From contig NZ_LWBP01000001.1 in NCBI RefSeq assembly GCF_002078015.1, forward strand, positions 186,001 through 250,000: a stretch of DNA of 64,000 bases. Direction: 5' to 3'. Below the pieces are notes generated by a model. The model searched no databases and was not told the origin of the DNA. It saw nothing but the letters and a program-made list of their open reading frames with translations. The stretch's first letter is position 1, and every line of letters starts with the position of its first letter. A program made the position numbers and the translations under genes. Shown here in pieces: positions 1-64,000 of this stretch. This DNA comes from Niastella populi. GTDB lineage: Bacteria; Bacteroidota; Bacteroidia; Chitinophagales; Chitinophagaceae.

Positions 1-2412
1 TCAACCAATACCCGCAATTTCAAATTTGCCGATAACATTACTTATATGAAGCTGGCCAACGAGGCCGTGCTTACCCGCGACCCGCTGGGCGTGCTGCCTT
101 ATTCACAGAACAAGATCGATCATACCGCAGCCGGCGACGATCCGCTAAAATACCCGAACAACAACTGGATAGATGCGCTGATAAAAGACCATACCGTAAA
201 CCAGAAATTCGATATGAACGTAAGCGGCGGCAGCAAAACCGCCCAGTACTATATTTCCGGTACGTATAATATCGATCGTGGCATTCTCCGCACGGTTCCG
301 GGCAGCAGTTTCAACAGCAATATCAAATTCGGTAACTACAGCGTTCGCTCAAACGTGAACATCAACATAACACCTACCACAAGAGCGGTGGTAAGAACTT
401 CGGCCCAGTTCGATGATTATAATGGTCCGCAGGGTTACCGCGATGGCGATGGCAACTGGGTGAATGGCGGCCGTACCGTTTTTAACAGCGCTATCTGGAG
501 CAACCCGGTGATGTTCCCGGCCTATTACCCGGCCAGTTATGCGCCGTTCCTGAAACATCCTTTGTTCGGGAATGCATATATAGGCAATACCACTTCGCTG
601 TACAACAACCCGTTTGCCAACATGGTGTCGGGGTTTCAGCAATACAACTCATCGCTCATGAATGCGCAGATAGAACTGAACCAGAACTTCAGTTTTGTAA
701 CGCCCGGTTTAACCGGCCGCTTCATGGCTTTTACGCAACGTTATTCATTCTTTGATCTTAACCGCCGGTACAATCCTTTTTATTATACATTGTTGCCCGA
801 TGCCAATGGCAAGCTCACGGTGTTAACGCCGCTGAACCCCAATCAGGGCACCGAATACCTGAACTTCAACCAGGGCGATAAAATAGTTAATACCGTAACC
901 TATGCGGAGTTCGCAACGAATTACAGCCGCACCTTTGGCGATAAACATGCAGTAAGCGGTATGCTCATCGGCATCCTGCGCAATTTTCTCAATGCCAATG
1001 CCGGCGATCTTCAGGCATCGCTGCCCGCCCGCAACCTCGGGCTTTCAGGCCGCTTTACCTATGGCTACGACAGCCGCTACCTGGCCGAACTGAATTTCGG
1101 TTATAACGGATCGGAACGGTTTGCCGCCAACCACCGGTTTGGATTTTTCCCTTCGGCAGGCGTAGGCTGGATCGTATCGAATGAAAAGTTTTTTGAGCCA
1201 TTGCAGGATATTGTTTCCAACCTGAAACTGCGCGCCACCTTTGGGTTGATCGGTAACGACCAGATCGGACGTTCGGGCGACCGGTTCTTTTATTTATCGA
1301 ACGTAAACCCCAATAACGACGGCAACGGTTATCACTTTGGTATCGACCAGGGCCATTATGTTACCGGTTATTCGGTAAGCCGTTACGCCAATAACGACAT
1401 TACCTGGGAAAAGGCCAAAACCACCAACTATGGTATGGATCTCTCGTTCCGCAACGGCATCAACATCGTCGTCGATGCGTACCGTTCGGTTCGCTCGAAC
1501 ATCCTGATGCAGCGCAGCACCATTCCCACAACAATGGGCCTCGAAGCGGGCGTGCAGGCGAACGTGGGCGAGGCCTCCAGCAAAGGGGTTGATATTGCGC
1601 TCGACTACTCAAAGAATTTCAATAAAGATCTGTGGCTGCAGGCCCGTGCCAACATGACCTATGCCGTTAGCAAATACCATATCAATGAAGAACCTGTTTA
1701 CCCCGACGAACTGAAATACCTCAGCCGTATTGGCCAGTCGTTGGGCCAGGTGTACGGACTGGTGGCTGAAAGATTGTTTGTCGACGATGTGGAAGCGCGT
1801 AAATCGCCGGTGCAAAGTTTTGGCGGTAACCCGCCGATGGGCGGCGATATCAAATACCGCGATATCAACGGCGATGGAAAGATCACCAATCTCGACCAGG
1901 TGCCGCTGGGCCATCCCGTTACCCCGGAGATCACGTATGGTTTTGGTTTCTCGTTCGGGTACAAACAATTCGATATAAGCACGTTCTTCCAGGGCAATGC
2001 AAGGGTTTCGTTCTTTATCAACCCGTATAACATTTCACCCTTTGTGCAGAACGGCGGTTCGCAAAACGGACTGCTTACCGCAATTGCAGAAAGCCATTGG
2101 TCTGAAAACAACCAGGACCTGCACGCTTTCTGGCCCCGGTTCGATGCGCAGTTCAATAACAACAATTCGCAAACCTCCAACTGGTGGCTGCGCGATGGAA
2201 CGTTCATGCGGTTGAAAACTGTGGAGCTGGGATATACCTTCCCGCGGAAATTGCTGCAACGGCTTCACTTCTCCAATTTCAGGATCTATGCCAACGGGCA
2301 GAACCTGTTTGCCTTCAGCAAATTCAAATTGTGGGACCCCGAAATGGGGGGTAACGGACTGGGATATCCCGTGCAGGCCGTTTACAACCTCGGGATAAAC
2401 TTTGGATTTTAA
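1..2412 (+). CDS. SusC/RagA-type TonB-linked outer-membrane transporter, 5' end outside window
   Basis: The reading frame is open from base 1 and ends with TAA at 2412, so about 800 C-terminal residues are visible and the N-terminus (signal peptide, carboxypeptidase-like domain, plug) lies upstream. The visible part is rich in alternating aromatic and polar strands typical of the 22-stranded barrel. It ends in the usual SusC pattern: an ANGQNLF motif, then a WDPE turn, then a terminal strand finishing in Phe (NLGINFGF). SusC proteins import oligosaccharides across the outer membrane using TonB energy, with SusD as the lid. The SusD gene starts 53 bases downstream on the same strand, which fixes the pairing. 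The imported glycan is inferred only from the enzymes that follow. Identification is firm; the true start cannot be seen. Confidence 0.95.
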   Translation, partial: STNTRNFKFADNITYMKLANEAVLTRDPLGVLPYSQNKIDHTAAGDDPLKYPNNNWIDALIKDHTVNQKFDMNVSGGSKTAQYYISGTYNIDRGILRTVPGSSFNSNIKFGNYSVRSNVNINITPTTRAVVRTSAQFDDYNGPQGYRDGDGNWVNGGRTVFNSAIWSNPVMFPAYYPASYAPFLKHPLFGNAYIGNTTSLYNNPFANMVSGFQQYNSSLMNAQIELNQNFSFVTPGLTGRFMAFTQRYSFFDLNRRYNPFYYTLLPDANGKLTVLTPLNPNQGTEYLNFNQGDKIVNTVTYAEFATNYSRTFGDKHAVSGMLIGILRNFLNANAGDLQASLPARNLGLSGRFTYGYDSRYLAELNFGYNGSERFAANHRFGFFPSAGVGWIVSNEKFFEPLQDIVSNLKLRATFGLIGNDQIGRSGDRFFYLSNVNPNNDGNGYHFGIDQGHYVTGYSVSRYANNDITWEKAKTTNYGMDLSFRNGINIVVDAYRSVRSNILMQRSTIPTTMGLEAGVQANVGEASSKGVDIALDYSKNFNKDLWLQARANMTYAVSKYHINEEPVYPDELKYLSRIGQSLGQVYGLVAERLFVDDVEARKSPVQSFGGNPPMGGDIKYRDINGDGKITNLDQVPLGHPVTPEITYGFGFSFGYKQFDISTFFQGNARVSFFINPYNISPFVQNGGSQNGLLTAIAESHWSENNQDLHAFWPRFDAQFNNNNSQTSNWWLRDGTFMRLKTVELGYTFPRKLLQRLHFSNFRIYANGQNLFAFSKFKLWDPEMGGNGLGYPVQAVYNLGINFGF

Positions 2413-2465
2413 ATGAGGCAGTGCGCATTGCCGATTGCCTATTGGCTGATCTCAACTAATAAACA

Positions 2466-4394
2466 ATGAAAAAAAGAAATTATATAGCAATTATATACCT
2501 GGTGGTTACGGTTGCGGGCTGTAAAAAGAGTTTTCTCGATGTGGTGCCCGATAACGTGGCTACCCTCGACAATGCATTCACCATGCGCAGGGAGGCGGAG
2601 AAATACCTCGCTACCTGTTATTCCTACTTACCCAACGATGGCGACCCGGTGAGCAATATCGCCTTTCTTGGCGGCGACGAGTTCTGGCTGGCTTATCCGG
2701 CTGCCAGTTTAACGGCCACCAACTGGAATGTGGCCCGCGGTAACCAGAACGTGGTGCGCCCGTATGTGAACATCTGGGATGGCGATAATTTCGACAATGT
2801 GGGTTTCAGGAACATGTTCACCGGCATCCGTACCTGCAATACATTTATCGAAAACGTATCGGACCCGGGCAGGATACCCGATCTTACCCTCGATGAAAGA
2901 ACACGGTGGATAGGAGAGGTGATGTTCCTGAAAGCGTACTATCATTTCCTGCTCATGCGGCAGTATGGGCCTATTCCCATAATGGATAAGAACATTCCGG
3001 TGAATGCGCCGCTTGAACAAACAAAAGTGAAACGCCGGCCGGTTGATGAAGTGGTAGATTATATTGCCGGTACGATCGACTCCGCTGCCAGCCGCCTGCC
3101 TGTGGCGCTTTTGACGCCTTCAACCGAACTGGGCCGCATTACTGTAGCCATTGCAAAAAGTATAAAAGCCCGGGTGCTGGTGTATGGCGCCAGCCCGCTG
3201 TTCAATGGCAATAATGATTTCGCCGGTTTTAAAGACAGGGACGGCGTACAACTGATCGCTTCTACCTATAGCGCAGAAAAATGGCAGCGTGCCGCTACCG
3301 CTGCTGCAGAGGCCATTAAAGCTTGTGAAGACGCCGGCATCTACTTATACAAATTCATCAATACAACAGGTTTTCCGTTAACGCCTGGTACGATCACTCA
3401 AATGAGCATCCGCAACGCGGTATGTGAAGAATGGAACCAGGAATGGATCTGGGCCAATTCAAATTCGTCTACCTGGCAATTGCAATATTCATCCATGGCG
3501 CATATCGATCCCGCCGCCTCCGGTAACTCGAGCATTTATGGTACGCTGGGGCCCACCATGCAGGTAGTACGCCAGTTCTATACGAAGAACGGGGTGCCCA
3601 TTACCGAAGACAAAACACTTGATTTTAACGATCCGCACCAGTTGAGAACGGCTACCCATGCCGAGCGGTTCAATATAGTGGAAGGGTACAGAACGGCGCG
3701 GTTGAACTATGATCGCGAGCCCCGTTACTATGCCGATCTGGGTTTCGATGGCGGTACCTGGTACATGCAGAACAGTCCGAGCCATACCGATGAGAACACC
3801 TGGAGCGCGCAGCTGAAACTGGGGCAGTATGGCAGTGGCGTAGCGGTTACCATCACTACGTATTATCCAAAAAAACTGGTGAACTGGAAGTTCGCTTACC
3901 AAAGCAACAACAGCAGTAAAATAGAAGACTATCCATTTCCCACCATGCGCCTTGCCGATCTGTACCTGTTATATGCAGAAGCGTTGAACGAGGCAGGCGG
4001 TCCCTCACAGGAAGTATACAAATACCTGAACCTGGTGCGGGAGCGGGCGGGTCTGCCAACCGTACAGGATAGCTGGACCAATTTCTCAAACAATCCCGGC
4101 GCTTATCAAAATAAAGACGGGTTGCGCAATATCATTCGCAACGAACGCAGTATTGAAATGGCGTTCGAGGGAAGCCGGTTCTGGGACCTTCGCCGCTGGA
4201 AGCTGGCCGGTCAGCTGCTAAACACAAATATTATGGGATACGACCGTTCGGGTACGGTTGACCGTCCGGAGTTGTTCTATATACCCACCACCTATTTTAC
4301 CATGCGGTTTGTAGTGCCCCGTGATTACCTGTGGCCGATAAAGGAATCGAACCTGACGGTAAACGAAAACCTGGTGCAGAACCCCGGTTGGTAG
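2466..4394 (+). CDS. SusD/RagB-family glycan-binding outer-membrane lipoprotein
   Basis: A 642-residue protein with a lipoprotein signal: KKR near the start, a hydrophobic stretch, and a lipobox ending in VAGC at Cys19. The body matches the SusD/RagB family: early DVVPDNVATLDNAF segment, TPR-like helical region, and the conserved C-terminal block with RNERSIEMAFEGSRFWDLRRW near residues 555-575. SusD proteins sit on the cell surface and close over the SusC barrel to capture oligosaccharides. It follows the SusC gene by 53 bases, so co-transcription is very likely. A strong hairpin begins shortly after its stop codon, which may set different mRNA levels for the SusC/D part and the downstream lipoproteins. 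Length is slightly above the usual 500-600 residues. Confidence 0.95.
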   Translation: MKKRNYIAIIYLVVTVAGCKKSFLDVVPDNVATLDNAFTMRREAEKYLATCYSYLPNDGDPVSNIAFLGGDEFWLAYPAASLTATNWNVARGNQNVVRPYVNIWDGDNFDNVGFRNMFTGIRTCNTFIENVSDPGRIPDLTLDERTRWIGEVMFLKAYYHFLLMRQYGPIPIMDKNIPVNAPLEQTKVKRRPVDEVVDYIAGTIDSAASRLPVALLTPSTELGRITVAIAKSIKARVLVYGASPLFNGNNDFAGFKDRDGVQLIASTYSAEKWQRAATAAAEAIKACEDAGIYLYKFINTTGFPLTPGTITQMSIRNAVCEEWNQEWIWANSNSSTWQLQYSSMAHIDPAASGNSSIYGTLGPTMQVVRQFYTKNGVPITEDKTLDFNDPHQLRTATHAERFNIVEGYRTARLNYDREPRYYADLGFDGGTWYMQNSPSHTDENTWSAQLKLGQYGSGVAVTITTYYPKKLVNWKFAYQSNNSSKIEDYPFPTMRLADLYLLYAEALNEAGGPSQEVYKYLNLVRERAGLPTVQDSWTNFSNNPGAYQNKDGLRNIIRNERSIEMAFEGSRFWDLRRWKLAGQLLNTNIMGYDRSGTVDRPELFYIPTTYFTMRFVVPRDYLWPIKESNLTVNENLVQNPGW

Positions 4395-4407
4395 TGTTTG
4401 CCCCGGC

Positions 4408-4474
4408 GAACCAGGTGTGCCACACTTTGAAATGTAGAACCAGGTGTGCCACACTTTCAAAGTGTGGCACACCT
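4408..4474 (+). repeat. Direct repeat and perfect 16-bp hairpin between susD and the next lipoprotein gene
   Basis: A 21-base word ending in AGGTGTGCCACACTTT occurs twice (4408-4428 and 4437-4457). The second copy is followed, after one base, by its exact reverse complement (4459-4474), giving a 16-bp perfect stem with almost no loop. An A-rich stretch and the next start codon follow 18 bases later. The core word also occurs at 5674-5721 and in related form at 31346-31360 and 31496-31510. It may act as an intra-operon attenuator, an mRNA stabiliser or a regulator site; which of these cannot be told from sequence. Confidence 0.85.
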
Positions 4475-4491
4475 AAAAAACAAAAACAGAT

Positions 4492-5673
4492 ATGAAAAAA
4501 CTCACTTTTATAATAGCGACGCTGCTGCTTACAGGCATGTGGAGTTGCAAAAAAGAAGAGCTGAATGGGATAAAGGAAGACAATGGCGCCGTGCCCGGTA
4601 TGGTATCGAATGTAACGGTGAAGAACGAGAACGGGGCCGCCACTATTACCTATTCGTTGCCCAAAGACGACAACCTGCTGTATGTAAAAGCGGTGTACAC
4701 CCTCGCCAACGGTTCAAAACAGGAAGTGAAAGCTTCCTATTATACCAACGAGTTGCGGGTGGCCGGTTTTTCCGATACATTGAAACATACGGTGAAGTTA
4801 TACGCGGTGAGCAGAAGCGAAGTGGCCGGCGAACCGGTTGATGTAACGGTTGAACCGCTTGTTTCGCCGCTGCACCTGGTGTTTCGGAACATGACCGTAC
4901 GCGCTACTGCCGGCGGTATAAGAATAAAATCGGTTAACCAGTTCAAAGGCGATGTGGTGATCGTACCGCTGATAGATTCACTGAACAATGGCGAGTGGGG
5001 CAACCTCGAAAATATTTACACCAGCGACTCCCTTATTGCGGTGAGCATTCGCGGGCTGGCGCCGGTACAACGAAAATTTGGCTTTTTTGTACGCGACCGC
5101 TGGTTGAACCGTACCGATACCATGTATGCCACCCTTACACCTGCAAAGGAGTTATTGATAGAGAAGAACAACTATTTTGTTTACCAGTGCGATAACGATA
5201 CGAAAATGTCGTGGGGCACAACGGTAGACCTGATGTGGAGCGGCCTTTTCAATAACGAATGGCCCTGTTTGTATACCGATGAAAGTTCGGGCGTACCAAC
5301 CACCTTCACCTGGGGTGTTGGCCCTTTACCTGTGAAACTGACAAGGTTCAATTTACTTACACGAAGAGAAGGCTCGCTGTACTATTCAAAAGGAAGTCCG
5401 CGCCGCTTCGAGATCTATGGCTCCAATAACCCCACGCATGATGGCGACTGGAGCAAGTGGACGAAGATCCTTACCTGCGAAGTGGTGAAGCCAAGCGGTT
5501 TGCCGTTGGGCCAGGAGAACAATGCCGATGCCACCGCAGGCAGCGCAGGTTTCTCTTTCGATTTTGATGAAGACACGCCGCCTTACCAGTACCTGCGGTT
5601 GAAATGTTTACAAAACTGGGCCGGGTCTTATTTCATAGAGATCCAGAATATGTCGATGTGGGGCACTAATTAA
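4492..5673 (+). CDS. PUL surface lipoprotein with DUF4959, DUF5126 and DUF5000 domains
   Basis: A 393-residue protein with a lipoprotein signal (lipobox ending GMWSC, Cys19). Residues about 20-125 look like the FN3-like DUF4959 domain, about 125-220 like DUF5126, and about 235-393 like DUF5000, a discoidin (F5/8 C)-like fold ending in a YLRLKCLQNW-type segment. Proteins of this architecture are common accessory components next to SusC/D pairs and are thought to bind glycan at the cell surface (a SusE/SusF-like role). It is flanked on both sides by copies of the same hairpin word. The start follows the hairpin by 18 bases and gives a complete signal peptide. Family assignment is from memory of the domain order; the ligand is unknown. 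Confidence 0.85.
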   Translation: MKKLTFIIATLLLTGMWSCKKEELNGIKEDNGAVPGMVSNVTVKNENGAATITYSLPKDDNLLYVKAVYTLANGSKQEVKASYYTNELRVAGFSDTLKHTVKLYAVSRSEVAGEPVDVTVEPLVSPLHLVFRNMTVRATAGGIRIKSVNQFKGDVVIVPLIDSLNNGEWGNLENIYTSDSLIAVSIRGLAPVQRKFGFFVRDRWLNRTDTMYATLTPAKELLIEKNNYFVYQCDNDTKMSWGTTVDLMWSGLFNNEWPCLYTDESSGVPTTFTWGVGPLPVKLTRFNLLTRREGSLYYSKGSPRRFEIYGSNNPTHDGDWSKWTKILTCEVVKPSGLPLGQENNADATAGSAGFSFDFDEDTPPYQYLRLKCLQNWAGSYFIEIQNMSMWGTN

Positions 5674-5721
5674 AGGTGTGCCACACTTACCCTCGCTGCG
5701 AAAGTAAAGTGTGGCACACCT
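5674..5721 (+). repeat. Inverted repeat directly after the stop codon (same word as 4442-4474)
   Basis: AGGTGTGCCACACTT (5674-5688) and its exact reverse complement (5707-5721) form a 15-bp stem with an 18-base loop. The left arm begins at the first base after the TAA stop. It is the same word as in the preceding gene junction, here with a loop. It is followed by AAGATC rather than a U-tract, so it is not a classical intrinsic terminator; partial termination or mRNA end protection are possible roles. Confidence 0.85.
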
Positions 5722-5753
5722 AAGATCTCTGACTTCAATTATTAACAAGTAAA

Positions 5754-6971
5754 ATGATTTTCATGAAACTAAATAATGTTAGCATACGAATGGGGCTTTG
5801 GGCCCTGTTGCTGGCAGGTGTGGCGGCTTCGTGTAAGAAAATGGATGATTACAAAAAGTTTGCAGACGGCGGCGAGATCACCTATCCCGCTACATTCGAT
5901 TCATTGAAGGTAATACCGGGTAATGGCCGCGTTATGATCACCGGTTTGCTCAGGGGCGATCCCAATGTTACCAAATACCGCGTGTACTGGAACAGTGGCA
6001 GCGATTCGCTCGAAAATAACTTTGTGCGCAAGGACGGAACGGATACGCTGAAACAGATCATCGATCATCTGCCCGAAGGGCCCATGACCTTTACGCTACG
6101 TACCTACGACAGCAGGGGGAACCGGTCGATCCCTATGGTAGTTACAGGCAATGTATATGGCGCCAACTACCAGGCTTCAGTGACCGAAAGAGGCAACAGG
6201 GCCATCCTGGGGACTTCGTTTCTGGCCGATGGGGCTGCGCAGATCACCTGGGCCGATGTTGATGCCTACGTTGGCGTACTTGGTATGCGCATCCGTTACT
6301 ATGATGCGTATGATCAGTTGCGCGATACCATCATCGTTTCAGATCTGAAAAACCAGGTAAGCACCGTGCCCGGTGTAAGCATTCTGAAACCGATCGCTTA
6401 TAATACCCTGTACCTGCCCGAACCGGCAGGCATAGATACCTTTACGGTTGCCGCCAATACGCTCTCATTATTTACAGAAGTGAAATTATTGAACAGCATA
6501 AAACCCGTAGCCAATAGCAGTAACGACGGCAGCCGCTGGGCTACCCTGCGCGACTGGATAAGCAATGATGCCGTTAAAAACCACAATGGCTATGGCGGTA
6601 CCGATATCAGCGGCGATGCGAAAATATATTTCGAGGCCGGCTGGGGTGCACCCGGCATTTCGAACGGTAAAGTGTACCAGGTAGTGAACCTGCCGCCCGG
6701 TAAATACAATTTCGAAGGTTCCATCGACTGGTATCATGAAAGCTCAAAGAACGATGTATACCTGATGGCTGCACCCGGTACGAACGGGTTGCCCGATGTA
6801 AGTAACCCCGGCGCAGCGTTCGCTTATAAAAAAGTAGACAATGGCTCCAACGTAAAAATGGAATTCACGGTAACGCAGCCAACCACGTTTTCATTGGGAC
6901 TGTTGCTCGATATGAGTAACAGCGGCGAAGCCATGCGATTCAACAGTTTAAGATTATATATCGTTCCATAA
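5754..6971 (+). CDS. PUL surface lipoprotein with DUF4998 and DUF5013-like domains
   Basis: A 405-residue protein with a lipoprotein signal ending GVAASC (Cys27 from this start; a second in-frame ATG at 5763 would shorten the leader by three residues and is equally plausible). The first ~200 residues resemble DUF4998, containing FN3-like strands with the YRVYWNSGSDS segment. The last ~150 residues resemble DUF5013, a carbohydrate-binding-module-like beta-sandwich. Such proteins recur in Bacteroidetes PULs beside DUF4959/DUF5000 lipoproteins and probably hold the polysaccharide at the surface. It lies between the DUF5000 lipoprotein gene and the GH95 gene on the same strand, with only 24 bases to the latter. 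Function beyond probable glycan binding is not known. Confidence 0.8.
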   Translation: MIFMKLNNVSIRMGLWALLLAGVAASCKKMDDYKKFADGGEITYPATFDSLKVIPGNGRVMITGLLRGDPNVTKYRVYWNSGSDSLENNFVRKDGTDTLKQIIDHLPEGPMTFTLRTYDSRGNRSIPMVVTGNVYGANYQASVTERGNRAILGTSFLADGAAQITWADVDAYVGVLGMRIRYYDAYDQLRDTIIVSDLKNQVSTVPGVSILKPIAYNTLYLPEPAGIDTFTVAANTLSLFTEVKLLNSIKPVANSSNDGSRWATLRDWISNDAVKNHNGYGGTDISGDAKIYFEAGWGAPGISNGKVYQVVNLPPGKYNFEGSIDWYHESSKNDVYLMAAPGTNGLPDVSNPGAAFAYKKVDNGSNVKMEFTVTQPTTFSLGLLLDMSNSGEAMRFNSLRLYIVP

Positions 6972-6995
6972 AATCGTATATCAATATTCATAGTG

Positions 6996-9341
6996 ATGAT
7001 AAGAAGCAAGATGGTTAGTGCCGGTTTATTTTTATCCCTGTTGGGAACGGGCGGTGCAAAGGCGCAGCAAAAAACACCATTACGTTTATGGTACGATAAA
7101 CCGGCGGCGCAATGGGAAGAAACCTTACCCCTGGGTAATGGCCGCCTCGGCATGATGCCCGATGGAGGGGTAATGAAGGAAACTGTTGTGCTGAATGATA
7201 TCACCCTCTGGTCGGGCGCGCCGCAGGATGCGAATAATTATAATGCAAGTAAGAAACTGCCCGAGATCCAGAAGTTACTGCTGGAGGGTAAGAACGTGGA
7301 GGCGCAGGCGTTGATCGACAGGGATTTCGTGTGTACCGGTAAAGGCTCGGGCGCCGAACCTTTTGGCTGTTTTCAAACCCTGGGCCGGCTAACCCTTACA
7401 TTTAACGATGCATCAACAGATGCTTTTACAGGTTATCGCCGCGAGCTATCGCTTGATAGTGCTATTGCAAACAGTACTTACAAAGCAGGAGCGGTTACGT
7501 ATACGCGGGAATATTTTACCAGTTTTGGCGATGATGTTGGCATGGCGCGGTTTACCGCCAGTGCGCCGGGCGCACTGAATATGGAGGTATCGCTTTCGCG
7601 CGAAGAAAAAGCTACGGTAACTACCGTAGGCAATCAGCTACAGATGAGCGGCCAGCTCGAGAACGGCACCGACGGCAAAGGCATGGAATATGTGGCGAAG
7701 GTGGCGCTGTCGCTGAAAGGTGGAAGCGTGGCTGCAGCGGGCAATAAGCTGGTGGTAAAGAACGCTACTGAAGTTATACTGTACTTTTCTGCCAAAACCA
7801 GTTTTCGCGATGCGGCGTTCAGGCAACATGCAAACGAATTGCTGTCAAAGGCCATGAAAGTGCCTTATAGCGTACAAAAGAAAAAACACATCGATAATTA
7901 CCAGCGGCTGTTTAACCGCATGCAGCTCGATCTGGGCGCTTCAGGGGCAGATGACCGGCCAACCGATCAGCGGCTGGATAAGTTTTATGGGTCAACCATT
8001 CCCGATAACCGGCTTACGGTCCTGTTCTATCAATACAGCCGTTATCTTTCCATCAGCAGTACGCGCGTGGGTTTATTGCCACCCAACTTACAGGGTTTGT
8101 GGGCGCACGAGATCCACACCCCGTGGAATGGCGATTACCATCTCGATGTAAACGTGCAAATGAACCATTGGGGCGTTGAGCCGGCCAATTTATCGGAGCT
8201 GAACCTGCCCCTGGCCGATCTGGTGAAACAAATGGTGCCGCATGGCGAGCGCACCGCCAAAGCCTATTACAATGCACGCGGCTGGGTGGCGCATGTGATC
8301 ACCAATCCCTGGATGTTCACCGAGCCGGGCGAAAGCGCCTCCTGGGGCGTTACCAAGGCGGGCTCAGGCTGGCTTTGCAATAATCTCTGGGACCACTATG
8401 CGTATTCCAATGATCTCAGTTATTTGAAAAGTATCTACCCGGTATTGAAAGGCAGTGCCCAATTCTATGCAGACATTCTTATCAAAGACCCGGAAACGGG
8501 CTGGCTGGTGACGGCGCCCTCATCATCACCGGAAAATCATTTTTACATGCCCGATGGCAGCGGCAAACACGCCGCCATTTGTATGGGTGCAGCCATCGAT
8601 AACCAGCTCATGCACGAGCTGTTCAACAACGTTATAACCGCTTCTGAACGCCTGGGCATCGATGAAGCATTCCGCAGGGAACTGAAGGAAAATCTCAAAC
8701 AGATCCCACCTGCCGCACAGATCGCCGCCGATGGCCGTTTGATGGAATGGCTGAAAGATTATAAGGAAACCGATCCGCAGCACCGGCATATTTCCCACTT
8801 GTACGGGTTGTACCCGGCCAATGTGATCACGCCCTCCAAAACACCCGAATGGGCCGAAGCCTGTAAGAGATCGTTGAATGTACGCGGCGATGATGGGCCC
8901 GGCTGGTCAATCGCCTACAAACAATTGTTCTGGGCGCGGCTGCACGATGGCAACCGCGCGTATAAGCTCTTCCGCGAGATCATGAAGCCTACCCGCAAAA
9001 CAGGTATCAATTACGGCGCAGGCGGGGGCGTATACCCGAACTTATTATCAGCCGGTCCGCCCTTCCAGATCGACGGCAACTTTGGCGCCGGCGCCGGTAT
9101 TGCCGAAATGTTGTTGCAAAGCCATGAAGGGTTTATTCATTTTCTGCCCGCCATTCCCGATGAATGGAAAAAGGAAGGATCGGTGAAGGGAATGAAGGCG
9201 AGGGGAGGCATTACCGTAGAATTTACCTGGAAAGAGGGGAAGATAGTTTCGTATAGGGTTTTTAGTAAAAAGAAGCAGCGCGTTAAGTTAAAGATCAATA
9301 ATGCTATGATTGCCGCTGTAACGGAAGTAAGGGGTAGCTGA
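6996..9341 (+). CDS. Glycoside hydrolase family 95 (alpha-L-fucosidase type)
   Basis: About 781 residues with a Sec signal (hydrophobic run, cleavage near GAKAQ), so probably periplasmic. GH95 hallmarks are present in order: an N-terminal beta-sandwich starting RLWYDKPAAQWEETLPLGNG, the VLNDITLWSG motif, then the (alpha/alpha)6 barrel with LLPPNLQGLW, the DVNVQMNHW motif carrying the water-activating Asn, a SSSPEN motif whose Glu is the expected general acid, and QIDGNFG with the Asp partner. GH95 enzymes invert alpha-1,2-fucosyl linkages, but some act on alpha-L-galactosides, which cannot be separated by eye. Start codons GTG 6993, ATG 6996 and ATG 7011 are all possible; all keep the signal peptide. 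Next genes encode a deacetylase and an alpha-galactosidase, consistent with debranching of one glycan. Confidence 0.92.
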   Translation: MIRSKMVSAGLFLSLLGTGGAKAQQKTPLRLWYDKPAAQWEETLPLGNGRLGMMPDGGVMKETVVLNDITLWSGAPQDANNYNASKKLPEIQKLLLEGKNVEAQALIDRDFVCTGKGSGAEPFGCFQTLGRLTLTFNDASTDAFTGYRRELSLDSAIANSTYKAGAVTYTREYFTSFGDDVGMARFTASAPGALNMEVSLSREEKATVTTVGNQLQMSGQLENGTDGKGMEYVAKVALSLKGGSVAAAGNKLVVKNATEVILYFSAKTSFRDAAFRQHANELLSKAMKVPYSVQKKKHIDNYQRLFNRMQLDLGASGADDRPTDQRLDKFYGSTIPDNRLTVLFYQYSRYLSISSTRVGLLPPNLQGLWAHEIHTPWNGDYHLDVNVQMNHWGVEPANLSELNLPLADLVKQMVPHGERTAKAYYNARGWVAHVITNPWMFTEPGESASWGVTKAGSGWLCNNLWDHYAYSNDLSYLKSIYPVLKGSAQFYADILIKDPETGWLVTAPSSSPENHFYMPDGSGKHAAICMGAAIDNQLMHELFNNVITASERLGIDEAFRRELKENLKQIPPAAQIAADGRLMEWLKDYKETDPQHRHISHLYGLYPANVITPSKTPEWAEACKRSLNVRGDDGPGWSIAYKQLFWARLHDGNRAYKLFREIMKPTRKTGINYGAGGGVYPNLLSAGPPFQIDGNFGAGAGIAEMLLQSHEGFIHFLPAIPDEWKKEGSVKGMKARGGITVEFTWKEGKIVSYRVFSKKKQRVKLKINNAMIAAVTEVRGS

Positions 9342-9379
9342 CGAGTTAACAAGTTAACTGGTTAACTCGTCAACTTGTT
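9340..9379 (+). repeat. Two mutually exclusive hairpins overlapping the GH95 stop codon
   Basis: GACGAGTTAAC (9340-9350) pairs perfectly with GTTAACTCGTC (9361-9371), an 11-bp stem starting inside the TGA stop. A second stem, AACAAGTT (9348-9355) with AACTTGTT (9372-9379), shares bases with the first, so only one can form at a time. Related GTTAAC/GTCAAC words occur at 26513-26544 and 33978-34011. No long U-tract follows. Confidence 0.75.
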
Positions 9380-9423
9380 ACCACTTCTTAGTAAATTGTA
9401 CCTTTTAAAACTTTCGCTCGCAT

Positions 9424-11388
9424 ATGAAAAGGATAATACTAGGATTAAGTGTCCTGTTAACAGGCACATTGAACGCCCAATTACGGTTACCAAAGATCTT
9501 TGGCGATAGCATGGTGTTGCAACGCAATGCGCCCATGCGCATCTGGGGTTGGGCATCACCGGCAGAAAATATTACCGTACAATTCCATAATCAAAATAAA
9601 ACCGTTCATGCCAGCGCCAGCGGCAGTTGGGAGGCCGTGCTGGCGCCGGAAGCCGCCGGCGGGCCTTACCAGTTACAGGTAACAGGTAAAACCACAATAA
9701 CCCTGAAAGGGATCCTGATGGGCGATCTCTGGGTTTGCTCAGGGCAGTCGAATATGGAAATGCCATTGAACGGGTGGGGGCAGGTATATAACTATGAACA
9801 GGAAATTGCCTCGGCTAATTACCCGGCCATCCGGTTGTTCACGGTTGAAAAAGACGTACAGGGACAACCGGTACCGGATATAAAAGGCGGTTACTGGCAA
9901 ACCTGTACGCCCCGGAATATTCCTCCCTTTTCGGCAGTGGGCTATTTCTTTGGCCGCGCGCTGCATCAGCAGTTGAAGGTGCCTGTAGGACTGATCAACT
10001 CTACCTGGGGCGGCACCAATATCGAAAGCTGGATCAGCAACGCCGGTTTCAGAACGGAACCAGCATATGCTGAACTGATGAAGCTGGCGCCTGAAAAAAG
10101 CACCGCTGAGTTAAGTGCGCAAAAAGAAAAAGTAGTAAGGGATTATCTTCATTCGGTAAATCTCGATAAAATAGATACCAGCGGTTTAAGCCGGTGGCCG
10201 GTAGTTGAATATGACGATAACAAATGGAATAACATGACCGTGCCGGCATTGTGGGAGAACCAGCAGCCGGCCGTAAAGATAGATGGCATTTTGTGGTTCC
10301 GGAAAGAGATCATCATCGATGAAGCCGGTGCCGGTAAACCTGCAGTACTGAAACTGGGCATGATCGATGATAATGATATTACCTATGTAAACGGCATTAA
10401 AGTGGGTGGTATTACCGGTTATAACGTGCCGCGGGTGTACAATATAAATGCAGGCATCCTGAAAAAAGGAAAAAATATTATCGCGGTGCGTATAGAGGAT
10501 ACCGGTGGCGGGGGCGGCATTTATGGCGAGGCGGCAGACTGCTCGCTTGCTGTTGATGGAAAAACTACCTCACTTGCCGGTACATGGAAATACAATGTTG
10601 AAAGCATCATCCTGAATGCAGGTGTTGGACCGAACGATTACCCGTCCGTGTTGTACAATGCCATGATACACCCTATAGAAAAACTGGCCATCAAAGGAGC
10701 TATCTGGTACCAGGGCGAGAACAATGCCGGGCGTGCGGTGGAATACCGCAAGGCGATGCCATTGCTCATCAACGACTGGCGTAAACGCTTCCGGATCCCG
10801 GCCATGCCATTTTATTTTGTACAACTTGCCAGTTACAGCGCCTCCAACGGAAACAGCAACAAAGGCAGTACCTGGGCCGAATTGCGCGAAGCGCAAAGTA
10901 TGGCGGCATCACTGCCCAATACAGGTATGGCCGTTACCATCGATATAGGCGATGCCGCAGACATTCATCCCCGTAATAAACAGGATGTGGGAAAACGGCT
11001 TGCTGCACTGGCATTGCAAAAAACATATGGTATTAAGATGATCGCTTCCGGACCGGTATACAAAACCATGCAGGTGCAGGGAAACAAGGCGGTGGTTCAA
11101 TTTACAGGCATTGGCAGTGGCCTTATGGCAAAAAAGGGTTCGGCAAATGCGTTATCGGGTTTTGAAGTGGCCGGCGCTGATCAGCAGTTTTATCCGGCAA
11201 AAGCAACCATAGCCGGCGCAACGGTAGTTGTATCGGCAGATGAGGTAGCAAAACCCGTTGCGGTCCGCTATGCCTGGGCCGATGATGCAGGCAATGCGAA
11301 TCTGTTCAATAAAGACGGTTTTCCGGCAGCGCCATTCCGTACCGATCGCTGGAAAGAAAAAACGGAAGGCGTAAGCTACAGGCCATAA
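9424..11388 (+). CDS. Sialate O-acetylesterase-type SGNH carbohydrate esterase
   Basis: A 654-residue protein with a Sec signal (cleavage near LNAQ). Block I of the SGNH hydrolase is clear near residues 100-115: LWVCSGQSNMEMP with the nucleophile Ser in GQSN. The central oxyanion block is KGAIWYQGENNAG near 420, and the catalytic Asp-His pair probably sits in DIHPRNKQD near 520. Residues about 230-390 form an inserted beta-sandwich domain (galactose-binding-like), as in many Bacteroidetes members. Family members remove O-acetyl groups from sialic acids, but in PULs they often act on plant or other glycans, so the substrate is open. Placed between GH95 and GH36 genes, it likely deacetylates side chains before glycosidase action. 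The ATG at 9424 gives a complete signal peptide. Confidence 0.9.
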   Translation: MKRIILGLSVLLTGTLNAQLRLPKIFGDSMVLQRNAPMRIWGWASPAENITVQFHNQNKTVHASASGSWEAVLAPEAAGGPYQLQVTGKTTITLKGILMGDLWVCSGQSNMEMPLNGWGQVYNYEQEIASANYPAIRLFTVEKDVQGQPVPDIKGGYWQTCTPRNIPPFSAVGYFFGRALHQQLKVPVGLINSTWGGTNIESWISNAGFRTEPAYAELMKLAPEKSTAELSAQKEKVVRDYLHSVNLDKIDTSGLSRWPVVEYDDNKWNNMTVPALWENQQPAVKIDGILWFRKEIIIDEAGAGKPAVLKLGMIDDNDITYVNGIKVGGITGYNVPRVYNINAGILKKGKNIIAVRIEDTGGGGGIYGEAADCSLAVDGKTTSLAGTWKYNVESIILNAGVGPNDYPSVLYNAMIHPIEKLAIKGAIWYQGENNAGRAVEYRKAMPLLINDWRKRFRIPAMPFYFVQLASYSASNGNSNKGSTWAELREAQSMAASLPNTGMAVTIDIGDAADIHPRNKQDVGKRLAALALQKTYGIKMIASGPVYKTMQVQGNKAVVQFTGIGSGLMAKKGSANALSGFEVAGADQQFYPAKATIAGATVVVSADEVAKPVAVRYAWADDAGNANLFNKDGFPAAPFRTDRWKEKTEGVSYRP

Positions 11389-11429
11389 AATATAATAATA
11401 GAAACAAAAACAAGTAACATTAACGTACC

Positions 11430-13628
11430 ATGCTAAAGAAACTGAGCGGTTTGAGTGGGTTATCCATTGTCGCCTTATTAACGATTGTACAAACAGAGGC
11501 ATTTGCGCAGGGAACTATTATTCCGGTAGAAACGAAAAGCAATGCGTTGGTGCTGCAAACCAACAGCACCAATAACCTGAACATCGTTTACCTGGGGCCA
11601 AAGCTGACGGATAAAAAAGAATATGAAGCAATAACGGCCGTGTATAAACAAACCGCTGAGTATACCGGTGTGTCGAACGCGGCGTACGCCACCTCAGGTT
11701 CGCGCAATTTGTTTGAACCTGCGTTGACCGTTACCCATGCAGATGGCAATAATTCACTCGACCTGCAATATGTGCGGCATGAAACAAAAAAGCTGAACGA
11801 TAATGTATCGCTGCTTACCGTTGTATTGAAAGACCCCGTTTACGATCTTGAAGTAAAGTTGTTTTATAAAACCTATTTCAAAGAAGACGTAACCGAGCAA
11901 TGGAGCGAAATAAAAAATAATGAGAAAGGAAATGTGGTGTTGCAAAAATTTGCTTCTGCCAATTTATACCTGAAAGCAGACGATTTCTGGTTGCGGCAAT
12001 ACCATGGCGACTGGGCAAAGGAAATGCAGGCCGAAGAAAGCAAACTAACGCATGGCATAAAAACACTCGATTCGAAATTAGGTACCCGTACCAACCTGTT
12101 TCAGCCGCCCTCGTTTATGGTTTCGCTGAACCAACCCGCTACCGAAGACGAAGGCGCCGTGTTGTATGGTTCGCTTGAATGGAGCGGTAACTTCCGGATC
12201 GACCTCGAGCTCGATAACCAGGATAATCTGCGCATCATTGCCGGTATCAACAACCACGCATCGGCGATGACGCTGACGCCCGGTGAAGTATTTACTACCC
12301 CGGTATTTTTATCGGTTTTGTCGTTCAACGGAAAAGGTGAAGCCAGCCGCAAACTGCAAAGCTGGGCGCGCAACTATAAACTGCTCGGTGGCAAAGGATC
12401 GCGGTTGACCTTATTGAATAACTGGGAAGCTACTTACTTCGATTTCAACGAAACGAAATTAAAAGCGCTGTTGAAAGATACCAAAGAACTGGGCGTTGAC
12501 CTGTTCCTGCTCGATGATGGCTGGTTTGCCAATAAATACCCGCGCAATAATGATGATGCCGGTTTGGGCGACTGGCAGGAGAACAAAACCAAATTACCGA
12601 ATGGCATCGCGTCGCTGGTTAGTGAAGCGCAGGCGAATGATGTAAAATTCGGTATTTGGGTAGAACCCGAAATGGTGAACCCGCGCAGTGAGCTGTATGA
12701 GAAGCATCCTGACTGGGTGGTGAAACAACCCAACCGCAAAGAATATTATTTCCGGAACCAGCTGGTGCTCGATCTCAGCAATCCGCAGGTACAGCAGTTT
12801 GTATTCAATACGATCGACAACCTGTTTACAAAAAATCCAAAGCTGGCCTATATAAAATGGGATTGCAATGCGGTGGTTTACAATGCTTATTCGGCACATC
12901 TGAAAAACCAGTCGCATTTTTATGTACAGTATGTACAGGGATTGTATTCGGTATTGCAAAAGCTCAGGAAAAAATATCCTACTGTACCGATGATGTTGTG
13001 TTCGGGCGGCGGCGGCCGTGTTGATTACGCAGCCCTGCAATATTTTACCGAGTTCTGGCCAAGCGATAACACCGATCCGCTGGAGCGGGTATTTATGCAA
13101 TGGGAATATTCTTATTTCTATCCTGCTGTAAGTTCGGGCAACCACGTAACCGATTGGGGCAAACAACCGATCAAATACCGTACAGATGTTGCCATGATGG
13201 GCAAACTGGGTTTCGATATAGTGGTGAGCAAGTTGAACGAAAAGGATCTTAAGTTCTGCCAGGATGCCATAAAAACCTACAATGCCGTAAAACCCATTAT
13301 CTGGCAGGGCAATCAATACCGGTTGCAGAACCCCGTTGGGAATGATGTAGCGGCGGTGTTGTATCTCAATGAAGAAAGAACAACGGGCGTTATCTTCAAT
13401 TATCTTGTCAACAACAGGTATGATGCGGGCAGTTCGCGCCCCATCCGGCTAAAAGGGCTCGATGCCCAAAAACGCTACAGGATAAAAGAGCTTAACCTGT
13501 ATCCCGGTACCAGTTCTACGATCGATGATACCAAAACCTATACCGGTGAGTTCCTGATGAAGGTAGGGTATAATCCCGATGTAAAGGCCAGCCGGGCGAG
13601 TGTGGTGCTGGAGCTGAAGGCAGAGTAG
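11430..13628 (+). CDS. Glycoside hydrolase family 36 alpha-galactosidase
   Basis: A 732-residue protein with a Sec signal (cleavage near EAFAQ), so probably periplasmic. It has the GH36 layout: N-terminal beta-supersandwich (about 30-320), catalytic barrel (about 325-640) and C-terminal sheet. Key motifs are LLDDGWF (361-367), GIWVEPEM (408-415), KWDCN with the nucleophile Asp478, CSGGGGR (524-530) and PSDNTD with the expected acid/base Asp546. GH36 enzymes retain configuration and remove alpha-1,6- or alpha-1,3-linked galactose. It is the last gene of the PUL and is followed by a long repeat-rich spacer with a 19-bp inverted repeat, which suggests that the transcript ends there. Confidence 0.95.
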   Translation: MLKKLSGLSGLSIVALLTIVQTEAFAQGTIIPVETKSNALVLQTNSTNNLNIVYLGPKLTDKKEYEAITAVYKQTAEYTGVSNAAYATSGSRNLFEPALTVTHADGNNSLDLQYVRHETKKLNDNVSLLTVVLKDPVYDLEVKLFYKTYFKEDVTEQWSEIKNNEKGNVVLQKFASANLYLKADDFWLRQYHGDWAKEMQAEESKLTHGIKTLDSKLGTRTNLFQPPSFMVSLNQPATEDEGAVLYGSLEWSGNFRIDLELDNQDNLRIIAGINNHASAMTLTPGEVFTTPVFLSVLSFNGKGEASRKLQSWARNYKLLGGKGSRLTLLNNWEATYFDFNETKLKALLKDTKELGVDLFLLDDGWFANKYPRNNDDAGLGDWQENKTKLPNGIASLVSEAQANDVKFGIWVEPEMVNPRSELYEKHPDWVVKQPNRKEYYFRNQLVLDLSNPQVQQFVFNTIDNLFTKNPKLAYIKWDCNAVVYNAYSAHLKNQSHFYVQYVQGLYSVLQKLRKKYPTVPMMLCSGGGGRVDYAALQYFTEFWPSDNTDPLERVFMQWEYSYFYPAVSSGNHVTDWGKQPIKYRTDVAMMGKLGFDIVVSKLNEKDLKFCQDAIKTYNAVKPIIWQGNQYRLQNPVGNDVAAVLYLNEERTTGVIFNYLVNNRYDAGSSRPIRLKGLDAQKRYRIKELNLYPGTSSTIDDTKTYTGEFLMKVGYNPDVKASRASVVLELKAE

Positions 13629-13629
13629 G

Positions 13630-13841
13630 GAATACAGCTCAAGGCCAAAAGAAAATACAGCTGTAAGCTTTAAGCTGTAAGCCGCAAGCAAATACAGAAT
13701 ACAGCTTTAAGCTTTAAGCCGTAAGTAAATACAGAATACAGCCTAAAGCTGAAAGCCGAAAGCTGAAAGCGAATACAGAATACAGCCGAAAACCGAAAGG
13801 CGAAAGCAATACAGGTTCACTTCTGTATTCTGTATTTACTT
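13630..13841 (+). repeat. Degenerate AAGCTNTAAGC / AATACAGAATACAG array with 19-bp inverted repeat
   Basis: From the GH36 stop to about 13810 the sequence is built of two alternating words, AAGCTTTAAGC-like and AATACAGAATACAGC-like, repeated four or more times with variation. The 19-base segment at 13723-13741 is the exact reverse complement of 13823-13841, so the RNA can form a long hairpin. A pyrimidine-rich stretch follows (TTTTTCATTTCTCATTC). Roles could be transcript termination or end protection. The region to 13945 continues with TTC/CATT-rich words and no gene. Confidence 0.8.
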
Positions 13842-13949
13842 TTTCATTTCTCATTCTTAATTTCCCTGTATTCCACTTCTACATTCTACATTGGACATTC
13901 GATATGCTGCATTCTGTATTCTCTTTTTCATTGCTCATTTCCCCGAAAT

Positions 13950-13965
13950 TGTGATGTAGCTCACG
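13950..13965. promoter_or_regulatory. CRP/FNR-like palindromic site upstream of the tautomerase-SDR operon
   Basis: TGTGA-N6-TCACG matches the classical CRP half-site arrangement TGTGA-N6-TCACA in nine of ten informative positions. It is centred about 77 bases upstream of the tautomerase start codon. Bacteroidetes carry many Crp/Fnr-family regulators, so a regulator site is reasonable, but which protein binds is unknown. Confidence 0.5.
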
Positions 13966-14033
13966 CAATCACTTTCCCGATCCTTCCTTCCTTTGTGTTG
14001 TCAATCACAACAACAAAATCAAAGAACATTTTT

Positions 14034-14252
14034 ATGCCATACATTAAAGTAGAGCTGACCCGAGAAGGCGTCACCCGCGAACAAAAACAACAATTGATCA
14101 AAGGCATCACCGGCCTGTTCACCGATATTCTTAACAAAGACCCGCATTTGACCCATGTGGTGATCCAGGAAGTTGAACTGGACGACTGGGGTTATGCCGG
14201 CGAGCAGGTATCGGTATTACGGGAAAGAGGAATTACTGCAGATAAAAAATAA
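14034..14252 (+). CDS. 4-oxalocrotonate tautomerase-family protein
   Basis: A 72-residue protein beginning MPYIKVEL. The ATG at 14034 is chosen over an upstream in-frame start at 13995 because this family uses the exposed N-terminal Pro1 as catalytic base, and this start puts Pro directly after Met. The fold pattern fits one beta-alpha-beta unit: strand PYIKVEL, helix REQKQQLIKGITGLFTDIL, strand THVVIQEVE, and a C-terminal GYAGEQVSVLRERG segment. Such proteins form hexamers and catalyse keto-enol tautomerisation or related reactions on small acids. The SDR gene begins 8 bases after its stop, so the two are probably co-transcribed and may act on the same metabolite; that substrate is unknown. 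Confidence 0.88.
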   Translation: MPYIKVELTREGVTREQKQQLIKGITGLFTDILNKDPHLTHVVIQEVELDDWGYAGEQVSVLRERGITADKK

Positions 14253-14260
14253 CATTAAAT

Positions 14261-14995
14261 ATGAAAAAGCAAACCATTATTGTAACCGGGGCATCATCCG
14301 GAATTGGCAGGGAAGTAGCCAGGTATTTTTTGGAAAGAGGCGATAACGTGGTGATCAATTCCGCCACGCCCGAAAAGTTGAAACAGGTTTACCAGGAACT
14401 GGGCGCAGGTAGCAGTCTGGCCATGGTTGCCGGCGATGTAAGCGATAAAAATACCGGCAACCTGCTGGTAACGACAGCCATATCCAGGTTTGGTTCGGCC
14501 GATGTGCTGGTGAACAATGCCGGCATCTTCGAAACCCGGCCATTTCTGGAAGTAGACGAAGCGTACCTCGACCGCTTTTTGAAAACCAATCTGAAGGGCA
14601 CTTTCTTCACCACGCAGGCGGTAATACCACAAATGCTGAAACAAAAGGGCGGGGTAGTGATCAACATCGGTACGCCGCTGGTGAACCATGCACTGGGTGG
14701 TGCGCCAACCACAGCGCCTTTATCGAGCAAAGGGGCTATCCACTCATTGACGATCCAACTGGCGGCAGAATTTGGCCGGCATAACATCAGGGTGAATACC
14801 ATTGCGCCGGGCACCATTCGTACGCCCATGCATGGCGATACCGTTGATCAAAGCGCCGGTCTGCACTTGTTGAACCGGGTAGGGGAAGTGGAAGACGTAG
14901 CGGAGATGGTATATACGGTAGCAAAAAGCAATTTCATTAACGGCGCCATCATCAATGTAGATGGTGGAATGGCTGCGGGTCACAATTTGAATTGA
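14261..14995 (+). CDS. Short-chain dehydrogenase/reductase fold protein lacking the catalytic Tyr
   Basis: A 244-residue Rossmann-fold protein with TGASSGIG at the N-terminus (NAD(P)-binding), NNAGIFETRP after strand 4, NIRVNTIAPGTIRTPM and a C-terminal INVDGGMAAG segment, all as in classical SDRs. The active site is odd. Where YxxxK is expected the sequence reads APLSSKGA: Lys is kept but the residue four before it is Pro, not Tyr. The usual catalytic Ser position reads INIGTP, with Thr the nearest hydroxyl. It may therefore use another mechanism or be a non-enzymatic paralogue. It follows the tautomerase gene by 8 bases. No signal peptide, so cytoplasmic. The fold is certain; the reaction is not assigned. 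Confidence 0.88.
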   Translation: MKKQTIIVTGASSGIGREVARYFLERGDNVVINSATPEKLKQVYQELGAGSSLAMVAGDVSDKNTGNLLVTTAISRFGSADVLVNNAGIFETRPFLEVDEAYLDRFLKTNLKGTFFTTQAVIPQMLKQKGGVVINIGTPLVNHALGGAPTTAPLSSKGAIHSLTIQLAAEFGRHNIRVNTIAPGTIRTPMHGDTVDQSAGLHLLNRVGEVEDVAEMVYTVAKSNFINGAIINVDGGMAAGHNLN

Positions 14996-15006
14996 GGAAA
15001 TAGGGA

Positions 15007-15140
15007 AAGGCAACGAGGCAACGAGGCATAAAGGCATAGAGGGAAAGGCATAAAGGCAACGAGGCAACGAGGCACAAAGGCAACGAGGCACAAAGGCAAC
15101 GAGGCACAAAGGCAACGAGGCAACGAGACATAAAGGCAAA
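15007..15140 (+). repeat. 8-bp tandem array, AAGGCAAC/GAGGCAYA units
   Basis: About sixteen consecutive 8-base units of the form (A/G)AGGCA(AC/TA/CA), such as AAGGCAAC, GAGGCAAC, GAGGCATA and GAGGCACA, fill 134 bases just after the SDR stop codon, with one irregular unit near 15040. The array has no spacer/repeat alternation and so is not a CRISPR. Read on the other strand it gives spurious Leu/Cys/Ala-rich open frames. Copy number is likely to vary between strains. Confidence 0.9.
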
Positions 15141-15206
15141 ACTCGCAGCATTGTAAAGTATCCATTTACGAAGCCAGCGAGTCCTTTGCCGTTTGCCATT
15201 TCGCGA

Positions 15207-15260
15207 GCCCATTCACCATTCACCATTGCCCATTCACCATTGACCTTTGCCCATTCACCA
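15207..15260 (+). repeat. CCCATTCACCATT tandem words
   Basis: Four copies of a 9-15 base word (GCCCATTCACCATT, CACCATTG, GCCCATTCACCATTG, GCCCATTCACC) fill the 54 bases before the stop codon of the convergent dioxygenase gene. The word differs from the neighbouring 8-bp array, so the two repeat families belong to the two converging genes. Confidence 0.7.
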
Positions 15261-15262
15261 CG

Positions 15263-16144
15263 TTAGCCGATCTTCACCGACGTCATCGTAAGCGAACCAC
15301 CCACAGCCTTGTCATTGAAGAACGAAACAGTATCTTTATTGCCTTTCAAACCTAACGTATACAGCAGCGGCAAATAGTGTTCGGGCGTAGGAATGGCCAG
15401 CAGGGCATCCTTGCCCAGTTCGCTATAATTGATCAGTGGCTGGTGATTTCCATCCATGATCAGTGACTTGAATTTATCGTTGATCGTTTTTGCCCAGTCG
15501 AATCCATAATCAACTTCATTCAGTTTATCCCAGGCTACCATTCTCAGGTTATGCACCATGTTACCGCTGCCAATGATCAATACGCCTTTTTTGCGCAGGT
15601 CATATATTTCTTTGGCCAGGTCATAATGATATTGCGGGCCCTTGCTATAGTCGATGCTTAGCTGCAGAACAGGGATCCTGGCATTGGGGTACATGTGACG
15701 AACGATCGTCCAGGTACCATGGTCAAGGCCCCAGTCGTGGTTCAATTCAACCTGGGTGGTATGGATCAGCGCCGCTGTTTCCTTTGCCAGCAAGGGATCG
15801 CCGGGCGCCGGGTATTGTACATCGTACAATGCTTTGGGAAAACCGCCAAAATCGTGAATGGTTTTTGGGAAATCCATAGCGGTGATCTTAGTGCCCTGGG
15901 TGAACCAGTGTGCCGATACCACCAGCACTGCTTTGGGGGTGGGTATTTCTTTGGCCATCTGCGTCCACCGGCGGCTGAATTCCGAGTCTTCAATCCCGTT
16001 CATTGGAGAGCCATGCCCTACAAAAAGTACCGGCATCAACTGCTCCTGTTCGGGTAAGCTATCGGTGAAATTGTTGAATGCAGACAATGTCGTCATGCCT
16101 ACTGCTCCTTTTATTATTGATTGTATAAATTGTTTTCTTTCCAT
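15263..16144 (-). CDS. ygiD: 4,5-DOPA dioxygenase extradiol-like (YgiD/LigB family) protein
   Basis: A 293-residue class III extradiol dioxygenase-family protein. Zinc/iron ligands are visible in FVGHGSPMNGIED, VVSAHWFTQG, and GSGNMVHNLR, and the DHGTWTIVRHMYP segment is typical of YgiD/DODA proteins, which open the catechol ring of DOPA-like substrates. The first ~36 residues form an extra leader (ERKQFIQSIIKGAVG followed by a short apolar run) resembling a degenerate Tat or Sec signal. A second start at 16036 (MPVLFVGHG) would give the length of E. coli YgiD. It is a single gene on this strand between the SDR and an ABC permease. The family is firm; the physiological substrate and export are uncertain. 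Confidence 0.88.
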   Translation of the reverse strand: MERKQFIQSIIKGAVGMTTLSAFNNFTDSLPEQEQLMPVLFVGHGSPMNGIEDSEFSRRWTQMAKEIPTPKAVLVVSAHWFTQGTKITAMDFPKTIHDFGGFPKALYDVQYPAPGDPLLAKETAALIHTTQVELNHDWGLDHGTWTIVRHMYPNARIPVLQLSIDYSKGPQYHYDLAKEIYDLRKKGVLIIGSGNMVHNLRMVAWDKLNEVDYGFDWAKTINDKFKSLIMDGNHQPLINYSELGKDALLAIPTPEHYLPLLYTLGLKGNKDTVSFFNDKAVGGSLTMTSVKIG

Positions 16145-16413
16145 GTTAACGCTTTTCGAATGCAGATCAGTTATGCAACACCTTACAACCGGCCTGCCAG
16201 TTGTAATTGTTCTTAAGTGTTAACTGAATAAGTAACAACGCCATATTCTCAATGTTCGGCTTACCGGTAATTCGCCGGCAATTTAACTAAATGTATCAAT
16301 ACCGTACATCTGATGCCCGTTATTGAACACTCTTGCATGTATAACCCCTTAATTACAGGCATTTACACAATGGCACATGGCTTGTTCTGGTGTTGGCACA
16401 AAACCAATCAACA

Positions 16414-18825
16414 ATGCTCCGTCACTATTTCCAGATCGCCTGGCGAAACCTGATGAAACGTAAATTTTACAGCCTAATAAATATTGCCGGGCTGGCAACA
16501 GGAATGGCGTGTTGCATATTGATCGGTTTGTATCTGTACCACGAACGGTCATATGATAGCTACCATAAAAAACGCGACAGGATCTACAGGGTTACGCAAA
16601 CATTCCGAAGCGTTGAGCAGGGAACTATGCCGGCCGCGCCGTCCCCCCAGGAATTCCAGGTGTGGGGTTGCGCGCCGGTAGGACCTGCGTTACAGGCAGA
16701 TTTCCCCGAGATCGAAAAAGTAGTGCAGTTCATGAGTCCGGCCAGCCTGTTGATGCAATACGGCGAAAAACGTTTTCAACAGGATAGCCTGTTGTTTATA
16801 GACTCCACCGTCTTCGATGTGTTCAGCTGGAAAATGATCCAGGGCGATCCGAAAACCGCATTGGTGGCGCCTAATACAATCGTGCTTACTAAAACACTGG
16901 CTCAAAAATTCTTTGGTAATGACAACCCGGTAGGAAAAGTTTTCCGGGTTGACAATGAAGACGACCTGCTGATAACAGGCGTTATGGAAGATGTTCCGCC
17001 CAATAGCCATTTTACCTTCACCGGCCTTATTTCCCTGGCAAGCGTAAGAAAAGTGGCGCCAGAGATGTTTGGCTGGTGGGGCTATGTTGATTTTTATACA
17101 TACCTGTTGCTGAAAGAAAATGCATCCGTTGAATCAATAAAGGCTAAAAGCGCAGAATTTGTAAAACGGAATAATCCGAAAGACAAAGGGTATGCAATTG
17201 CATTTGAAAAAATGACCGATGCCTACCTGCATTCGGTGGCAGGCCGGCAACCCGGCCCCACGGGCAGTCTGCTCAATGTATACCTGTTTTTGTGTATTGC
17301 TGTTTTCATAATGCTTATCGCCTGTATCAACTTTATGAACCTGTCAACAGCCCGTTCGCTTGAGAGGGCGAAGGAAGTAGGGGTGCGAAAGGTGCTGGGC
17401 GTTAAGCCGTCGAGCCTCATGTGGCAGTTCCTGTTTGAATCTATCCTGTTGTCGCTGGGGGCTGTAGTCATTGCGCTGATGCTGGCGCACCCCGGTATGG
17501 CATTGATAGAAAAACTATCGGGTAAAGAGATCGCTTATGTGAATTTCTTCAGTCCGCTTGTTTTTGCCGGTATAGTTGTATTTGCGGTAATAGTGGGTAT
17601 GCTGGCTGGTATTTATCCCGCCATTGTGTTGTCGGGGTTCAGGGCCATAACCGTGTTGAAAGGCAGGTTCAACCCAACCGGCGGCAACATTTCATTCCGC
17701 AAAGCGCTCGTTGTTTTTCAGTTTACCTTATCCATTGCGCTTATCGCAGGAACGATTATCGTATATAACCAATTGCATTTTTTGAACAGTCATGATCTGG
17801 GTTTTCAGAAAAGCCAGATGCTGGTGCTCGATTTTGAGAACGATCAGGGTGTTCGTAAAAATATTGAAGCCATCAAAAAGGCCATTGCCGGCCAGCCCGG
17901 TGTTATTGCCGTTGCCGCTTCGCGTGCCGTGCCCGGCGAATTTCTTCCCAATGCCGGTACCTCCATACAAACACCCGAAGGGCAAATGACCAACAAGGTG
18001 CCGTTGATCTATGAAATAGATTTTGATTTCATCCCCACGTATCGTATACCCATGGTGGCCGGGCGAAGTTATTCGCGCGCTTACCTTACCGATAGTGCCG
18101 GGGCCATGGTGATCAATGAAGCAGCGGCAAAAATGTACGGGTATTCGAACCCTGCCGACGCTGTTGGTAAGAAGTTTGAACAATGGGGGCGAAAGGGCAC
18201 AATTATCGGCGTGGTAAAGGATTTCAATTTCCGTTCGCTTCACAAGCCGGTGGAACCGCTTACATTGCGATACGGTTACCCGTGGTCGCTCAACCGCATT
18301 TCCGTTGCCATAAAAGGCGACAATGTTTCGGCTACCCTGGCAAGCCTGCATAAGACCTGGGACAAGCTGGCGCCGCAACGGCCATTCCTGTATCATTTCC
18401 TTGACGACAGCTTCAATGATCAGTACAAAGCCGATCAGCATTTCGGAAAACTGTTCACCTTCTTTTCCTGCCTGGCAATTATCATTGCCTGCCTCGGCCT
18501 GTTGGGCCTTTCCACCTTTATGGCGCAACAGCGGGTGAAAGAAATTGGCGTTCGTAAAGTGCTGGGTTCATCGGTAAGCGGTATTGTATTATTGTTGTCG
18601 AAGGATTTTATCAAACTCGTGCTGATTGCGGTGGTAATTGCCGTTCCGCTTTGCATCCTGGCCATGAATGAATGGTTAAACGATTTCTCTTATCGCATTT
18701 CAATAGGGCCGTTGGTATTCCTGGAGGCCGGTTTCATCACCGTAAGCATTGCCATGATAACGATCGCCTGGCAATCGGTTAAAGCGGCCCGGGTTAACCC
18801 GGTGCAATCGTTACGTAATGAGTAA
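16414..18825 (+). CDS. FtsX-like ABC transporter permease (MacB periplasmic core domains)
   Basis: An 803-residue membrane protein. ATG 16414 is preferred over the GTG at 16390 because it gives the usual family beginning, MLRHYFQIAWRNLMKRKFYS, before the first membrane helix. It has two repeats of MacB-like periplasmic domain plus FtsX module: membrane helices near 20-40, 285-310, 340-370, 385-410, 430-450, and three more from about 680 to 790. The signatures ERAKEVGVRKVLG and QRVKEIGVRKVLG mark the two FtsX coupling segments. Such double permeases are abundant in Bacteroidetes and are proposed to move peptides, lipoproteins or drugs or transmit mechanical force. No ATPase gene is adjacent, so the partner is encoded elsewhere. 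Substrate unknown. Confidence 0.92.
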   Translation: MLRHYFQIAWRNLMKRKFYSLINIAGLATGMACCILIGLYLYHERSYDSYHKKRDRIYRVTQTFRSVEQGTMPAAPSPQEFQVWGCAPVGPALQADFPEIEKVVQFMSPASLLMQYGEKRFQQDSLLFIDSTVFDVFSWKMIQGDPKTALVAPNTIVLTKTLAQKFFGNDNPVGKVFRVDNEDDLLITGVMEDVPPNSHFTFTGLISLASVRKVAPEMFGWWGYVDFYTYLLLKENASVESIKAKSAEFVKRNNPKDKGYAIAFEKMTDAYLHSVAGRQPGPTGSLLNVYLFLCIAVFIMLIACINFMNLSTARSLERAKEVGVRKVLGVKPSSLMWQFLFESILLSLGAVVIALMLAHPGMALIEKLSGKEIAYVNFFSPLVFAGIVVFAVIVGMLAGIYPAIVLSGFRAITVLKGRFNPTGGNISFRKALVVFQFTLSIALIAGTIIVYNQLHFLNSHDLGFQKSQMLVLDFENDQGVRKNIEAIKKAIAGQPGVIAVAASRAVPGEFLPNAGTSIQTPEGQMTNKVPLIYEIDFDFIPTYRIPMVAGRSYSRAYLTDSAGAMVINEAAAKMYGYSNPADAVGKKFEQWGRKGTIIGVVKDFNFRSLHKPVEPLTLRYGYPWSLNRISVAIKGDNVSATLASLHKTWDKLAPQRPFLYHFLDDSFNDQYKADQHFGKLFTFFSCLAIIIACLGLLGLSTFMAQQRVKEIGVRKVLGSSVSGIVLLLSKDFIKLVLIAVVIAVPLCILAMNEWLNDFSYRISIGPLVFLEAGFITVSIAMITIAWQSVKAARVNPVQSLRNE

Positions 18826-18873
18826 GCGCGCATTTCAAATAGCACGTTGTCCGATTATTAATCTACTTTTAAC

Positions 18874-18895
18874 AATGCCTCCGCCAGGAGGCATT
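18874..18895 (+). terminator. Hairpin after the ABC permease gene
   Basis: AATGCCTCC and GGAGGCATT form a 9-bp perfect stem with a four-base loop, 48 bases after the permease stop codon, followed by GCTCTTTC. The U-tract is short, so termination strength is uncertain. The rest of the 492-base gap to the next gene (18826-19317) contains no convincing gene. Confidence 0.65.
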
Positions 18896-19098
18896 GCTCT
18901 TTCATCTCCTGCCGCACTTTCCTGCAATAGAGTTTCAGGTGGTACAAACTTTGCAAAGTTTACAGTCGGGCCTATTCTTCTATTACTTTCAAAATGCATA
19001 TGATGACAAAATCTAAAGTTACTATTCGCATTAAGGAGCCTCCTCCATACAGCGTTTTCTGCAATAGATATAAGCCCTGAAAATGTTTTTACTTACTC

Positions 19099-19128
19099 GT
19101 TGAAAGAACTTTTCAACCTTGAACAAGG
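19099..19128. promoter_or_regulatory. Adjacent inverted repeats upstream of the stressosome operon
   Basis: GTTGAAA-N5-TTTCAAC (19099-19117) is directly followed by CCTTG-AA-CAAGG (19117-19128), two dyads sharing one base, about 190 bases before the rsbR-like start. They could be an operator or a double hairpin in the leader. I found no clear TTG/TAnnTTTG promoter between them and the gene. Confidence 0.4.
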
Positions 19129-19317
19129 AACCTGATTGATGCGAGCACTCTCGATATTTTCTCAAAATTGTGGAAATTTTTACCCAAGTTCAGAAACAGT
19201 ACTCTCCCGGATAAGTAAACGATAACTCTCTTAACAAGATTATTCCAAAATAAAATGCGTGGTCATGCATTGACTAATGCACAGACCTTTTTTACCTATT
19301 AAAACATTTATTTTAAT

Positions 19318-20184
19318 ATGAAGACCGATATTTCAAAACTGCTGCAGAAAAAACGAAAGCAAATCCTGGAAACATGGATGACCATACAGCTATCCGATGA
19401 ATCGTTGCGCGACAATTTAATGAGCAATGAAGACCTGCAGGAGCAGTCTAACGAATTACTTGATGAACTGCTTGGCACATTGAACGATAAGAACATCAAA
19501 GACAGCGGATCGGCAGATTTCGATAGAGTTCGGGAAGTGCTTTCGGGGATTTCGATCTCCCGTGCCCGCCAGGGGTACACCCCGCGCGATACGGGTTTTT
19601 ATGTATTCAGTTTGAAAGACGCCCTGCTGCAAACTTTGCAACAGGAAATAAAGGATGATCCCGAGTTCCTGTTCCAGACCTCGGTGTACCTGAATAAATT
19701 GATGGACGCGTTTGGGATCACTACTTTCGAAACATTTATCCAGGGCCGCGAAGATGTGATCCTGCGCCAGACAAGTGAAATTGCGGAAATTTCAACGCCG
19801 GTGATCCGGGTATGGGATGGCATCCTGGCGTTGCCCATCATCGGCACGCTCGACAGTGCCCGCACCCAGGTGGTTATGGAAAACCTGTTACAGGAAATAG
19901 TGGAAAGCGGCAGCACCATTGCCATTCTCGATATCTCAGGCGTACCCGCGGTAGATTCACTGGTTGCACAACATCTTATCAAAACGGTTTCCGCTACCAA
20001 ACTCATGGGTGCCGAATGCATTATCAGCGGTATCAGGCCCGAGATCGCCCAAACCGTTGTACACCTCGGCATCGACCTTTCGCATGTTGTTACCAAGGCT
20101 ACCATGGCCAGTGCTTTACGTTATGCATTTAACGTGATGAGATTGGAGATAAAGAAAATTCAAAAAGAAAAAGCAGATAATTAA
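19318..20184 (+). CDS. RsbR-like stressosome scaffold protein (RsbRD-type N-domain plus STAS)
   Basis: A 288-residue protein with an N-terminal helical domain (about 1-150) resembling the RsbRD N-terminal sensor domain and a C-terminal STAS domain (about 160-280). The STAS part follows B. subtilis RsbR closely: STPVIRVW, LPIIGTLD, ILDISGVPAVDS, and SGIRPEIAQTVVHLGIDLS. The two residues matching the RsbR phosphorylation sites Thr171 and Thr205 are Ser180 and Ser214 here, both still phosphorylatable. RsbR and RsbS build the stressosome, which holds RsbT until stress. It is the first of six tightly packed genes, with 2 bases to the RsbS-like gene. The N-domain lacks a recognisable cofactor motif, so the sensed signal is unknown. 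Confidence 0.92.
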   Translation: MKTDISKLLQKKRKQILETWMTIQLSDESLRDNLMSNEDLQEQSNELLDELLGTLNDKNIKDSGSADFDRVREVLSGISISRARQGYTPRDTGFYVFSLKDALLQTLQQEIKDDPEFLFQTSVYLNKLMDAFGITTFETFIQGREDVILRQTSEIAEISTPVIRVWDGILALPIIGTLDSARTQVVMENLLQEIVESGSTIAILDISGVPAVDSLVAQHLIKTVSATKLMGAECIISGIRPEIAQTVVHLGIDLSHVVTKATMASALRYAFNVMRLEIKKIQKEKADN

Positions 20185-20186
20185 AT

Positions 20187-20582
20187 ATGGATCGTATTCC
20201 CATTCTCCGTATGGGGAAATTTTTACTGGTTACCATTCAGATCGATTTATACGACAGGCTGGCTACCAACCTCGAAACCGACCTGGTTCAAATGGTTAAT
20301 AAAACAGGCGCAAAAGGCGTTTTGATCGACATCTCTGCATTGAGCATCGTAGATTCCTTCATGGGCCGTATTTTAGGTAATATCGGCAGCATGTCGAAGA
20401 TCATGGACGCAGAAACCGTGGTTGTAGGCATGCAACCCGCCGTTGCCATCACGTTGATAGAACTGGGCCTGGAATTGAAAGGTGTACATACAGCACTGAA
20501 TGTAGAACGGGGTATGGACCTGCTAATGCACAAGATCGATCTTACAGACGAAACAGTACAAGATGAAGATAGTACTGAATAA
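20187..20582 (+). CDS. rsbS: RsbS-like stressosome STAS protein
   Basis: A 131-residue single STAS domain: RIPILRMGKFLLVTIQ, then GVLIDISALSIVDSFMG with Ser57 at the position of the RsbS phosphoserine (Ser59 in B. subtilis), then VVVGMQPAVAITLIELG. RsbS is the second core component of the stressosome and, when phosphorylated by RsbT, releases the kinase. The acidic tail (TDETVQDEDSTE) overlaps the next gene. It starts 2 bases after the RsbR-like gene and overlaps the RsbT-like gene by 20 bases if that gene uses its first ATG. This is the standard RsbR-S-T order. Assignment is strong from motif and neighbourhood. Confidence 0.93.
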   Translation: MDRIPILRMGKFLLVTIQIDLYDRLATNLETDLVQMVNKTGAKGVLIDISALSIVDSFMGRILGNIGSMSKIMDAETVVVGMQPAVAITLIELGLELKGVHTALNVERGMDLLMHKIDLTDETVQDEDSTE

Positions 20583-20976
20583 AGACACCATGAAAATTGA
20601 GAAGGAACAGGATGTAGTGCCTTTCCGTAACCGGGTAAAAGAATATGCCGTCAAGATCGGGATGAGCCTCGTGAATCAAACCAAGTTGATCACCGCGGCC
20701 AGCGAGCTGGTAAGAAATATGCTTAAATATGCCAATGGCGGCGTCGTACTGATAGAAGTGATCAGCCAGGGACGTGACAACGGCATCCGGCTTACCTTCC
20801 AGGATAAAGGCCCCGGTATCGGCGACATAGCCCTGGCAATGAAAGACGGTTATTCATCGGGCAAAAGCCTTGGCATTGGTTTGCCCGGCGCTAAACGACT
20901 GGTCAATGAATTCGACATAAAAAGCATCGTGGGAGAAGGAACCACCGTTACCATAATCAAGTGGAAGAATGGATAA
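20563..20976 (+). CDS. rsbT: RsbT-like serine/threonine switch kinase
   Basis: A 137-residue GHKL-type ATPase domain. The N-box is AASELVRNMLKYANGG, the G1 box DKGPGIGD, and the G2 box GLPGAKRLVNEF, as in RsbT, which phosphorylates RsbR and RsbS and then activates a downstream partner. The first ATG (20563) lies inside the RsbS-like gene; a second at 20590 (MKIEKEQDVVPFR) falls 7 bases after that gene's stop and matches the usual RsbT start region about as well. The stop overlaps the next start by 8 bases, so translation is likely coupled. In Firmicutes the released kinase activates RsbU. Here the probable partners are encoded directly downstream. Confidence 0.92.
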   Translation: MKIVLNKDTMKIEKEQDVVPFRNRVKEYAVKIGMSLVNQTKLITAASELVRNMLKYANGGVVLIEVISQGRDNGIRLTFQDKGPGIGDIALAMKDGYSSGKSLGIGLPGAKRLVNEFDIKSIVGEGTTVTIIKWKNG

Positions 20977-21985
20977 CAATGTACACCTGTTATTGAATGT
21001 GGCAGACAGAAGCTATTTCTCGATCATAAAAAAAGAAGTCCATACGCTGACACTCCATGCAGGCTTCAGCGCAAAAAGAACAGGAGAAATAGATATCATC
21101 GTAGCCGAACTGGTAAGCAACCTGGTAAAACATGGCGGGGGCGGACAGGTAATGGTAAAAGTGAACGAAGCAAATGGAAAAACTTATTTGGAACTGATAG
21201 GCATCGATGCAGGCATGGGCATGGCCGACGTCAGCCGCATGATGGTTGACGGGGTTTCTACCAAGAACACGCTGGGACAGGGCATGGGAGCCATGAAAAG
21301 ATTGAGCGATGTGTTCCAGGTGTATTCAGTAAGGGACTGGGGCACCGTAACGGTAATAAGGGTATTTAAAGAAGAACCGCTTTATTTCGATCCCGTTACT
21401 ACCACCCAGATCAGGTCGGTGATAATACCCAAACCGGGTGAACGGGCCTGCGGCGATGGGTTTTTTCAGAAATCGACAACCGATTGCATCAGCCTTTTTC
21501 TGGGCGATGGCCTCGGGCACGGACCCGAAGCGCAAAAAGCGGTAACGCAGGCAGGCGAAGTTTTTATGAAATGTCATGAAAAAGAACCCACGTCGATCAT
21601 CAGGCATATCAATGCCTCGGTAAAAAAAACGCGGGGACTGGTAGGCACGGTGGCATCGCTCGATCTCAATGAAAGAATATGGCGCATATGCGGTATCGGT
21701 AATATTCAAACCAGGATCTTCGATGGCTGGGAATTGAAAGGGTACATGGCCTATAACGGTATTATCGGGTTGAATGTGCCCAATACCCTCAAATCACATG
21801 AAATGCCTTTTGAGAATGGCCAGGTGCTCATTATGTGCAGTGATGGAATAAAAACAAGATGGGATATTTCAAGATATCCGACCATTATGCGATATGATTT
21901 AACCATGTTGTGCGCAACACTGATAAAGGATTTTGCCCGTAACACAGATGATACCTCAGTGGTGGCATGCAAAATAAATTTGTAA
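20969..21985 (+). CDS. Fusion of RsbT/SpoIIAB-like ATPase and SpoIIE-type PP2C phosphatase
   Basis: A 338-residue two-domain protein. Residues about 1-135 form a second GHKL anti-sigma-kinase-like domain (IVAELVSNLVKHGGGG, GIDAGMGMADVS, GQGMGAMKRLSDVF). Residues about 145-338 form a SpoIIE/RsbX-like PP2C domain with metal-binding motifs FLGDGLGHGPEAQ, CSDGIKTRWD and the terminal DDTSVV. Proteins of the RsbX type dephosphorylate RsbR and RsbS to reset the stressosome; the attached ATPase may also make it a partner of RsbT. The start overlaps the RsbT-like gene by 8 bases and its end overlaps the kinase gene by 19 bases. The domain content is clear; whether the ATPase half is an active kinase cannot be judged. 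Confidence 0.9.
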   Translation: MDNNVHLLLNVADRSYFSIIKKEVHTLTLHAGFSAKRTGEIDIIVAELVSNLVKHGGGGQVMVKVNEANGKTYLELIGIDAGMGMADVSRMMVDGVSTKNTLGQGMGAMKRLSDVFQVYSVRDWGTVTVIRVFKEEPLYFDPVTTTQIRSVIIPKPGERACGDGFFQKSTTDCISLFLGDGLGHGPEAQKAVTQAGEVFMKCHEKEPTSIIRHINASVKKTRGLVGTVASLDLNERIWRICGIGNIQTRIFDGWELKGYMAYNGIIGLNVPNTLKSHEMPFENGQVLIMCSDGIKTRWDISRYPTIMRYDLTMLCATLIKDFARNTDDTSVVACKINL

Positions 21986-23625
21986 ACATGCATGATATTG
22001 CTAAAGTGACGCTTCAGAATGAGATGGACCTGATACTGGCTCACAAACGTTCCATGCGATTGGCTGAGCTGGCCGGGTTATCTCTTTCGGCACAAACCAC
22101 TTTTGCTACCGCAGTATCGGAAGTGGCGCGTACCTGTCTCGAAAGCGGCAAGGTCAGCTACCTGATCTTATGCGTAAATACCGATCAGCGCGATAAGTTT
22201 ATCGTAGCCTGTTTAAAGAACGAACAGTTGAACAGCAACCGGTCGCGCGAGGGACTGGAGCATGCCAAAAAGCTGGTCAATAAATACAACATCTTTACTT
22301 CGGGTACCGAAACCGCCATAGAACTGTTCTATTACATTGCACCGCATTTCAGGGTCGACCTCGAAAAGATCAACGAATGGCGGCAGTTGTTCCGCAACGA
22401 GCCGTCCATTTCGCCTTACGAGGAACTGAAAAGGAAGAATGAACAGTTGCAGGATCTTTCCGAAAAAATACAAAAAAGCGAAGCGCATTATAAAACCCTT
22501 ACCAACTCTTTACCATTAACTATTTTTTCACTCGATGTAGAGGGGAAATTGTTATACGCGAACGAATGGCTCGAAAGATATACCGGCCACACCATCGACT
22601 ACCTTAATAACAGCCAGTGGAAGACCATCATTCATGAAGAAGAATACGCCACGTTCGCTGTATTGCTGAACAAGGTGATAACACAAGGTACCGCTACCAT
22701 CAAAACCCAGGCGCGGTTAAAAAATAAACAGGGCGATTATATTTGGCACCAGGTATCCCTTTCGCCTTTTCGCAACGAACAGGGCGACCTGCAATACTGG
22801 ATCGGTTTTATAGTGGACATTCACGCACAAAAAGTGGTGGAAGAAACACTGAAGGATAATATCGAACTGAAAAATACCCAGGCGAAATTAAAAGAGAACC
22901 AGCGTACGCTTGAAAAATATGTAGATGAGTTGAACCGCAGTAACCTCGAATTGCAACAGTTCGCTTTCGTGGCTTCCCACGACCTGCAGGAACCGGTGCG
23001 AAAACTGCTGTTCTACAGCGATTATATGGTAAGCAATTACTCAGGCGTGATCGATGAGAAAGGGCTTGGCTTTTTATCGAGCATGCGGTCTGCTTCACAT
23101 CGGATGCGCAACCTGATCCAGGACCTCCTGCTGTTTTCGCAGATCAACAAGGAAAGGCTTAATTTTACCGACGTTAACCTGAATGAAATAGCCCAGGAGG
23201 CCTGTCAGGACCTCGAAATAGCCATTGAAGAAAAGAAAGCGGTGATCAATATGTCGGGCTTCCCTGTAATTGCAGGCGATGCAAGCATGCTGCGGCAATT
23301 GTTCGAGAACATCATTGCCAATGCCATTAAATATTCCCGGCCCACGCAGGCGCCGGTAGTTGACATCACCTGTAAACAGAATGCCGGCTTTGTGGAAATC
23401 GCTTTTAAAGACAATGGGATCGGATTCGATGAAAAATATATACCCCAGATGTTCAGGTTATTTCAACGGCTGCACGATCGTACAGCCGTTGAAGGAACCG
23501 GGCTGGGGCTGGCCATTTGCCGTAAGATCGTTGAAATGCACCACGGAACTATCTGGGCCAATGGCCAGGAAGGAGAAGGGGCTACCTTTTTTGTTTCTCT
23601 ACCATTAAATACACCAGGAAATTGA
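21967..23625 (+). CDS. Sensor histidine kinase with RsbT-like N-terminal domain and PAS
   Basis: A 552-residue soluble kinase with no membrane segment. Residues about 10-130 resemble the RsbT/GHKL fold (FATAVSEVARTCLESGKV) but lack a clear G1 box, so this copy is probably a binding rather than a catalytic domain. A coiled-coil (about 150-175), a PAS/PAC domain (about 176-290), a second coiled-coil, a HisKA domain with phospho-His338 in ASHDLQEPVRK, and HATPase_c (NAIKYS, DNGIGFD, GTGLGLAICRK) follow. It overlaps the upstream gene by 19 bases; an ATG at 21988 would remove the overlap. Position inside the stressosome operon implies that the stressosome signals through it to the response regulator encoded 7 bases downstream. 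Confidence 0.93.
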   Translation: MQNKFVNMHDIAKVTLQNEMDLILAHKRSMRLAELAGLSLSAQTTFATAVSEVARTCLESGKVSYLILCVNTDQRDKFIVACLKNEQLNSNRSREGLEHAKKLVNKYNIFTSGTETAIELFYYIAPHFRVDLEKINEWRQLFRNEPSISPYEELKRKNEQLQDLSEKIQKSEAHYKTLTNSLPLTIFSLDVEGKLLYANEWLERYTGHTIDYLNNSQWKTIIHEEEYATFAVLLNKVITQGTATIKTQARLKNKQGDYIWHQVSLSPFRNEQGDLQYWIGFIVDIHAQKVVEETLKDNIELKNTQAKLKENQRTLEKYVDELNRSNLELQQFAFVASHDLQEPVRKLLFYSDYMVSNYSGVIDEKGLGFLSSMRSASHRMRNLIQDLLLFSQINKERLNFTDVNLNEIAQEACQDLEIAIEEKKAVINMSGFPVIAGDASMLRQLFENIIANAIKYSRPTQAPVVDITCKQNAGFVEIAFKDNGIGFDEKYIPQMFRLFQRLHDRTAVEGTGLGLAICRKIVEMHHGTIWANGQEGEGATFFVSLPLNTPGN

Positions 23626-23632
23626 TTTATTT

Positions 23633-24046
23633 ATGGAAACAGGTAAAATATTTATGGCTGAAGATGACGCAGAGGACAGATCCATTATTCTCGAAGCTAT
23701 GGAGCATATTCAGGCTTCACATATCATGTTTTTTGCCGAGAATGGTGTGCTGCTGCTCGATCTGTTGAACAAACATTATCAGAATAACGAACTTCCCTGT
23801 TTGATCGTGCTCGATCTGAATATGCCGAAGATGAATGGCACGGAAACGCTTAGCCATATCAAGAACGATGAGCGTTTCAGGAACATTCCGGTCATTATTT
23901 ATTCCACTTCCATCAACCCGTTCGAAAAAGATAAATGTATGCGCCTTGGCGCCCATTCATACATTACCAAACCAATTTCTTTCACCGACGGCATTGCAAC
24001 CGCCAAAACTTTCTGTGAGTTTTGCCGGCCAGGGTCGGCCAACTGA
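23633..24046 (+). CDS. Single-domain response regulator (CheY/Rcp1-like)
   Basis: A 137-residue receiver domain without output domain. Acidic residues Asp11 and Asp12, phospho-acceptor Asp61 in VLDLNMPKMNG, the switch Ser/Thr in IIYSTS and Lys113 in SYITKP are all present. The short C-terminus has no DNA-binding region, so it probably works by protein-protein contact or phosphotransfer. It starts 7 bases after the kinase gene and closes the six-gene stressosome operon. Related Rcp1-type regulators pair with kinases of the same HisKA type as the upstream protein. Its downstream target is not in the window. Confidence 0.94.
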   Translation: METGKIFMAEDDAEDRSIILEAMEHIQASHIMFFAENGVLLLDLLNKHYQNNELPCLIVLDLNMPKMNGTETLSHIKNDERFRNIPVIIYSTSINPFEKDKCMRLGAHSYITKPISFTDGIATAKTFCEFCRPGSAN

Positions 24047-24154
24047 CCGAATTTGCCTGCGCAGCGTTTCCCTTTATGGCCTTCGATGCTACCAGTTCGT
24101 TTACTCATCTCTCCCGATGGTCTACGCTCTCCGGGAATGGCGCTAACCCCGCGG

Positions 24155-24162
24155 TAATTTTG
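24155..24162 (+). promoter_or_regulatory. Perfect TAnnTTTG -7 element before a small membrane reading frame
   Basis: TAATTTTG fits the Bacteroidetes -7 consensus exactly. No TTG is found at the usual -33 distance, so strength is uncertain. The predicted transcript would start near 24169, just where the small reading frame at 24172 opens. Confidence 0.35.
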
Positions 24163-24171
24163 TAACTGTAA

Positions 24172-24435
24172 TTCATCAGTACATCATTACTCATTTTCGG
24201 TAACTTCCCCCAAAGAAGAACCCTGGCTATTTTCAGTAAGATAGCCGCTATTCTGGTCATTGTATTATTTTTTGCCACCACGGCCCTGAACATGCGTTTT
24301 GGCGGCTGGCGCGGCTACCCCGGTCACTGCGGTGCATACTATTATGAGTGCTGCGACCGCCTGCCGGCAGTAGTGCTGTCAGGCTTTTGGTTATGGAAAG
24401 GACATGTGCTGCGAAAGAAGTTGAGAAGGAGTTAG
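24172..24435 (+). pseudogene. Small single-pass membrane protein frame without a usual start codon
   Basis: The frame is open from the stop at 24169-24171 to TAG at 24433-24435 (87 codons). It encodes FPQRRTLAIFSKIAAILVIVL (basic then apolar, one clear membrane helix), then a Gly/Tyr/Cys-rich part (RFGGWRGYPGHC, YYYECCDRLP) and a basic tail (RKKLRRS). This looks like real protein-coding sequence, but the only in-frame ATG (24292) lies after the membrane helix. Either it uses a rare start such as ATT or ATC, or it has lost its 5' end or suffered a frameshift. It lies between the response regulator and a convergent dehydratase gene. Function unknown. Confidence 0.4.
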
Positions 24436-24438
24436 TAA

Positions 24439-24514
24439 GTTGTTCAGTTATGCAGTTGTTGGTTCAGAAAATCTGGTTCAATTTAATCACTTATGAACTG
24501 AATAACTGAACAAC
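24439..24514. terminator. Inverted repeat between convergent genes
   Basis: GTTGTTCAGTTAT (24439-24451) and ATAACTGAACAAC (24502-24514) are exact reverse complements (13 bp) with a 50-base loop made of related GTTCAG/GAACTG words. It lies between the small membrane frame and the end of the convergent dehydratase gene and is followed by CTGTTTT. It can serve either strand. Confidence 0.6.
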
Positions 24515-24519
24515 CTGTT

Positions 24520-26241
24520 TTAATGAAGGTCCCGTACCACCTCCGAACCGGAGCCTCCGCGCAACACATCGAGGTCGGCCCCAAGATGTGCCTGCTGCAC
24601 ATGATCGATGTAAAACTTTACATAACCGCGCGTTGCCATGGGAGTGGGGGACTGCCATTGGGCTTTACGGGCGGTCAGTTCTTCCACCGGAACATCGAGG
24701 TGCAGTTTGCGGGCGGCAACATCCAGTTCTATCATATCACCGTTCTGTACAAGCGCCAGTACACCGCCAATGGATGATTCGGGCGATACATGCAGCACAA
24801 CCGTACCGCCGGCTGTACCGCTCATGCGGCCATCCGAAATACGCACCATGTCCTTAACGCCTTTTTGCAATAGTTTAAGGGGCAGGTCTACGTTGCCCAC
24901 TTCCGGCATACCGGGGTAACCAACCGGACCTACTCCTTTTAATACAATTATACAATGTTCATCGATATCGAGGTCGGGATCGTCGATGCGTGCATGATAG
25001 TCTTCTATGTTCTCGAACACTACGGCCCGGCCGCGGTGTTTTAATAAATGCGGTGAAGCGGCCGAAGGTTTTATAACGGCCCCGTTCTCACATAAGTTGC
25101 CCTTCAGCACGGCCATACCGGCATTCTGCTGCAATGGCGCCGCCGGTGTGGCGATCACATCATTGTTATAGCAGGTAGCTACGGCGCTATTGTCGCTGAT
25201 GCTTTTCCCGTTAACGGTTATGGCCTTGTTGTGTAACCACGATTGCATTTCCTTTATGATCACGGGCAAACCGCCGGCATAATAAAAATCCTCCATCAGG
25301 TATTTACCCGATGGTTTCAGGTTAAGGAGTAAAGGCACTTTACTGCCGATGGCATCGAAATCTTCCAGTGTAAGCGGTACTCCCAGGCGGCCGGCAATGG
25401 CCAGCAAATGAATGATGAAATTAGACGAACCGCCGATAGCTGAATTAATGACAATGGCGTTCTCGAAAGCGGCGCGGGTGAGTATCCGCGATAGTTTCAG
25501 GTCTTCCCGTACCATTTCAACGATGCGGCGGCCGCTCAGTTGCGCCATTACTTTTTTGCGGGCGTCAACGGCCGGAATGGCTGCGGCCCCGGGTAATGTA
25601 AGCCCAAGCGACTCGGCCATACAGGCCATGGTGCTGGCGGTGCCCATGGTCATACAATGCCCCTGGCTGCGCGCTACGCCAATTTCTACTTCATTGATAT
25701 CCGCGGCGGTATAATTTTCAACGTTTTGTTTTTCTTTTATCAGCCAGTTGAAGGAACCGCTGCCGATGCATTCGCCGCGAAACCGTCCGTTCAGCATAGG
25801 GCCGCCGGGTACAACAATCGTGGGCAGGTCAACGCTGCAGGCGCCCATGATGGTCGAAGGCGTTGTTTTGTCGCACCCTGTGAGCAACACCACGCCATCG
25901 ATGGGGTTGGCGCGAATGCTTTCCTCCACATCCATACTGGCGAGGTTGCGGAATAACATGGTGGTGGGGCGCATAACGGTTTCGCCCAGCGAAGTAACCG
26001 GAAACTCCAGTGGAAACCCTCCGGCTTCGATAACGCCGCGTTTTACCACTTCGGCAATGTCGCGCAAATGGCCATTACAGGGGGTGAGCTCGCTCCAGGT
26101 ATTGCAGATACCGATAACGGGTTTGTTCTGGAAATAATCATCCGGGTATCCCTGCGTTCTGAACCACGACCGGTGCACAAATCCCATCTTGTCACTTTTA
26201 CCGAACCAGTCGGCGCTACGGAGTTTTTTGTTATTTCTCAT
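24520..26241 (-). CDS. IlvD/Edd-family sugar-acid dehydratase (pentonate dehydratase type)
   Basis: A 573-residue cytoplasmic enzyme of the dihydroxy-acid dehydratase superfamily. Cys55 (TPCNGHL), Cys123 (TGCDKTTP) and Cys196 (GHCMTMGTAS) are spaced 68 and 73 residues apart, the same spacing as the [2Fe-2S] ligands Cys59, Cys127 and Cys200 of Rhizobium L-arabinonate dehydratase. The catalytic Ser is expected in GRMSGTAGG near the C-terminus. Such enzymes turn aldonic acids (L-arabinonate, D-xylonate, D-gluconate and others) into 2-keto-3-deoxy acids. It is downstream of a SusC/SusD pair on the same strand after a 300-base spacer and divergent from a sugar-acid gene set, so a sugar acid is a likely substrate; which one is not known. 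Confidence 0.9.
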   Translation of the reverse strand: MRNNKKLRSADWFGKSDKMGFVHRSWFRTQGYPDDYFQNKPVIGICNTWSELTPCNGHLRDIAEVVKRGVIEAGGFPLEFPVTSLGETVMRPTTMLFRNLASMDVEESIRANPIDGVVLLTGCDKTTPSTIMGACSVDLPTIVVPGGPMLNGRFRGECIGSGSFNWLIKEKQNVENYTAADINEVEIGVARSQGHCMTMGTASTMACMAESLGLTLPGAAAIPAVDARKKVMAQLSGRRIVEMVREDLKLSRILTRAAFENAIVINSAIGGSSNFIIHLLAIAGRLGVPLTLEDFDAIGSKVPLLLNLKPSGKYLMEDFYYAGGLPVIIKEMQSWLHNKAITVNGKSISDNSAVATCYNNDVIATPAAPLQQNAGMAVLKGNLCENGAVIKPSAASPHLLKHRGRAVVFENIEDYHARIDDPDLDIDEHCIIVLKGVGPVGYPGMPEVGNVDLPLKLLQKGVKDMVRISDGRMSGTAGGTVVLHVSPESSIGGVLALVQNGDMIELDVAARKLHLDVPVEELTARKAQWQSPTPMATRGYVKFYIDHVQQAHLGADLDVLRGGSGSEVVRDLH

Positions 26242-26269
26242 TGCTATTAATTATAATTTGTACTTGCAT

Positions 26270-26544
26270 GGTGCTATTCGTTATTCGGCAATCGGCAATC
26301 GTGAAATCCCGACAAGTCGGGACAGGCTGGCAAACGTGAAAGCCCTATACTCGTGATTAATAACTAATTTCACCATGGCCCTGTTTCTCAAACTGTCCCT
26401 TTCAATTCGCCGTTCAACCTGTTAGCTATTAATTGAGGTGCTGTACTGAGTGCCTTTATCACCTCTATCAACATTTCAACTATTTGTCACACTGTTCCAC
26501 ATAGGAATCCTTGTCAACCTGTTAACCCGTCAACTTTTCAACTT
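26270..26544. repeat. Repeat-rich spacer between SusD and dehydratase genes
   Basis: The 301-base gap (26242-26542) holds GGCAATCGGCAATCG words (near 26287), a 7-bp stem TCCCGAC-AA-GTCGGGA (26307-26322) and a GTCAACCTGTTAACCCGTCAAC block (26513-26544) that is related to words at 9340-9379 and 33978-34011 and runs to the SusD stop codon. No gene is seen. The spacing suggests that the dehydratase gene is separately expressed or that the SusC/D transcript is processed here. Confidence 0.65.
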
Positions 26545-28084
26545 ACTGTTTATCCCACCACACCCTCGTGCTCAGCATATCCGGTCCCTGGCGGCTGATC
26601 GCTTCATTCACATTATTCGTATTCACGCTCAATTCAGAAGTAGGGTAGGTAAGCCTTCTTATGAATGTGTTATTGGGTACATCGGGATTATTCGGTTGTC
26701 CATACGGATTGGGTGTAAGTGCCGGAAAGCCACTTCTTCTGAAGTTAGCAAAAGCTTCCGGTCCGTTCAAAAATGATGCGATCCAGTATTGCGTATTTAT
26801 CTGTTCCAGTTCACTACCGAAGGTAAGCGGGTTGGCGGCAACGTAAGTGTCGCGGTCGGTGGCGGAAATGGCGGAATTGGGGTCATAAACCGCCATCTGG
26901 TCCATATGCGCCCTGATGCCATCGGCAAAATAGCCGGCGGCGGTACCGGTGGTGATCCATCCGCGGAACCGGGCTTCGGCCAGCAGCAGGTTGGTTTGCG
27001 CCGCTGTTACCAGGAATACGGGTGAAAAGGTTTTCACTATCCTGCGGCGGTCAACCTGGCTGTAATCATAAAAACTGGCGAGCCCATCGGCGGTAGCGGC
27101 AGCCCCAATGGTGCCATTGTCTTTTCCTATAGGCATTCCAATCTGTTTTGCAGGGTCGGTAGAGCCAATGGCCACTGTTTGGGTAGCGCCGCTGCTGGCG
27201 CCCACATACCTGATGGCGATCGCCTTCAACCGCGGGTCGTTGGTGCTCTTCAACTGGTCAACGAACGGTTTGGCAAGGTAAAAGTTGGCCGCCTCGCTGC
27301 CATTGAGCGTAGCTCCTATGGGTTGTGTGAAGTTGGCGTCATGGCGAATATAGGCATTGTCGGAATTGGCGGTAATGACGCCCCCGGCCACAGCCGCCTG
27401 CACGGTGCTTTGCGCTTTGGCCGGATCCACTTTACTCAAACGCATCCCGGCGCGCAGCAACAGCGAATAAGCGAACTTTTTCCATTTGGCCACATCGCCG
27501 GCATACAGCACATCACCGGTTTCAATGTTGCTGGTGGTAGTAAGGGCTGCTGCCGCTTCGGTAAGTTCCTGGATGATCTTTGCATATATGTCCTGCTGGC
27601 GATCGTATTGGGGAAACAGGATGCGCTCTGCGAAACCGGCGCCGCCCTGTGAATAGGGAATATCTCCATACTGATCGGTAAGGATCATAAATACATACGA
27701 CTGGTAGATCCGCGCCATGTTGTACATGTTGGTGCGGGTTGAAAGATCTTTGGAGCGGGTCAATGCGTCGTAGGTGTTCTTTATCACGCTTTGATAATAG
27801 GCTGTCCACATTGGTTGCGTGGTTACATCCCGGCTGTCCTGGTTAAAATTGGCGCCTGCCAGAACACCGCCATTGGGCGTTACCATCTGTTGTACGATGC
27901 CTACGTCGAATACCAGCGATTTTACCGGGAACGAAGTATTGATAATGGCCTGGTTCAGCAGAATGGCCGGGTCGAGCGAAGTGGGATTGGTCTCATTCAC
28001 ATTCAGGTCGCTCAACCCCTTTTCACAGGAAGCAGAGAAGCCTAAAAGGAAGACCAGCGTTATATATTGTGCGATCTTTTTCAT
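26543..28084 (-). CDS. SusD-like outer-membrane lipoprotein (SusD-like_2 type)
   Basis: A 513-residue lipoprotein: signal MKKIAQYITLVFLLGFSASC with Cys20 as the lipidated residue. The body has the features of the shorter SusD-like_2 branch: LSDLNVNETNPTSLDPAILLNQAI after the signal, an NMARIYQSYVFMILTDQYGDIPYSQ segment in the TPR region, and a C-terminal FLNGPEAFANFRRSGFP block. This branch pairs with SusC transporters for oligosaccharides or other compounds. It lies 11 bases downstream of the SusC gene. Compared with the first SusD of the window (642 residues) it belongs to a different subfamily, so the two loci are not recent duplicates. Confidence 0.93.
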   Translation of the reverse strand: MKKIAQYITLVFLLGFSASCEKGLSDLNVNETNPTSLDPAILLNQAIINTSFPVKSLVFDVGIVQQMVTPNGGVLAGANFNQDSRDVTTQPMWTAYYQSVIKNTYDALTRSKDLSTRTNMYNMARIYQSYVFMILTDQYGDIPYSQGGAGFAERILFPQYDRQQDIYAKIIQELTEAAAALTTTSNIETGDVLYAGDVAKWKKFAYSLLLRAGMRLSKVDPAKAQSTVQAAVAGGVITANSDNAYIRHDANFTQPIGATLNGSEAANFYLAKPFVDQLKSTNDPRLKAIAIRYVGASSGATQTVAIGSTDPAKQIGMPIGKDNGTIGAAATADGLASFYDYSQVDRRRIVKTFSPVFLVTAAQTNLLLAEARFRGWITTGTAAGYFADGIRAHMDQMAVYDPNSAISATDRDTYVAANPLTFGSELEQINTQYWIASFLNGPEAFANFRRSGFPALTPNPYGQPNNPDVPNNTFIRRLTYPTSELSVNTNNVNEAISRQGPDMLSTRVWWDKQ

Positions 28085-28095
28085 GATGCAAGGTG

Positions 28096-31000
28096 TTAGA
28101 ATTTAATATTCAGATTTAAGCCAAGGCTGCGGGTGGTTGGTAAACCGGGTGATTCAAGCCCTACCTGGTTGTCGGAACCAAACCCAAATGTTTCGGGGTC
28201 TATATTGTCGACCCATTTCTTCAGCATCAGTACATTGTTGGCTACGAGGTCGAGTTTCAGGCCTTTTACGGGCCATTTAGCCGGAATGTATTTGGTAAGG
28301 TCGTAACCCAGCGACACCTGCCGCAGCTTCCAGTAACCGCTGTTATAAATAACCGGCTCCACTATTTGTTGCGTACGCAGGTGTTCCCAGTAGGTTTGCA
28401 CCGCTGCAACGGCGTTGTTGGGATTGCCGTTGACATCTACGCCGGCGCCCTTTACACCGCCTACACGCCCTTCAAGCGTTCTTTTGTGCAGGCCATGGCG
28501 GATGGCATTGAAGTTGGTGCCCGACAGCATCTTTCCGCCCAGTTTGTAATCGATGAATACGGTAAGGTTAAGCCCTTTATAATTGACGGTGTTCAGAAAA
28601 CCGCCTACCCATTTGGGCAATGCGCTGCCGAACAATACAAAATCGGGGGTGCGCTGCGGTAAGCCGTTCGATTGAAATATCTGTTGTCCTTTTAAATCGC
28701 GGTTGTATCCGTAACCGGCAATCTGTCCCATTTCTTCACCTACCACATGCCGGGTTTCTCCGTTGAACACATGCGTACCGGTGGTTATACGCTCACCTGG
28801 TTTGTCTGAGATAATGCTTAGTACTTTGGTAATGTTGTACGAGGTATTGGCCGTAAATTCCCAGGTAAGGTCGGCTGTTCTTACCGGTGTAAGGTTCAGC
28901 ATGGCCTCAAACCCGTAGTTACGGCTTTTACCGCTGTTGATCGGCGTATTCAGATAGCCCGATGCATCTGAGATCTGTACCAGTACAATCTGATTGCTGG
29001 TGATCTTCCGGTAGGCGGCAAGGTCGACTATTACCCGGTTATTGAACATCCGCATTTCCAAACCCGCCTCCACTTCGGCTACCCGGCTGGGTTTCAGGTT
29101 CGGATTGGGTAATGTAGTACCGGAGGCATTGTTGCTGATATTGCTGGTGCCTACAGGTACCGGCTGCCCGTTGGGGTTGGCGATGAAATTTGCATTAGGG
29201 GTATAAAAAAGCTGGTTCGAATAGGGTTGTACATCGCCGTCGCTGCCAACCTCTGCGTAGCCTAACCGAAGTTTACCAAAGTTCAGCCAGGTAACGTTCG
29301 GGAGGTGTTCCGAGAATACATAACTACCCGAAACCGAGGGATATAAAATACTCCTGTTTTCAGGGGCCAGCGTGCTGAACCAGTCGTTACGCAGTGTACC
29401 GGTAAGGTAGTAGGTCTGGTTCAGGCCCAGTTCGGCCGAACCGTACAGTGAGTTAACGCCCTGTTCTATTCTTGTATATACCGGGTCTTTACCGCGGCCG
29501 TTCTGTACCGTATAAATTCCGCGGGTTATAAAATCGGTGACCACTACGTTGTTTATATCCGACCGTTTACGCATGCGGTTACCGCCTGCGTTGATGTTTA
29601 CATCGAGGCCGTCGAATTTCTTATTGGCATTCACCAGGAAATCGAGATTGGTTTCGCGGAAGCGGCGTGATTCCTGGGTGTAAATGCCGTTCACAAATCC
29701 CGGTGGCGCGGCGTTGCGCGAAGCCTGGCCGGTAGGGAAGTTGTTCACGTCCTCATCGCGCGCCCAGTAATCCTGTCCAAACCTGCCCTGCACACTCAAC
29801 CACGACAACAGGTTGTATTTAAGTGCCACATTACCGAAAATGCGGTCGCGTTTAATATTATGGAATTGTTCGGCCATAACCCAGTAGGGGTTGGTGCGGT
29901 TGGTGAACCTTGTCCAGGGATACTCATTTCCCTGCGCATTGTATTTATTTTCATCCAGCACCTTTAAGGGCATGGAGTTGGCCAGCGCCATCAGGGTGGT
30001 GGGTATGGAATTATCCTGGTTGGCGATATTTGGCGGGTTCTTATTGATCTCGCGGGAGTAGTTCACATTACCGGTCAACAGCAGTTGTTCAGATAAATTA
30101 TAACTGAAACCGAGGTTCATCGATTTGCGGTTGAATGAATTGTTCGGCATAATGCCTTTGTTATCGGTATTGTTCAACGATAACCGCATACCGCCTTTTT
30201 CGTTACTGGCTTCGAACGCTACGGTATTGGAAAGGTTTTGACCATTGCGGTAAAATTCCTTGATGCGGCTGCCTTGCGGCTGGTAAGGCACGGTGAGGTT
30301 ATTGAACAGGATATGCGTCATACCGGGTTCAAACTTTTCACCGAACGACCACTGGCCGGAAGTGGGGTTGGGGGTGGTGGGCCGAACGCCGTTCTCGCCC
30401 TGTCCGTATTCACTCTGGTAATCGGTGAAATCGAGCGGGGTGTCGTTGGTGTAATTCAGGTTGTATGTAACACCGATACCTTTTGTTTTTCCCTTGGTTT
30501 TTGTGGTGATCATGATCACCCCGTCTTTTGCGCGCGAGCCATAAAGGGCTGAAGCCGGTGCGCCCTTTAAGATGGTCATGCTTTCAATATCATCGGGGTT
30601 GATGCTCGATAACCCATCACCGCCATCGGCAAAAACGCCGCCGCCTTTAACGGAGATGGCATTGTCGTTGAAGTTGGTGTTATCTACCGGTACGCCGTTG
30701 ATAACGATCAGCGGGTTGTTTTGTCCGGAAATTGAAGATTGCCCGCGGATGCGGATCTTGGACGTACCGCCCGGCCCGGTGCCAAGCGAAGAAATGTTTA
30801 CGCCTGCCACCTTGCCCTGCAGGGCATTCATCACATTGCTGGTGCGGTTCACGGTCAGTTCTTCCGGTTTAACGTTGGTAGCGGAATAACCGAGGCTGCG
30901 GGCCGTCTTTTTTATACCAAGTGCCGTTACGATCACTTCGCCGAGGTTCTGGTTATCGGCTGTGAGGGAAACATCCACTACCGAACGGCCTTCAACGCCT

Positions 31001-31278
31001 ACTTCCATACTTTTAAAACCAACAGAGCTGAACACCAGCGTGGCATTGCTCCCGGCTGAGGGCGGCACCTGTATGGTGTATTTGCCTTCTGCGTTTGTTG
31101 AGGTTCCCTGTGATGTTCCTTTTACTATAACAGAAACCCGGGGAATTATTGTACCTTTTTCATCGGAAACTGTACCTGTAATAGTTTGAGCATGGGTAAC
31201 GGAAAGGAATAAATGTAAAGCGAGAAGCAGCCATAACCGCGCATAACGGGGAGGCCTGCCACTGGTATACTTTTTCAT
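28096..31278 (-). CDS. SusC/RagA-type TonB-linked outer-membrane transporter
   Basis: A 1060-residue complete SusC protein. The start at 31278 (MKKYTSG) is chosen because it directly precedes a signal peptide (LWLLLALHLFLSVTHAQ); the open frame extends upstream to 31365, but that part runs into repeat sequence. Domains in order: carboxypeptidase-regulatory-like domain (TITGTVSDEKGTIIPRVSV, about 30-110), plug with the SusC signature (VTALGIKKTARSLGYS), then the barrel ending RSLGLNLNIKF. It imports a ligand with the SusD encoded just downstream. The gene is divergent from an AraC regulator, and the region between contains near-palindromic repeats that could be its control sites. Confidence 0.96.
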   Translation of the reverse strand: MKKYTSGRPPRYARLWLLLALHLFLSVTHAQTITGTVSDEKGTIIPRVSVIVKGTSQGTSTNAEGKYTIQVPPSAGSNATLVFSSVGFKSMEVGVEGRSVVDVSLTADNQNLGEVIVTALGIKKTARSLGYSATNVKPEELTVNRTSNVMNALQGKVAGVNISSLGTGPGGTSKIRIRGQSSISGQNNPLIVINGVPVDNTNFNDNAISVKGGGVFADGGDGLSSINPDDIESMTILKGAPASALYGSRAKDGVIMITTKTKGKTKGIGVTYNLNYTNDTPLDFTDYQSEYGQGENGVRPTTPNPTSGQWSFGEKFEPGMTHILFNNLTVPYQPQGSRIKEFYRNGQNLSNTVAFEASNEKGGMRLSLNNTDNKGIMPNNSFNRKSMNLGFSYNLSEQLLLTGNVNYSREINKNPPNIANQDNSIPTTLMALANSMPLKVLDENKYNAQGNEYPWTRFTNRTNPYWVMAEQFHNIKRDRIFGNVALKYNLLSWLSVQGRFGQDYWARDEDVNNFPTGQASRNAAPPGFVNGIYTQESRRFRETNLDFLVNANKKFDGLDVNINAGGNRMRKRSDINNVVVTDFITRGIYTVQNGRGKDPVYTRIEQGVNSLYGSAELGLNQTYYLTGTLRNDWFSTLAPENRSILYPSVSGSYVFSEHLPNVTWLNFGKLRLGYAEVGSDGDVQPYSNQLFYTPNANFIANPNGQPVPVGTSNISNNASGTTLPNPNLKPSRVAEVEAGLEMRMFNNRVIVDLAAYRKITSNQIVLVQISDASGYLNTPINSGKSRNYGFEAMLNLTPVRTADLTWEFTANTSYNITKVLSIISDKPGERITTGTHVFNGETRHVVGEEMGQIAGYGYNRDLKGQQIFQSNGLPQRTPDFVLFGSALPKWVGGFLNTVNYKGLNLTVFIDYKLGGKMLSGTNFNAIRHGLHKRTLEGRVGGVKGAGVDVNGNPNNAVAAVQTYWEHLRTQQIVEPVIYNSGYWKLRQVSLGYDLTKYIPAKWPVKGLKLDLVANNVLMLKKWVDNIDPETFGFGSDNQVGLESPGLPTTRSLGLNLNIKF

Positions 31279-31345
31279 ACCGGCAAGTTGTTTTGGTGAG
31301 TAATCGTTGGTTAATGGTGTTCCACAAATGTGTGCGGTGAACAGC

Positions 31346-31541
31346 AGGTGTGGCACACCTAACATTAAAAGGAAAATTATCTGGTATTGGTATGAAAAAC
31401 TTCCAAAATAAAACTACGTTGGATATTGTACAGGCCGGTTGAATAAATTTCCTTTCTTTATATAAAGGGGGCCACACCTAAACGCTGCGAACAGGAGGTG
31501 TGGCACACCTGAACTGACGAACCAGAGGTGCGCCCACACCT
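31346..31541. repeat. AGGTGTGGCACACCT near-palindromes in the divergent SusC / AraC region
   Basis: The 15-base near-palindrome AGGTGTGGCACACCT occurs exactly at 31346-31360 and 31496-31510, with partial copies at 31471-31479 (CCACACCT) and 31526-31541. The same core forms the hairpin arms at 4413-4474 and 5674-5721 in the first PUL. Here the copies lie between the start codons of SusC (31278, minus) and AraC (31558, plus), so they could be operators as well as dispersed repeats. No full-consensus promoter was found for either gene. Confidence 0.75.
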
Positions 31542-31557
31542 GCATATAAAATGCCAT

Positions 31558-32445
31558 ATGAATCAATTTGTTCTGCAATATGGTAAATCAAACGAGCTGC
31601 TTTTATTCCCGCATATTCTCGAAGTGGGATTAAAGAAGAATGCATCTGTTTCATTCAACACTTTTTTAACCACGGCCACCGAGGGTTTGAGGCTTTATTA
31701 TATTATAGAAGGCCGCTTCGAGTGGCGGATCAATAACCAGCCTGTTATTCTATATCCCGGCGATGTGGCGGTAATTATGCCCGGCGTTCCCTTTGGCAGC
31801 GATAAGGGCAACCTCGAGGTCGGCGCTTTTACCTGGATCCACCTCGGTATTCAAAAGCTCGAAAACGGACAGGTTGTACCGGGTAAATGGAGCGGCCTGT
31901 CAGACAGCGAAGGCGCGGCCATTGGCAAGATCTTATTACTGAACCCCTCACCGGTATTGAGCCGGTTCAGCGAAGCCGGAAAGATCCTCAAATGCATTCA
32001 AAGCGAATTGTTCAGCACCGAAGTGGCTTACCAGGCGCGCGTCAATCACCAGCTCGATGAATTGCTTATACAGGTTACCCGGCAGTTGACGCGGCAAAAT
32101 CATTCCGCCCGCGACTTCCCAAAAACTTTTATGCACCTGGAGGAGATGTTGCGCCAGAACCTGGCGCATCAATGGACCGTGGAAGAAATGGCCGCCCTGG
32201 TTGGAATGGGCACTACGTTATTTACAGAAAAAGTAAAAAGCTATTCGGGATTTTCACCCATCAATTACCTGATCAATATCAGGATCTCTGAAGCCATCAG
32301 GTTGTTGAAGCGGCCCGATATCACTGTGACCGATATTGCGCTGGACACGGGGTTCTATTCGTCGCAGCATTTTTCAACCACTTTTAAAAAGCTCACCGGT
32401 TACCGGCCGAGTGAGTTCAGGAATAATCATTTGCGTAATATATAA
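31558..32445 (+). CDS. AraC-family transcriptional regulator with cupin N-domain
   Basis: A 295-residue regulator. ATG 31558 is chosen over the GTG at 31528, which lies inside the repeat copy. Residues about 20-150 form an AraC-type ligand-binding cupin (RLYYIIEGRFEWRI, YPGDVAVIMPG). Residues about 195-295 form the double helix-turn-helix: WTVEEMAALVGMGTTLFTEKVKSYSGFSPINYL and VTDIALDTGFYSSQHFSTTFKKLTGYRPSEF. These regulators usually activate nearby sugar genes on binding a sugar. The kinase gene starts 11 bases downstream, and the SusC/SusD genes are divergent, so both sides are probable targets. The effector is unknown but could be the sugar acid handled by the locus. Confidence 0.93.
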   Translation: MNQFVLQYGKSNELLLFPHILEVGLKKNASVSFNTFLTTATEGLRLYYIIEGRFEWRINNQPVILYPGDVAVIMPGVPFGSDKGNLEVGAFTWIHLGIQKLENGQVVPGKWSGLSDSEGAAIGKILLLNPSPVLSRFSEAGKILKCIQSELFSTEVAYQARVNHQLDELLIQVTRQLTRQNHSARDFPKTFMHLEEMLRQNLAHQWTVEEMAALVGMGTTLFTEKVKSYSGFSPINYLINIRISEAIRLLKRPDITVTDIALDTGFYSSQHFSTTFKKLTGYRPSEFRNNHLRNI

Positions 32446-32456
32446 TTACCATACAC

Positions 32457-33995
32457 ATGAAATGCATCATTACAATAGAATTGGGCACAAACGGGATAAG
32501 GATGTTTGCCTACGACCTCGATGGAAAGGTTATCGGTTCCATGAGGGGCTACTATCCAACATTCCATACCGAGCCCGATCACAGTGAGCAGGACCCTGAA
32601 CAGATATTTATTACCACCCTGTATGTGCTGAAGAATATTCTGAACGAATACATCCATCCAAAAAAATATAAGGTTGCCAGCATTTGTTTCTGCGCTTCCA
32701 TGCACAGCGTGCTGGCGGTCGATAAAAACGGCAATCCATTGGGCAACGCCATTACCTGGGCCGATAACCGGGCCAAGAAGGAAGCGCAGGAACTGCGGCG
32801 TTCAGAACTGGGGAAGAAGCTCTATGCGGCCACCGGTACACCCATTCATCCCATGTCGCCCCTGGTGAAGATCGCCTGGATAAGGGAGCATGATGCCGGC
32901 CGCTTTAAACAAACCAGCAAGTTCCTCGCTATAAAAAGTTATATCATTCATCAACTCACCGGTGAGTACATGATCGATTACAGTATTGCATCTGCTACCG
33001 GGCTGATGAATATCCATACCATAAAATGGGAAACCGACGCCCTGCAATATGCTGGCATAACGGCCTCAAAACTGCCGGGGCTGGCGCCGGTATTTACCAG
33101 TGCCGGAAAACTGAAAAAAGCCTATCAGCAGTCATTACGTTTACCGGCCGATACAAAGATCCTTATCGGCTCCAGTGACGGCTGCCTGGCCACTCTGGGC
33201 GATGGCGTAAAAGGCGAGGGGAAGGCCACCATAACCATCGAAGACAGCGGCGCCGTGCGGGTAATGGGACCGGCCGTATTGAAAGACGATAAAATGCGCT
33301 TCTTTAATTACCTGCTTACTGATAACTGTTATGTTTCCGGCGGACCAACCAATAATGGCGGGAATATCTTTGAATGGTTCACGCGGCAGTTCGGTGATTT
33401 TACCAATCCATTCGATATAGAGAACAGCATCGGGCAATTGATGGAAGAAGCGTCCAAAGTGCCTGCAGGTTCCGATGGGTTGCTGTTCCTGCCATATTTA
33501 TTGGGCGAACGCGCGCCTATCTGGAATGCCAATGCCCGCGGCGCCTATTTCGGGTTGAATATAAAACATGAACGCAAACATTTTGTGCGGGCTACCATCG
33601 AGGGCATCATGTATGAGATCTACAGCATTGGCAAAACGCTGGGTGAGCAGCGAAATATCAAAAGTTTGTCGGTGAACGGCGGTTTCGGTACCATTCCTTT
33701 TTGTACCCAGTTGATCGCCGACCTGTTCAATAAACCCGTGCGGCTTCGCCGCCAGTTTCACAGTGTAAGTTTTGGGGCTTTTCTATTAAGCGCCACCGAA
33801 ATGGGGATCTATAAATCACTCGATGATGCCGCCAAAACGGTTGAACTGCCCGATGTATATAAACCCAACAAACAGCATCATGCCATCTATGCCGATTACT
33901 TTACCATTTTTGAAAAGCTGAGTGCAAAGTTGTTCGATGAGTTCGAGGCCATAGATGAATTGCAGCATAAGTATGCCGTTAAGTTGACGAGTTAA
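32457..33995 (+). CDS. FGGY-family carbohydrate kinase, gluconokinase-like
   Basis: A 512-residue FGGY kinase. N-terminal phosphate loop IELGTNGIRMFAYD (usual DxGT is ExGT here), ITWADNRA and DYSIASATGLMNI, two segments typical of FGGY gluconate kinases, IGSSDGCLATLGDG, and the C-terminal ATP-binding VNGGFGTIPFCTQLIADLF. It probably phosphorylates gluconate or a related sugar acid or ketose in the cytoplasm. It is placed 11 bases after the AraC gene and upstream of the aldolase/dehydratase pairs, and is likely co-transcribed. The last codons (KLTS then stop) are encoded by a repeat word, as if a repeat replaced the original end. Xylulokinase-like activity is the main alternative. Confidence 0.85.
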   Translation: MKCIITIELGTNGIRMFAYDLDGKVIGSMRGYYPTFHTEPDHSEQDPEQIFITTLYVLKNILNEYIHPKKYKVASICFCASMHSVLAVDKNGNPLGNAITWADNRAKKEAQELRRSELGKKLYAATGTPIHPMSPLVKIAWIREHDAGRFKQTSKFLAIKSYIIHQLTGEYMIDYSIASATGLMNIHTIKWETDALQYAGITASKLPGLAPVFTSAGKLKKAYQQSLRLPADTKILIGSSDGCLATLGDGVKGEGKATITIEDSGAVRVMGPAVLKDDKMRFFNYLLTDNCYVSGGPTNNGGNIFEWFTRQFGDFTNPFDIENSIGQLMEEASKVPAGSDGLLFLPYLLGERAPIWNANARGAYFGLNIKHERKHFVRATIEGIMYEIYSIGKTLGEQRNIKSLSVNGGFGTIPFCTQLIADLFNKPVRLRRQFHSVSFGAFLLSATEMGIYKSLDDAAKTVELPDVYKPNKQHHAIYADYFTIFEKLSAKLFDEFEAIDELQHKYAVKLTS

Positions 33996-34077
33996 CGGGT
34001 TGACGAGTTGACCAGGAGGTTTTCACCTTTGCCGTTTCCCGTTTCACGATTGCCGTTATACGATTCACGATTCACGT
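33978..34077 (+). repeat. GTTGACGAGTTAAC and CGATTCACGATTCACG words after the kinase gene
   Basis: GTTAAGTTGACGAGTTAAC and a second GTTGACGAGTTGACC (33978-34011) begin inside the last codons of the kinase gene. They are followed by GTTTCCCGTTTCACGATTGCC and ACGATTCACGATTCACG words (34034-34077). The aldolase start codon follows at 34089. The words are related to those at 9340-9379 and 26270-26544. Confidence 0.7.
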
Positions 34078-34088
34078 AAAACTGTCAT

Positions 34089-35012
34089 ATGAAAAATAAG
34101 GTCCTTTTTATAATTCTCCTGCTGCACGGCACCCTGCTAAGTGCACAACAGGTAACGCTCACGCCCGAACAGATCAAAGCGCTCACGCCCGAATGGAAAG
34201 GCGAGCGGTCTGCCGACGGGCGGCCGCATGTTCCCGATAAATTATTGGAGCGTTTAAAGCATATCAGGCTCGAAGAAGCCTGGGGCATCTTACGCAACAA
34301 AGGATATATGAACCAGTTCGAAGGCGACTGGATGGTGCTGCATACCGATTCGGCCATGACCGGCCGCGTGGTAACGGCGCAATACCTGCCGTTACGGCCC
34401 GATGTAGATAAACTGGTGAAGGATAAAGGCAAAGCGGAGGGCCGCATTGGCGCACCCAATTCATGGCCCATCGACGTGCTGAAGAAAGGAGATGTATACA
34501 TTGCCGATAGTTATGGGAAAGTGATCGATGGCACCCTTATCGGCGATAACCTCGGTAACGCCATTTACACAAAGTCTGCCCGCGGCGTGATCTTCTATGG
34601 TTCGGTGCGCGATATAGAAGGGCTTGAAGAAATTAAAGGTTTCAACGCCTGGATCAAAGGATACGATCCTTCGTATATACAGCAGATGATGTTAGGCGGT
34701 ATCAACATCCCAATACGCATTGGCAGGGCCACTGTTTTGCCCGGTGATGCGGTGCTGGCGAAAAAAGGCGGCGTGGTATTTATTCCTGCTCATCTGCTGG
34801 AAGAAGTAGTGCTCAATGCCGAGTTTATTGCATTGCGCGATGCATTCGGTCACCAGCGGTTGCGTGAAGGAAAATATACACCGGGACAAATAGATACGCA
34901 GTGGACCGGCGAGATCAAAAAAGATTTCCTGAAATGGCTCGATGCAAATCCTGATAAGCTGCCAATGAGCAGGCAGGAGTTGGATTCGTTTATGAAAGAC
35001 AGAACGTGGTAG
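34089..35012 (+). CDS. Exported RraA-like class II aldolase, first copy
   Basis: A 307-residue protein with a Sec signal (hydrophobic run LFIILLLHGTLLSAQ), so probably periplasmic, which is unusual for this fold. The core (about 90-250) matches the RraA / HMG-CHA aldolase family. From the Asp in IGDNLG to the Arg-Asp in GSVRD there are exactly 20 residues, the D-x20-R-D motif of class II pyruvate aldolases; metal would bind at the second Asp. An N-terminal extension (TPEQIKALTPEWKGERSADGRPHVPD) and a C-terminal GHQRLREGKYTPGQID region are shared with the second copy at 38049. Family aldolases split 4-hydroxy-2-keto acids to pyruvate and an aldehyde or keto acid. The next gene encodes a Tat-exported dehydratase, which could supply such a substrate. 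Confidence 0.85.
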   Translation: MKNKVLFIILLLHGTLLSAQQVTLTPEQIKALTPEWKGERSADGRPHVPDKLLERLKHIRLEEAWGILRNKGYMNQFEGDWMVLHTDSAMTGRVVTAQYLPLRPDVDKLVKDKGKAEGRIGAPNSWPIDVLKKGDVYIADSYGKVIDGTLIGDNLGNAIYTKSARGVIFYGSVRDIEGLEEIKGFNAWIKGYDPSYIQQMMLGGINIPIRIGRATVLPGDAVLAKKGGVVFIPAHLLEEVVLNAEFIALRDAFGHQRLREGKYTPGQIDTQWTGEIKKDFLKWLDANPDKLPMSRQELDSFMKDRTW

Positions 35013-35165
35013 GAAGTTGTAAGTAGGAAGTTGTAAGTAATAAGTAATAAGTAGTAAGTAGGAAATACGAAGTAGGAAGTAGGAGGTACGAAGATTTGAG
35101 GTAAAAGAAAAAGTTTGAGTCTTAAAGTTTCAACCTCTTCCTACATCATACTTCTTACTTCTCAA
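35012..35165 (+). repeat. GTAAGTA/GGAAGTT 7-bp tandem words
   Basis: Starting at the last base of the aldolase stop codon, 7-base words (GTAAGTA, GGAAGTT, ATAAGTA, GTACGAA) repeat for about 90 bases. The reverse-complement words (TTCCTAC, ACTTCTTACTTC) follow near 35130-35160, so the RNA can fold back on itself. The 204-base gap contains no gene. Confidence 0.75.
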
Positions 35166-35216
35166 ACATAATAATACATATCATCAACTGATAAACAGAA
35201 ATTAAATCAAATAAGT

Positions 35217-36692
35217 ATGAATCCCTCTCAAAAGATCTTAGAGAAACTCGGGCTGAAAGACCCCGATCCTTTACAGGATAATAATCCAATCGACCAGGCA
35301 CACAACAGCCGCCGTTCATTTATAAAGCGATCGGCCCTGGGTGGTATTGCGCTTGGCGGACTAAGTACGCTGTTGCCCATAGAAGACATCATTGCGCAAA
35401 CCACGCAGAAGGTAAGCCGGTATTCGAACCCGTCTGATCTGAAGATCACCGATATGCGCTATTGCATTGTTCAGAACGTTGGCCGTACGCCCATCATCCG
35501 CATCGATACCAACCAGGGCATTTATGGTTTGGGCGAAGTGCGCGATGGCGCCGACGAACGGTATGCGCTGATGTTAAAAAGCCGTATTCTGAATCAGAAT
35601 CCCTGTAACGTGGAAATGTTGTTCAAAATGGTGCGGCAGTTTGGCGGCCATGCACGGCAGGGCGGCGGTGTATGCGCGGTGGAAATGGCCCTGTGGGACC
35701 TCTGCGGCAAAGCATACAACGTACCGGTGTGGCAATTGCTGGGCGGCAGGTACCGCGATAAAGTACGCATCTATGCCGATACGCCAGAAGCGGCCAGCTT
35801 TGATGAGTTCAAGGCAAAGGTGAAACACCGCCTCGAAGACCAGGGCATGACCTGGCTGAAAATGGATATCTCCATCGGCGAAGTGAAAGGGCAGGAAGGC
35901 GCACTCGTGAACAGTAAGTTCTGGGGCAGCAACCTGGCGCAATGGCGCGGTGGTTATATGGACTATGCCAATATAAAACATCCTTTTACCGCCATACAGA
36001 TCACCGACAAGGGCCTCGATGGCATGGCGCAGATCGTGCACGATGTACGTTCGGTAGTAGGGTATGAGATCCCGATCTCGAGCGACCACTATGGTCATTT
36101 CGATCTGAACAATGCCATTCGCTGGGGTAAAAAGGTAGAACCTTACCGCCTTGCCTGGCTGGAGGATATGGTACCCTGGGAATACACCGATCAGTTCAAA
36201 AAAATGTCCGATGCACTGGAAACACCTGTATTGACCGGTGAAGATATTTACCTGCTCAGCGGTTTCAAGCCATTGATCGATGCGGGCGCCGTTGATATCG
36301 TTCATCCCGATCTGGCCACAGCCGGCGGTATACTTGAAACAAAACGTATTGGCGATTATGCCGAAGAAAAGGGTGTTGCCATGGCCATGCATTTTGCCGG
36401 CACACCGGTATCGTTTATGGCCAATGTGCATTGCGCGGCGGCAACACAAAATTTTCTTGCGCTGGAACATCACTCGCTTGATAACCCGTGGTGGGAAGGC
36501 CTGGTAAAAACAACTGATGGCCGCAAGCTGTTCGAAAAGGGATATGCGAATGTGCCGCTCACAGCACCGGGGTTAGGTATTGAACTGGTGGAAGAAGAAG
36601 TTAAAAAACATTTGCTGCCAACCAATAAAACCTATTTCGCGCCAACACCGGAATGGAATGATGTACGTTCTCACGACAGGTTATGGAGTTGA
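35217..36692 (+). CDS. Tat-exported enolase-superfamily sugar-acid dehydratase, first copy
   Basis: A 491-residue protein with a twin-arginine leader: SRRSFIKR at residues 31-38, an apolar stretch, and probable cleavage near 60. Residues about 75-190 are the enolase capping domain and about 190-450 the barrel. Visible active-site groups are Lys215 and Asp217 (LKMD), metal ligands Asp290, Glu316 and Glu342, and His392 in MAMHFAGTP, as in the mandelate racemase/mannonate dehydratase branch. These enzymes remove water from aldonic acids to give 2-keto-3-deoxy acids. Folding with metal in the cytoplasm before Tat export fits the family. It is paired with an exported RraA-like aldolase gene upstream. 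The substrate stereochemistry cannot be told. Confidence 0.87.
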   Translation: MNPSQKILEKLGLKDPDPLQDNNPIDQAHNSRRSFIKRSALGGIALGGLSTLLPIEDIIAQTTQKVSRYSNPSDLKITDMRYCIVQNVGRTPIIRIDTNQGIYGLGEVRDGADERYALMLKSRILNQNPCNVEMLFKMVRQFGGHARQGGGVCAVEMALWDLCGKAYNVPVWQLLGGRYRDKVRIYADTPEAASFDEFKAKVKHRLEDQGMTWLKMDISIGEVKGQEGALVNSKFWGSNLAQWRGGYMDYANIKHPFTAIQITDKGLDGMAQIVHDVRSVVGYEIPISSDHYGHFDLNNAIRWGKKVEPYRLAWLEDMVPWEYTDQFKKMSDALETPVLTGEDIYLLSGFKPLIDAGAVDIVHPDLATAGGILETKRIGDYAEEKGVAMAMHFAGTPVSFMANVHCAAATQNFLALEHHSLDNPWWEGLVKTTDGRKLFEKGYANVPLTAPGLGIELVEEEVKKHLLPTNKTYFAPTPEWNDVRSHDRLWS

Positions 36693-36763
36693 ACGCGGAA
36701 CACTTAACGCGGAACGCAGAACGCGGAAGGCAAAACGCGGAACGCAGAACGTTGAAGGCAAAT
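36689..36763 (+). repeat. AACGCGGAACGCAG tandem words
   Basis: Seven or more 7-9 base units (AACGCGG, AACACTT, AACGCAG, AAGGCAA) start at the last codon of the dehydratase gene and run 75 bases. The word family differs from the neighbouring junctions. A related GCGTTCCGCGTT word lies at 40412-40423 after the second dehydratase gene. Confidence 0.75.
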
Positions 36764-36794
36764 CAGGAAATAACCGAAAAAATAATTTATCTCG

Positions 36795-37919
36795 ATGAAG
36801 CGATCAGCTTTTTTTTACGGCCTTTCTGCCGTCGCCCTGGTATTGTATGTGATATTGGCTTTACGTGCGGTGCATGACTGGGCGGGTTGGGTGTTGGCGT
36901 TGGGTTTTATAAGCCTGGCTATTGCGTTCCGGGGTAACCGGTTCCTGCAGGGATTGTCATTTACCGTGCTCATATTTGCCGTTGTGACCATTGCCCTGTA
37001 TCACCCGGAATATTTTCTTCAATGGGGCGGCTTCAAATTGAGCGAACTGATCATTCCCCTGATACAACTGATCATGTTTGGAATGGGCACAGCCATGAGT
37101 GTAAAGGATTTTACGGCTGTGATCAAACATCCGAAAGGGGTAGTTATCGGCGTTATGAGCCAGTTCGTCATTATGCCCTTTGTGGGTTTTTTGCTGGCGT
37201 CTGTTTCCGGTTTCCCGCCTGAAATTGCCGCCGGTATAGTGCTGATCGGTTGTTCGCCAAGCGGACTGGCCTCTAACGTTATGTCATACCTGGCAAAAGC
37301 CAACCTGGCATTATCCATAACCGTCACCTCCATCACTACCTTACTGGCGCCATTTGTAACCCCGTTACTGATGAAATTGCTGGCAGGCGCCCTGGTTGAA
37401 ATAGACGTACTGAAAATGATGTGGGATATTTTCAAAATGATCATCATACCGATTGGCGCCGGTTTATTATTCAACAAACTGCTGAGCGGCAGATCTAAAT
37501 GGCTCGATGATGCCATGCCGCTTGTTTCCATGTTCGGCATCGCTTTCATTCTCGTCATCATCGTTGCAGCGGGCCGCAATAACCTGCTGATGATCGGGCC
37601 GGCTTTGATTGTTTTGGTATTTATCCATAACAGCTGCGGTTACCTGCTTGGTTATTGGGCGGGCCGGTTGTTCAAACTACCGGAACGGGATTGCCGCACG
37701 ATTGCCATTGAAGTGGGTATGCAAAATGGCGGACTGGCTTCCGGCATCTCCAAAGAAATGGGAAAGATGGCAACCGTTGGGCTGGCGCCAGCTGTCTTCG
37801 GACCGTTGATGAACATTACCGGTTCGGCACTTGCCAGCTGGTGGCACAATCATCCGCCGGAGACGAAAGAGGCAGCGCATAGCGAAGAGCGCCCGGTGAA
37901 ATCGAAAAGCATTCGTTGA
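36795..37919 (+). CDS. BASS-family (bile acid:sodium symporter-like) transporter
   Basis: A 374-residue membrane protein with about ten helices starting near residue 5. Family motifs are visible: GMGTAMSVKDFTAVIKHPKGV, the GCSPSGLASNVMSYLAKANLALSI region (crossover helix with the sodium-site residues) and GMQNGGLASGI near 310. BASS proteins import organic anions with sodium; members carry bile acids, pantoate and, in plants, pyruvate. The gene sits between two aldolase/dehydratase pairs on the same strand, so uptake of a keto acid made in the periplasm, or of the sugar acid itself, is a reasonable guess. The C-terminal tail is polar (ETKEAAHSEERPVKSKS). Confidence 0.9.
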   Translation: MKRSAFFYGLSAVALVLYVILALRAVHDWAGWVLALGFISLAIAFRGNRFLQGLSFTVLIFAVVTIALYHPEYFLQWGGFKLSELIIPLIQLIMFGMGTAMSVKDFTAVIKHPKGVVIGVMSQFVIMPFVGFLLASVSGFPPEIAAGIVLIGCSPSGLASNVMSYLAKANLALSITVTSITTLLAPFVTPLLMKLLAGALVEIDVLKMMWDIFKMIIIPIGAGLLFNKLLSGRSKWLDDAMPLVSMFGIAFILVIIVAAGRNNLLMIGPALIVLVFIHNSCGYLLGYWAGRLFKLPERDCRTIAIEVGMQNGGLASGISKEMGKMATVGLAPAVFGPLMNITGSALASWWHNHPPETKEAAHSEERPVKSKSIR

Positions 37920-38048
37920 ACGATACATGCGAAGTAAGATGTTAGAACCAGGAAAATGGATGACCAGGTATGATAATAAAGATCTATAAAATTAAAGCGC
38001 TTTGTACTTCTTACCTCATTCCTCTTATTTCAGATAAAAAGAATCTAT

Positions 38049-38996
38049 ATGAATAAAATATTTGTAATAAGCCTGCTAATTGTAATTGTAAGCTACGCAA
38101 CAACCACGCAGGCGCAGCAGATAACGCGCGATCAGCTCCTTGCTTTAACACCTGAATGGAAAGGAGAACGTTTTGCAGATGGCAGGCCCAAAGTGCCCGA
38201 CAGTCTCCTCGATCGAATGAAACTGGTAACGCTGGAGGAAGCCTGGGCGGTGTTACGCAACGAGAATTTCAAACACCAGTACGATGGCGAATGGAAGACC
38301 ATCAACCCCGACAGCGTGCTGGTAGGCCGTGCGGTAACGGCCATCTTTATGCCCGGCCGGCCAGATATCCATCGGGTTATCGACAAATTCGGCATTCGCG
38401 ACAAACGCGTGAAATCGCAGAATAGCTGGCCGATCGATCTGCTGGTAAAACGTGACGTTTATGTCGTTGACCAGTTCGACGCCTATGAGGATGGGCCTAC
38501 GATCGGCGATAACCTCGGTAATTCGATTTATGCTAAAACCGGCAATGGGATCGTATACGATGGCGCCGTTCGCGATGTGAAAGGGTTGAAAGAGATCGGT
38601 GGTTTCACCTCTTTTTTTCGCAGTTACCATCCTTCGCATCACCTGAACAATCCCGATGGCGACCTGAATACCACGCTCGTTGGCATCAATCAGCCTACCC
38701 GTATTGGCAAAGCCACTGTTATGCCGGGCGATATTGTATTGGGCCGCGATGGCGGTGTCATCTTTATACCGCCGCACCTGGCAGAGAAAGTGGTGAAAAC
38801 TTCCGAGATCGTACGGCTGCGCGATATGTTCGGTCACCAACGGTTGCGCGAAGGAAAATATACGCCCGGACAAATAGACACACGCTGGAGCGAAGAAATA
38901 GAAAAAGATTTTTCGAAATGGCTCAATGAGCATATCAATGAACTGCCGGTTTCAAAAAGCCAGATCCAGGAGTTTCTGAAAGGAAGAACATGGTAG
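38049..38996 (+). CDS. Exported RraA-like class II aldolase, second copy
   Basis: A 315-residue paralogue of the protein at 34089. It has a Sec signal (FVISLLIVIVSYATTTQAQ), the same N-terminal block (TPEWKGERFADGRPKVPD), the D-x20-R-D motif from IGDNLG to GAVRD, and the same end (GHQRLREGKYTPGQID, then FLKGRTW). By eye identity with the first copy is around half, so the duplication is old and the two may accept different substrates. It differs most in the loop around 195-215 (HPSHHLNNPDGDLN against the shorter DPSYIQQMM in copy one). It follows the transporter gene by 129 bases and precedes the second exported dehydratase gene by 114 bases. Confidence 0.85.
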   Translation: MNKIFVISLLIVIVSYATTTQAQQITRDQLLALTPEWKGERFADGRPKVPDSLLDRMKLVTLEEAWAVLRNENFKHQYDGEWKTINPDSVLVGRAVTAIFMPGRPDIHRVIDKFGIRDKRVKSQNSWPIDLLVKRDVYVVDQFDAYEDGPTIGDNLGNSIYAKTGNGIVYDGAVRDVKGLKEIGGFTSFFRSYHPSHHLNNPDGDLNTTLVGINQPTRIGKATVMPGDIVLGRDGGVIFIPPHLAEKVVKTSEIVRLRDMFGHQRLREGKYTPGQIDTRWSEEIEKDFSKWLNEHINELPVSKSQIQEFLKGRTW

Positions 38997-39000
38997 TTTA

Positions 39001-39092
39001 TAGTTCACTGTTCATAGTTTATTAGGTATTGAGTTCCTGAGTCGGGCTTTTACATATAAACTGAATAACTCAATAACTGAATAACTGGTGTA
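39001..39092 (+). repeat. TTCATAGTTTAT / AACTCAATAACTG inverted words
   Basis: The 114-base gap holds TAGTTCACTGTTCATAGTT words, then ATTGAGTT and its reverse complement AACTCAAT, and two ATAACTGAATAACT words before the next start. The ACTGAATAACT word recurs near 24499-24512. Low-complexity spacer with hairpin potential; no gene. Confidence 0.6.
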
Positions 39093-39110
39093 TGCATAAA
39101 ATAAAATTCA

Positions 39111-40391
39111 ATGACACAATTTAATTCAAGACGCTCATTTATATCAAAGGCCGCTATTGCCGCCGCCATGACCCCATTCGCCGCCTTATCCACCTTCGGC
39201 CGCGAATACGAACAGGCGGTGGACCGCACGCCAAAAGCGTCGCCGCCAACCAATTTAAAAATTACAGAGGTAAAATGCGGTTATATCAGGGGCAGCCTGT
39301 TTGTGAAAATATATACCAACCAGGATATCTGGGGGTGCGGTGAAGGCGTTGACGCCATTCCCGGCACCTATCACCTGGTAAAGAATTTCGGTGAACGCAT
39401 CAAAGGCAAAAGCCCGTTGAATGTGCACCGCCTGTTTGAAGATATCCGTAAATCGGGTTTCTTCCAGGGCGCGCAGTCCGGCATGTATGTGGCGGTTTTG
39501 TCGGCCATCGAAACCGCTTTGTGGGACCTTGCCGGCAAAGCGCTTCAGTTGCCCGTTTACCAGTTATTGGGCGGTAAGTTCCGCGATAAGGTACGCGTGT
39601 ACTGCGATACCGCGTTGTATCAGCGCAATCTGCCCATCCCGAAAGACTTTGCCGATGCCGCGCTGGCCGCAAAAAAGATGGGCTTTAATGCCATCAAGTT
39701 CGATCTCGACCAGGCGAATGATCCCAATAAATATGATTACTATAACTGGACAGCCAGCGCCGCCGAGTTACAGCGGATGTACGACCAGCTGGCCGCAGCA
39801 CGGCAAGCGGTTGGGCCCAATATCGATATCTGTGCAGATATGCACGGGCGTTATGATGCGGTAACCGCGCAGGCTGTTGCCAAAAAAGTAGAAGGGTTGA
39901 ACCTGATGTGGCTGGAAGAACCGGTGCCTGCCGAAAATGTAGAAGCGTATAAACTGATCACCGAATCGACCAGTACGCCCATCTGCGCCGGTGAAAATCA
40001 TTACCTCGCTTATGGTTTCAGAAGAATGCTCGAGATTGGTGCGGTAGATATCGTGATGCCCGATCTGCAAAAATGCGGTGGGCTGGGCGAGGGGCAGCGC
40101 ATTGCCAACCTGGCCAATTTGTATTACGTGCCATTTGCACCCCATATGGTGGCTTCCTTCCTCGGCGCCATGGCGTCGGCGCATGTTTGTGCTTCCGTGC
40201 CTAATTTTATGATCCTCGAATGGCAGTCGTATTTTCATACACAACCCATGTTCAAAGAGATCGTTACCTACGATGGCGAATGGGTGAATAACAGTTTTAT
40301 CACGGTTAGCGACAAACCGGGTATCGGCGTTGAGATCAATGAAGCCGCGATGAAAAAATATGCCATCCCCGGTATCCCATTTTTTGAATAA
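39111..40391 (+). CDS. Tat-exported enolase-superfamily sugar-acid dehydratase, second copy
   Basis: A 426-residue protein with a short twin-arginine leader (SRRSFISKAAIAAAM, Arg7-Arg8). Capping domain about 48-165, barrel about 165-400. Active-site groups: Lys196 and Asp198 (IKFD), metal ligands Asp243, Glu269 and Glu295, His245 in ADMHGRYD, Asp318 in MPDLQKCGG and His345 in APHMVASF, the pattern of the mandelate racemase branch that includes galactonate-type dehydratases. Only distantly similar to the first copy, so it probably handles another epimer or performs another step. It is the last gene of the run; the following 366 bases hold a small hairpin (40426-40444). Confidence 0.87.
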   Translation: MTQFNSRRSFISKAAIAAAMTPFAALSTFGREYEQAVDRTPKASPPTNLKITEVKCGYIRGSLFVKIYTNQDIWGCGEGVDAIPGTYHLVKNFGERIKGKSPLNVHRLFEDIRKSGFFQGAQSGMYVAVLSAIETALWDLAGKALQLPVYQLLGGKFRDKVRVYCDTALYQRNLPIPKDFADAALAAKKMGFNAIKFDLDQANDPNKYDYYNWTASAAELQRMYDQLAAARQAVGPNIDICADMHGRYDAVTAQAVAKKVEGLNLMWLEEPVPAENVEAYKLITESTSTPICAGENHYLAYGFRRMLEIGAVDIVMPDLQKCGGLGEGQRIANLANLYYVPFAPHMVASFLGAMASAHVCASVPNFMILEWQSYFHTQPMFKEIVTYDGEWVNNSFITVSDKPGIGVEINEAAMKKYAIPGIPFFE

Positions 40392-40757
40392 CCGCCGAAA
40401 GCGTAAGGCTGCGTTCCGCGTTGAGCCTATTCCCTGGTAATAGGGCCGATCTCCGTTACACAAAGCCGGTCTGTAGGTTCTTCAGGGAATTGCATCCCGT
40501 AAAAATAATATAAGGAGTGAAAGCGACTGATTGCAGTTCATAGATTTGCAGATTTTGCCGATAAGCGTGTCGTTTTGAGCGATAACCGTGTAACTGGCCA
40601 TAGGCGCGGCCTATGATATATCATTAAAAGATAATTCGTAATTATAACCTTTATGATCCTGTTATTATAAGATACACCAACTCGCTCCAATAATACCGGA
40701 ACACTGCAACTTAAATTTACGGGTATTCATTTCTATTCTTCATTAAAAACAAGTCAC
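40392..40757. other. Intergenic region with hairpin and two palindromes
   Basis: No gene seen. A 6-bp stem CCTATT/AATAGG at 40426-40444 may end the upstream transcript. CATAGGC-GCG-GCCTATG (40599-40615) overlaps the palindrome TGATATATCA (40614-40623), together a candidate operator about 140 bases before the metalloprotease gene. The rest is AT-rich leader without a full-consensus promoter. Confidence 0.45.
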
Positions 40758-41507
40758 ATGAGTAAGAAAATGCTGTTTTCTATGGCCATACTATTGGCTG
40801 TAGGTTCCGGGGCCTGTAAAAAATCGGGCTCCGGCAAAAATGATACCCAGGATGATAATGCCGCAAAAGTGTATGCGCACATTCTCGAGCTGGGTTTTCC
40901 CAAAAGTGAGATCGTGAACAAACCCGATGTATTTGTGGTAGAGGGAGACATCGTATTTCCCAAGAACATGCGGGTGCCTTCTGAAAAGGTAAGGCCGGAG
41001 CAATACTATACCGGCAGCCTGGTGTCTGCAACCAAGGTGGTGAACATCCGGCTGAAGGTGGATGCATCGATGACATCGATGCAGTCGGAGATCAATTCGG
41101 CCATCAGTCAGTGGAACAGTGTTGCCAATTGTAAGATCCACTGGACGGTTGTTACCGGTACTTCATACGATGTACTGATCGTTAACAGCAACCTCGGCAA
41201 TGGGATATGCGGGCAGGGCACCTTTCCTTCAGGCGGTAATGCCGGCGGCACTATCTGGATCAACAAGAACTATATTGCCGGCAACAGTTTTGCACAACGG
41301 GCACGCACCATTTGCCATGAAATGGGCCACAACGTTTCTTTAAGGCATACTAACTGGGCGGCCCGCGGCGAGTCGGGCGCCACTGCGGTGCCGGGCGTTG
41401 GTGGAACAGACGCGTCATCGCTGATGAATGGCGGGCAGTGCGGAAGCGGAGCCACGGTTTTGTCCACTAAGGACAAGCAGGCGGCTGCGGTATTGTACCC
41501 GCTATAA
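40758..41507 (+). CDS. Dual-action HEIGH / M57-type zinc metalloprotease lipoprotein
   Basis: A 249-residue lipoprotein (lipobox ending VGSGAC, Cys20). Residues about 45-85 carry a KVYAHILELGFPKSEIVN segment typical for the N-terminal part of this family, and the C-terminal catalytic domain has TICHEMGHNVSLRHTNW, the HExxHxxxxxH zinc site of metzincin-like peptidases. The Ser/Gly-rich stretch after it (ARGESGATAVPGVGGTDASS, 20 residues) is also common in M57 proteins. It probably acts at the cell surface or periplasmic face of the outer membrane. Single gene; upstream palindromes could regulate it. Substrate unknown. Confidence 0.88.
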   Translation: MSKKMLFSMAILLAVGSGACKKSGSGKNDTQDDNAAKVYAHILELGFPKSEIVNKPDVFVVEGDIVFPKNMRVPSEKVRPEQYYTGSLVSATKVVNIRLKVDASMTSMQSEINSAISQWNSVANCKIHWTVVTGTSYDVLIVNSNLGNGICGQGTFPSGGNAGGTIWINKNYIAGNSFAQRARTICHEMGHNVSLRHTNWAARGESGATAVPGVGGTDASSLMNGGQCGSGATVLSTKDKQAAAVLYPL

Positions 41508-41641
41508 AATGCATGGAATGAGAAATGAAGCATTAAGAACAGAGAAATTAAAAAGGAAATACAACATTGCATTTTGAATGTTTAGTGAATGTCCGGAAAT
41601 TGAGGTTCACTTTTCATTTCTAATTTTTCATTCTTCATTTC
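41508..41641. repeat. ATTTCTCATTTC words between convergent genes
   Basis: The 134-base gap between the metalloprotease and the convergent HTH gene holds GAGAAATGAAGCATT-type words on the left and their complements (TTTTTCATTCTTCATTTCTCATTTCTC) on the right, giving an imperfect long inverted repeat that could end both transcripts. Similar TTTTCATTTCTCATTC words occur at 13841-13856. Confidence 0.6.
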
Positions 41642-41884
41642 TCATTTCTCTCCTGAATTATTAATAAACCGGAGATTAAACCCGCCCTGGCATTCATAGT
41701 AATAACTTCTGCGTTCCTTGCAGTAGGCAATGGGTGCGCCCTGCTCCTTCATAAATGATAAGTATTCGTATAATAAACTTTCAGAGATGTTCAGCCTTTC
41801 TGCAAGTTGTTTTGGTGTGCCGGTCCCTTTCATGCGGATAAGGCGATCGATGTTCTGCAACCGGTCGAAATAATGTTTTGGCAT
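41642..41884 (-). CDS. Small helix-turn-helix DNA-binding protein
   Basis: An 80-residue protein. Residues about 8-50 form a winged-helix-type HTH (RLQNIDRLIRMKGTGTPKQL then AERLNISESLLYEYLSFMKE), the pattern of HTH_11/DeoR-like domains common in Bacteroidetes small regulators. The C-terminus (YCKERRSYYYECQGGFNLRF) would form the wing. No effector domain. A 9-bp inverted repeat lies about 40-80 bases upstream of its start (41923-41964) and may be an autoregulatory site. The regulated genes are not evident; neighbours are a metalloprotease and a secreted protein. Confidence 0.75.
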   Translation of the reverse strand: MPKHYFDRLQNIDRLIRMKGTGTPKQLAERLNISESLLYEYLSFMKEQGAPIAYCKERRSYYYECQGGFNLRFINNSGEK

Positions 41885-41922
41885 ATAAGATAAGTTACAT
41901 CTGTTGAGATAAAACGTAGCGG

Positions 41923-41964
41923 GAATACATGTTTACCCCAGGTAATACAGGAAATCATGTATTC
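41923..41964. promoter_or_regulatory. GAATACATG / CATGTATTC inverted repeat upstream of the small HTH gene
   Basis: Nine-base arms (41923-41931 and 41956-41964) separated by 24 bases lie in the 349-base divergent region (41885-42233) between the HTH gene and the secreted protein gene. Candidate binding site for the HTH protein. A second small dyad GGCAC/GTGCC lies near 42150-42171. No gene in the gap. Confidence 0.4.
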
Positions 41965-42233
41965 ATTGCCGTGATTCGCCGGGAAGGGTTTCCAAATATA
42001 AAATAATAATCCCTGTTTGGGAAGTTTCTCACATTGAACATGGCGCGTGATCTGCAGCTTAAAAATATTTCACTTCCCCTAAGTGTTTTTTCATTTGCCT
42101 GTATCTGAACTATTTATACCCGGTGTTTGAAAAAAAAGCGGGTAAACGGCACTTTGTTTTCGCCCCGTGCCAAAAACAGGTATGCCGTTGGAAATACCTG
42201 TATCGAAATTATCAAACACAAAAAAGTTACCTT

Positions 42234-43217
42234 ATGAAACAGATCTACTCTTTAATCACCATCCTTTTCATCTCAATCGCTGCTGCACAGGCAAAAACCG
42301 TTATCACTTTTACCGCCTGGTGGGGCAACTGGTCTACCGCCTCCAACTGGGACCTGAACCGGGTTCCACAAAATGACGATTCTGTTGTGATCCCGCAATG
42401 GAAAGGGGTGGTATTTGACAAGGCCGATACCCTGGCCAATGTGTATATAAAAGTAATAGGTGGCCTTACCATACAGAAAAAAATGAGATTAAGCGCTTCA
42501 TCTGTTATTGAATTGACCGGTACCGGCAAACTGAATGCCTGGGGCGCTCAGCGGAATGTTGAAGAGATCTCGATCGGTGGCGTGAAAAAGTATGATGAAA
42601 ATGCGCCCTATTGGGTTTTCGGACCAGCATTTGCTGCCAGCAATTCAGGTGTTGCTCCCAATGGTTTTAACTTAAGCGTGCTGCCTGTTCTTTTCAAAGG
42701 ATTCTTTGTAGCAAGAAGCAATAACAATGTGCTCCTGAACTGGAGCACTGCCCAGGAATCGAACAACAGCAATTTTGAAATACAACGCAGCCTCGATGGC
42801 AGCAGCTGGTCGACCATCGCCATCATGATGGGCGCCGGTAATTCAACTACAGTACAACAGTATAATTTTACCGATAAGAATATGACCGCACCGATTGCTT
42901 ACTATCGTATTAAACAGGTAGATACAGACGGTAACTATGAATATTCAACCGTAAAATCGATCCGCGTAAATGAAGCTGCGCCCGCAACCCGCATCTATAC
43001 CAGTGGCAATACAGTGAACATCGAGTTCAATAAAGAAGTAACGAACCCCATCACAGTGCGTATAATCAATATGAACGGACAGGTAGTTGGGCAACGTCAT
43101 CTTCAACAGGCTTCTTACCGCATCACTATGAACATGAACAACAGCGTTAGCGGAATGTATCTGGTGCAGCTGAATGATAACGCAGGTTGGAATGAAATAA
43201 AGAAAGTGGTATTATAA
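42234..43217 (+). CDS. Secreted protein with T9SS C-terminal sorting domain
   Basis: A 327-residue protein. ATG 42234 is chosen because it gives a clean signal peptide (KQIYSLITILFISIAAAQA); the open frame extends upstream without signal features. Residues about 20-140 start with TAWWGNWSTASNWDLNRVPQ, the strand-turn pattern of a beta-helix or autotransporter-like repeat found in Bacteroidetes surface proteins. Residues about 155-245 are an FN3-like domain often seen before T9SS tails (LLNWSTAQESNNSNFEIQRS, AYYRIKQVDTDG). The last ~75 residues fit a type A sorting domain (RIINMNGQVVGQ, GMYLVQL, KKVVL). It is exported to the cell surface or medium by type IX secretion. Specific role unknown. 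Confidence 0.85.
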   Translation: MKQIYSLITILFISIAAAQAKTVITFTAWWGNWSTASNWDLNRVPQNDDSVVIPQWKGVVFDKADTLANVYIKVIGGLTIQKKMRLSASSVIELTGTGKLNAWGAQRNVEEISIGGVKKYDENAPYWVFGPAFAASNSGVAPNGFNLSVLPVLFKGFFVARSNNNVLLNWSTAQESNNSNFEIQRSLDGSSWSTIAIMMGAGNSTTVQQYNFTDKNMTAPIAYYRIKQVDTDGNYEYSTVKSIRVNEAAPATRIYTSGNTVNIEFNKEVTNPITVRIINMNGQVVGQRHLQQASYRITMNMNNSVSGMYLVQLNDNAGWNEIKKVVL

Positions 43218-43249
43218 AATAGGGTACGTTTCATCTGGTTACTTTTACA

Positions 43250-43273
43250 CCCGCCCCAGTGGCGGGTTTTTTT
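43250..43273 (+). terminator. Rho-independent terminator of the T9SS cargo gene
   Basis: CCCGCC / GGCGGG, 6-bp GC stem with a five-base loop, followed directly by seven T residues. It lies 33 bases after the stop codon. This is the clearest classical terminator in the window. Confidence 0.9.
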
Positions 43274-43293
43274 ATGCGTGTTATAATAAAAAC

Positions 43294-43322
43294 AGCGCCC
43301 CGGCAACCGGCCGGGGCGTTTT
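43294..43322 (-). terminator. GC-rich hairpin at the end of the convergent lipoprotein gene
   Basis: CGCCCCGG (43296-43303) and CCGGGGCG (43311-43318) form an 8-bp GC stem with a seven-base loop. Read on the minus strand it follows the lipoprotein stop codon and is trailed by CTGTTTTT; on the plus strand it is trailed by TTTTG. Probably serves the minus-strand operon. Confidence 0.85.
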
Positions 43323-43337
43323 GTGATCTATGGTTAC

Positions 43338-44039
43338 TTACTTCGTTATCTGAACTCTTGATACCTGTACCAGTACCGAATCTTTGTTTTGAACCATCCC
43401 GTTCAGGAGATTCCGGTTAAAGTAATTCGGCATTGGCTTCGAAGAATGGGTGAAAATGTTGCAATTACTTTTTACCGCATATTTAAGAAGAGGCAGATAA
43501 TAATCATTTCCCGAAATAATAATTGGATAGGTTTGGCGGTACTTTTTACAGTTCCCGCCGGCGCTCTCGCAAATATAATAGGGGTTATATTGTGGTACCT
43601 GGGTATGCAATAACATGCAATGGCCCAGGAAGGTGTCAGGCCCGGGCATATTGGTTGAATCGGGGGGCGACACCAGCATTTCCTTATCAGTTTTGCTAAC
43701 GATGTTCATAATGGTTCCGTTCAGTTTCACGCGGTTGTTCTCAAGTAATTCCATGGTAGAATTGATGCCATGATCATTTGAAGACTTTTGACCATATTGA
43801 AAATGATTCACATAGTCAGGGAAATTGCGCGTCATAAAATCTTTGATCATATTCGGGTCACGGTGTTCCTGCCCGGTAGTATACAACACCAGGTCGTCGA
43901 TCGACATGGTGTTAACGGGTCTGTATTCATTTGTATTTTTCTCCTGTTCAGGATTGGCGATGTCTGTACTGTTATCCTTGCTGCAAGCTGCGAAAAGTAA
44001 AACTGATAAAAGTGCCGGTACGAGGTTCTTTGTTGTCAT
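43338..44039 (-). CDS. Uncharacterised outer-membrane/periplasmic lipoprotein
   Basis: A 233-residue protein with a lipoprotein signal (VPALLSVLLFAAC, Cys19), followed by a polar linker. I do not recognise a family. It has four Cys residues in the mature part (GHCMLL, YICESAGGNCKKY, KSNCNIF), which could form disulphides, and a segment around 60-100 rich in charged residues. It lies 95 bases downstream of the TonB-receptor gene on the same strand and ends at a GC-rich terminator, so it is probably the last gene of the sigma/anti-sigma/receptor operon and may help the receptor bind its ligand. That role is inferred from position only. Confidence 0.75.
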   Translation of the reverse strand: MTTKNLVPALLSVLLFAACSKDNSTDIANPEQEKNTNEYRPVNTMSIDDLVLYTTGQEHRDPNMIKDFMTRNFPDYVNHFQYGQKSSNDHGINSTMELLENNRVKLNGTIMNIVSKTDKEMLVSPPDSTNMPGPDTFLGHCMLLHTQVPQYNPYYICESAGGNCKKYRQTYPIIISGNDYYLPLLKYAVKSNCNIFTHSSKPMPNYFNRNLLNGMVQNKDSVLVQVSRVQITK

Positions 44040-44134
44040 GTTTTGTTATTTATACCAATACAACCTGGCATTTTGAAAAATTCCTATCGTCGCGCAGAAA
44101 AAATTTAAAATATTTTTTGGCAGCTCACATAGTA

Positions 44135-46669
44135 CTAAAAGCTAATATTGTAAGAAACGTACCAACTGTATTTGAAAAGCTGGTCGGGGAAAAGGTCAAG
44201 ATCATAATCTGTATTGTCGGGGGCGGAGAAGCGGGTTGTATATTCATCATTAGCCTGGTCCATTACATGCACACCGGCGCTGAGTCTATGCTGCCAGTAT
44301 TTCCAGGGCTTTAAATAGAAAGTACCGTTGATATTTACCCGGTTATACGCTTTCCCGCGATAAGGCGCAATGATCGTATACTCTTCATTGGGGTTCGAAG
44401 GAATGCCCGATGGCGTGGTTATCCAGTCACCGGTATGAAAATGCCAGAGCACGCTTGTTTCCAATGTAGGTTTTGGCCGGTAACTCACTAGGATGTTCAG
44501 GTTGTTTCGCCGGTCATACCGGTAAGGTTGCTCTTTACCGTTGTTCAGGCTATCGAACTGGCGCCAGCTCCAGCTCAGGGTATATGACAACAACGCTTTC
44601 CATTTTGTAAACTTTCTTTCGGCAACCATTTCAAGCCCATAACTTTTGCCTTTACCGGTAACGAGATTTTTCTCTATGGCATCATTGTAAAAAAGCACAT
44701 TGGCTTTTTCAGAAAAATATACCAGGTTGGTCATTTGTTTATAATAAACATCCGCCGAAAAATTTATCAACCGGTTATTCTTATACTGGTAACCCGCATT
44801 GATCATTTTACTAAGCGCCGGCAGTAACCGTTCATTGGCCGGCAGCCAAAGCTCGCGGTTGATACCGGGATACATACTGGTTACCTGGTGCAGCCACTGA
44901 CCAATATGGCTATAGGATATATGTAGTTGCTGTTTGTTATTGAGCCGGTAACTGGCGAAGAGCCGCGGCTGTATGGAAGGATTATTATAGTTCTCCGTTA
45001 CATATGCATTCGCATGAATGCCGGGCCGAATCAGCAGGTGCTGCCCGATCCTGATCTCATTCTCATACCATACGGATACATTATTGAACGACAGTTTGGA
45101 TAAGGGACGAAAGTTCATTTCTTCTTCTTCAAATGCTGTAGTTACCAGCGTGGTGTAAGGTTTAATTTGCACATGCTCAAACCGGCTGCCAAACTGGAAT
45201 TGCAGGCTGGGCGAGGCGGTTATTTCCCAGGCGGTTTTTGCTTCAAAACGATTGCCTTTTGAATAATTATTGAATACGGTATTACCGTTAAACGGTATTC
45301 CCGTACCAACGGCAGGCGTAACAATATATTTCAAGGCAACATAATTATCGAAATCGCTGAAATTAAGCGTTGTATTGGTAAAGGACCGTTTGCCGGTAAC
45401 TGTATTTAAGTTGATGGTAAAAAGGCCGTTGCTCCATTTTTGCAGGTAATCGCTGTTTTCCTGGGTTAACTGCAACCGGTCGTCGCCGGTATAACGGGAG
45501 ATCAGCAGTTTATTGTTTTTATTGATCCGGTGGGTGAGTTTAAGATGTATATCGTTGAATAATGCGTCATAGGTAAGCAGGTCGTTATTGCCGGCATCGC
45601 CGAGGCTATGGCGAACAGAAGCCATCAGGGCGGTACGTTCTTTTTTAAGCGGCCCTTCAACCGAAACGGAGGCGGAACTGAACCCGAGAGCGCCTTCTCC
45701 GGTCCAGCGCTGCATGTTCCCGTCTTTTGTATTGATGGCTGTTATAGACGAGATAGCGCCGGTATACCGGCTGGGAAAATCATTTTTATATTGCCGCAGT
45801 GATTTTACACTGGTATTACTCACTACGGAGATCTCGCCCAGTAAATGCGCGGGATTGAAAACGGGATTGCCATCCAGCAGCAAAAGGCTTTGTCCGGGCT
45901 CACCGCCGCGAACGATCAGTTTGCCGCCCGTTTCCTGGCTTTCCATATTGCCCGGTAATAAATAAACGGCGCGTACGGGATCGGTTTCCCCCAGCATATT
46001 GCTGTACATACCCGATCGGTCATTATCCAGTTTGTTACCGGCGTCGCGTTTCAGCGTGTTACTGGTATTTACCTGTATTTCGGGTAGGGTTATGGGTGAA
46101 AGTATGAGGTTGAACCGGGTATCTTGGGCCAGGTCAACGTCAACAGTACGTGTCGAAAAGCCGGTGAATGAGATCTCGAACGTATGAGCACCTTCAGCAA
46201 GTTCCATACTATAGAAACCGGCGATATTCGATTCGCAAACAGTGCCGGTTGTTTTATCCCGCACGGTAGCATAGGGGAGTGGTTCACGGCTGCCTTCCTG
46301 TTGTATAAAACCGAAAAGTACAAGCTTTTCAGGAAATGCATCGGGTGGTAGTGGCGTAGTAGCCGAAGCAATGAGGATCTTATTGTTCTTTTCTATTACG
46401 TTTACCCGTTGTCCTTTTAGTATTTTATTAAGTACCGCGCCAATGGTGGTTTCGCCGCCCGGGAGGTTGATCCTTTTTGTTGTATCGAGGTTCGAGGGCG
46501 AGTATTCGATATTTACCCCGCAATAGGACACCAGTTCATGTAACAAGGCATGCGCATTTCCGCTGGCTGTTTTGCAAACAAACTTTGTTTTTAATAAATG
46601 ATGCTGGGCCGTGGCGCTATCTGCCAGGCATACGCCAATTGAGAGCAGTAATACGCGAAGGATGTTCAT
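44135..46669 (-). CDS. TonB-dependent receptor with STN signalling domain (FecA-like)
   Basis: An 844-residue outer-membrane receptor. Signal peptide to about 21 (LADSATAQ). Residues about 25-105 form a secretin/TonB N-terminal (STN) domain (GVNIEYSPSNLDTTKRINL, GAVLNKILKGQRVNV) that contacts the anti-sigma factor. A carboxypeptidase-regulatory-like domain (about 115-195), plug (about 200-320, LIVRGGEPGQSLLLLDGNPV) and barrel follow, ending YSWYVSYNISF. Unlike the SusC proteins here it has no SusD partner. The FecR-like gene is 29 bases upstream and the sigma gene precedes that, so ligand binding probably triggers sigma release. The ligand is unknown; iron complexes or glycans are both possible. 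Confidence 0.92.
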   Translation of the reverse strand: MNILRVLLLSIGVCLADSATAQHHLLKTKFVCKTASGNAHALLHELVSYCGVNIEYSPSNLDTTKRINLPGGETTIGAVLNKILKGQRVNVIEKNNKILIASATTPLPPDAFPEKLVLFGFIQQEGSREPLPYATVRDKTTGTVCESNIAGFYSMELAEGAHTFEISFTGFSTRTVDVDLAQDTRFNLILSPITLPEIQVNTSNTLKRDAGNKLDNDRSGMYSNMLGETDPVRAVYLLPGNMESQETGGKLIVRGGEPGQSLLLLDGNPVFNPAHLLGEISVVSNTSVKSLRQYKNDFPSRYTGAISSITAINTKDGNMQRWTGEGALGFSSASVSVEGPLKKERTALMASVRHSLGDAGNNDLLTYDALFNDIHLKLTHRINKNNKLLISRYTGDDRLQLTQENSDYLQKWSNGLFTINLNTVTGKRSFTNTTLNFSDFDNYVALKYIVTPAVGTGIPFNGNTVFNNYSKGNRFEAKTAWEITASPSLQFQFGSRFEHVQIKPYTTLVTTAFEEEEMNFRPLSKLSFNNVSVWYENEIRIGQHLLIRPGIHANAYVTENYNNPSIQPRLFASYRLNNKQQLHISYSHIGQWLHQVTSMYPGINRELWLPANERLLPALSKMINAGYQYKNNRLINFSADVYYKQMTNLVYFSEKANVLFYNDAIEKNLVTGKGKSYGLEMVAERKFTKWKALLSYTLSWSWRQFDSLNNGKEQPYRYDRRNNLNILVSYRPKPTLETSVLWHFHTGDWITTPSGIPSNPNEEYTIIAPYRGKAYNRVNINGTFYLKPWKYWQHRLSAGVHVMDQANDEYTTRFSAPDNTDYDLDLFPDQLFKYSWYVSYNISF

Positions 46670-46698
46670 GCTTATAGGAAAGGTGCTATTGCCGGTTT

Positions 46699-47676
46699 TT
46701 ATTGTTTAAATAATATTACTGTATCGTTTTCTTTGCGGTGACTGACATTGGCAAGCAGCCTGATCTCATCGAGCACGGCATCGATAGATTGTTGGTTGAA
46801 CCGGGCTGTAATAGTTGGCATTACCGGTTGTTTGAGTAATGAACTGTCTGCCGTTATGTTAATGCCGAAATGATGCGAAAGGGTAGCGGCCACCTGGTCA
46901 ATAGGGGTGTTGTCGAATTGCAACAAACCTGTTTTCCATGAAAGAAAGTTGGGATCGTTCAGGGTTTTGATCTCAAAACCTTTTGCATCCAGTTTGCTGT
47001 ATTGTTGGGGGGTAATGATATGTTTTTCACCGTTGCCGCTTTTATCAGTGAACTGCACTTTGCCGGTGGTTACTATCAATTCATCCTGCCGGTTGGTGGT
47101 ATTGATGGTAAAAGATGTACCCAGCACTTCGAGGGTGGCCCGTACTGTTTGAATACGGAAAGGATGGCCGGCGTCATGTTGAACCTCAAAAAAGGCTTCC
47201 CCTGTTAATGCTACTTCCCGTTCTTTACCGGTAAAGGTTTGGGGATAAGAGAGCGTAGCGCCTTTGCGCAGGCTAACCTGCGAGCCATCGGGCAGGGTAA
47301 TGGACAAATTGTTTTGTTCCCCTTTAGCGACCTGCAATCCGGGTGTGCTTTTCCGGAAAAATAACAAGCCTGCAATAAACAGTATTCCCACTATGGAGGC
47401 CGCGGCCGCCAGGCGGGTGATCATCCGAATGGGCGCCTTTTTGGTGCCATGGTCGAGTCTTTGGTCAATTTTATCCCATGCGGCTGTTGTATCATATGTA
47501 TTTTCCGTTAATATGGCGCCCGATTCATTCCATACTTTTTCCAGCTGCCGGTAAATGGTATCGTGTGACGAATTTTCTGCGCGCCACTGCTGCAGGCTGG
47601 CATTTTCATCGGCGTTTGCCTGGCCCTTCAGTTCTTTTTCAATAAGCGCGATTATATATTCGGGTATTTGTATCAT
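46699..47676 (-). CDS. FecR-family anti-sigma factor
   Basis: A 325-residue protein. The N-terminal cytoplasmic part (about 1-85) is the sigma-binding region with the WDKIDQRL segment; one membrane helix lies at about 90-110 (ITRLAAAASIVGILFIAGLLF); the periplasmic FecR domain spans about 120-215 (LPDGSQVSLRKGATLSYPQTF, GEAFFEVQHDAGHPFRI, VLGTSFTI). The C-terminal DUF4974 domain (about 250-320) has GLLQFDNTPIDQVAATLSHHF. It holds the sigma factor until the STN domain of the receptor signals. It lies 51 bases downstream of the sigma gene and 29 bases upstream of the receptor gene, the standard order in Bacteroidetes. Confidence 0.95.
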   Translation of the reverse strand: MIQIPEYIIALIEKELKGQANADENASLQQWRAENSSHDTIYRQLEKVWNESGAILTENTYDTTAAWDKIDQRLDHGTKKAPIRMITRLAAAASIVGILFIAGLLFFRKSTPGLQVAKGEQNNLSITLPDGSQVSLRKGATLSYPQTFTGKEREVALTGEAFFEVQHDAGHPFRIQTVRATLEVLGTSFTINTTNRQDELIVTTGKVQFTDKSGNGEKHIITPQQYSKLDAKGFEIKTLNDPNFLSWKTGLLQFDNTPIDQVAATLSHHFGINITADSSLLKQPVMPTITARFNQQSIDAVLDEIRLLANVSHRKENDTVILFKQ

Positions 47677-47727
47677 GTGTCGTGTGTTGATAAGACAGGG
47701 AATTGTAAAAAACTCCTAATGTTTTGG

Positions 47728-48297
47728 TTAGAATCTGATGAAAAAATAGGTAAGCACCGGTCCAAGCCAGTTTTTAGCTTTTGAAACAAAGGCTTTCAGC
47801 AGTTTCATGGCCTTCCAGGTTTGATTGTTGACGGTTTTGATGGAAATACCGAGTTGGTCGGCTATTTCCTGGTTGCTTAAATGTCCCTGTCTGCTTAAAA
47901 GGAAAACCTCCTTGCATTTTTCGGGAAGCTGCTCTATCCCTTTTTTCAGCAATTCCCGGTAATTGGGTAGGTCCGTTTCATCAGGTTCTTCTTCCACACT
48001 CCAGTTGATCTCCGATTCCTCTGCCAGCTCTTCATTGGAAAGGGAGGCGAGCGGCATGCGCTTTTGCGCGCCCAGATGATTGAAACAGGTATTTCTTACC
48101 GCGCGGTACAGGTATGCGCGTATTTGCGGCGAATCAATAACGGACTGGTGTTTTTCCCAGATGCGCACAAACACGTCCTGAACAATATCCTCGGCGGTAT
48201 CATGGTCTGCTACAAGCGTGTAGGCATACTTGCTAAGCGGATCATAGAATTCCCCGAAAAGCAGCTTGAACTGCCCGTACAAATCATTTCGATTCAC
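47728..48297 (-). CDS. FecI-like ECF RNA polymerase sigma factor
   Basis: A 189-residue ECF sigma factor if started at GTG 48297. The open frame goes back to ATG 48411, but the added residues are not sigma-like and would overlap the promoter region of the divergent globin gene. Region 2 is near 10-80 (FGEFYDPLSKYAYTLV, DIVQDVFVRIWEKH, IRAYLYRAVRNTCFNHL) and region 4 near 125-175 (LPEKCKEVFLLSRQGHLSNQ, EIADQLGISIKTVNNQTWKA). It likely directs RNA polymerase to the receptor operon or to other genes and is held by the FecR-like protein. The long acidic linker between regions 2 and 4 (EELAEESEINWSVEEEPDE) is typical of this branch. Confidence 0.92.
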   Translation of the reverse strand: MNRNDLYGQFKLLFGEFYDPLSKYAYTLVADHDTAEDIVQDVFVRIWEKHQSVIDSPQIRAYLYRAVRNTCFNHLGAQKRMPLASLSNEELAEESEINWSVEEEPDETDLPNYRELLKKGIEQLPEKCKEVFLLSRQGHLSNQEIADQLGISIKTVNNQTWKAMKLLKAFVSKAKNWLGPVLTYFFIRF

Positions 48298-48372
48298 AAG
48301 AATAGGTTTTGAATAAAAACACTGGCAAACCGGGTGACGGTTTACCCGGCTAAAAACGAAAGATATGGCTTT

Positions 48373-48401
48373 TTGTTTTTGACGGTATCTTTCTACCTTG
48401 C
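48373..48401 (+). promoter_or_regulatory. Probable promoter of the truncated haemoglobin gene
   Basis: TTG at 48373-48375 and TACCTTGC at 48394-48401 are spaced by 18 bases, close to the Bacteroidetes TTG-N19-TAnnTTTG pattern. Transcription would start near 48408, giving a 26-base leader. Confidence 0.55.
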
Positions 48402-48433
48402 ACAAAAGCATCCAATCATTTTAATATTTTCAG

Positions 48434-48904
48434 ATGAAAAATATTCCTACTTTGTATGAATGGGCCGGCGATCTGAATACGTTCGAGACGTTGTTTGAAA
48501 AGTTTTACGATAAGGTTGTAAAGGATGAATTGTTAGGCGAGGTGTTCAGGAATATGTCGCCGGAGCACCGGACCCATGTGGCGCATTTTGTAGCGGAAGT
48601 TTTTGGCGGCGGGAATTTATATACCAATGATGGCGGCAGTCATGCGCAAATGGTAGGCAAACATATTGGCAAAATGTTGACGGAAGAAAAGCGGCAGCGC
48701 TGGGTGCAGTTGTTATTGCAAACAGCCGATGAAGTAGGGTTGAAAAGCGATCCCGAATTCCGGTCGGCATTCGTAGGTTACCTCGAGTGGGGCAGCCGCA
48801 TAGCGGTCATCAATTCGCAGTTGACCGAAAACCCGATGCAGTTGGCCGAACCAATGCCCAAATGGGGCTGGGGCGAAACGGGCGGGCCGTATGTACCGGA
48901 ATAA
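48434..48904 (+). CDS. Truncated haemoglobin, group II type
   Basis: A 156-residue globin of the two-over-two fold. Helix B/E region contains FEKFYDKVVKDELLGEVF, the F-helix region GGSHAQMVGKHIGKML with probable proximal His, and the C-terminal WG pair (PKWGWGE) seen in many bacterial members. Such proteins bind oxygen or nitric oxide and protect respiration. It is divergent from the sigma gene with a shared 136-base region between start codons and has its own promoter and terminator. The C-terminal extension after helix H (residues 130-156) is longer than in the minimal fold. Group assignment is from general pattern, not alignment. Confidence 0.82.
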   Translation: MKNIPTLYEWAGDLNTFETLFEKFYDKVVKDELLGEVFRNMSPEHRTHVAHFVAEVFGGGNLYTNDGGSHAQMVGKHIGKMLTEEKRQRWVQLLLQTADEVGLKSDPEFRSAFVGYLEWGSRIAVINSQLTENPMQLAEPMPKWGWGETGGPYVPE

Positions 48905-48921
48905 TGGTTGAATCAAAATAA

Positions 48922-48952
48922 AAAAGCATCCGGGACTTATTCGGATGCTTTT
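48922..48952. terminator. Bidirectional terminator between globin and small-protein genes
   Basis: AAAAGCATCCG and CGGATGCTTTT form an 11-bp perfect stem with a nine-base loop, with A- and T-rich flanks on both sides. It ends the globin transcript (plus) and the 52-residue protein operon (minus). Confidence 0.85.
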
Positions 48953-48973
48953 AAATATGGTTGTTTACAACTT

Positions 48974-49132
48974 TTACTTCTTCTTTTTAAATGAATCGGG
49001 AATCCCGTATTTTTTAATTATCTTTTTTGCTTCATCTACTTTTTTTCTAATTACAGGATCTTTACTGTAATCCCTTAGTTTTTTAACTATGGTTACATTT
49101 GTTTGAATCTTATTTATTGCTGCTGAAGACAT
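48974..49132 (-). CDS. 52-residue lysine-rich small protein
   Basis: A short frame from ATG 49132 to TAA 48974: it opens MSSAAINKIQTNVTIVKKL, continues with DYSKDPVIRKKVDEAKKII and ends IPDSFKKKK. It looks like a real gene: a helix-forming, strongly basic sequence, codon use matching the AT-rich neighbour, 37 bases downstream of the DUF6934-like gene on the same strand, and a terminator right after. I do not recognise a family. It could be the partner of the upstream protein, as in two-gene toxin-antitoxin-like modules, or a nucleic-acid-binding peptide. No signal or membrane segment. Confidence 0.65.
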   Translation of the reverse strand: MSSAAINKIQTNVTIVKKLRDYSKDPVIRKKVDEAKKIIKKYGIPDSFKKKK

Positions 49133-49169
49133 AGGCTTCTAATTTTCTATTGATATAAAATTACAATAT

Positions 49170-49607
49170 TTATTTTAGGCTGGCCATAAAAGCATGGTAA
49201 TTTACGTGTTTTTCGAATGGCTGCCATACACCGCTAATAAGGCCCTCAATTACAAATAGTTGGCTGATCTCATGCCAATTGGCAAATATGCCGATTTGAT
49301 AAAGTCTGGTTCTGGAGGGTGTACTGCCTTTCGCAAATATTATAGCTTTGGGATAGTGTTTTATAAACTCAATTACCGTTGCTGCTACTGTTGCCATTAC
49401 TTTATCCCGATCATGATTATTGCTTCTGACCTTGTCATCTATTCCCTGTTCAAATTCACTCCAATCACCAAATGCCAGGTTAAAAAGGTTATCGCCAATT
49501 GCCTCAAAGTATACAACTTTCTTAATGCTGCCGTTAGGCCCTTCACTTAAAAATTCGAATGTTAAATGCTCATTAGTTGATACTAAAGGATATTTATTAA
49601 GGTTCAT
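49170..49607 (-). CDS. DUF6934-like protein of unknown function
   Basis: A 145-residue cytoplasmic protein. The pattern (FEFLSEGPNGSIKKVVYF, LFNLAFGDWSEFEQGIDD, VMATVAATVIEFIKHYPKA, FAKGSTPSRTRLYQIGI, WQPFEKHVNYHAF) fits the family I know as DUF6934, widespread and patchily distributed in Bacteroidetes. Its function is not known. The conserved GSTPSRTRLY segment and the scattered occurrence suggest a mobile or defence-like module. A 13-base palindrome (49609-49621) lies 1 base from its start codon, and a 52-residue basic protein is encoded 37 bases downstream. Local base composition is clearly more AT-rich than the flanking PUL-type genes, in line with transfer. Confidence 0.7.
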   Translation of the reverse strand: MNLNKYPLVSTNEHLTFEFLSEGPNGSIKKVVYFEAIGDNLFNLAFGDWSEFEQGIDDKVRSNNHDRDKVMATVAATVIEFIKHYPKAIIFAKGSTPSRTRLYQIGIFANWHEISQLFVIEGLISGVWQPFEKHVNYHAFMASLK

Positions 49608-49608
49608 A

Positions 49609-49621
49609 TTGTATTATACAA
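49609..49621. promoter_or_regulatory. TTGTA-TTA-TACAA palindrome at the start codon of the DUF6934-like gene
   Basis: Five-base perfect arms around a three-base centre, 1 base upstream of the ATG. A site at this position would block translation or transcription initiation if bound, as in autoregulated toxin-antitoxin operons. Confidence 0.5.
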
Positions 49622-49802
49622 AGGACGTTTCTTTCCTTAAAGGTTTAACGTAAGTGAGAAATGACGGGAGGTGTAATTGTTGGTTGGAATTTTGAAAGTA
49701 CAAAACATTGAGTGAATAGCCAAGAATGAGATGAATTATCGAATTGAGTAAAATAAAATACTCAGCAGAGTTAAAATTGGTACAATCGTAGCTCCGTTAG
49801 CC

Positions 49803-51266
49803 TTAGATGGGCCACATTTTTATAAAACCGTCGTAAGATGCGCTTAGTATTTTATTGTCGTGCAGTACTTCAATGGCCTGAACAAAGTTATGATGGTTAA
49901 GCTCGGCGATGAGTTGGCCGTTCAAACGCCAGATCTTTACCTTATTATCTTCGCCGCCGGTTGCTATGGTTGTATTACTCAGAAATTTGATGGTTCTAAT
50001 AATACCGTTATGTGCAGAAAATGATACTGGATTTTCCAGTTGGAGGTCCTCGTTGAGTGTATGAATAGATATTTCTCCTTTGAGATTGCCGCTGATCAAT
50101 TGATTGGTGGAGGAATTGAATGCAAGACTCATTATAGGGTAGCTCTTATGGAATGTACTAATTAATTGACCGGTTTCAATGTTCCATATTTTTATCGATG
50201 CATCTTCCGAGCATGAGGCAATTGAATTATCAGTCAATTTTATTAAATGCCAGACCCAATTGGTATGCTCGTTAAACGTTTTGATAATATTTCCATTAAT
50301 ATTGGCAATATGAATGTTGTTGTCTCCGCCTGCTGAAGCAAAGGTGGTATCGTTTATCCGGCAAAGAGACAGTACTATGGCGCGATGAATTTCTATTTTA
50401 TTGACAGGTTTGAAATTATTCCAAACGATGATCTGTTTGTCCCTCGATCCTGAAATAAAAATATCGTCATTCATTTTCTCTATACATAGAATGGAATTTT
50501 TATGTTCCTGAAGTGAGATCTTTTCTTCCCCTTTAGTATTCCATACTTTGATAGTAGTATCTCTGCCTCCGCTAAGGATGGTAGTATCATTGAGCTTTAA
50601 AAGTGACCATATATATCCAAGATGTCCAGAAAATGGTTCTTTACTCATATCGGTTAATTCCCTGGAGTAGAGGATATCGCTTCTTAATACAAACTTTTCT
50701 CCTTCCGTTAATTCTTCTCCTTCATGCCAGACATTGTGATCAAAAACAATGAGATCACCTTGCCTGGGATTATAGGTAGCCCAAATATCTTCAGTGTCTT
50801 TTGTTTTAAAGAATAAAGTACGGCCACCCTTGAATTCCGCAGCACTGTTCAAATAGATCATGAAAGTGAGCTTTGATTGCATGTTTGCAGACCGGTAATG
50901 AATGCCGTCGAGGTGCCGATGAAAATATTGATTGGCTGAATACTTACAAAAACGAAGCCGGCTGTTCAAATCTTTTAAATGCCAGATGCCGTTCTCTGCA
51001 TGAATAGAGGAGTTTATGGTGATCGTTTCTGGCAAATAAGGTTTTACTTTTTCAAAAAGTTTATTTGCCAGGGATTCGTTGTCCATTACAAACCGGTCGT
51101 TATTCCGATAATAAGTTGGATAATTTGCTATAGCTTTTTGAAATGAATTTTTAATGTCTCCGTTCAATAATTCTTCACATTCTGTTTGTGAGAATAGGGA
51201 AGGGATCACAAAACAGGTAATGTCGGGGTCGGGTAAGATGTGTTGTACCTCTAAGGTTGGATTCAT
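49803..51266 (-). CDS. 2-oxoglutarate/Fe(II) oxygenase fused to a seven-bladed WD40 propeller
   Basis: A 487-residue two-domain cytoplasmic protein. Residues 1-205 form a prolyl-4-hydroxylase-like double-stranded beta-helix: iron ligands His118 and Asp120 (HRHLDG) and His181 (VWHEGEEL), and Arg195 (KFVLRSDI) for the 2-oxoglutarate carboxylate. Residues about 215-487 contain seven WD40-like blades, each with an inner GH/EH motif and ending in IKVW, IIVW, NIHIA, IKIW, ISIH, VKIW and IKMW. The propeller probably holds a protein substrate for hydroxylation. Bacterial fusions of this kind are rare in my experience. The gene is AT-rich and monocistronic, with its own -7 element 28 bases upstream. 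Target unknown. Confidence 0.88.
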   Translation of the reverse strand: MNPTLEVQHILPDPDITCFVIPSLFSQTECEELLNGDIKNSFQKAIANYPTYYRNNDRFVMDNESLANKLFEKVKPYLPETITINSSIHAENGIWHLKDLNSRLRFCKYSANQYFHRHLDGIHYRSANMQSKLTFMIYLNSAAEFKGGRTLFFKTKDTEDIWATYNPRQGDLIVFDHNVWHEGEELTEGEKFVLRSDILYSRELTDMSKEPFSGHLGYIWSLLKLNDTTILSGGRDTTIKVWNTKGEEKISLQEHKNSILCIEKMNDDIFISGSRDKQIIVWNNFKPVNKIEIHRAIVLSLCRINDTTFASAGGDNNIHIANINGNIIKTFNEHTNWVWHLIKLTDNSIASCSEDASIKIWNIETGQLISTFHKSYPIMSLAFNSSTNQLISGNLKGEISIHTLNEDLQLENPVSFSAHNGIIRTIKFLSNTTIATGGEDNKVKIWRLNGQLIAELNHHNFVQAIEVLHDNKILSASYDGFIKMWPI

Positions 51267-51293
51267 GGTTTATGGAATTACTTCTATACCTGG

Positions 51294-51301
51294 CAAACTT
51301 A
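51294..51301 (-). promoter_or_regulatory. -7 element of the oxygenase-WD40 gene
   Basis: Read on the minus strand the bases are TAAGTTTG, an exact TAnnTTTG match, 27 bases upstream of the start codon. No TTG is found at -33. Confidence 0.5.
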
Positions 51302-51333
51302 CTCACATTTTTGTAAGTCCCTCACATTTTTTG
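51302..51333. repeat. Two CTCACATTTTT(T)G direct repeats between divergent promoters
   Basis: CTCACATTTTTG at 51302-51313 and CTCACATTTTTTG at 51321-51333 are spaced 19 bases start to start, about two helical turns, between the -7 elements of the oxygenase gene (minus) and the SDR gene (plus). Candidate shared operator. Confidence 0.5.
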
Positions 51334-51362
51334 CATACGCTGTTTAATCAGCGCCTACCTGC

Positions 51363-51370
51363 TACTTTTG
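51363..51370 (+). promoter_or_regulatory. -7 element of the second SDR gene
   Basis: TACTTTTG, an exact TAnnTTTG match, ends 22 bases before the ATG. Transcription would start near 51377, giving a leader of about 16 bases. The -33 region is weak. Confidence 0.55.
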
Positions 51371-51392
51371 ATATAGAAACAATAGCATAATT

Positions 51393-52145
51393 ATGGATCT
51401 GTATTTGAAAGGAAAAACAGCGGTAATTACCGGCGCCAGCCAGGGTATGGGCCGGGCCATTACAAAAGAACTGGCCCTTGAAGGCGTGAAAGTGCTGGCG
51501 GTTGCCAGAAACGAAGCATTGTTAAAAAGTTTGATCACAGAAGTAACAGCGAGCGGTGGTGTAGCGCCCATTACATTCATTCAGGATCTTACTGCACCCG
51601 ATGCCCCGCGTACAATCGCCGCTGCGGCATTGCAACAACTGGGGCATGTTGACCTGCTTGTCAATAACGCCGGCCGCAGCCGCCCGTTAAATGTTACCGG
51701 TCCCGATGAAGAATGGCATGCGGCATTGACACTCGATTTCGATCGTCACCGCCAACTGACCCAACAGCTGCTGCCGCATTTTATGGAACGTAAACAAGGC
51801 TCGATCCTGAATGTCATCAGCACATACGAACTACGTAGCATCAATGCCTCGGCGGTGTTCAAGGCAGGTGTGGTGGTATGGTCGAAACAACTGGCAGGAG
51901 AGTTGGGAAAGTATGGCATAAGAGTGAACTGTTTACAACCGGGTTTGATAGATACGGAAAACATTCGCCGCTTTTTCCCGGGTGATGAACGCCGCCAGTT
52001 TGCCGAAAAAGAAATTCCGCTGGGCGATTTTGGCGAAGCTGCGGATATTGCCAATATGGCTGCCTTTCTATTATCGCCCCGCGCGAAATATATTACGGGG
52101 TCGGTTGCCGTTGTTGATGGGGGGTGGCGGCATTATGCGTTTTGA
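51393..52145 (+). CDS. Short-chain dehydrogenase/reductase fold protein with altered active site
   Basis: A 250-residue SDR-fold protein: TGASQGMG at the N-terminus for NAD(P), LVNNAGRSRP, the IRVNCLQPGLIDT segment and the terminal GSVAVVDGGWR. The catalytic Ser region reads NVISTYELRS, but where YxxxK is expected the sequence is NASAVFKAG: Lys is kept and the residue four before it is Ser instead of Tyr. It may belong to an atypical SDR branch. It is monocistronic with its own promoter and a strong terminator. A second SDR at 14261 in this window also lacks the Tyr, though with a different replacement. No signal peptide. Substrate unknown. Confidence 0.88.
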   Translation: MDLYLKGKTAVITGASQGMGRAITKELALEGVKVLAVARNEALLKSLITEVTASGGVAPITFIQDLTAPDAPRTIAAAALQQLGHVDLLVNNAGRSRPLNVTGPDEEWHAALTLDFDRHRQLTQQLLPHFMERKQGSILNVISTYELRSINASAVFKAGVVVWSKQLAGELGKYGIRVNCLQPGLIDTENIRRFFPGDERRQFAEKEIPLGDFGEAADIANMAAFLLSPRAKYITGSVAVVDGGWRHYAF

Positions 52146-52164
52146 ACCATTCCGCATAAAAAAT

Positions 52165-52213
52165 AAAAGTGGCTGCCTTCATGTTTTGGTATTCATGGCA
52201 GACAGCCACTTTT
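52165..52213. terminator. Bidirectional terminator between the SDR and the giant surface protein gene
   Basis: AAAAGTGGCTG (52165-52175) and CAGCCACTTTT (52203-52213) form an 11-bp stem with a loop that can itself pair (CTGCC with GGCAG). A-rich on the left and T-rich on the right, so usable on both strands by the convergent genes. Confidence 0.85.
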
Positions 52214-52226
52214 TATTCTCCTGAAT

Positions 52227-55200
52227 TTATAACACTATTATTTTTCTTACTGCGGTCTTCCGGTTGTTCGTAAGCCTGATGAAGAAAATGCCTTTCACCG
52301 GTATAACCAGTTCCTGTTTGCGCACATAGCCGTTAACTGTACGGGAATACAGTTTATGCCCGTTACCTGTATATAGTTCAATATTCCAGCTATGTAATAA
52401 TTCCGGTAAGGTAATTACAATATGCCCACTGGTTGGGTTGGGTGATATCTTTATTGCCCTGTCGAGTTCGGGGTCAATGGTACCCGTTACCGAACCGGTA
52501 GTGAATTGATTGATGTTGCCTGCTGTACTGTTACCATGATCGTCTTTGGCAACAACTTTCCAGTAATAAGTGGTATTGGCAACAAGATTGTTCAGCGTGT
52601 AGCTGACACTGTTTATATCTGCGGCGATCCTTGTTTCGGCCTGCGCATTGGTTGATAAATACAGGTCATATTGTACCGGGTCGGCTTCAGGATCGATGGC
52701 GGCCGTCCAGGTAAACTGTATTTGCTGTACCGGAATGTTGACGCTTTGGTTGGCCGGACTAACCAGTTGCGGCGCTGCAGGTGGTTGATTGGGCGTTATC
52801 GACTGAACGGTAAATGACCATACAGCGCTTTCTGTTGTTGCCTGTTGCTTATCGCGCGCAACCACCTTCCAGTAGTATGTAGTGCCGACGGTTAAAGTAG
52901 CGGAGGTAAAGGACGTGGTAAACACCGTTCCTGCTTTTTGTAACGTGGCTGCACTGCTTCCCATATACATATCATATGCCGGCGCATCGCTGTCGATATC
53001 GGTACTTGCCTGCCAGGTTAGCGTTGCAGTATTGGTGGTGATATTATTGTTATTGGCAGGCAGTTGTAAAGCAGGCGCCGAGGGTGCTTCGTTCTTTCCG
53101 GTAAACGTATATACAGGGCCGGGGGTTGCTGCACCCAATGCATCACGTGCGATCACCTGCCAGTAATACACGCCATTATTATCGATGGCCGGCGTGTTAT
53201 AATTTAACGTTGTTAATCCTTTGGCCAACAGGGTTACCGGTTGCGGATTTTTATCGAGGTACACATCGTATACGATAGCATCATTTTCAGGGTCGGTGGC
53301 GGCGGCCCAGGTAAGCGATGTATTGGTGCCTGTTAGTACTGCATTCAATAGCGGAGTAAGCGGTATGGGTGCGGATGGCGCATTGTTCTTTACGGTGAAG
53401 TTCCATACTTCGCTGGCCGTTTCTCCGCCTTTGTTATCGCGGGCTACTACTTTCCAGTACCAGGTAACGCCATGGGTCAATGCCGCAGTGGTGTATTGTA
53501 AACTACCAACGCCGGTGGCAACAGGGGCGCCCCATGCCTGGCTGGTGCTTACATAAACATCATATACCAGCGCATCGCCATCTATATCGAATGCGGCATT
53601 CCATTGAAGTACGGCTGTATTGCTTATGCCGCTTTCATACGTCAGCGGGCTGGTAAGCTGAGGCGCCGCAGGCGCTGTGTTCTGGCTGTTGTTTTGTACG
53701 GTAAACGAAAATTCATCACTGGCAATGGTTCCGCCAAATGCGTCTTTTGCCACCACTTTCCAGTAATAGGTGGCGTTGGGTGTAAGTAATGCGGTGGTAT
53801 AGTTCGTTTGCTGCAAACCCGAAGCGATCAGGGCAGTGGGGTTCGTATTACTGCCCAGGTATACATCATATAACACCAGGTCGCCGTCTGCATCGTTAAC
53901 CGGTAACCAGTTAAGGGATACTGAATAAGGCTGTGCGGCAGCGTTATTTGTTGGTGCGCTGAGTTGTGGTTTTGCAGGAACGCTGTTACGGGTGGTAAAC
54001 TGCCATACATCTGCCGCATGCGTATTGCCCGCCGCATCTTTCGGTACTACTTTCCACAAATAGGTAGTATGCGGTTTAAGTGCGGCGCCGTTTATATGGT
54101 TCAAAACAAATGGCGTGTCGGTAATATTGCCGGCAACCAGAGAATAAAATGTATAAGATGTGCCGGCATATACATCAAATAGCATATTGCGTGCAGGCTT
54201 CGTCCAGCTAAGGGAAGGCGTGAGGCTAACGCCGGTGTTATTGTTGGCCGGGTTTACCGGTGTTAAACCCAGGCTGGGAAATTCATTCCTGAACGTTGTA
54301 TACTGTCGCAGCTCGCTGGCTGTTTCACCGCCTTTCTGGTCGGTGGCAATCACCTTCCAGTAATAGGTTGTATTTGCAAGAAATGCGCTTCCGCCGAAAT
54401 TATAGGTGGTATCCTGTAAACCGGGAATTGGATTCAATGCAGCCGGGTCGGTGCCGAAGGCTATACTGTAATAGACCGCATCTCCGTCCGGGTCGGTCGA
54501 CCGGTTCCATGACAGCACCAGCTCTTTGGGGGCGCCTGTTAACCCATTCACCGGTGCTATCAATACCGGTGCGGTTGGCGCATGGTTGAGCGTAGAAAAA
54601 TTATGGATGGCACTTTCGGTTACGCCGCCACGGCCGTCTATGGCAACCACTTTCCAGAAGTATTGGGTGCTGCTAAGGAGATTCGTAAGATGATAACCGG
54701 TGGCGGTAATGCCGGCGGCTATCTGGTGAAGGGCCGTTGGTTGTTTACCTGCATACAGGTTATAGGCAATGGCATCGCCATCGGTATCGGTTGCAGCTGT
54801 CCAGGTAACATTAACCGATGATACGTTTACGCCGGTGCTCCCATGCGCAGGTGATAATAATTGTACGGCAGTTGGGGCGGTATTGTTACCGGCCTGCATG
54901 GTGAATACCCAAACTTCGCTCTCAGCCATTTCGCCATGGCTGTCGCGCGCCCGTACTTTCCAGTAGTAAGTTTTGTTTTGTTCCAGTTCTGTTACGTGAA
55001 AACCTGTTCCCGTAATGCCTGTTTGTATACACCGGGCCGGATCAGGTATGGTATCGACATACAGGTTATAGGTAATGGCATTACCGTCTGCATCTGTTGC
55101 CGCCGCCCATTGCAGCAGCATATTGTAATTCGTTTGGGTGCTGTTATTGAGTGGCGTCTGTAATACCGGTTTATTTGGTGCGTGATTTTCATTATCGTTT

Positions 55201-58187
55201 TTTACACAGCGTACAGATGCGAAGCCTGCGCTGCCGTTGCTTATGGATAAAAATCTGTTATGGGTGCTGTACCACGCGTACCCGGCCTCGTTATTAGTGA
55301 GCCGGTTGTTCGCCAGCCAGAACTGGAAAGCATTGGTTTGAAATCCGGCCGGCCATGTCTGTGTGCTATAAAGCCCTGAGGGCAGCATACTGAGCCCGCT
55401 TGTATTCAACCATTCATTCTCTTTTCCCGGAACGGTCCAGGTGCTGTGATGTACATAAGAGGGAATATCGGTATTCAGGGGCGCCAGTTTCTGCCAGTCG
55501 GCCGGGGTGGCAACCCGCCAGCCGCAGGGACAAACGCCCTGTTTATTGACGCCGGTATCTGTTTCACTGTCGAAATTCAGCGCGGCTTCCCAATTATACA
55601 GGTAGCCGTATTTACTTATGTTCAAACTGCTATTGTTAAGCGCAGTATAACTTTTGGTAGTTCCGGAGGTATTGAAATAATCGTAATCGAAGTAACCGTC
55701 TTTTACCTGTGGCCGGTAAGCCAGATTGTGGGTCATCCAGCGCAGTCCGTTTATTTGCACCCATTGGTATATTTCTCCATCGCGTGTATCGGTGAAAGTG
55801 CCTGTTACATTGCCATTGACAGGTTTGGTTATGAACTGGTTGGTTTTACTGGTTGTTACCACGCCCTGTCGATCGGTCGCCGATACTTTCCAGTAATAGG
55901 TAGTATTGGGCGCCAGGTTCTGAACCTGAAAAGTATTGCCGGTTATACCCTGTGCAATGCGTTGTGGAGAAGGGTTCCTGTCGAGGTAAATGTCGTAAGT
56001 GATACCCGGTGCATCCCTGTACTTCCAGCTAAGCGTTACGTTTGGTTCTACATAAGTGGAAATTTCCCGTGGGTACTGCAACCGGGGTGCGCTCAGTGGT
56101 ATGGCTTGTGTTACGAATGAATGTACGGCGCTTTCCACGGTTTCATTGTCGGCGTCGGTGGCGGTGATCTTCCAGTAATATTTTTGCGCGCCTGCCAACG
56201 GGTTAAAGGGAGTGATCGACTTTTGGTTCAGGCTCGATCCGCCGGCGCTTAAAGTTGTGGCTGATGAACCAATGAATAACCTGTATATGACCGTATTGCC
56301 GTCGGTGTCGTCTCCGCCGGTCCACCCGAATGCAGGTTGAACGGCTGCATTGGCTGCTCCATTGGCGGGTTGTTGTAAAACGGGTAGGGTTGGCTTTTGA
56401 TTGATCTGCGCATCGATGCTGTATTCCCTCGTAATGGCGCCATGCTGCAAACGAACCTTTATGACGTTATGCGTGGTGAAGTTTCCTTCTACCTGTATAT
56501 ATTTTGTGGCGTTTGAAGGCAGCCCTTTGTTGTAAATGATATTGGTGGTGCTGGTAAAAGATGGCGGCAGATCAACCGTGACCACCGTATTAGGATCGGT
56601 GTAGTCGAGCACGATAGCTATTGCATCTTTTACGGTGGTTCTGCCCCGCACGGTATAAGAACGGGTGTTGATATTGAATACCGGTTTTAACGCCGATGAT
56701 TCAAAGTTATAGATAGATGTGGGGTCGGTATACCGGTAATAAACCCTTAAGTTGGTAATGCCCACATCCTGGGTGGTGGTAGTGAATTGCCAGGTATCGC
56801 TTTCCGAAACGCCGCCCCTGTTATCGAGCGCCACCACTTTCCAAAAATATTTTTTCCCGGCTTCCAGCACCGGTGTGTAACTGTTATTTGCCAGGCCGGA
56901 AACTACAGCCGTAAGGTTAACGGCATCGGTTCCCATATATACGGTGTACGAAATAGCATCCTGGTCATTATCGTTTGCCGTATTCCATTGCAATGCCGGC
57001 TGAAACGAAATGCCGGTGCCGTTATTTGCTGGCATTATAAGCACGGGGACGGTTGGCGGGGTATTGGCTGTATTGTTACGGGTGGTGAATGTTCTTATTT
57101 CGCTCTCGCTTCTGCCGCCATGAATATCTACCGAAACTATTTTCCAGTTGTAAACTGTATTTGCTGCCAGGTTAAGCAACAGGTTGTTGTTGCCGGTGAC
57201 CTGCATGCGATCTGGCATGGCGCCTGCTCCATACCACACTTCGTAATAAACGCTGTCACCCTCTGCATCCAATGCTTTTTGCCAGGTAAGGGTGATATTA
57301 TAATCGGTTCCTGTTGCCTGATGTACGGGGGTAGAAAGAACAGCAGGCGCGGGTGCATTGTTCTGCGTTGTGAACCTCCAAACTGCGCCCGTGGCTTCTT
57401 TGCCACCGGCATCACGTACCACTATTTTCCAGAAATAATTTGTGTTGCCTTTTAGCGGCGTGTTCATTTGAAAGGAAGGCGTGGAAAGACTGGCGGCAAT
57501 TAAACTGGTGGCCGATGCATTTTCAGAAAGATACAGATCGTATACCGGTTTATCGCCATCGGGGTCGGTTCCTTCCTGCCATTTGAAGAGCGGCGTGGTG
57601 AGTATATTCAAAGTATTGTTGCCGGGAGAAACGTACACTGGTGCATCGGGTGGATGCAGGTTAGGGCTGCCCGTTGTAAAAGCCCAGGTTTCGCTGGCGG
57701 CGCTGGCGCCGGTATTGTCTTTGGCCACTACTTTCCAGTAATACGTGGTGTTCCTGTTAAGCTGGCCGAAATAAAAGAGGTTGAACGTATCCTGGGAAAG
57801 ATAGATGATGCAGGAATCGTTAAAACTACCATCGATCGCATGCTCTGCAAGCAGCTGCAATTGGTTGGCATTGGTGCCCAGGTACAGATCGAACACCAGG
57901 CTGGCCGAAGAACTGCCCGCCGTCCATTGAAAGGTGGGCGAAAGCTCAGGGTAGGCTGTTACGTTTTTCGCCGGACTATGCAGCGCCGGTTGATCAACGG
58001 TATTATTGCTATGCGCGGCCGCACCTGTAAAGAGGAACAGCGCAATTAAGGCAGAAGCAAAAAGCGTTTGCTTTTTGCCTGGCAGAAAATAGTTGATATG
58101 TTGAAAAATTAAAGCAGGACCGGTAATAATTTTCACAGTAAGGGATATTTGCAGGTGTAATTTACAATACCGGTGCTGCCTATGCAA
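52227..58187 (-). CDS. Giant T9SS-secreted surface protein with 15 FN3-like repeats and a FISUMP domain
   Basis: A 1986-residue protein. Signal region with an apolar run (LFASALIALFLFTGAAAHS) preceded by an unusual ~40-residue extension; no better start is visible. It has fifteen FN3-like repeats of about 95 residues, each ending in a TYYWKVVAxD-type strand: four before residue 480, two after a distinct domain (about 480-610, YRYTDPTSIYNFESS), and nine after about 1070. Between lies a FISUMP domain (about 830-1060: GEIYQWVQINGLRWMTHNLA, YGYLYNWEAAL, CPCGWRVATPADWQ). The last ~85 residues are a type A sorting domain (ISPNPTSGHIVIT). Probably a long surface stalk for adhesion, binding or gliding; the role is inferred from architecture. 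Confidence 0.9.
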   Translation of the reverse strand: MHRQHRYCKLHLQISLTVKIITGPALIFQHINYFLPGKKQTLFASALIALFLFTGAAAHSNNTVDQPALHSPAKNVTAYPELSPTFQWTAGSSSASLVFDLYLGTNANQLQLLAEHAIDGSFNDSCIIYLSQDTFNLFYFGQLNRNTTYYWKVVAKDNTGASAASETWAFTTGSPNLHPPDAPVYVSPGNNTLNILTTPLFKWQEGTDPDGDKPVYDLYLSENASATSLIAASLSTPSFQMNTPLKGNTNYFWKIVVRDAGGKEATGAVWRFTTQNNAPAPAVLSTPVHQATGTDYNITLTWQKALDAEGDSVYYEVWYGAGAMPDRMQVTGNNNLLLNLAANTVYNWKIVSVDIHGGRSESEIRTFTTRNNTANTPPTVPVLIMPANNGTGISFQPALQWNTANDNDQDAISYTVYMGTDAVNLTAVVSGLANNSYTPVLEAGKKYFWKVVALDNRGGVSESDTWQFTTTTQDVGITNLRVYYRYTDPTSIYNFESSALKPVFNINTRSYTVRGRTTVKDAIAIVLDYTDPNTVVTVDLPPSFTSTTNIIYNKGLPSNATKYIQVEGNFTTHNVIKVRLQHGAITREYSIDAQINQKPTLPVLQQPANGAANAAVQPAFGWTGGDDTDGNTVIYRLFIGSSATTLSAGGSSLNQKSITPFNPLAGAQKYYWKITATDADNETVESAVHSFVTQAIPLSAPRLQYPREISTYVEPNVTLSWKYRDAPGITYDIYLDRNPSPQRIAQGITGNTFQVQNLAPNTTYYWKVSATDRQGVVTTSKTNQFITKPVNGNVTGTFTDTRDGEIYQWVQINGLRWMTHNLAYRPQVKDGYFDYDYFNTSGTTKSYTALNNSSLNISKYGYLYNWEAALNFDSETDTGVNKQGVCPCGWRVATPADWQKLAPLNTDIPSYVHHSTWTVPGKENEWLNTSGLSMLPSGLYSTQTWPAGFQTNAFQFWLANNRLTNNEAGYAWYSTHNRFLSISNGSAGFASVRCVKNDNENHAPNKPVLQTPLNNSTQTNYNMLLQWAAATDADGNAITYNLYVDTIPDPARCIQTGITGTGFHVTELEQNKTYYWKVRARDSHGEMAESEVWVFTMQAGNNTAPTAVQLLSPAHGSTGVNVSSVNVTWTAATDTDGDAIAYNLYAGKQPTALHQIAAGITATGYHLTNLLSSTQYFWKVVAIDGRGGVTESAIHNFSTLNHAPTAPVLIAPVNGLTGAPKELVLSWNRSTDPDGDAVYYSIAFGTDPAALNPIPGLQDTTYNFGGSAFLANTTYYWKVIATDQKGGETASELRQYTTFRNEFPSLGLTPVNPANNNTGVSLTPSLSWTKPARNMLFDVYAGTSYTFYSLVAGNITDTPFVLNHINGAALKPHTTYLWKVVPKDAAGNTHAADVWQFTTRNSVPAKPQLSAPTNNAAAQPYSVSLNWLPVNDADGDLVLYDVYLGSNTNPTALIASGLQQTNYTTALLTPNATYYWKVVAKDAFGGTIASDEFSFTVQNNSQNTAPAAPQLTSPLTYESGISNTAVLQWNAAFDIDGDALVYDVYVSTSQAWGAPVATGVGSLQYTTAALTHGVTWYWKVVARDNKGGETASEVWNFTVKNNAPSAPIPLTPLLNAVLTGTNTSLTWAAATDPENDAIVYDVYLDKNPQPVTLLAKGLTTLNYNTPAIDNNGVYYWQVIARDALGAATPGPVYTFTGKNEAPSAPALQLPANNNNITTNTATLTWQASTDIDSDAPAYDMYMGSSAATLQKAGTVFTTSFTSATLTVGTTYYWKVVARDKQQATTESAVWSFTVQSITPNQPPAAPQLVSPANQSVNIPVQQIQFTWTAAIDPEADPVQYDLYLSTNAQAETRIAADINSVSYTLNNLVANTTYYWKVVAKDDHGNSTAGNINQFTTGSVTGTIDPELDRAIKISPNPTSGHIVITLPELLHSWNIELYTGNGHKLYSRTVNGYVRKQELVIPVKGIFFIRLTNNRKTAVRKIIVL

Positions 58188-58310
58188 TATTTTTCACAAC
58201 TGGAAAAGTTTGTGGTATTATGTATTTAAAATATGTTATAGAAAATCAATTTGCATTCAGGTTATTACTGCCATCTTCCTGTAGAATAACAAAAGAGCAG
58301 GTGGGTATGG

Positions 58311-58366
58311 AAAGGTGAGCTGCACGCGACCCTGATCGTTACCGGGGACGCCTGCGGCTCACCTTT
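58311..58366. terminator. Hairpin between divergently placed genes
   Basis: AAAGGTGAGC and GCTCACCTTT form a 10-bp perfect stem around a 36-base GC-rich loop, followed by ATTTATTTC. It lies between the AraC-type gene (minus, ends 58422) and the giant gene (minus, starts 58187), so it can end the AraC-type transcript. Confidence 0.7.
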
Positions 58367-58421
58367 ATTTATTTCTGACCGGTTATGGTTTAAATTTTTT
58401 TATATAATTGTTGGGCGGTAT

Positions 58422-58790
58422 TCAACCTTCCTGTTTTATTACATTATTCTCCTGGTCTTTTTTCCACTGAACCGGTGTAACCCCGAATTCATTCTTGAAG
58501 GCTTTTATCAGGGCGCTTTTGTCCTTAAAGCCGGTGTCCTGGGCAATAGACTTCAGGGGCTTGTCCTCCAGTAACAGGCCCTTTACTTTGTTCCAGAGAT
58601 AATCGCACCGGAACCGGAATGCGCCTTTATCGAATAATTGCCGGAATCCTGCCTTGAGTTTTTTTTCCGGTACATCAACCAGTTCGGCAAGCTCGGGGAT
58701 CGTATAATGATGCTCGATCCTTTCAATAATGATCTGTGCAGCATCACGGACCTTTTGAAGATCCTTCAGGGATAAATGAATCTGATACAT
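58422..58790 (-). CDS. Short AraC-type helix-turn-helix protein without effector domain
   Basis: A 122-residue protein consisting almost only of the double HTH of AraC regulators: first HTH about 28-60 (HYTIPELAELVDVPEKKLKA, then GFRQLF) and second about 70-110 (KSIAQDTGFKDKSALIKAFK, then NEFGVTPVQW). No cupin or sensor domain, so it may be constitutive or controlled by abundance, or it may be a cut-down regulator. It lies upstream of the giant surface protein gene on the same strand, separated by a hairpin. Complete at both ends. Targets unknown. Confidence 0.85.
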   Translation of the reverse strand: MYQIHLSLKDLQKVRDAAQIIIERIEHHYTIPELAELVDVPEKKLKAGFRQLFDKGAFRFRCDYLWNKVKGLLLEDKPLKSIAQDTGFKDKSALIKAFKNEFGVTPVQWKKDQENNVIKQEG

Positions 58791-59221
58791 GGAAAAGGTT
58801 TAATTGTGCTTGAAATTTTTTCAAGGGAGCGGATCACATAAAAGGAAATACGCTAAACTTCCTTTAATGAAATTTAGCGATTCTTGTATTCCAACCATTA
58901 TGAAATCGGAAATATATTTTGTCATGTGATCAGTGACAGCTATTCGAAAATGTTGGCGCATCACAAAGTGGTTATGGCATATTCCTATTGATAATTAATG
59001 AGATGGTACAGTATTTCAATGTTTTTTTCATTGTTTGCTATGCGCAAAGTGTGTACCTTTATTCCACTTCGAAATATTTTTTTTCACTGTTAACGCCTTT
59101 CTGAATAGTTGTTCCCGGTAGTATGGTGCATCCGGTTCCCTGGTGACTCATTTGGTAATTATTTTATTTACTGCTGCTGCAGCGCCGGCGAGTATAGCTG
59201 TAACAGTTATTAATAACTCAA
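58791..59221. other. Intergenic region with hairpin and candidate promoter
   Basis: No gene is seen in this 431-base AT-rich gap. CGCTAAA (58850-58856) pairs with TTTAGCG (58872-58878), a 7-bp stem. TACCTTTA at 59054-59061 resembles a -7 element, with TTG at 59031-59033 or 59035-59037 as possible -33 sites (spacing 20 or 16), pointing to the plus-strand gene at 59222 with a leader of about 155 bases. Confidence 0.35.
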
Positions 59222-59725
59222 ATGATGGTCAGAACAACACATTCTGAAAATATTGTAAAAATGGGTATTGCTATACGGCCTGTTGTAATTCCTGATGATC
59301 TGCAGGGACTGCAACAGTGTACAGAAATGGATGCGGAATCCCTTATCGCATTTCATGAAAACATTGCAAATGGAAGTTTTATGCAGCCGATGCTGGTATG
59401 GGATGGCGAGCAGCCGCTTTTCGAGGTTGATATCTGCCAGGCCATTTTTGACGATCCCGGCACCTGCGATCCATTGGGAACGGATGATTATACGCTCCGG
59501 TTCCAGTTTTCCCCGCATGCGCCCATGAACGTTATACACGAGGGATTATATAACTGTATGGAGTATGTGTTCCTTCAAAAAAAGGCCAGCCGTATTCTGA
59601 TAGTGGTTGAATCAGGCAATAAAATTCTCCTCGATTGGGTGAAAGACGCCGATTTTGCAAAGGCCCTGGGTTTAGTGGCCGATCCGAAATATCCGCTGTT
59701 CATTTTTACAAAAGGAACTAAGTAG
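59222..59725 (+). CDS. GNAT-like acyltransferase-fold protein
   Basis: A 167-residue soluble protein. The strand/helix pattern suggests a GNAT fold: IAIRPVVIPDDLQGLQQC, MLVWDGEQPLFEVDI (where acetyltransferases have beta4), a central HEGLYNCMEYVFLQKKASRIL region and a final LGLVADPKYPLFIFTK strand pair, like N-acyltransferases of siderophore or antibiotic pathways. The acetyl-CoA pyrophosphate loop (QxxGxG/A) is not visible, so binding of acyl-CoA is doubtful. The 3' end overlaps the convergent glycosyltransferase gene by 8 bases. Monocistronic. The fold assignment is tentative; an uncharacterised protein is the fallback. Confidence 0.5.
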   Translation: MMVRTTHSENIVKMGIAIRPVVIPDDLQGLQQCTEMDAESLIAFHENIANGSFMQPMLVWDGEQPLFEVDICQAIFDDPGTCDPLGTDDYTLRFQFSPHAPMNVIHEGLYNCMEYVFLQKKASRILIVVESGNKILLDWVKDADFAKALGLVADPKYPLFIFTKGTK

Positions 59726-61028
59726 TTCCGGCAGTCTTTAAATTCTTCGTAAGGCTCAGGAGCAGCAGGATGAATAAAAGGAGGTATTCACCAATGGTAT
59801 GCTCCATTTTTATCAGATCGGTATTGATAATATTCAGTAACAGCCCGAGCAGCAAACCGCCATACAGCCATTTATAAGCTGGTTTGTAAACGGCTGCCGC
59901 CAGCAAAACCGGGAAAAGCCATTGCATGGTGTAATACTGGTGCCTGTAAATGGGCGACGACAGATCGCTGATCATATACAAACAGAAAGCAAAGATGGCT
60001 ACATTGGATAGTTCAACGGCGCCATATTTTTTACGGGAAAAATAATGGAATGCAAACAATATAATGATCGCACCGCCCATAAAGAGGTTCATCATGCTCA
60101 CCGGCATTTGCCGTTTCAATACCAGGGCATATAAATTAAAGATGTTGCCATGCTCCGAATGCCGGGTGAAAAACGCAGATTCCGTTGTCTTTCTGACCTC
60201 GTCGGCCTTCCATCCTTCATATTCCTTCAATTTTACTTTGTAAAAGCCGGTGGTATCCGTCTTCACAAAACCCTGGTGCTGTTTAACAGATTCCTTTACT
60301 GCAGCCGGGAATTGTTTCCATAATGACCGGTTGTTTGAAGATGAAAAATAGATGGCCGACAGCAGCAGGATGGATGCAGAAAACCAGATCAGGTATTGGC
60401 GGCTATAGGTACCAATTAAGAACAGGAAGGGCAGAAAGAATATTGCAGCGTTTGGCCTTACCAATACCAGCGACAGGGAGGCGAGGCCGGCAACGATCGC
60501 CGCCACCCGGCTTTGCTTCTGCGTAAAGCAGAAGTATATTACCATGGCAAGGAATGGTAAAAGCACATACGTTTGTCCCATAGCGATATGTACTTTCCAG
60601 GCTTCGGTGCACAAAAAAAGCGCAAAGGCAATGCAAACGATAACTTTTTGCGTATTGTTTTTTGCAAGGCGGTATGCCAGCAATCCCGTAATGAGTAAAA
60701 GCAGGTATTCTATAAACAGCCAGATCCGGGAAATGGTGCGTTGGGGTAATTCGCAAAGCGGATAAAGCAGCGTGTGTTGAAAAGGAGAGGAAGTGATATT
60801 GGAAACACCTTCAAAGCAGTTGTTTTCATCGTAATATCGAACGGGGTCGCCCGCATGGTAAATATAAGTATAAGGCGCCACGCCGTCTTTTTGTAAACGG
60901 GCGCCTACAATGCGGTTCCTGAGATCGGCAGTGCCGCCTTTTTCCAGCAGCGTGTCGCGGTAAAAGATCAGGCCCAGTACAATGAGAACAATAATCCCGG
61001 CAAATAATTTCCATTTATCTGGTAGCAT
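59718..61028 (-). CDS. Membrane glycosyltransferase of GT87 type
   Basis: A 436-residue integral membrane protein from ATG 61028 (an upstream in-frame ATG at 61067 adds 13 residues and is also possible). About ten membrane helices; the first periplasmic loop contains a short charged segment (GTADLRNRIVGARL) and AGDPVRYYDE, fitting the GT-C/GT87 family, which transfers mannose or arabinose units from polyprenyl donors. It follows an FAD oxidoreductase gene by 6-45 bases on the same strand, so the two probably work together in making a cell-envelope glycan. Acceptor unknown. Confidence 0.78.
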   Translation of the reverse strand: MLPDKWKLFAGIIVLIVLGLIFYRDTLLEKGGTADLRNRIVGARLQKDGVAPYTYIYHAGDPVRYYDENNCFEGVSNITSSPFQHTLLYPLCELPQRTISRIWLFIEYLLLLITGLLAYRLAKNNTQKVIVCIAFALFLCTEAWKVHIAMGQTYVLLPFLAMVIYFCFTQKQSRVAAIVAGLASLSLVLVRPNAAIFFLPFLFLIGTYSRQYLIWFSASILLLSAIYFSSSNNRSLWKQFPAAVKESVKQHQGFVKTDTTGFYKVKLKEYEGWKADEVRKTTESAFFTRHSEHGNIFNLYALVLKRQMPVSMMNLFMGGAIIILFAFHYFSRKKYGAVELSNVAIFAFCLYMISDLSSPIYRHQYYTMQWLFPVLLAAAVYKPAYKWLYGGLLLGLLLNIINTDLIKMEHTIGEYLLLFILLLLSLTKNLKTAGTT

Positions 61029-61073
61029 ACAATTGGTATAGCAGGATAAAAAATTATAGTTGTACAACCCGCG

Positions 61074-62525
61074 TTACAGGCTATCGGGCAATTTTCTGCC
61101 GCCTTCCATTTCCTGGCCGTCTTCTTCATGGTATTCTGCATCCTGGTTCACTTTCCAGGGATCGTATTTTATTTCGCCGGCATCGATATTTTTAGCTACC
61201 AGCATGGCGGTCATAATGCTGTGATCCTGGTTATTGTATTTATGCATACCATTGCGGCCGATCAGGTGCAGGTTGGGGTAGTGCTGCAGTTCATCTTTTA
61301 TTACGCTGATCTTTTCTTTATAGCCCTGGTCGTACACAGGATAGGCCTTTGGCTGTCGAACCACATAACCGTCAACGATCTCTTCCTTGTTGGCAAGGCC
61401 AAGCTGCAGCAGTTCCTGCGTGCCGAGTGAGATGAGATTTGCATCTTCCATCGTCCACATGCCATCGCCTTCAAAACAAAAGTATTCGAGTCCGTAACAA
61501 TCCATCGATTGATCGGGCACCATTTCCCTGCTCCAGCTTTTGAAGTTTTGAATTCGTCCAACCTTAACCGAAGGTTCATGAATATAGATCCAGTTCTCCG
61601 AAAAGGTGCGGGCATTTTTCAGGATCAGCACCACGGTAATGAAGTCGCGGTAATTCAATCCTTTTGCCGCCTCAAAGGCCGGGGCGCTAACCTGTGGCGC
61701 AATACCGGGAATAAGATCATAGATAGGGGCGGAAGAAATGATATGGTGGAATCCTTCATGGGTGGTGTTATCAGCCAGTGTAACCGACCATTGCGTTGGC
61801 GCTTTTTTAAATTGCAAACCGCGCACAGGTGCATTCATTTGAATGCGGGCGCTCATAGCGGTAGCTTTCTTTGCGCATACTTCCCACATCATACCGGGGC
61901 CGAGCCGCGGATAAAGAAATGAATCGATCAGTGTTTTTATGATCTTGTCGTTCTTTTTTATTTTCAGTGCGCTGCTGAGGATGGTGCGGATGGAAAGTCC
62001 TTTTATGCGTTGCGCCGCCCAGTCGGCCGAGATCTTGCTGGTAGGGATACCCCAAACTTTTTCGGTGTATGACTTAAAGAAGATCTCAAAAAGCAGCCGG
62101 CCGAAATTGTTCACTACCCAGTCTTCAAAGCTAACCGGGTTTTTCACCGGGAACATCTTTGCTTTGAGATAGCTCAGGAAACAGCGCAGTGAAGTAATGG
62201 GGCCCAGTTTGGTGATGACTTCAGAAAGCGCGAGCGGGTAGCTAAAAAAATTATGGTTATAGTAGATGCTGGAGCTGCGTTTGCATTTTATAAGGTCGGG
62301 GCCAAGGATCTCGTGCCAGAAAGCATTTACTTCGGCCGATTTGGAGAAAAAGCGATGGCCGCCTATATCGAACAGGAAACCTTTGTATTTTTCGGTTCTT
62401 GAAATGCCGCCTACCATGTGAGGATGGGCTTCAAAGACAACGACCTCGTGCCCGCTTTTAGCAAGAAGATAAGCAGCAGTCAACCCTGCAGGACCGGCGC
62501 CGATAACACCAACTTTCATTTTCAT
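61074..62525 (-). CDS. FAD-dependent oxidoreductase/mutase-like protein (amine-oxidase fold)
   Basis: A 483-residue flavoprotein. N-terminal dinucleotide loop [21 protein letters not shown] with [17 protein letters not shown], then [19 protein letters not shown], as in UDP-galactopyranose mutase-like and protoporphyrinogen-oxidase-like proteins. [20 protein letters not shown] matches proteins often encoded beside glycosyltransferases. C-terminal FAD-closing motif near 425-445 ([18 protein letters not shown]). Start is ATG 62525, with ATG 62519 as alternative. It is upstream of the GT87-type gene and likely co-transcribed; a role in making or converting a sugar donor is possible. A perfect -7 element lies 75 bases upstream. 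Confidence 0.82.
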
Positions 62526-62599
62526 ATTTGTTTTGGAACTAACTGATTATCATTTCTTAATGACACCGGTCGAAGGATGTGCTAATGTAATCAGGGCAC

Positions 62600-62607
62600 C
62601 AAATATA
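62600..62607 (-). promoter_or_regulatory. -7 element of the FAD oxidoreductase / GT87 operon
   Basis: On the minus strand the bases read TATATTTG, an exact TAnnTTTG match, 75 bases upstream of the start codon. The -33 region lacks a clear TTG. The 480-base gap 62526-63005 is otherwise AT-rich and without a gene. Confidence 0.45.
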
Positions 62608-63005
62608 GATTATTTTTTGGATAGGGGGAAGTGGGTGGTTTTAGGGCCAGGCGCCGGTGTAATAACTGCGGAATTGCCGAAAATGTTTTGCTGATGCGGA
62701 TTGCTGCATTGATCGATGCACAAAAAAAATGTAATGAGTATAGATAGAAAAAGATATACTCATGGGTGTTAGGCACGTGAACATTAATTAATATGCGATT
62801 AATGTTTGAATTATATTTTTTTCTATTTTTACAACTCGTACAAATGTATAAGGCACAATAATAAAATGATGCACTTCAATTGCACTTCTTGTTGACAATG
62901 TACCACTGTCGCCTTTACAATTAATATAAAACCACGAAAGCCATTTACTGGGCGTTTGAAAAAGCGTCCCAGGCATTTTATTGACCTTAAACCCCTAAAC
63001 CCGGC

Positions 63006-64000
63006 ATGGTACACAGTTACCCATGTTATAGATATCTTATTGCCTGTTGTAGCCTGCTCCTGCTGCATGCATGCACGGCCATAACATATGGCCAGTTGCC
63101 GGCCGGTAAACTCCATTCCGGTATTCCCGATAGTATTCCCATTCCTGAAAAAGATACTTTAAAAAAGCAGTTAACCTTTGCCGGAAGCCGGCTCTTAAAA
63201 AGAACAAAAGATTCGTTGAAGAATGTAATTGAAGTAGACGTAAATAATCCTTTCGACAAATTATTTATAACCCGTCCGGCATTCCGGTTGAATGGGGGGA
63301 TGATAGGTTATGTTGGCAATTACAGGTCGATCATAGACACGCCGTATGCCGAAAAAGGAATTATACAACATAATATAACGGGCCGCTGGGATATTACCCT
63401 AGCCAATATCTTCCCGTTACAGATCAATTACCGGGTGCGGCAAAGCAATTCTTCTTTCTTCAGGAACATTTACGATGTGCAGGCTTCGTTCAACCAGGCC
63501 GCTTTTCAAAACAGTATAAAAAGTTCCCTTCGTACAAGAATGCTGGCCCTGGCGCCCACGATAAAAGACACCCTGTTGGAGAAGTTGTATACGTTGAAAC
63601 AGGCCGATCTTACCGGTTTGGCGAATCAATTGAAAACGATCTTCAGCGAACAGAAACTGATAGCGGCCAATGAAACGCTGAAGGTACCAAAGCTAACCTG
63701 GGATAACAGTTTGCCCGACAGTTTAAATCTCAGTCGCGAAGATTCTTTCAAAAGGAAAGCAACGGATTTTCTCAATCAATATGCTGATACCAAAAAGCGG
63801 TATGATTCATTGCATGCACAGGTTGATTCATTAAAAGACAAATATGAGGCAAACCTCAAAAAGGTAAAGCAGTACCAACAGATGATCAATGGCGACTGGA
63901 GCCAGCTGCAGTCGGTGCGCGCCTGGAAAAATAAATTCCGGGAATACGGAATGGATAACATGGAAGTACCGGCAAAATACCGCTGGCTGCTGGGTATCCG
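63006..64000 (+). CDS. Probable outer-membrane protein, 3' end outside window
   Basis: An open frame from ATG 63006 runs off the window (331 codons) and has no stop. The first ~30 residues form a signal peptide (YLIACCSLLLLHACTAITYGQ). Strand-rich segments follow (FRLNGGMIGYVGNYRSI, GRWDITLANIFPLQINYRV), then a long helical, charged region from about residue 165 with coiled-coil character (KRYDSLHAQVDSLKDKYEAN). This resembles large uncharacterised Bacteroidetes envelope proteins with a beta-barrel part and a periplasmic coiled-coil. The motifs do not allow a family assignment. Divergent from the FAD oxidoreductase operon. Confidence 0.7.
   Translation, partial: MVHSYPCYRYLIACCSLLLLHACTAITYGQLPAGKLHSGIPDSIPIPEKDTLKKQLTFAGSRLLKRTKDSLKNVIEVDVNNPFDKLFITRPAFRLNGGMIGYVGNYRSIIDTPYAEKGIIQHNITGRWDITLANIFPLQINYRVRQSNSSFFRNIYDVQASFNQAAFQNSIKSSLRTRMLALAPTIKDTLLEKLYTLKQADLTGLANQLKTIFSEQKLIAANETLKVPKLTWDNSLPDSLNLSREDSFKRKATDFLNQYADTKKRYDSLHAQVDSLKDKYEANLKKVKQYQQMINGDWSQLQSVRAWKNKFREYGMDNMEVPAKYRWLLGI

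Follow-up and report, generated by a model that had tools for sequence, protein, structure and literature searches.

Gene content of the locus

The DNA analysed, a 64,000-nt window of the Niastella populi genome (GCF_002078015.1, contig NZ_LWBP01000001.1, positions 186,001-250,000, forward strand), contains in its ORF list a core run of five genes on one strand (34089-40391), encoding RraA1, dehydratase 1, a BASS-family carrier, RraA2 and dehydratase 2; a wider locus (24520-40391) adds SusC/SusD-like, AraC, FGGY-kinase and IlvD-type dehydratase genes (Table 1). A preliminary description of this DNA had read the core run as aldolase-dehydratase, transporter, aldolase-dehydratase, and this holds: the ORFs lie where it placed them, and Pfam assigns the families it named, with RraA-like (PF03737) at 62.5 and 58.3 bits for RraA1 and RraA2 (cut-off 24.5), MR_MLE_C at 157.7 and 199.8 bits for dehydratases 1 and 2 (cut-off 29.4), and SBF (PF01758) at 139.4 bits for the BASS protein (cut-off 24.3).

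Table 1. Positions and characteristics of genes at the locus (window coordinates).
Feature	Position	Strand	Remarks
IlvD/EDD-family dehydratase, without leader	24520..26241	-	IlvD-type subfamily passed, 889.2 vs 539
SusD-type lipoprotein	26543..28084	-	Named by eye, no family search
SusC-type outer-membrane transporter	28096..31365	-	Named by eye, no family search
AraC-type regulator	31558..32445	+	Listed ORF start 31528 (GTG); ATG at 31558 agrees with the start in relatives
FGGY carbohydrate kinase, gluconokinase-like, without leader	32457..33995	+	419.9 bits, below cut-off 648.55
RraA1, RraA-like, paired with dehydratase 1, putative class II pyruvate aldolase	34089..35012	+	PF03737, TLIGDN, D153-x20-R174-D175
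RraA1 leader			Sec-type, ..LLSA-QQ, read by eye
Dehydratase 1 (ENO-A type), Tat-led enolase-superfamily protein	35217..36692	+	D-H-Y-G-H replaces D-x-H
BASS-family carrier, putatively importing the 2-keto acid product	36795..37919	+	SBF match; nearest by sequence 3zuy/8oyf (ASBT_NM)
RraA2, exported-type RraA-like protein, partner of dehydratase 2	38049..38996	+	PTIGDN sub-motif, D-x20-R-D
Dehydratase 2 (ENO-B type), enolase-superfamily protein, Tat-led by eye	39111..40391	+	D-M-H, three metal acids, late His

The IlvD/EDD-family protein falls just short of the L-arabinonate dehydratase model (840.5 vs. a cut-off of 882). Since neither it nor the FGGY kinase has a leader, part of the locus would be cytoplasmic. 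The genome also has a TatC gene and, on a different contig from the locus, a single KDPG/KHG-type aldolase gene. There are only three RraA-like genes, all of the exported RraA family, and the 8.6-Mb genome yields five MR_MLE_C matches, of which four exceed the cut-off and two are at this locus; because such genes are few genome-wide and their pairing recurs in relatives, the grouping is taken to be more than chance, and chance co-location was set aside on the same recurrence. Promoter and terminator scans returned fewer matches than shuffled sequence did (10 vs. a mean of 14.8, and 8 vs. 12.0).

RraA-like proteins

A D-x20 spacing before Arg-Asp is a mark of class II pyruvate aldolases, and alignment bears out the earlier statement that D-x20-R-D is exact in both RraA1 and RraA2. 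Among 150 RraA proteins of the surveyed loci (stop-free hits no shorter than about 780 bases; 33 lack both an ENO gene directly downstream and a DgaE-type neighbor), R-D is present in 149 and the full D-x20-R-D in 142; in seven the first Asp is S, A or N, including the third copy in the N. populi genome. The roles of the pair, a catalytic Arg and a metal Asp, follow those described for Arg-123 and Asp-124 in PMC5065237. The predicted structure of RraA1 (mean pLDDT 91.2) matches 5x15, 3k4i and the HMG/CHA aldolase 3noj in Foldseek. The LigK/HMG aldolase equivalog of NCBIfam is not reached (57.2 vs. 304.5 bits), so the window proteins are not LigK; assignment to this or to the named dehydratase or PanS equivalogs was set aside, the NCBIfam cut-offs being unmet. 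Identity with the E. coli-type RraA regulator was also set aside, as that protein has R-Q rather than R-D, is shorter and lacks a leader. RraA1 and RraA2 are proposed to be RraA-fold class II pyruvate aldolases, an activity, like the substrate, that is inferred from their residues.

Enolase-superfamily proteins

The catalytic set attributed to both dehydratases in the preliminary description stands as far as Lys-x-Asp, the three metal acids and the late catalytic His, which alignment finds in both, and needs correction at one position. Dehydratase 2 has the D-x-H motif as D-M-H; dehydratase 1 has D-H-Y where E. coli DgoD has D183-F-H185, and the D-x-H histidine is absent. In DgoD this histidine is the general acid, and its loss makes the chemistry of dehydratase 1 less certain. 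Both types are internally consistent: ENO-B has K-x-D, D-M-H, E, E and His in all 12 members aligned, and ENO-A has D-H-[YWTF]-G-H in 18/18, together with a further E-H-H close to the C-terminus that does not vary (28/28 in another alignment). The D-H-x-G-H pattern was itself used to sort ENO-A from ENO-B in the linkage, leader, E-H-H and pairing surveys, and is therefore not independent evidence there. Following Lys-x-Asp, dehydratase 1 also has an insert of some 25-30 residues. The best structural match of its model is 2qq6, with the gluconate dehydratase entries 3tw9/3twa also matched; 2qq6 is the nearest solved relative of dehydratase 2 by sequence. None of the named NCBIfam dehydratase equivalogs (galactonate, gluconate, mannonate and others) was reached, the best scores being 178.8 and 235.3 bits vs. 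311.

Export leaders

Leaders were scored with our own sequence patterns and by reading, without SignalP or another trained predictor. Twin-arginine leaders had been suggested for both enolase-superfamily proteins; dehydratase 1 passes TAT_signal_seq (NCBIfam, 21.6 vs. 16.7), and dehydratase 2, for which the NCBIfam search does not list that model, has the leader SRRSFISKA, read by eye. By our patterns a Tat-type leader precedes 87/87 ENO-A and 53/56 ENO-B hits, the three exceptions being one fragment and two DgoD-like proteins that have no leader and lie apart from the pair. The Sec signals suggested for the RraA-like proteins find a counterpart in relatives: a leader-like stretch is present in 146/154 RraA frames, compared with 2/31 FGGY, AraC and IlvD controls. 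Among the eight pattern-negative frames, six show a leader by eye (L043, L024, L036, L119, L123, L124); in the remaining two, L050 and L080 (the latter at a contig end), no start can be read. The patterns are crude: 18/38 SusC-type hits were missed, some BASS and SusC hits scored as Tat, and an earlier rule missed 16/151 RraA, including RraA1, the 146/154 coming from a second rule. Wrong start codons as the source of the leaders were set aside, as the leaders are kept in relatives. The leader surveys do not fit a cytoplasmic non-phosphorylative Entner-Doudoroff pathway, in which dehydratase and aldolase would be leaderless. The leaders are of the right type and conserved among relatives; periplasmic location is a prediction drawn from them.

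BASS carrier

The conserved cross-over sequences around GCxPxGxASNVM and EVGMQN are kept in the alignment of the BASS protein to 3zuy, and neither the NCBIfam “bass” subfamily (239.5 vs. 326.3) nor the PanS equivalog (234.5 vs. 400) reaches its cut-off. Plant BASS carriers transport pyruvate and longer 2-keto acids (PMC10645422). It is proposed that the BASS protein imports the 2-keto acid product, both substrate and direction being inferred.

Recurrence, pairing and module swaps in Bacteroidota

Of 395 genomes taken as a sample of the phylum, 24 carry the exported RraA family. Linkage was counted only where the focal RraA had 5 kb or more of sequence on each side, which was the case for 30/34 loci in a first set and 60/80 in a second. 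The second consists of the best 80 of at least 559 confirmed places, for which reason it leans toward close relatives, and overlaps the first (L102 and L020 lie on contigs of equal length and cover nearly the same range). An enolase-type gene lies no more than 5 kb from RraA in 22/30 loci of the first set and 51/60 of the second (from the best 80 of at least 559), a BASS gene in 17/30 and 41/60, and a DgaE-like gene in place of the enolase type in 5/30 and 3/60. Absence of the arrangement in relatives had been named as a refutation; the arrangement instead recurs, with its leaders conserved.

Pairing is specific to sub-type: RraA directly before ENO-B is PT-type in 45/45 cases, and directly before ENO-A is TL-type in 59/59, the split corresponding to one change on the RraA tree. 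The sub-motif was chosen by eye from the alignment prior to counting, and pairing was scored by the next downstream gene; nearest-gene labels would place 15 TL-type RraA with ENO-B.

Other modules take the place of, or join, the dehydratase. Seven loci combine DgaE-like, amidohydrolase, RidA, RraA and BASS genes (L004, L024, L026, L031, L128, L129, L130); a PQQ-type dehydrogenase and an SMP-30-type lactonase lie in the same gene run in L027, L030, L129 and L130; and a Tat-led UxuA-like protein is among the RraA contexts. The DgaE and UxuA families we take to be makers of 2-keto-3-deoxy acids; the DgaE-like proteins score below the DgaE model cut-offs (172.1 vs. 385.3; 138.3 vs. 600). Independent contexts with PQQ or cytochrome-c dehydrogenase, SMP-30 lactonase, DgaE-like and Tat-led UxuA-like genes suggest that the RraA substrates are aldonate-type 2-keto-3-deoxy acids. 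In L050, RraA and ENO-B are beside GH127, GH3, aldose epimerase and araA/araB/araD-like genes (the last by eye). Amidohydrolase, BASS and SusC/D genes occur without a dehydratase or DgaE type in L126, L127, L131 and L132, and RraA has none of the enolase, DgaE, amidohydrolase and UxuA gene types within 5 kb in L019, L049, L035 (PQQ and SMP-30 types only), L063 or L101 (both BASS only).

No recurring gene for the aldehyde product was found in the 32 largest unlabelled clusters, judged by eye from first residues, with no family search; three loci have an aldo-keto reductase. Gfo/Idh-looking genes (by eye) lie within 8 kb in 17 loci, and Tat-led ones recur nearby.

A proposed periplasmic pathway and its alternatives

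What is observed is the genes and their families, the leaders in the form of sequence patterns, the residues of the active sites and the conserved pairing; what follows from them is interpretation. In the pathway proposed, SusC/SusD would carry sugars or sugar acids over the outer membrane; the two Tat-exported dehydratases, each with its own substrate or stereoisomer, would convert aldonates to 2-keto-3-deoxy acids in the periplasm; each acid would be split into pyruvate and an aldehyde by its own Sec-exported, metal-dependent RraA-type aldolase; and the sodium-coupled BASS carrier would import a keto acid to the cytoplasm, most likely pyruvate but conceivably the 2-keto-3-deoxy acid. Cytoplasmic use of the same substrate may fall to the AraC regulator, the FGGY kinase and the IlvD-type dehydratase. 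We give a probability of roughly 0.6 to the locus being such a periplasmic sugar-acid pathway, its enzyme activities, substrates, direction of BASS transport and periplasmic location all being inferred. Apart from the D-x-H correction in dehydratase 1, the earlier interpretation is largely supported, with activity, substrate and location inferred there too.

One possibility, unlikely although not to be neglected, is that the proteins are exported for some other chemistry, with ENO-A an epimerase, racemase or lyase, and RraA a decarboxylase or lyase acting on another periplasmic sugar derivative (e.g., 3-keto sugars). The invariant ENO-A motifs and the recurrence of Tat-led Gfo/Idh-looking genes near RraA would suit this, as would the annotation of a haloarchaeal RraA-family protein beside mannonate dehydratase as oxaloacetate decarboxylase (PMC10963439). 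However, the residue set of ENO-B is complete in all members aligned, the RraA R-D pair is nearly invariant, and the partners that swap in match the presumed 2-keto-3-deoxy acid makers, DgaE and UxuA.

More doubtful still is periplasmic dehydration followed by BASS import of the intact 2-keto-3-deoxy acid into a cytoplasmic KDG kinase/KDPG aldolase route, with RraA in a side role. The range of acids accepted by plant BASS carriers (PMC10645422) would permit it, and the genome does hold a KDPG/KHG-type aldolase gene along with the leaderless kinase and IlvD dehydratase of the locus; but that aldolase gene is on another contig, and the RraA used as survey query itself bears a leader and adjoins the dehydratase. 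Very improbable is an ordinary non-phosphorylative operon with non-functional leaders or cytoplasmic proteins: ordinary pathways of such chemistry are cytoplasmic, and the leaders were judged by patterns rather than a trained predictor, but both leader types are present in nearly all intact members and missing from the FGGY, AraC and IlvD proteins encoded at these loci, and TatC is present.

Periplasmic cleavage remains our preferred reading, and many Bacteroidota appear to carry operons for splitting sugar acids in the periplasm beside an inner-membrane importer, with activities and location again inferred. The loci together fit a modular periplasmic route resembling the non-phosphorylative Entner-Doudoroff pathway and ending in keto acid import, to the extent that the inferred activities and location are correct. 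Only tentatively can this be extended to a complete sugar-to-pyruvate route outside the Bacteroidota cytoplasm, in which an aldose (or N-acetylglucosamine) would be oxidized by PQQ or cytochrome-c dehydrogenases, its lactone opened by an exported lactonase, and the acid dehydrated or deaminated by exchangeable Tat-exported enzymes and cleaved by the exported RraA aldolase, with only pyruvate imported by BASS; we hold this somewhat short of an even chance. If true, electrons from the dehydrogenases would feed the respiratory chain, and the modular pathway would need neither ATP nor cytoplasmic sugar uptake. The view of Bacteroidota carbon uptake would change, since the respiratory chain could receive electrons ahead of uptake and neighbors could profit from leaked products, and functions would be gained for a family filed under RraA, for unassigned Tat-led enolase-superfamily and DgaE-like proteins, and for a branch of BASS. 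No description of an exported dehydratase-aldolase-BASS arrangement was among the literature matches listed, which covered few subscription papers and no bioRxiv preprints.

Comparison with known systems

Non-phosphorylative Entner-Doudoroff aldonate pathways have the same predicted steps, from aldonate through 2-keto-3-deoxy acid to pyruvate and an aldehyde, and a phosphorylative cousin, the E. coli dgo operon (dgoTDAK), likewise groups genes for a dehydratase, an aldolase, a carrier and a regulator. To our knowledge the known aldonate pathways are cytoplasmic, the sugar acid being imported first, whereas here dehydratase and aldolase have export leaders, the aldolase is of RraA fold, and transport would come after the enzymes. 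The HMG/CHA aldolase of Pseudomonas putida (LigK/PcmE type, 3noj) shares the RraA fold and Arg-Asp pair, but RraA1 is 19% identical to it in the Foldseek alignment, is exported-type and about 70 residues longer, has different gene partners and is far below the LigK cut-off.

The loci with DgaE, amidohydrolase and RidA types resemble DgaE-type glucosaminate routes and the Ong chitin oxidation pathway of Pseudoalteromonas, a cytoplasmic pathway with proposed deacetylation, deamination to a 2-keto-3-deoxy acid and cleavage; PpOngB is a weak PDB match (E 0.00065). In contrast to those routes, nearly all such proteins in the surveyed loci are leader-bearing. In natronoarchaea, an RraA-family gene, annotated as putative oxaloacetate decarboxylase, and manD are in one figure of a mannan-use gene cluster, export of either not being stated in the part of PMC10963439 available. 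Sugar chemistry in the periplasm before uptake has also been proposed, including in Bacteroidota, for 3-ketoglycoside oxidation by LacABC/DUF1080 (PMC9007349), but with other enzymes and chemistry: glycosides are cleaved, and splitting of the carbon chain is not described in the portion of that paper available. The BASS protein of the locus belongs to the same Pfam family as ASBT_NM (pantoate) and plant BASS2 (pyruvate), but has about 40 more N-terminal residues than 3zuy (the alignment begins at residue 61 here and 20 there) and, unlike the known carriers, is encoded in an operon with exported-type enzymes.

The locus and its neighborhood

All five genes of the preliminary description (two RraA-type putative aldolases, two enolase-superfamily putative dehydratases and a BASS carrier) are confirmed as a collinear set on the + strand, with clear Pfam families, but its limits were drawn too narrowly: AraC, FGGY, SusC/SusD-like and IlvD/EDD genes also belong to the locus. 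The window is situated in contig C1 of the 8.6 Mb genome, and the closest named relatives of RraA1, among the matches listed, are from Niastella sp. OAS944 and Longitalea luteola (92% identity); the family of Niastella is Chitinophagaceae. The IlvD/EDD-family protein exceeds the cut-off of an IlvD-type subfamily (889.2 vs. 539) and, at 840.5 vs. 882, narrowly misses the one set for L-arabinonate dehydratase.

Genes of the extended locus (window positions)
Feature	Position	Strand	Remarks
IlvD/EDD-family dehydratase	24520-26241	divergent from core genes	family score
SusD-like gene	26543-28084	divergent from core genes	identified by eye
SusC-like gene	28096-31365	divergent from core genes	identified by eye
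AraC-type regulator	31558-32445	+	upstream of RraA1
FGGY kinase	32457-33995	+	upstream of RraA1; gluconokinase is nearest type
RraA1	34089-35012	+	
Dehydratase 1 (ENO_A)	35217-36692	+	
BASS carrier	36795-37919	+	
RraA2	38049-38996	+	
Dehydratase 2 (ENO_B)	39111-40391	+	

The order IlvD-SusD-SusC-AraC-FGGY-RraA-ENO_A-BASS-RraA-ENO_B recurs in 5 of 80 loci from named records (RraA-centered neighborhoods L053, L054, L056, L057, L059), with IlvD only partly inside the sequence examined; L108, L109, L110 and L116 have SusC-SusD-RraA-ENO_A-BASS-RraA-ENO_B, from which FGGY and AraC are transcribed divergently. Sigma factor-, FecR-like anti-sigma factor- and TonB-plug-looking genes, seen by eye on the minus strand at 44135-48411, are close to the operon yet apparently separate. 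The intergenic DNA on either side of RraA1 (33980-34080 and 35013-35180) consists of short words repeated in degenerate form, GTTGACGAG, CACGATT and AGGAAGTA among them.

Active sites and folds

R-D is present in 149 of 150 RraA proteins and D-x20-R-D in 142; in seven, including the copy in L004 (Ser), the first Asp is S, A or N. E. coli RraA has R-Q at the R-D position. In HMG/CHA aldolase, according to the available part of PMC5065237, Asp-124 is a metal ligand and Arg-123 indispensable. RraA1, modeled with AlphaFold2 (mean pLDDT 91.2), matches RraA-fold proteins, with E 5.2e-13 against HMG/CHA aldolase 3noj.

The dehydratases form two subfamilies. K-x-D, D-M-H, E, E and a late His are all present in 12/12 aligned ENO_B proteins; ENO_A retains K-x-D together with the three acids and late His, has D-H-[YWTF]-G-H in place of D-x-H (18/18), and carries an additional insert of about 25-30 residues. 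The residues originally listed as kept in both dehydratases thus hold up, while the D-x-H His, not on that list, is absent from dehydratase 1. The ENO_A model (mean pLDDT 81.3, low quality in leader and insert) has 2qq6 as top match; its other matches include gluconate dehydratase entries 3tw9 and 3twa and a gluconate-bound enolase, 3t6c. These families and residues are observed; enzyme activities and substrates are inferred.

The nearest relative of the BASS carrier by sequence is ASBT_NM (3zuy/8oyf). BASS relatives transport pantoate, pyruvate and other 2-keto acids, as far as the accessible text of PMC10645422 goes; the direction of transport here is an inference.

Export leaders

Dehydratase 1 scores over the cut-off for the NCBIfam twin-arginine domain; the N-termini of dehydratase 2, RraA1 and RraA2 are MTQFNSRRSFISKAAIAAAM, MKNKVLFIILLLHGTLLSAQQ and MNKIFVISLLIVIVSYATTTQAQQ, respectively, and the genome encodes TatC. 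With simple self-made patterns for Tat and Sec types, Tat-type leaders were found in ENO_A (87/87), ENO_B (53/56), DgaE-like (10/10) and RidA-like proteins (7/8, the remaining one Sec-type), and Sec-type leaders in amidohydrolases (15/17), SMP-30 types (8/10), PQQ (6/6) and GSDH types (4/4). UxuA-like proteins (5 Tat, 1 Sec, 3 without leader; n=9) and AGE (leader in 6/11) were mixed, and non-exported controls had none (FGGY 0/14, AraC 0/10, IlvD 0/6). The patterns have weaknesses: no leader was seen in 18/38 SusC-type matches, whose alignment starts are unreliable for locating the start codon, 16/151 untruncated RraA were missed, and BASS, a membrane protein, scored leader-like in 75/77. A second test, for a hydrophobic uncharged stretch upstream of the conserved W-x-G-E-R, was positive in 146/154 RraA frames vs. 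2/31 control proteins, with no lipobox. Among the eight negatives, a leader is visible by eye in six (L043, L024, L036, L119, L123, L124); for L080 the sequence starts at the end of a contig, and no start can be read in the L050 frame. Leaders are observed as patterns; periplasmic location is inferred.

Distribution and linkage

At a membership threshold of E <= 1e-20, the exported RraA family occurs in 24 of 395 genomes drawn from the phylum (any RraA-like gene in 47); 32 neighborhoods, the window and the third N. populi copy give 34 loci covering all 24. Linkage was counted within 5 kb of RraA in fully flanked loci only (30 from the draw, 60 named). In the draw set an enolase-type gene was found in 22/30, a DgaE-like gene with an amidohydrolase in a further 5/30, and BASS in 17/30; of the genes sought, those of PQQ and SMP-30 type were the only ones in L035, and L019 and L049 have none of them within 5 kb. 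The named loci, the best 80 of 559 and partly the same as those of the draw, gave enolase type in 51/60, DgaE-like in 3/60, BASS in 41/60, BASS alone in 2/60 (L063, L101), and amidohydrolase without enolase type or DgaE-like in 4/60, all Dyadobacter (L126, L127, L131, L132). These four have SusC/SusD, amidohydrolase, RraA and BASS; dehydratase and DgaE-like genes are both missing within 5 kb. A short frame in L042 (11054-11716), with an RraA start and then an ENO protein end, looks like the remnant of a pair. Of the 112 RraA from named records, 109 come from Bacteroidota; the other three, two in Planctomycetota MAGs and one in a cyanobacterial assembly, may reflect contamination.

Matched pairs and alternative partners

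RraA and dehydratase are observed to pair by type: G-P-T-I/M-G occurs in 45/45 RraA directly before ENO_B, and G-T-L-I/M-G in 59/59 directly before ENO_A and 13/13 beside DgaE-type genes; 33/150 have neither ENO directly downstream nor DgaE-type neighbors. In a FastTree phylogeny of these 150 sequences the ENO_A/ENO_B label changes once, or five times with the DgaE group included. Each putative aldolase is thus matched to a dehydratase of its own, a hint at either two substrates or two stereoisomers.

The third N. populi RraA (contig C209, L004 7327-13085) lies beside BASS, Tat-led RidA-like and DgaE-like PLP enzyme, and Sec-led amidohydrolase genes, the PLP enzyme under the DgaE cut-offs and the amidohydrolase over that of PRK09237; the set recurs in L022 (minus RidA), L024, L026, L031 and L128. 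In L129 (1573-9861) as well as L130, a single run holds DgaE-like, RidA, amidohydrolase, BASS and RraA together with PQQ-type dehydrogenase and SMP-30-type lactonase, possibly a complete periplasmic route from amino sugar to pyruvate. PQQ-type dehydrogenase and SMP-30-type lactonase also adjoin ENO, BASS and RraA in L027 and L030; UxuA-like proteins are Tat-led in L023, L027 and L032 and leaderless in L044; and RraA-ENO_B in L050 adjoins GH127, GH3 and aldose epimerase, with araA-, araB- and araD-like genes by eye. Several of these assignments rest on tblastn likeness to a single family-searched member. All these contexts start from or lead to aldonate-type acids, which is the best reason to think that RraA is supplied with a 2-keto-3-deoxy acid.

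Aldo-keto reductases without evident leader lie near RraA in three loci (L022 5678-6673, L049, L076) and are candidates for handling an aldehyde product.

A putative periplasmic route

In the proposed pathway, substrate would enter across the outer membrane through SusC/SusD, be dehydrated or deaminated in the periplasm and undergo aldol cleavage, with import through BASS as the last step. The FGGY kinase and IlvD dehydratase are leaderless; a cytoplasmic route may coexist with the proposed periplasmic one, since one KDPG/KHG-type aldolase gene is found elsewhere in the N. populi genome.

Among the matches listed in full-text searches of the accessible literature, none dealt with exported RraA-dehydratase operons in its title or abstract, which does not prove their absence from print. 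In the portions of the related papers available, a Dyadobacter RraA-family protein is placed under aromatic breakdown (PMC12584681), a drawing of a haloarchaeal mannan cluster includes RraA and manD (PMC10963439), and a Zobellia carrageenan locus, with an enolase-superfamily enzyme, is described in terms of periplasmic hydrolysis and then monosaccharide uptake (PMC5698469). In 17 loci, genes that by eye look like Gfo/Idh lie no more than 8 kb from RraA, one example (L085 9898-11025) with a twin-arginine leader; they may be a connection to 3-keto-sugar chemistry in the periplasm. The 3-ketoglycoside route, as presented in the available part of PMC9007349, offers a precedent for periplasmic sugar chemistry in Bacteroidota.
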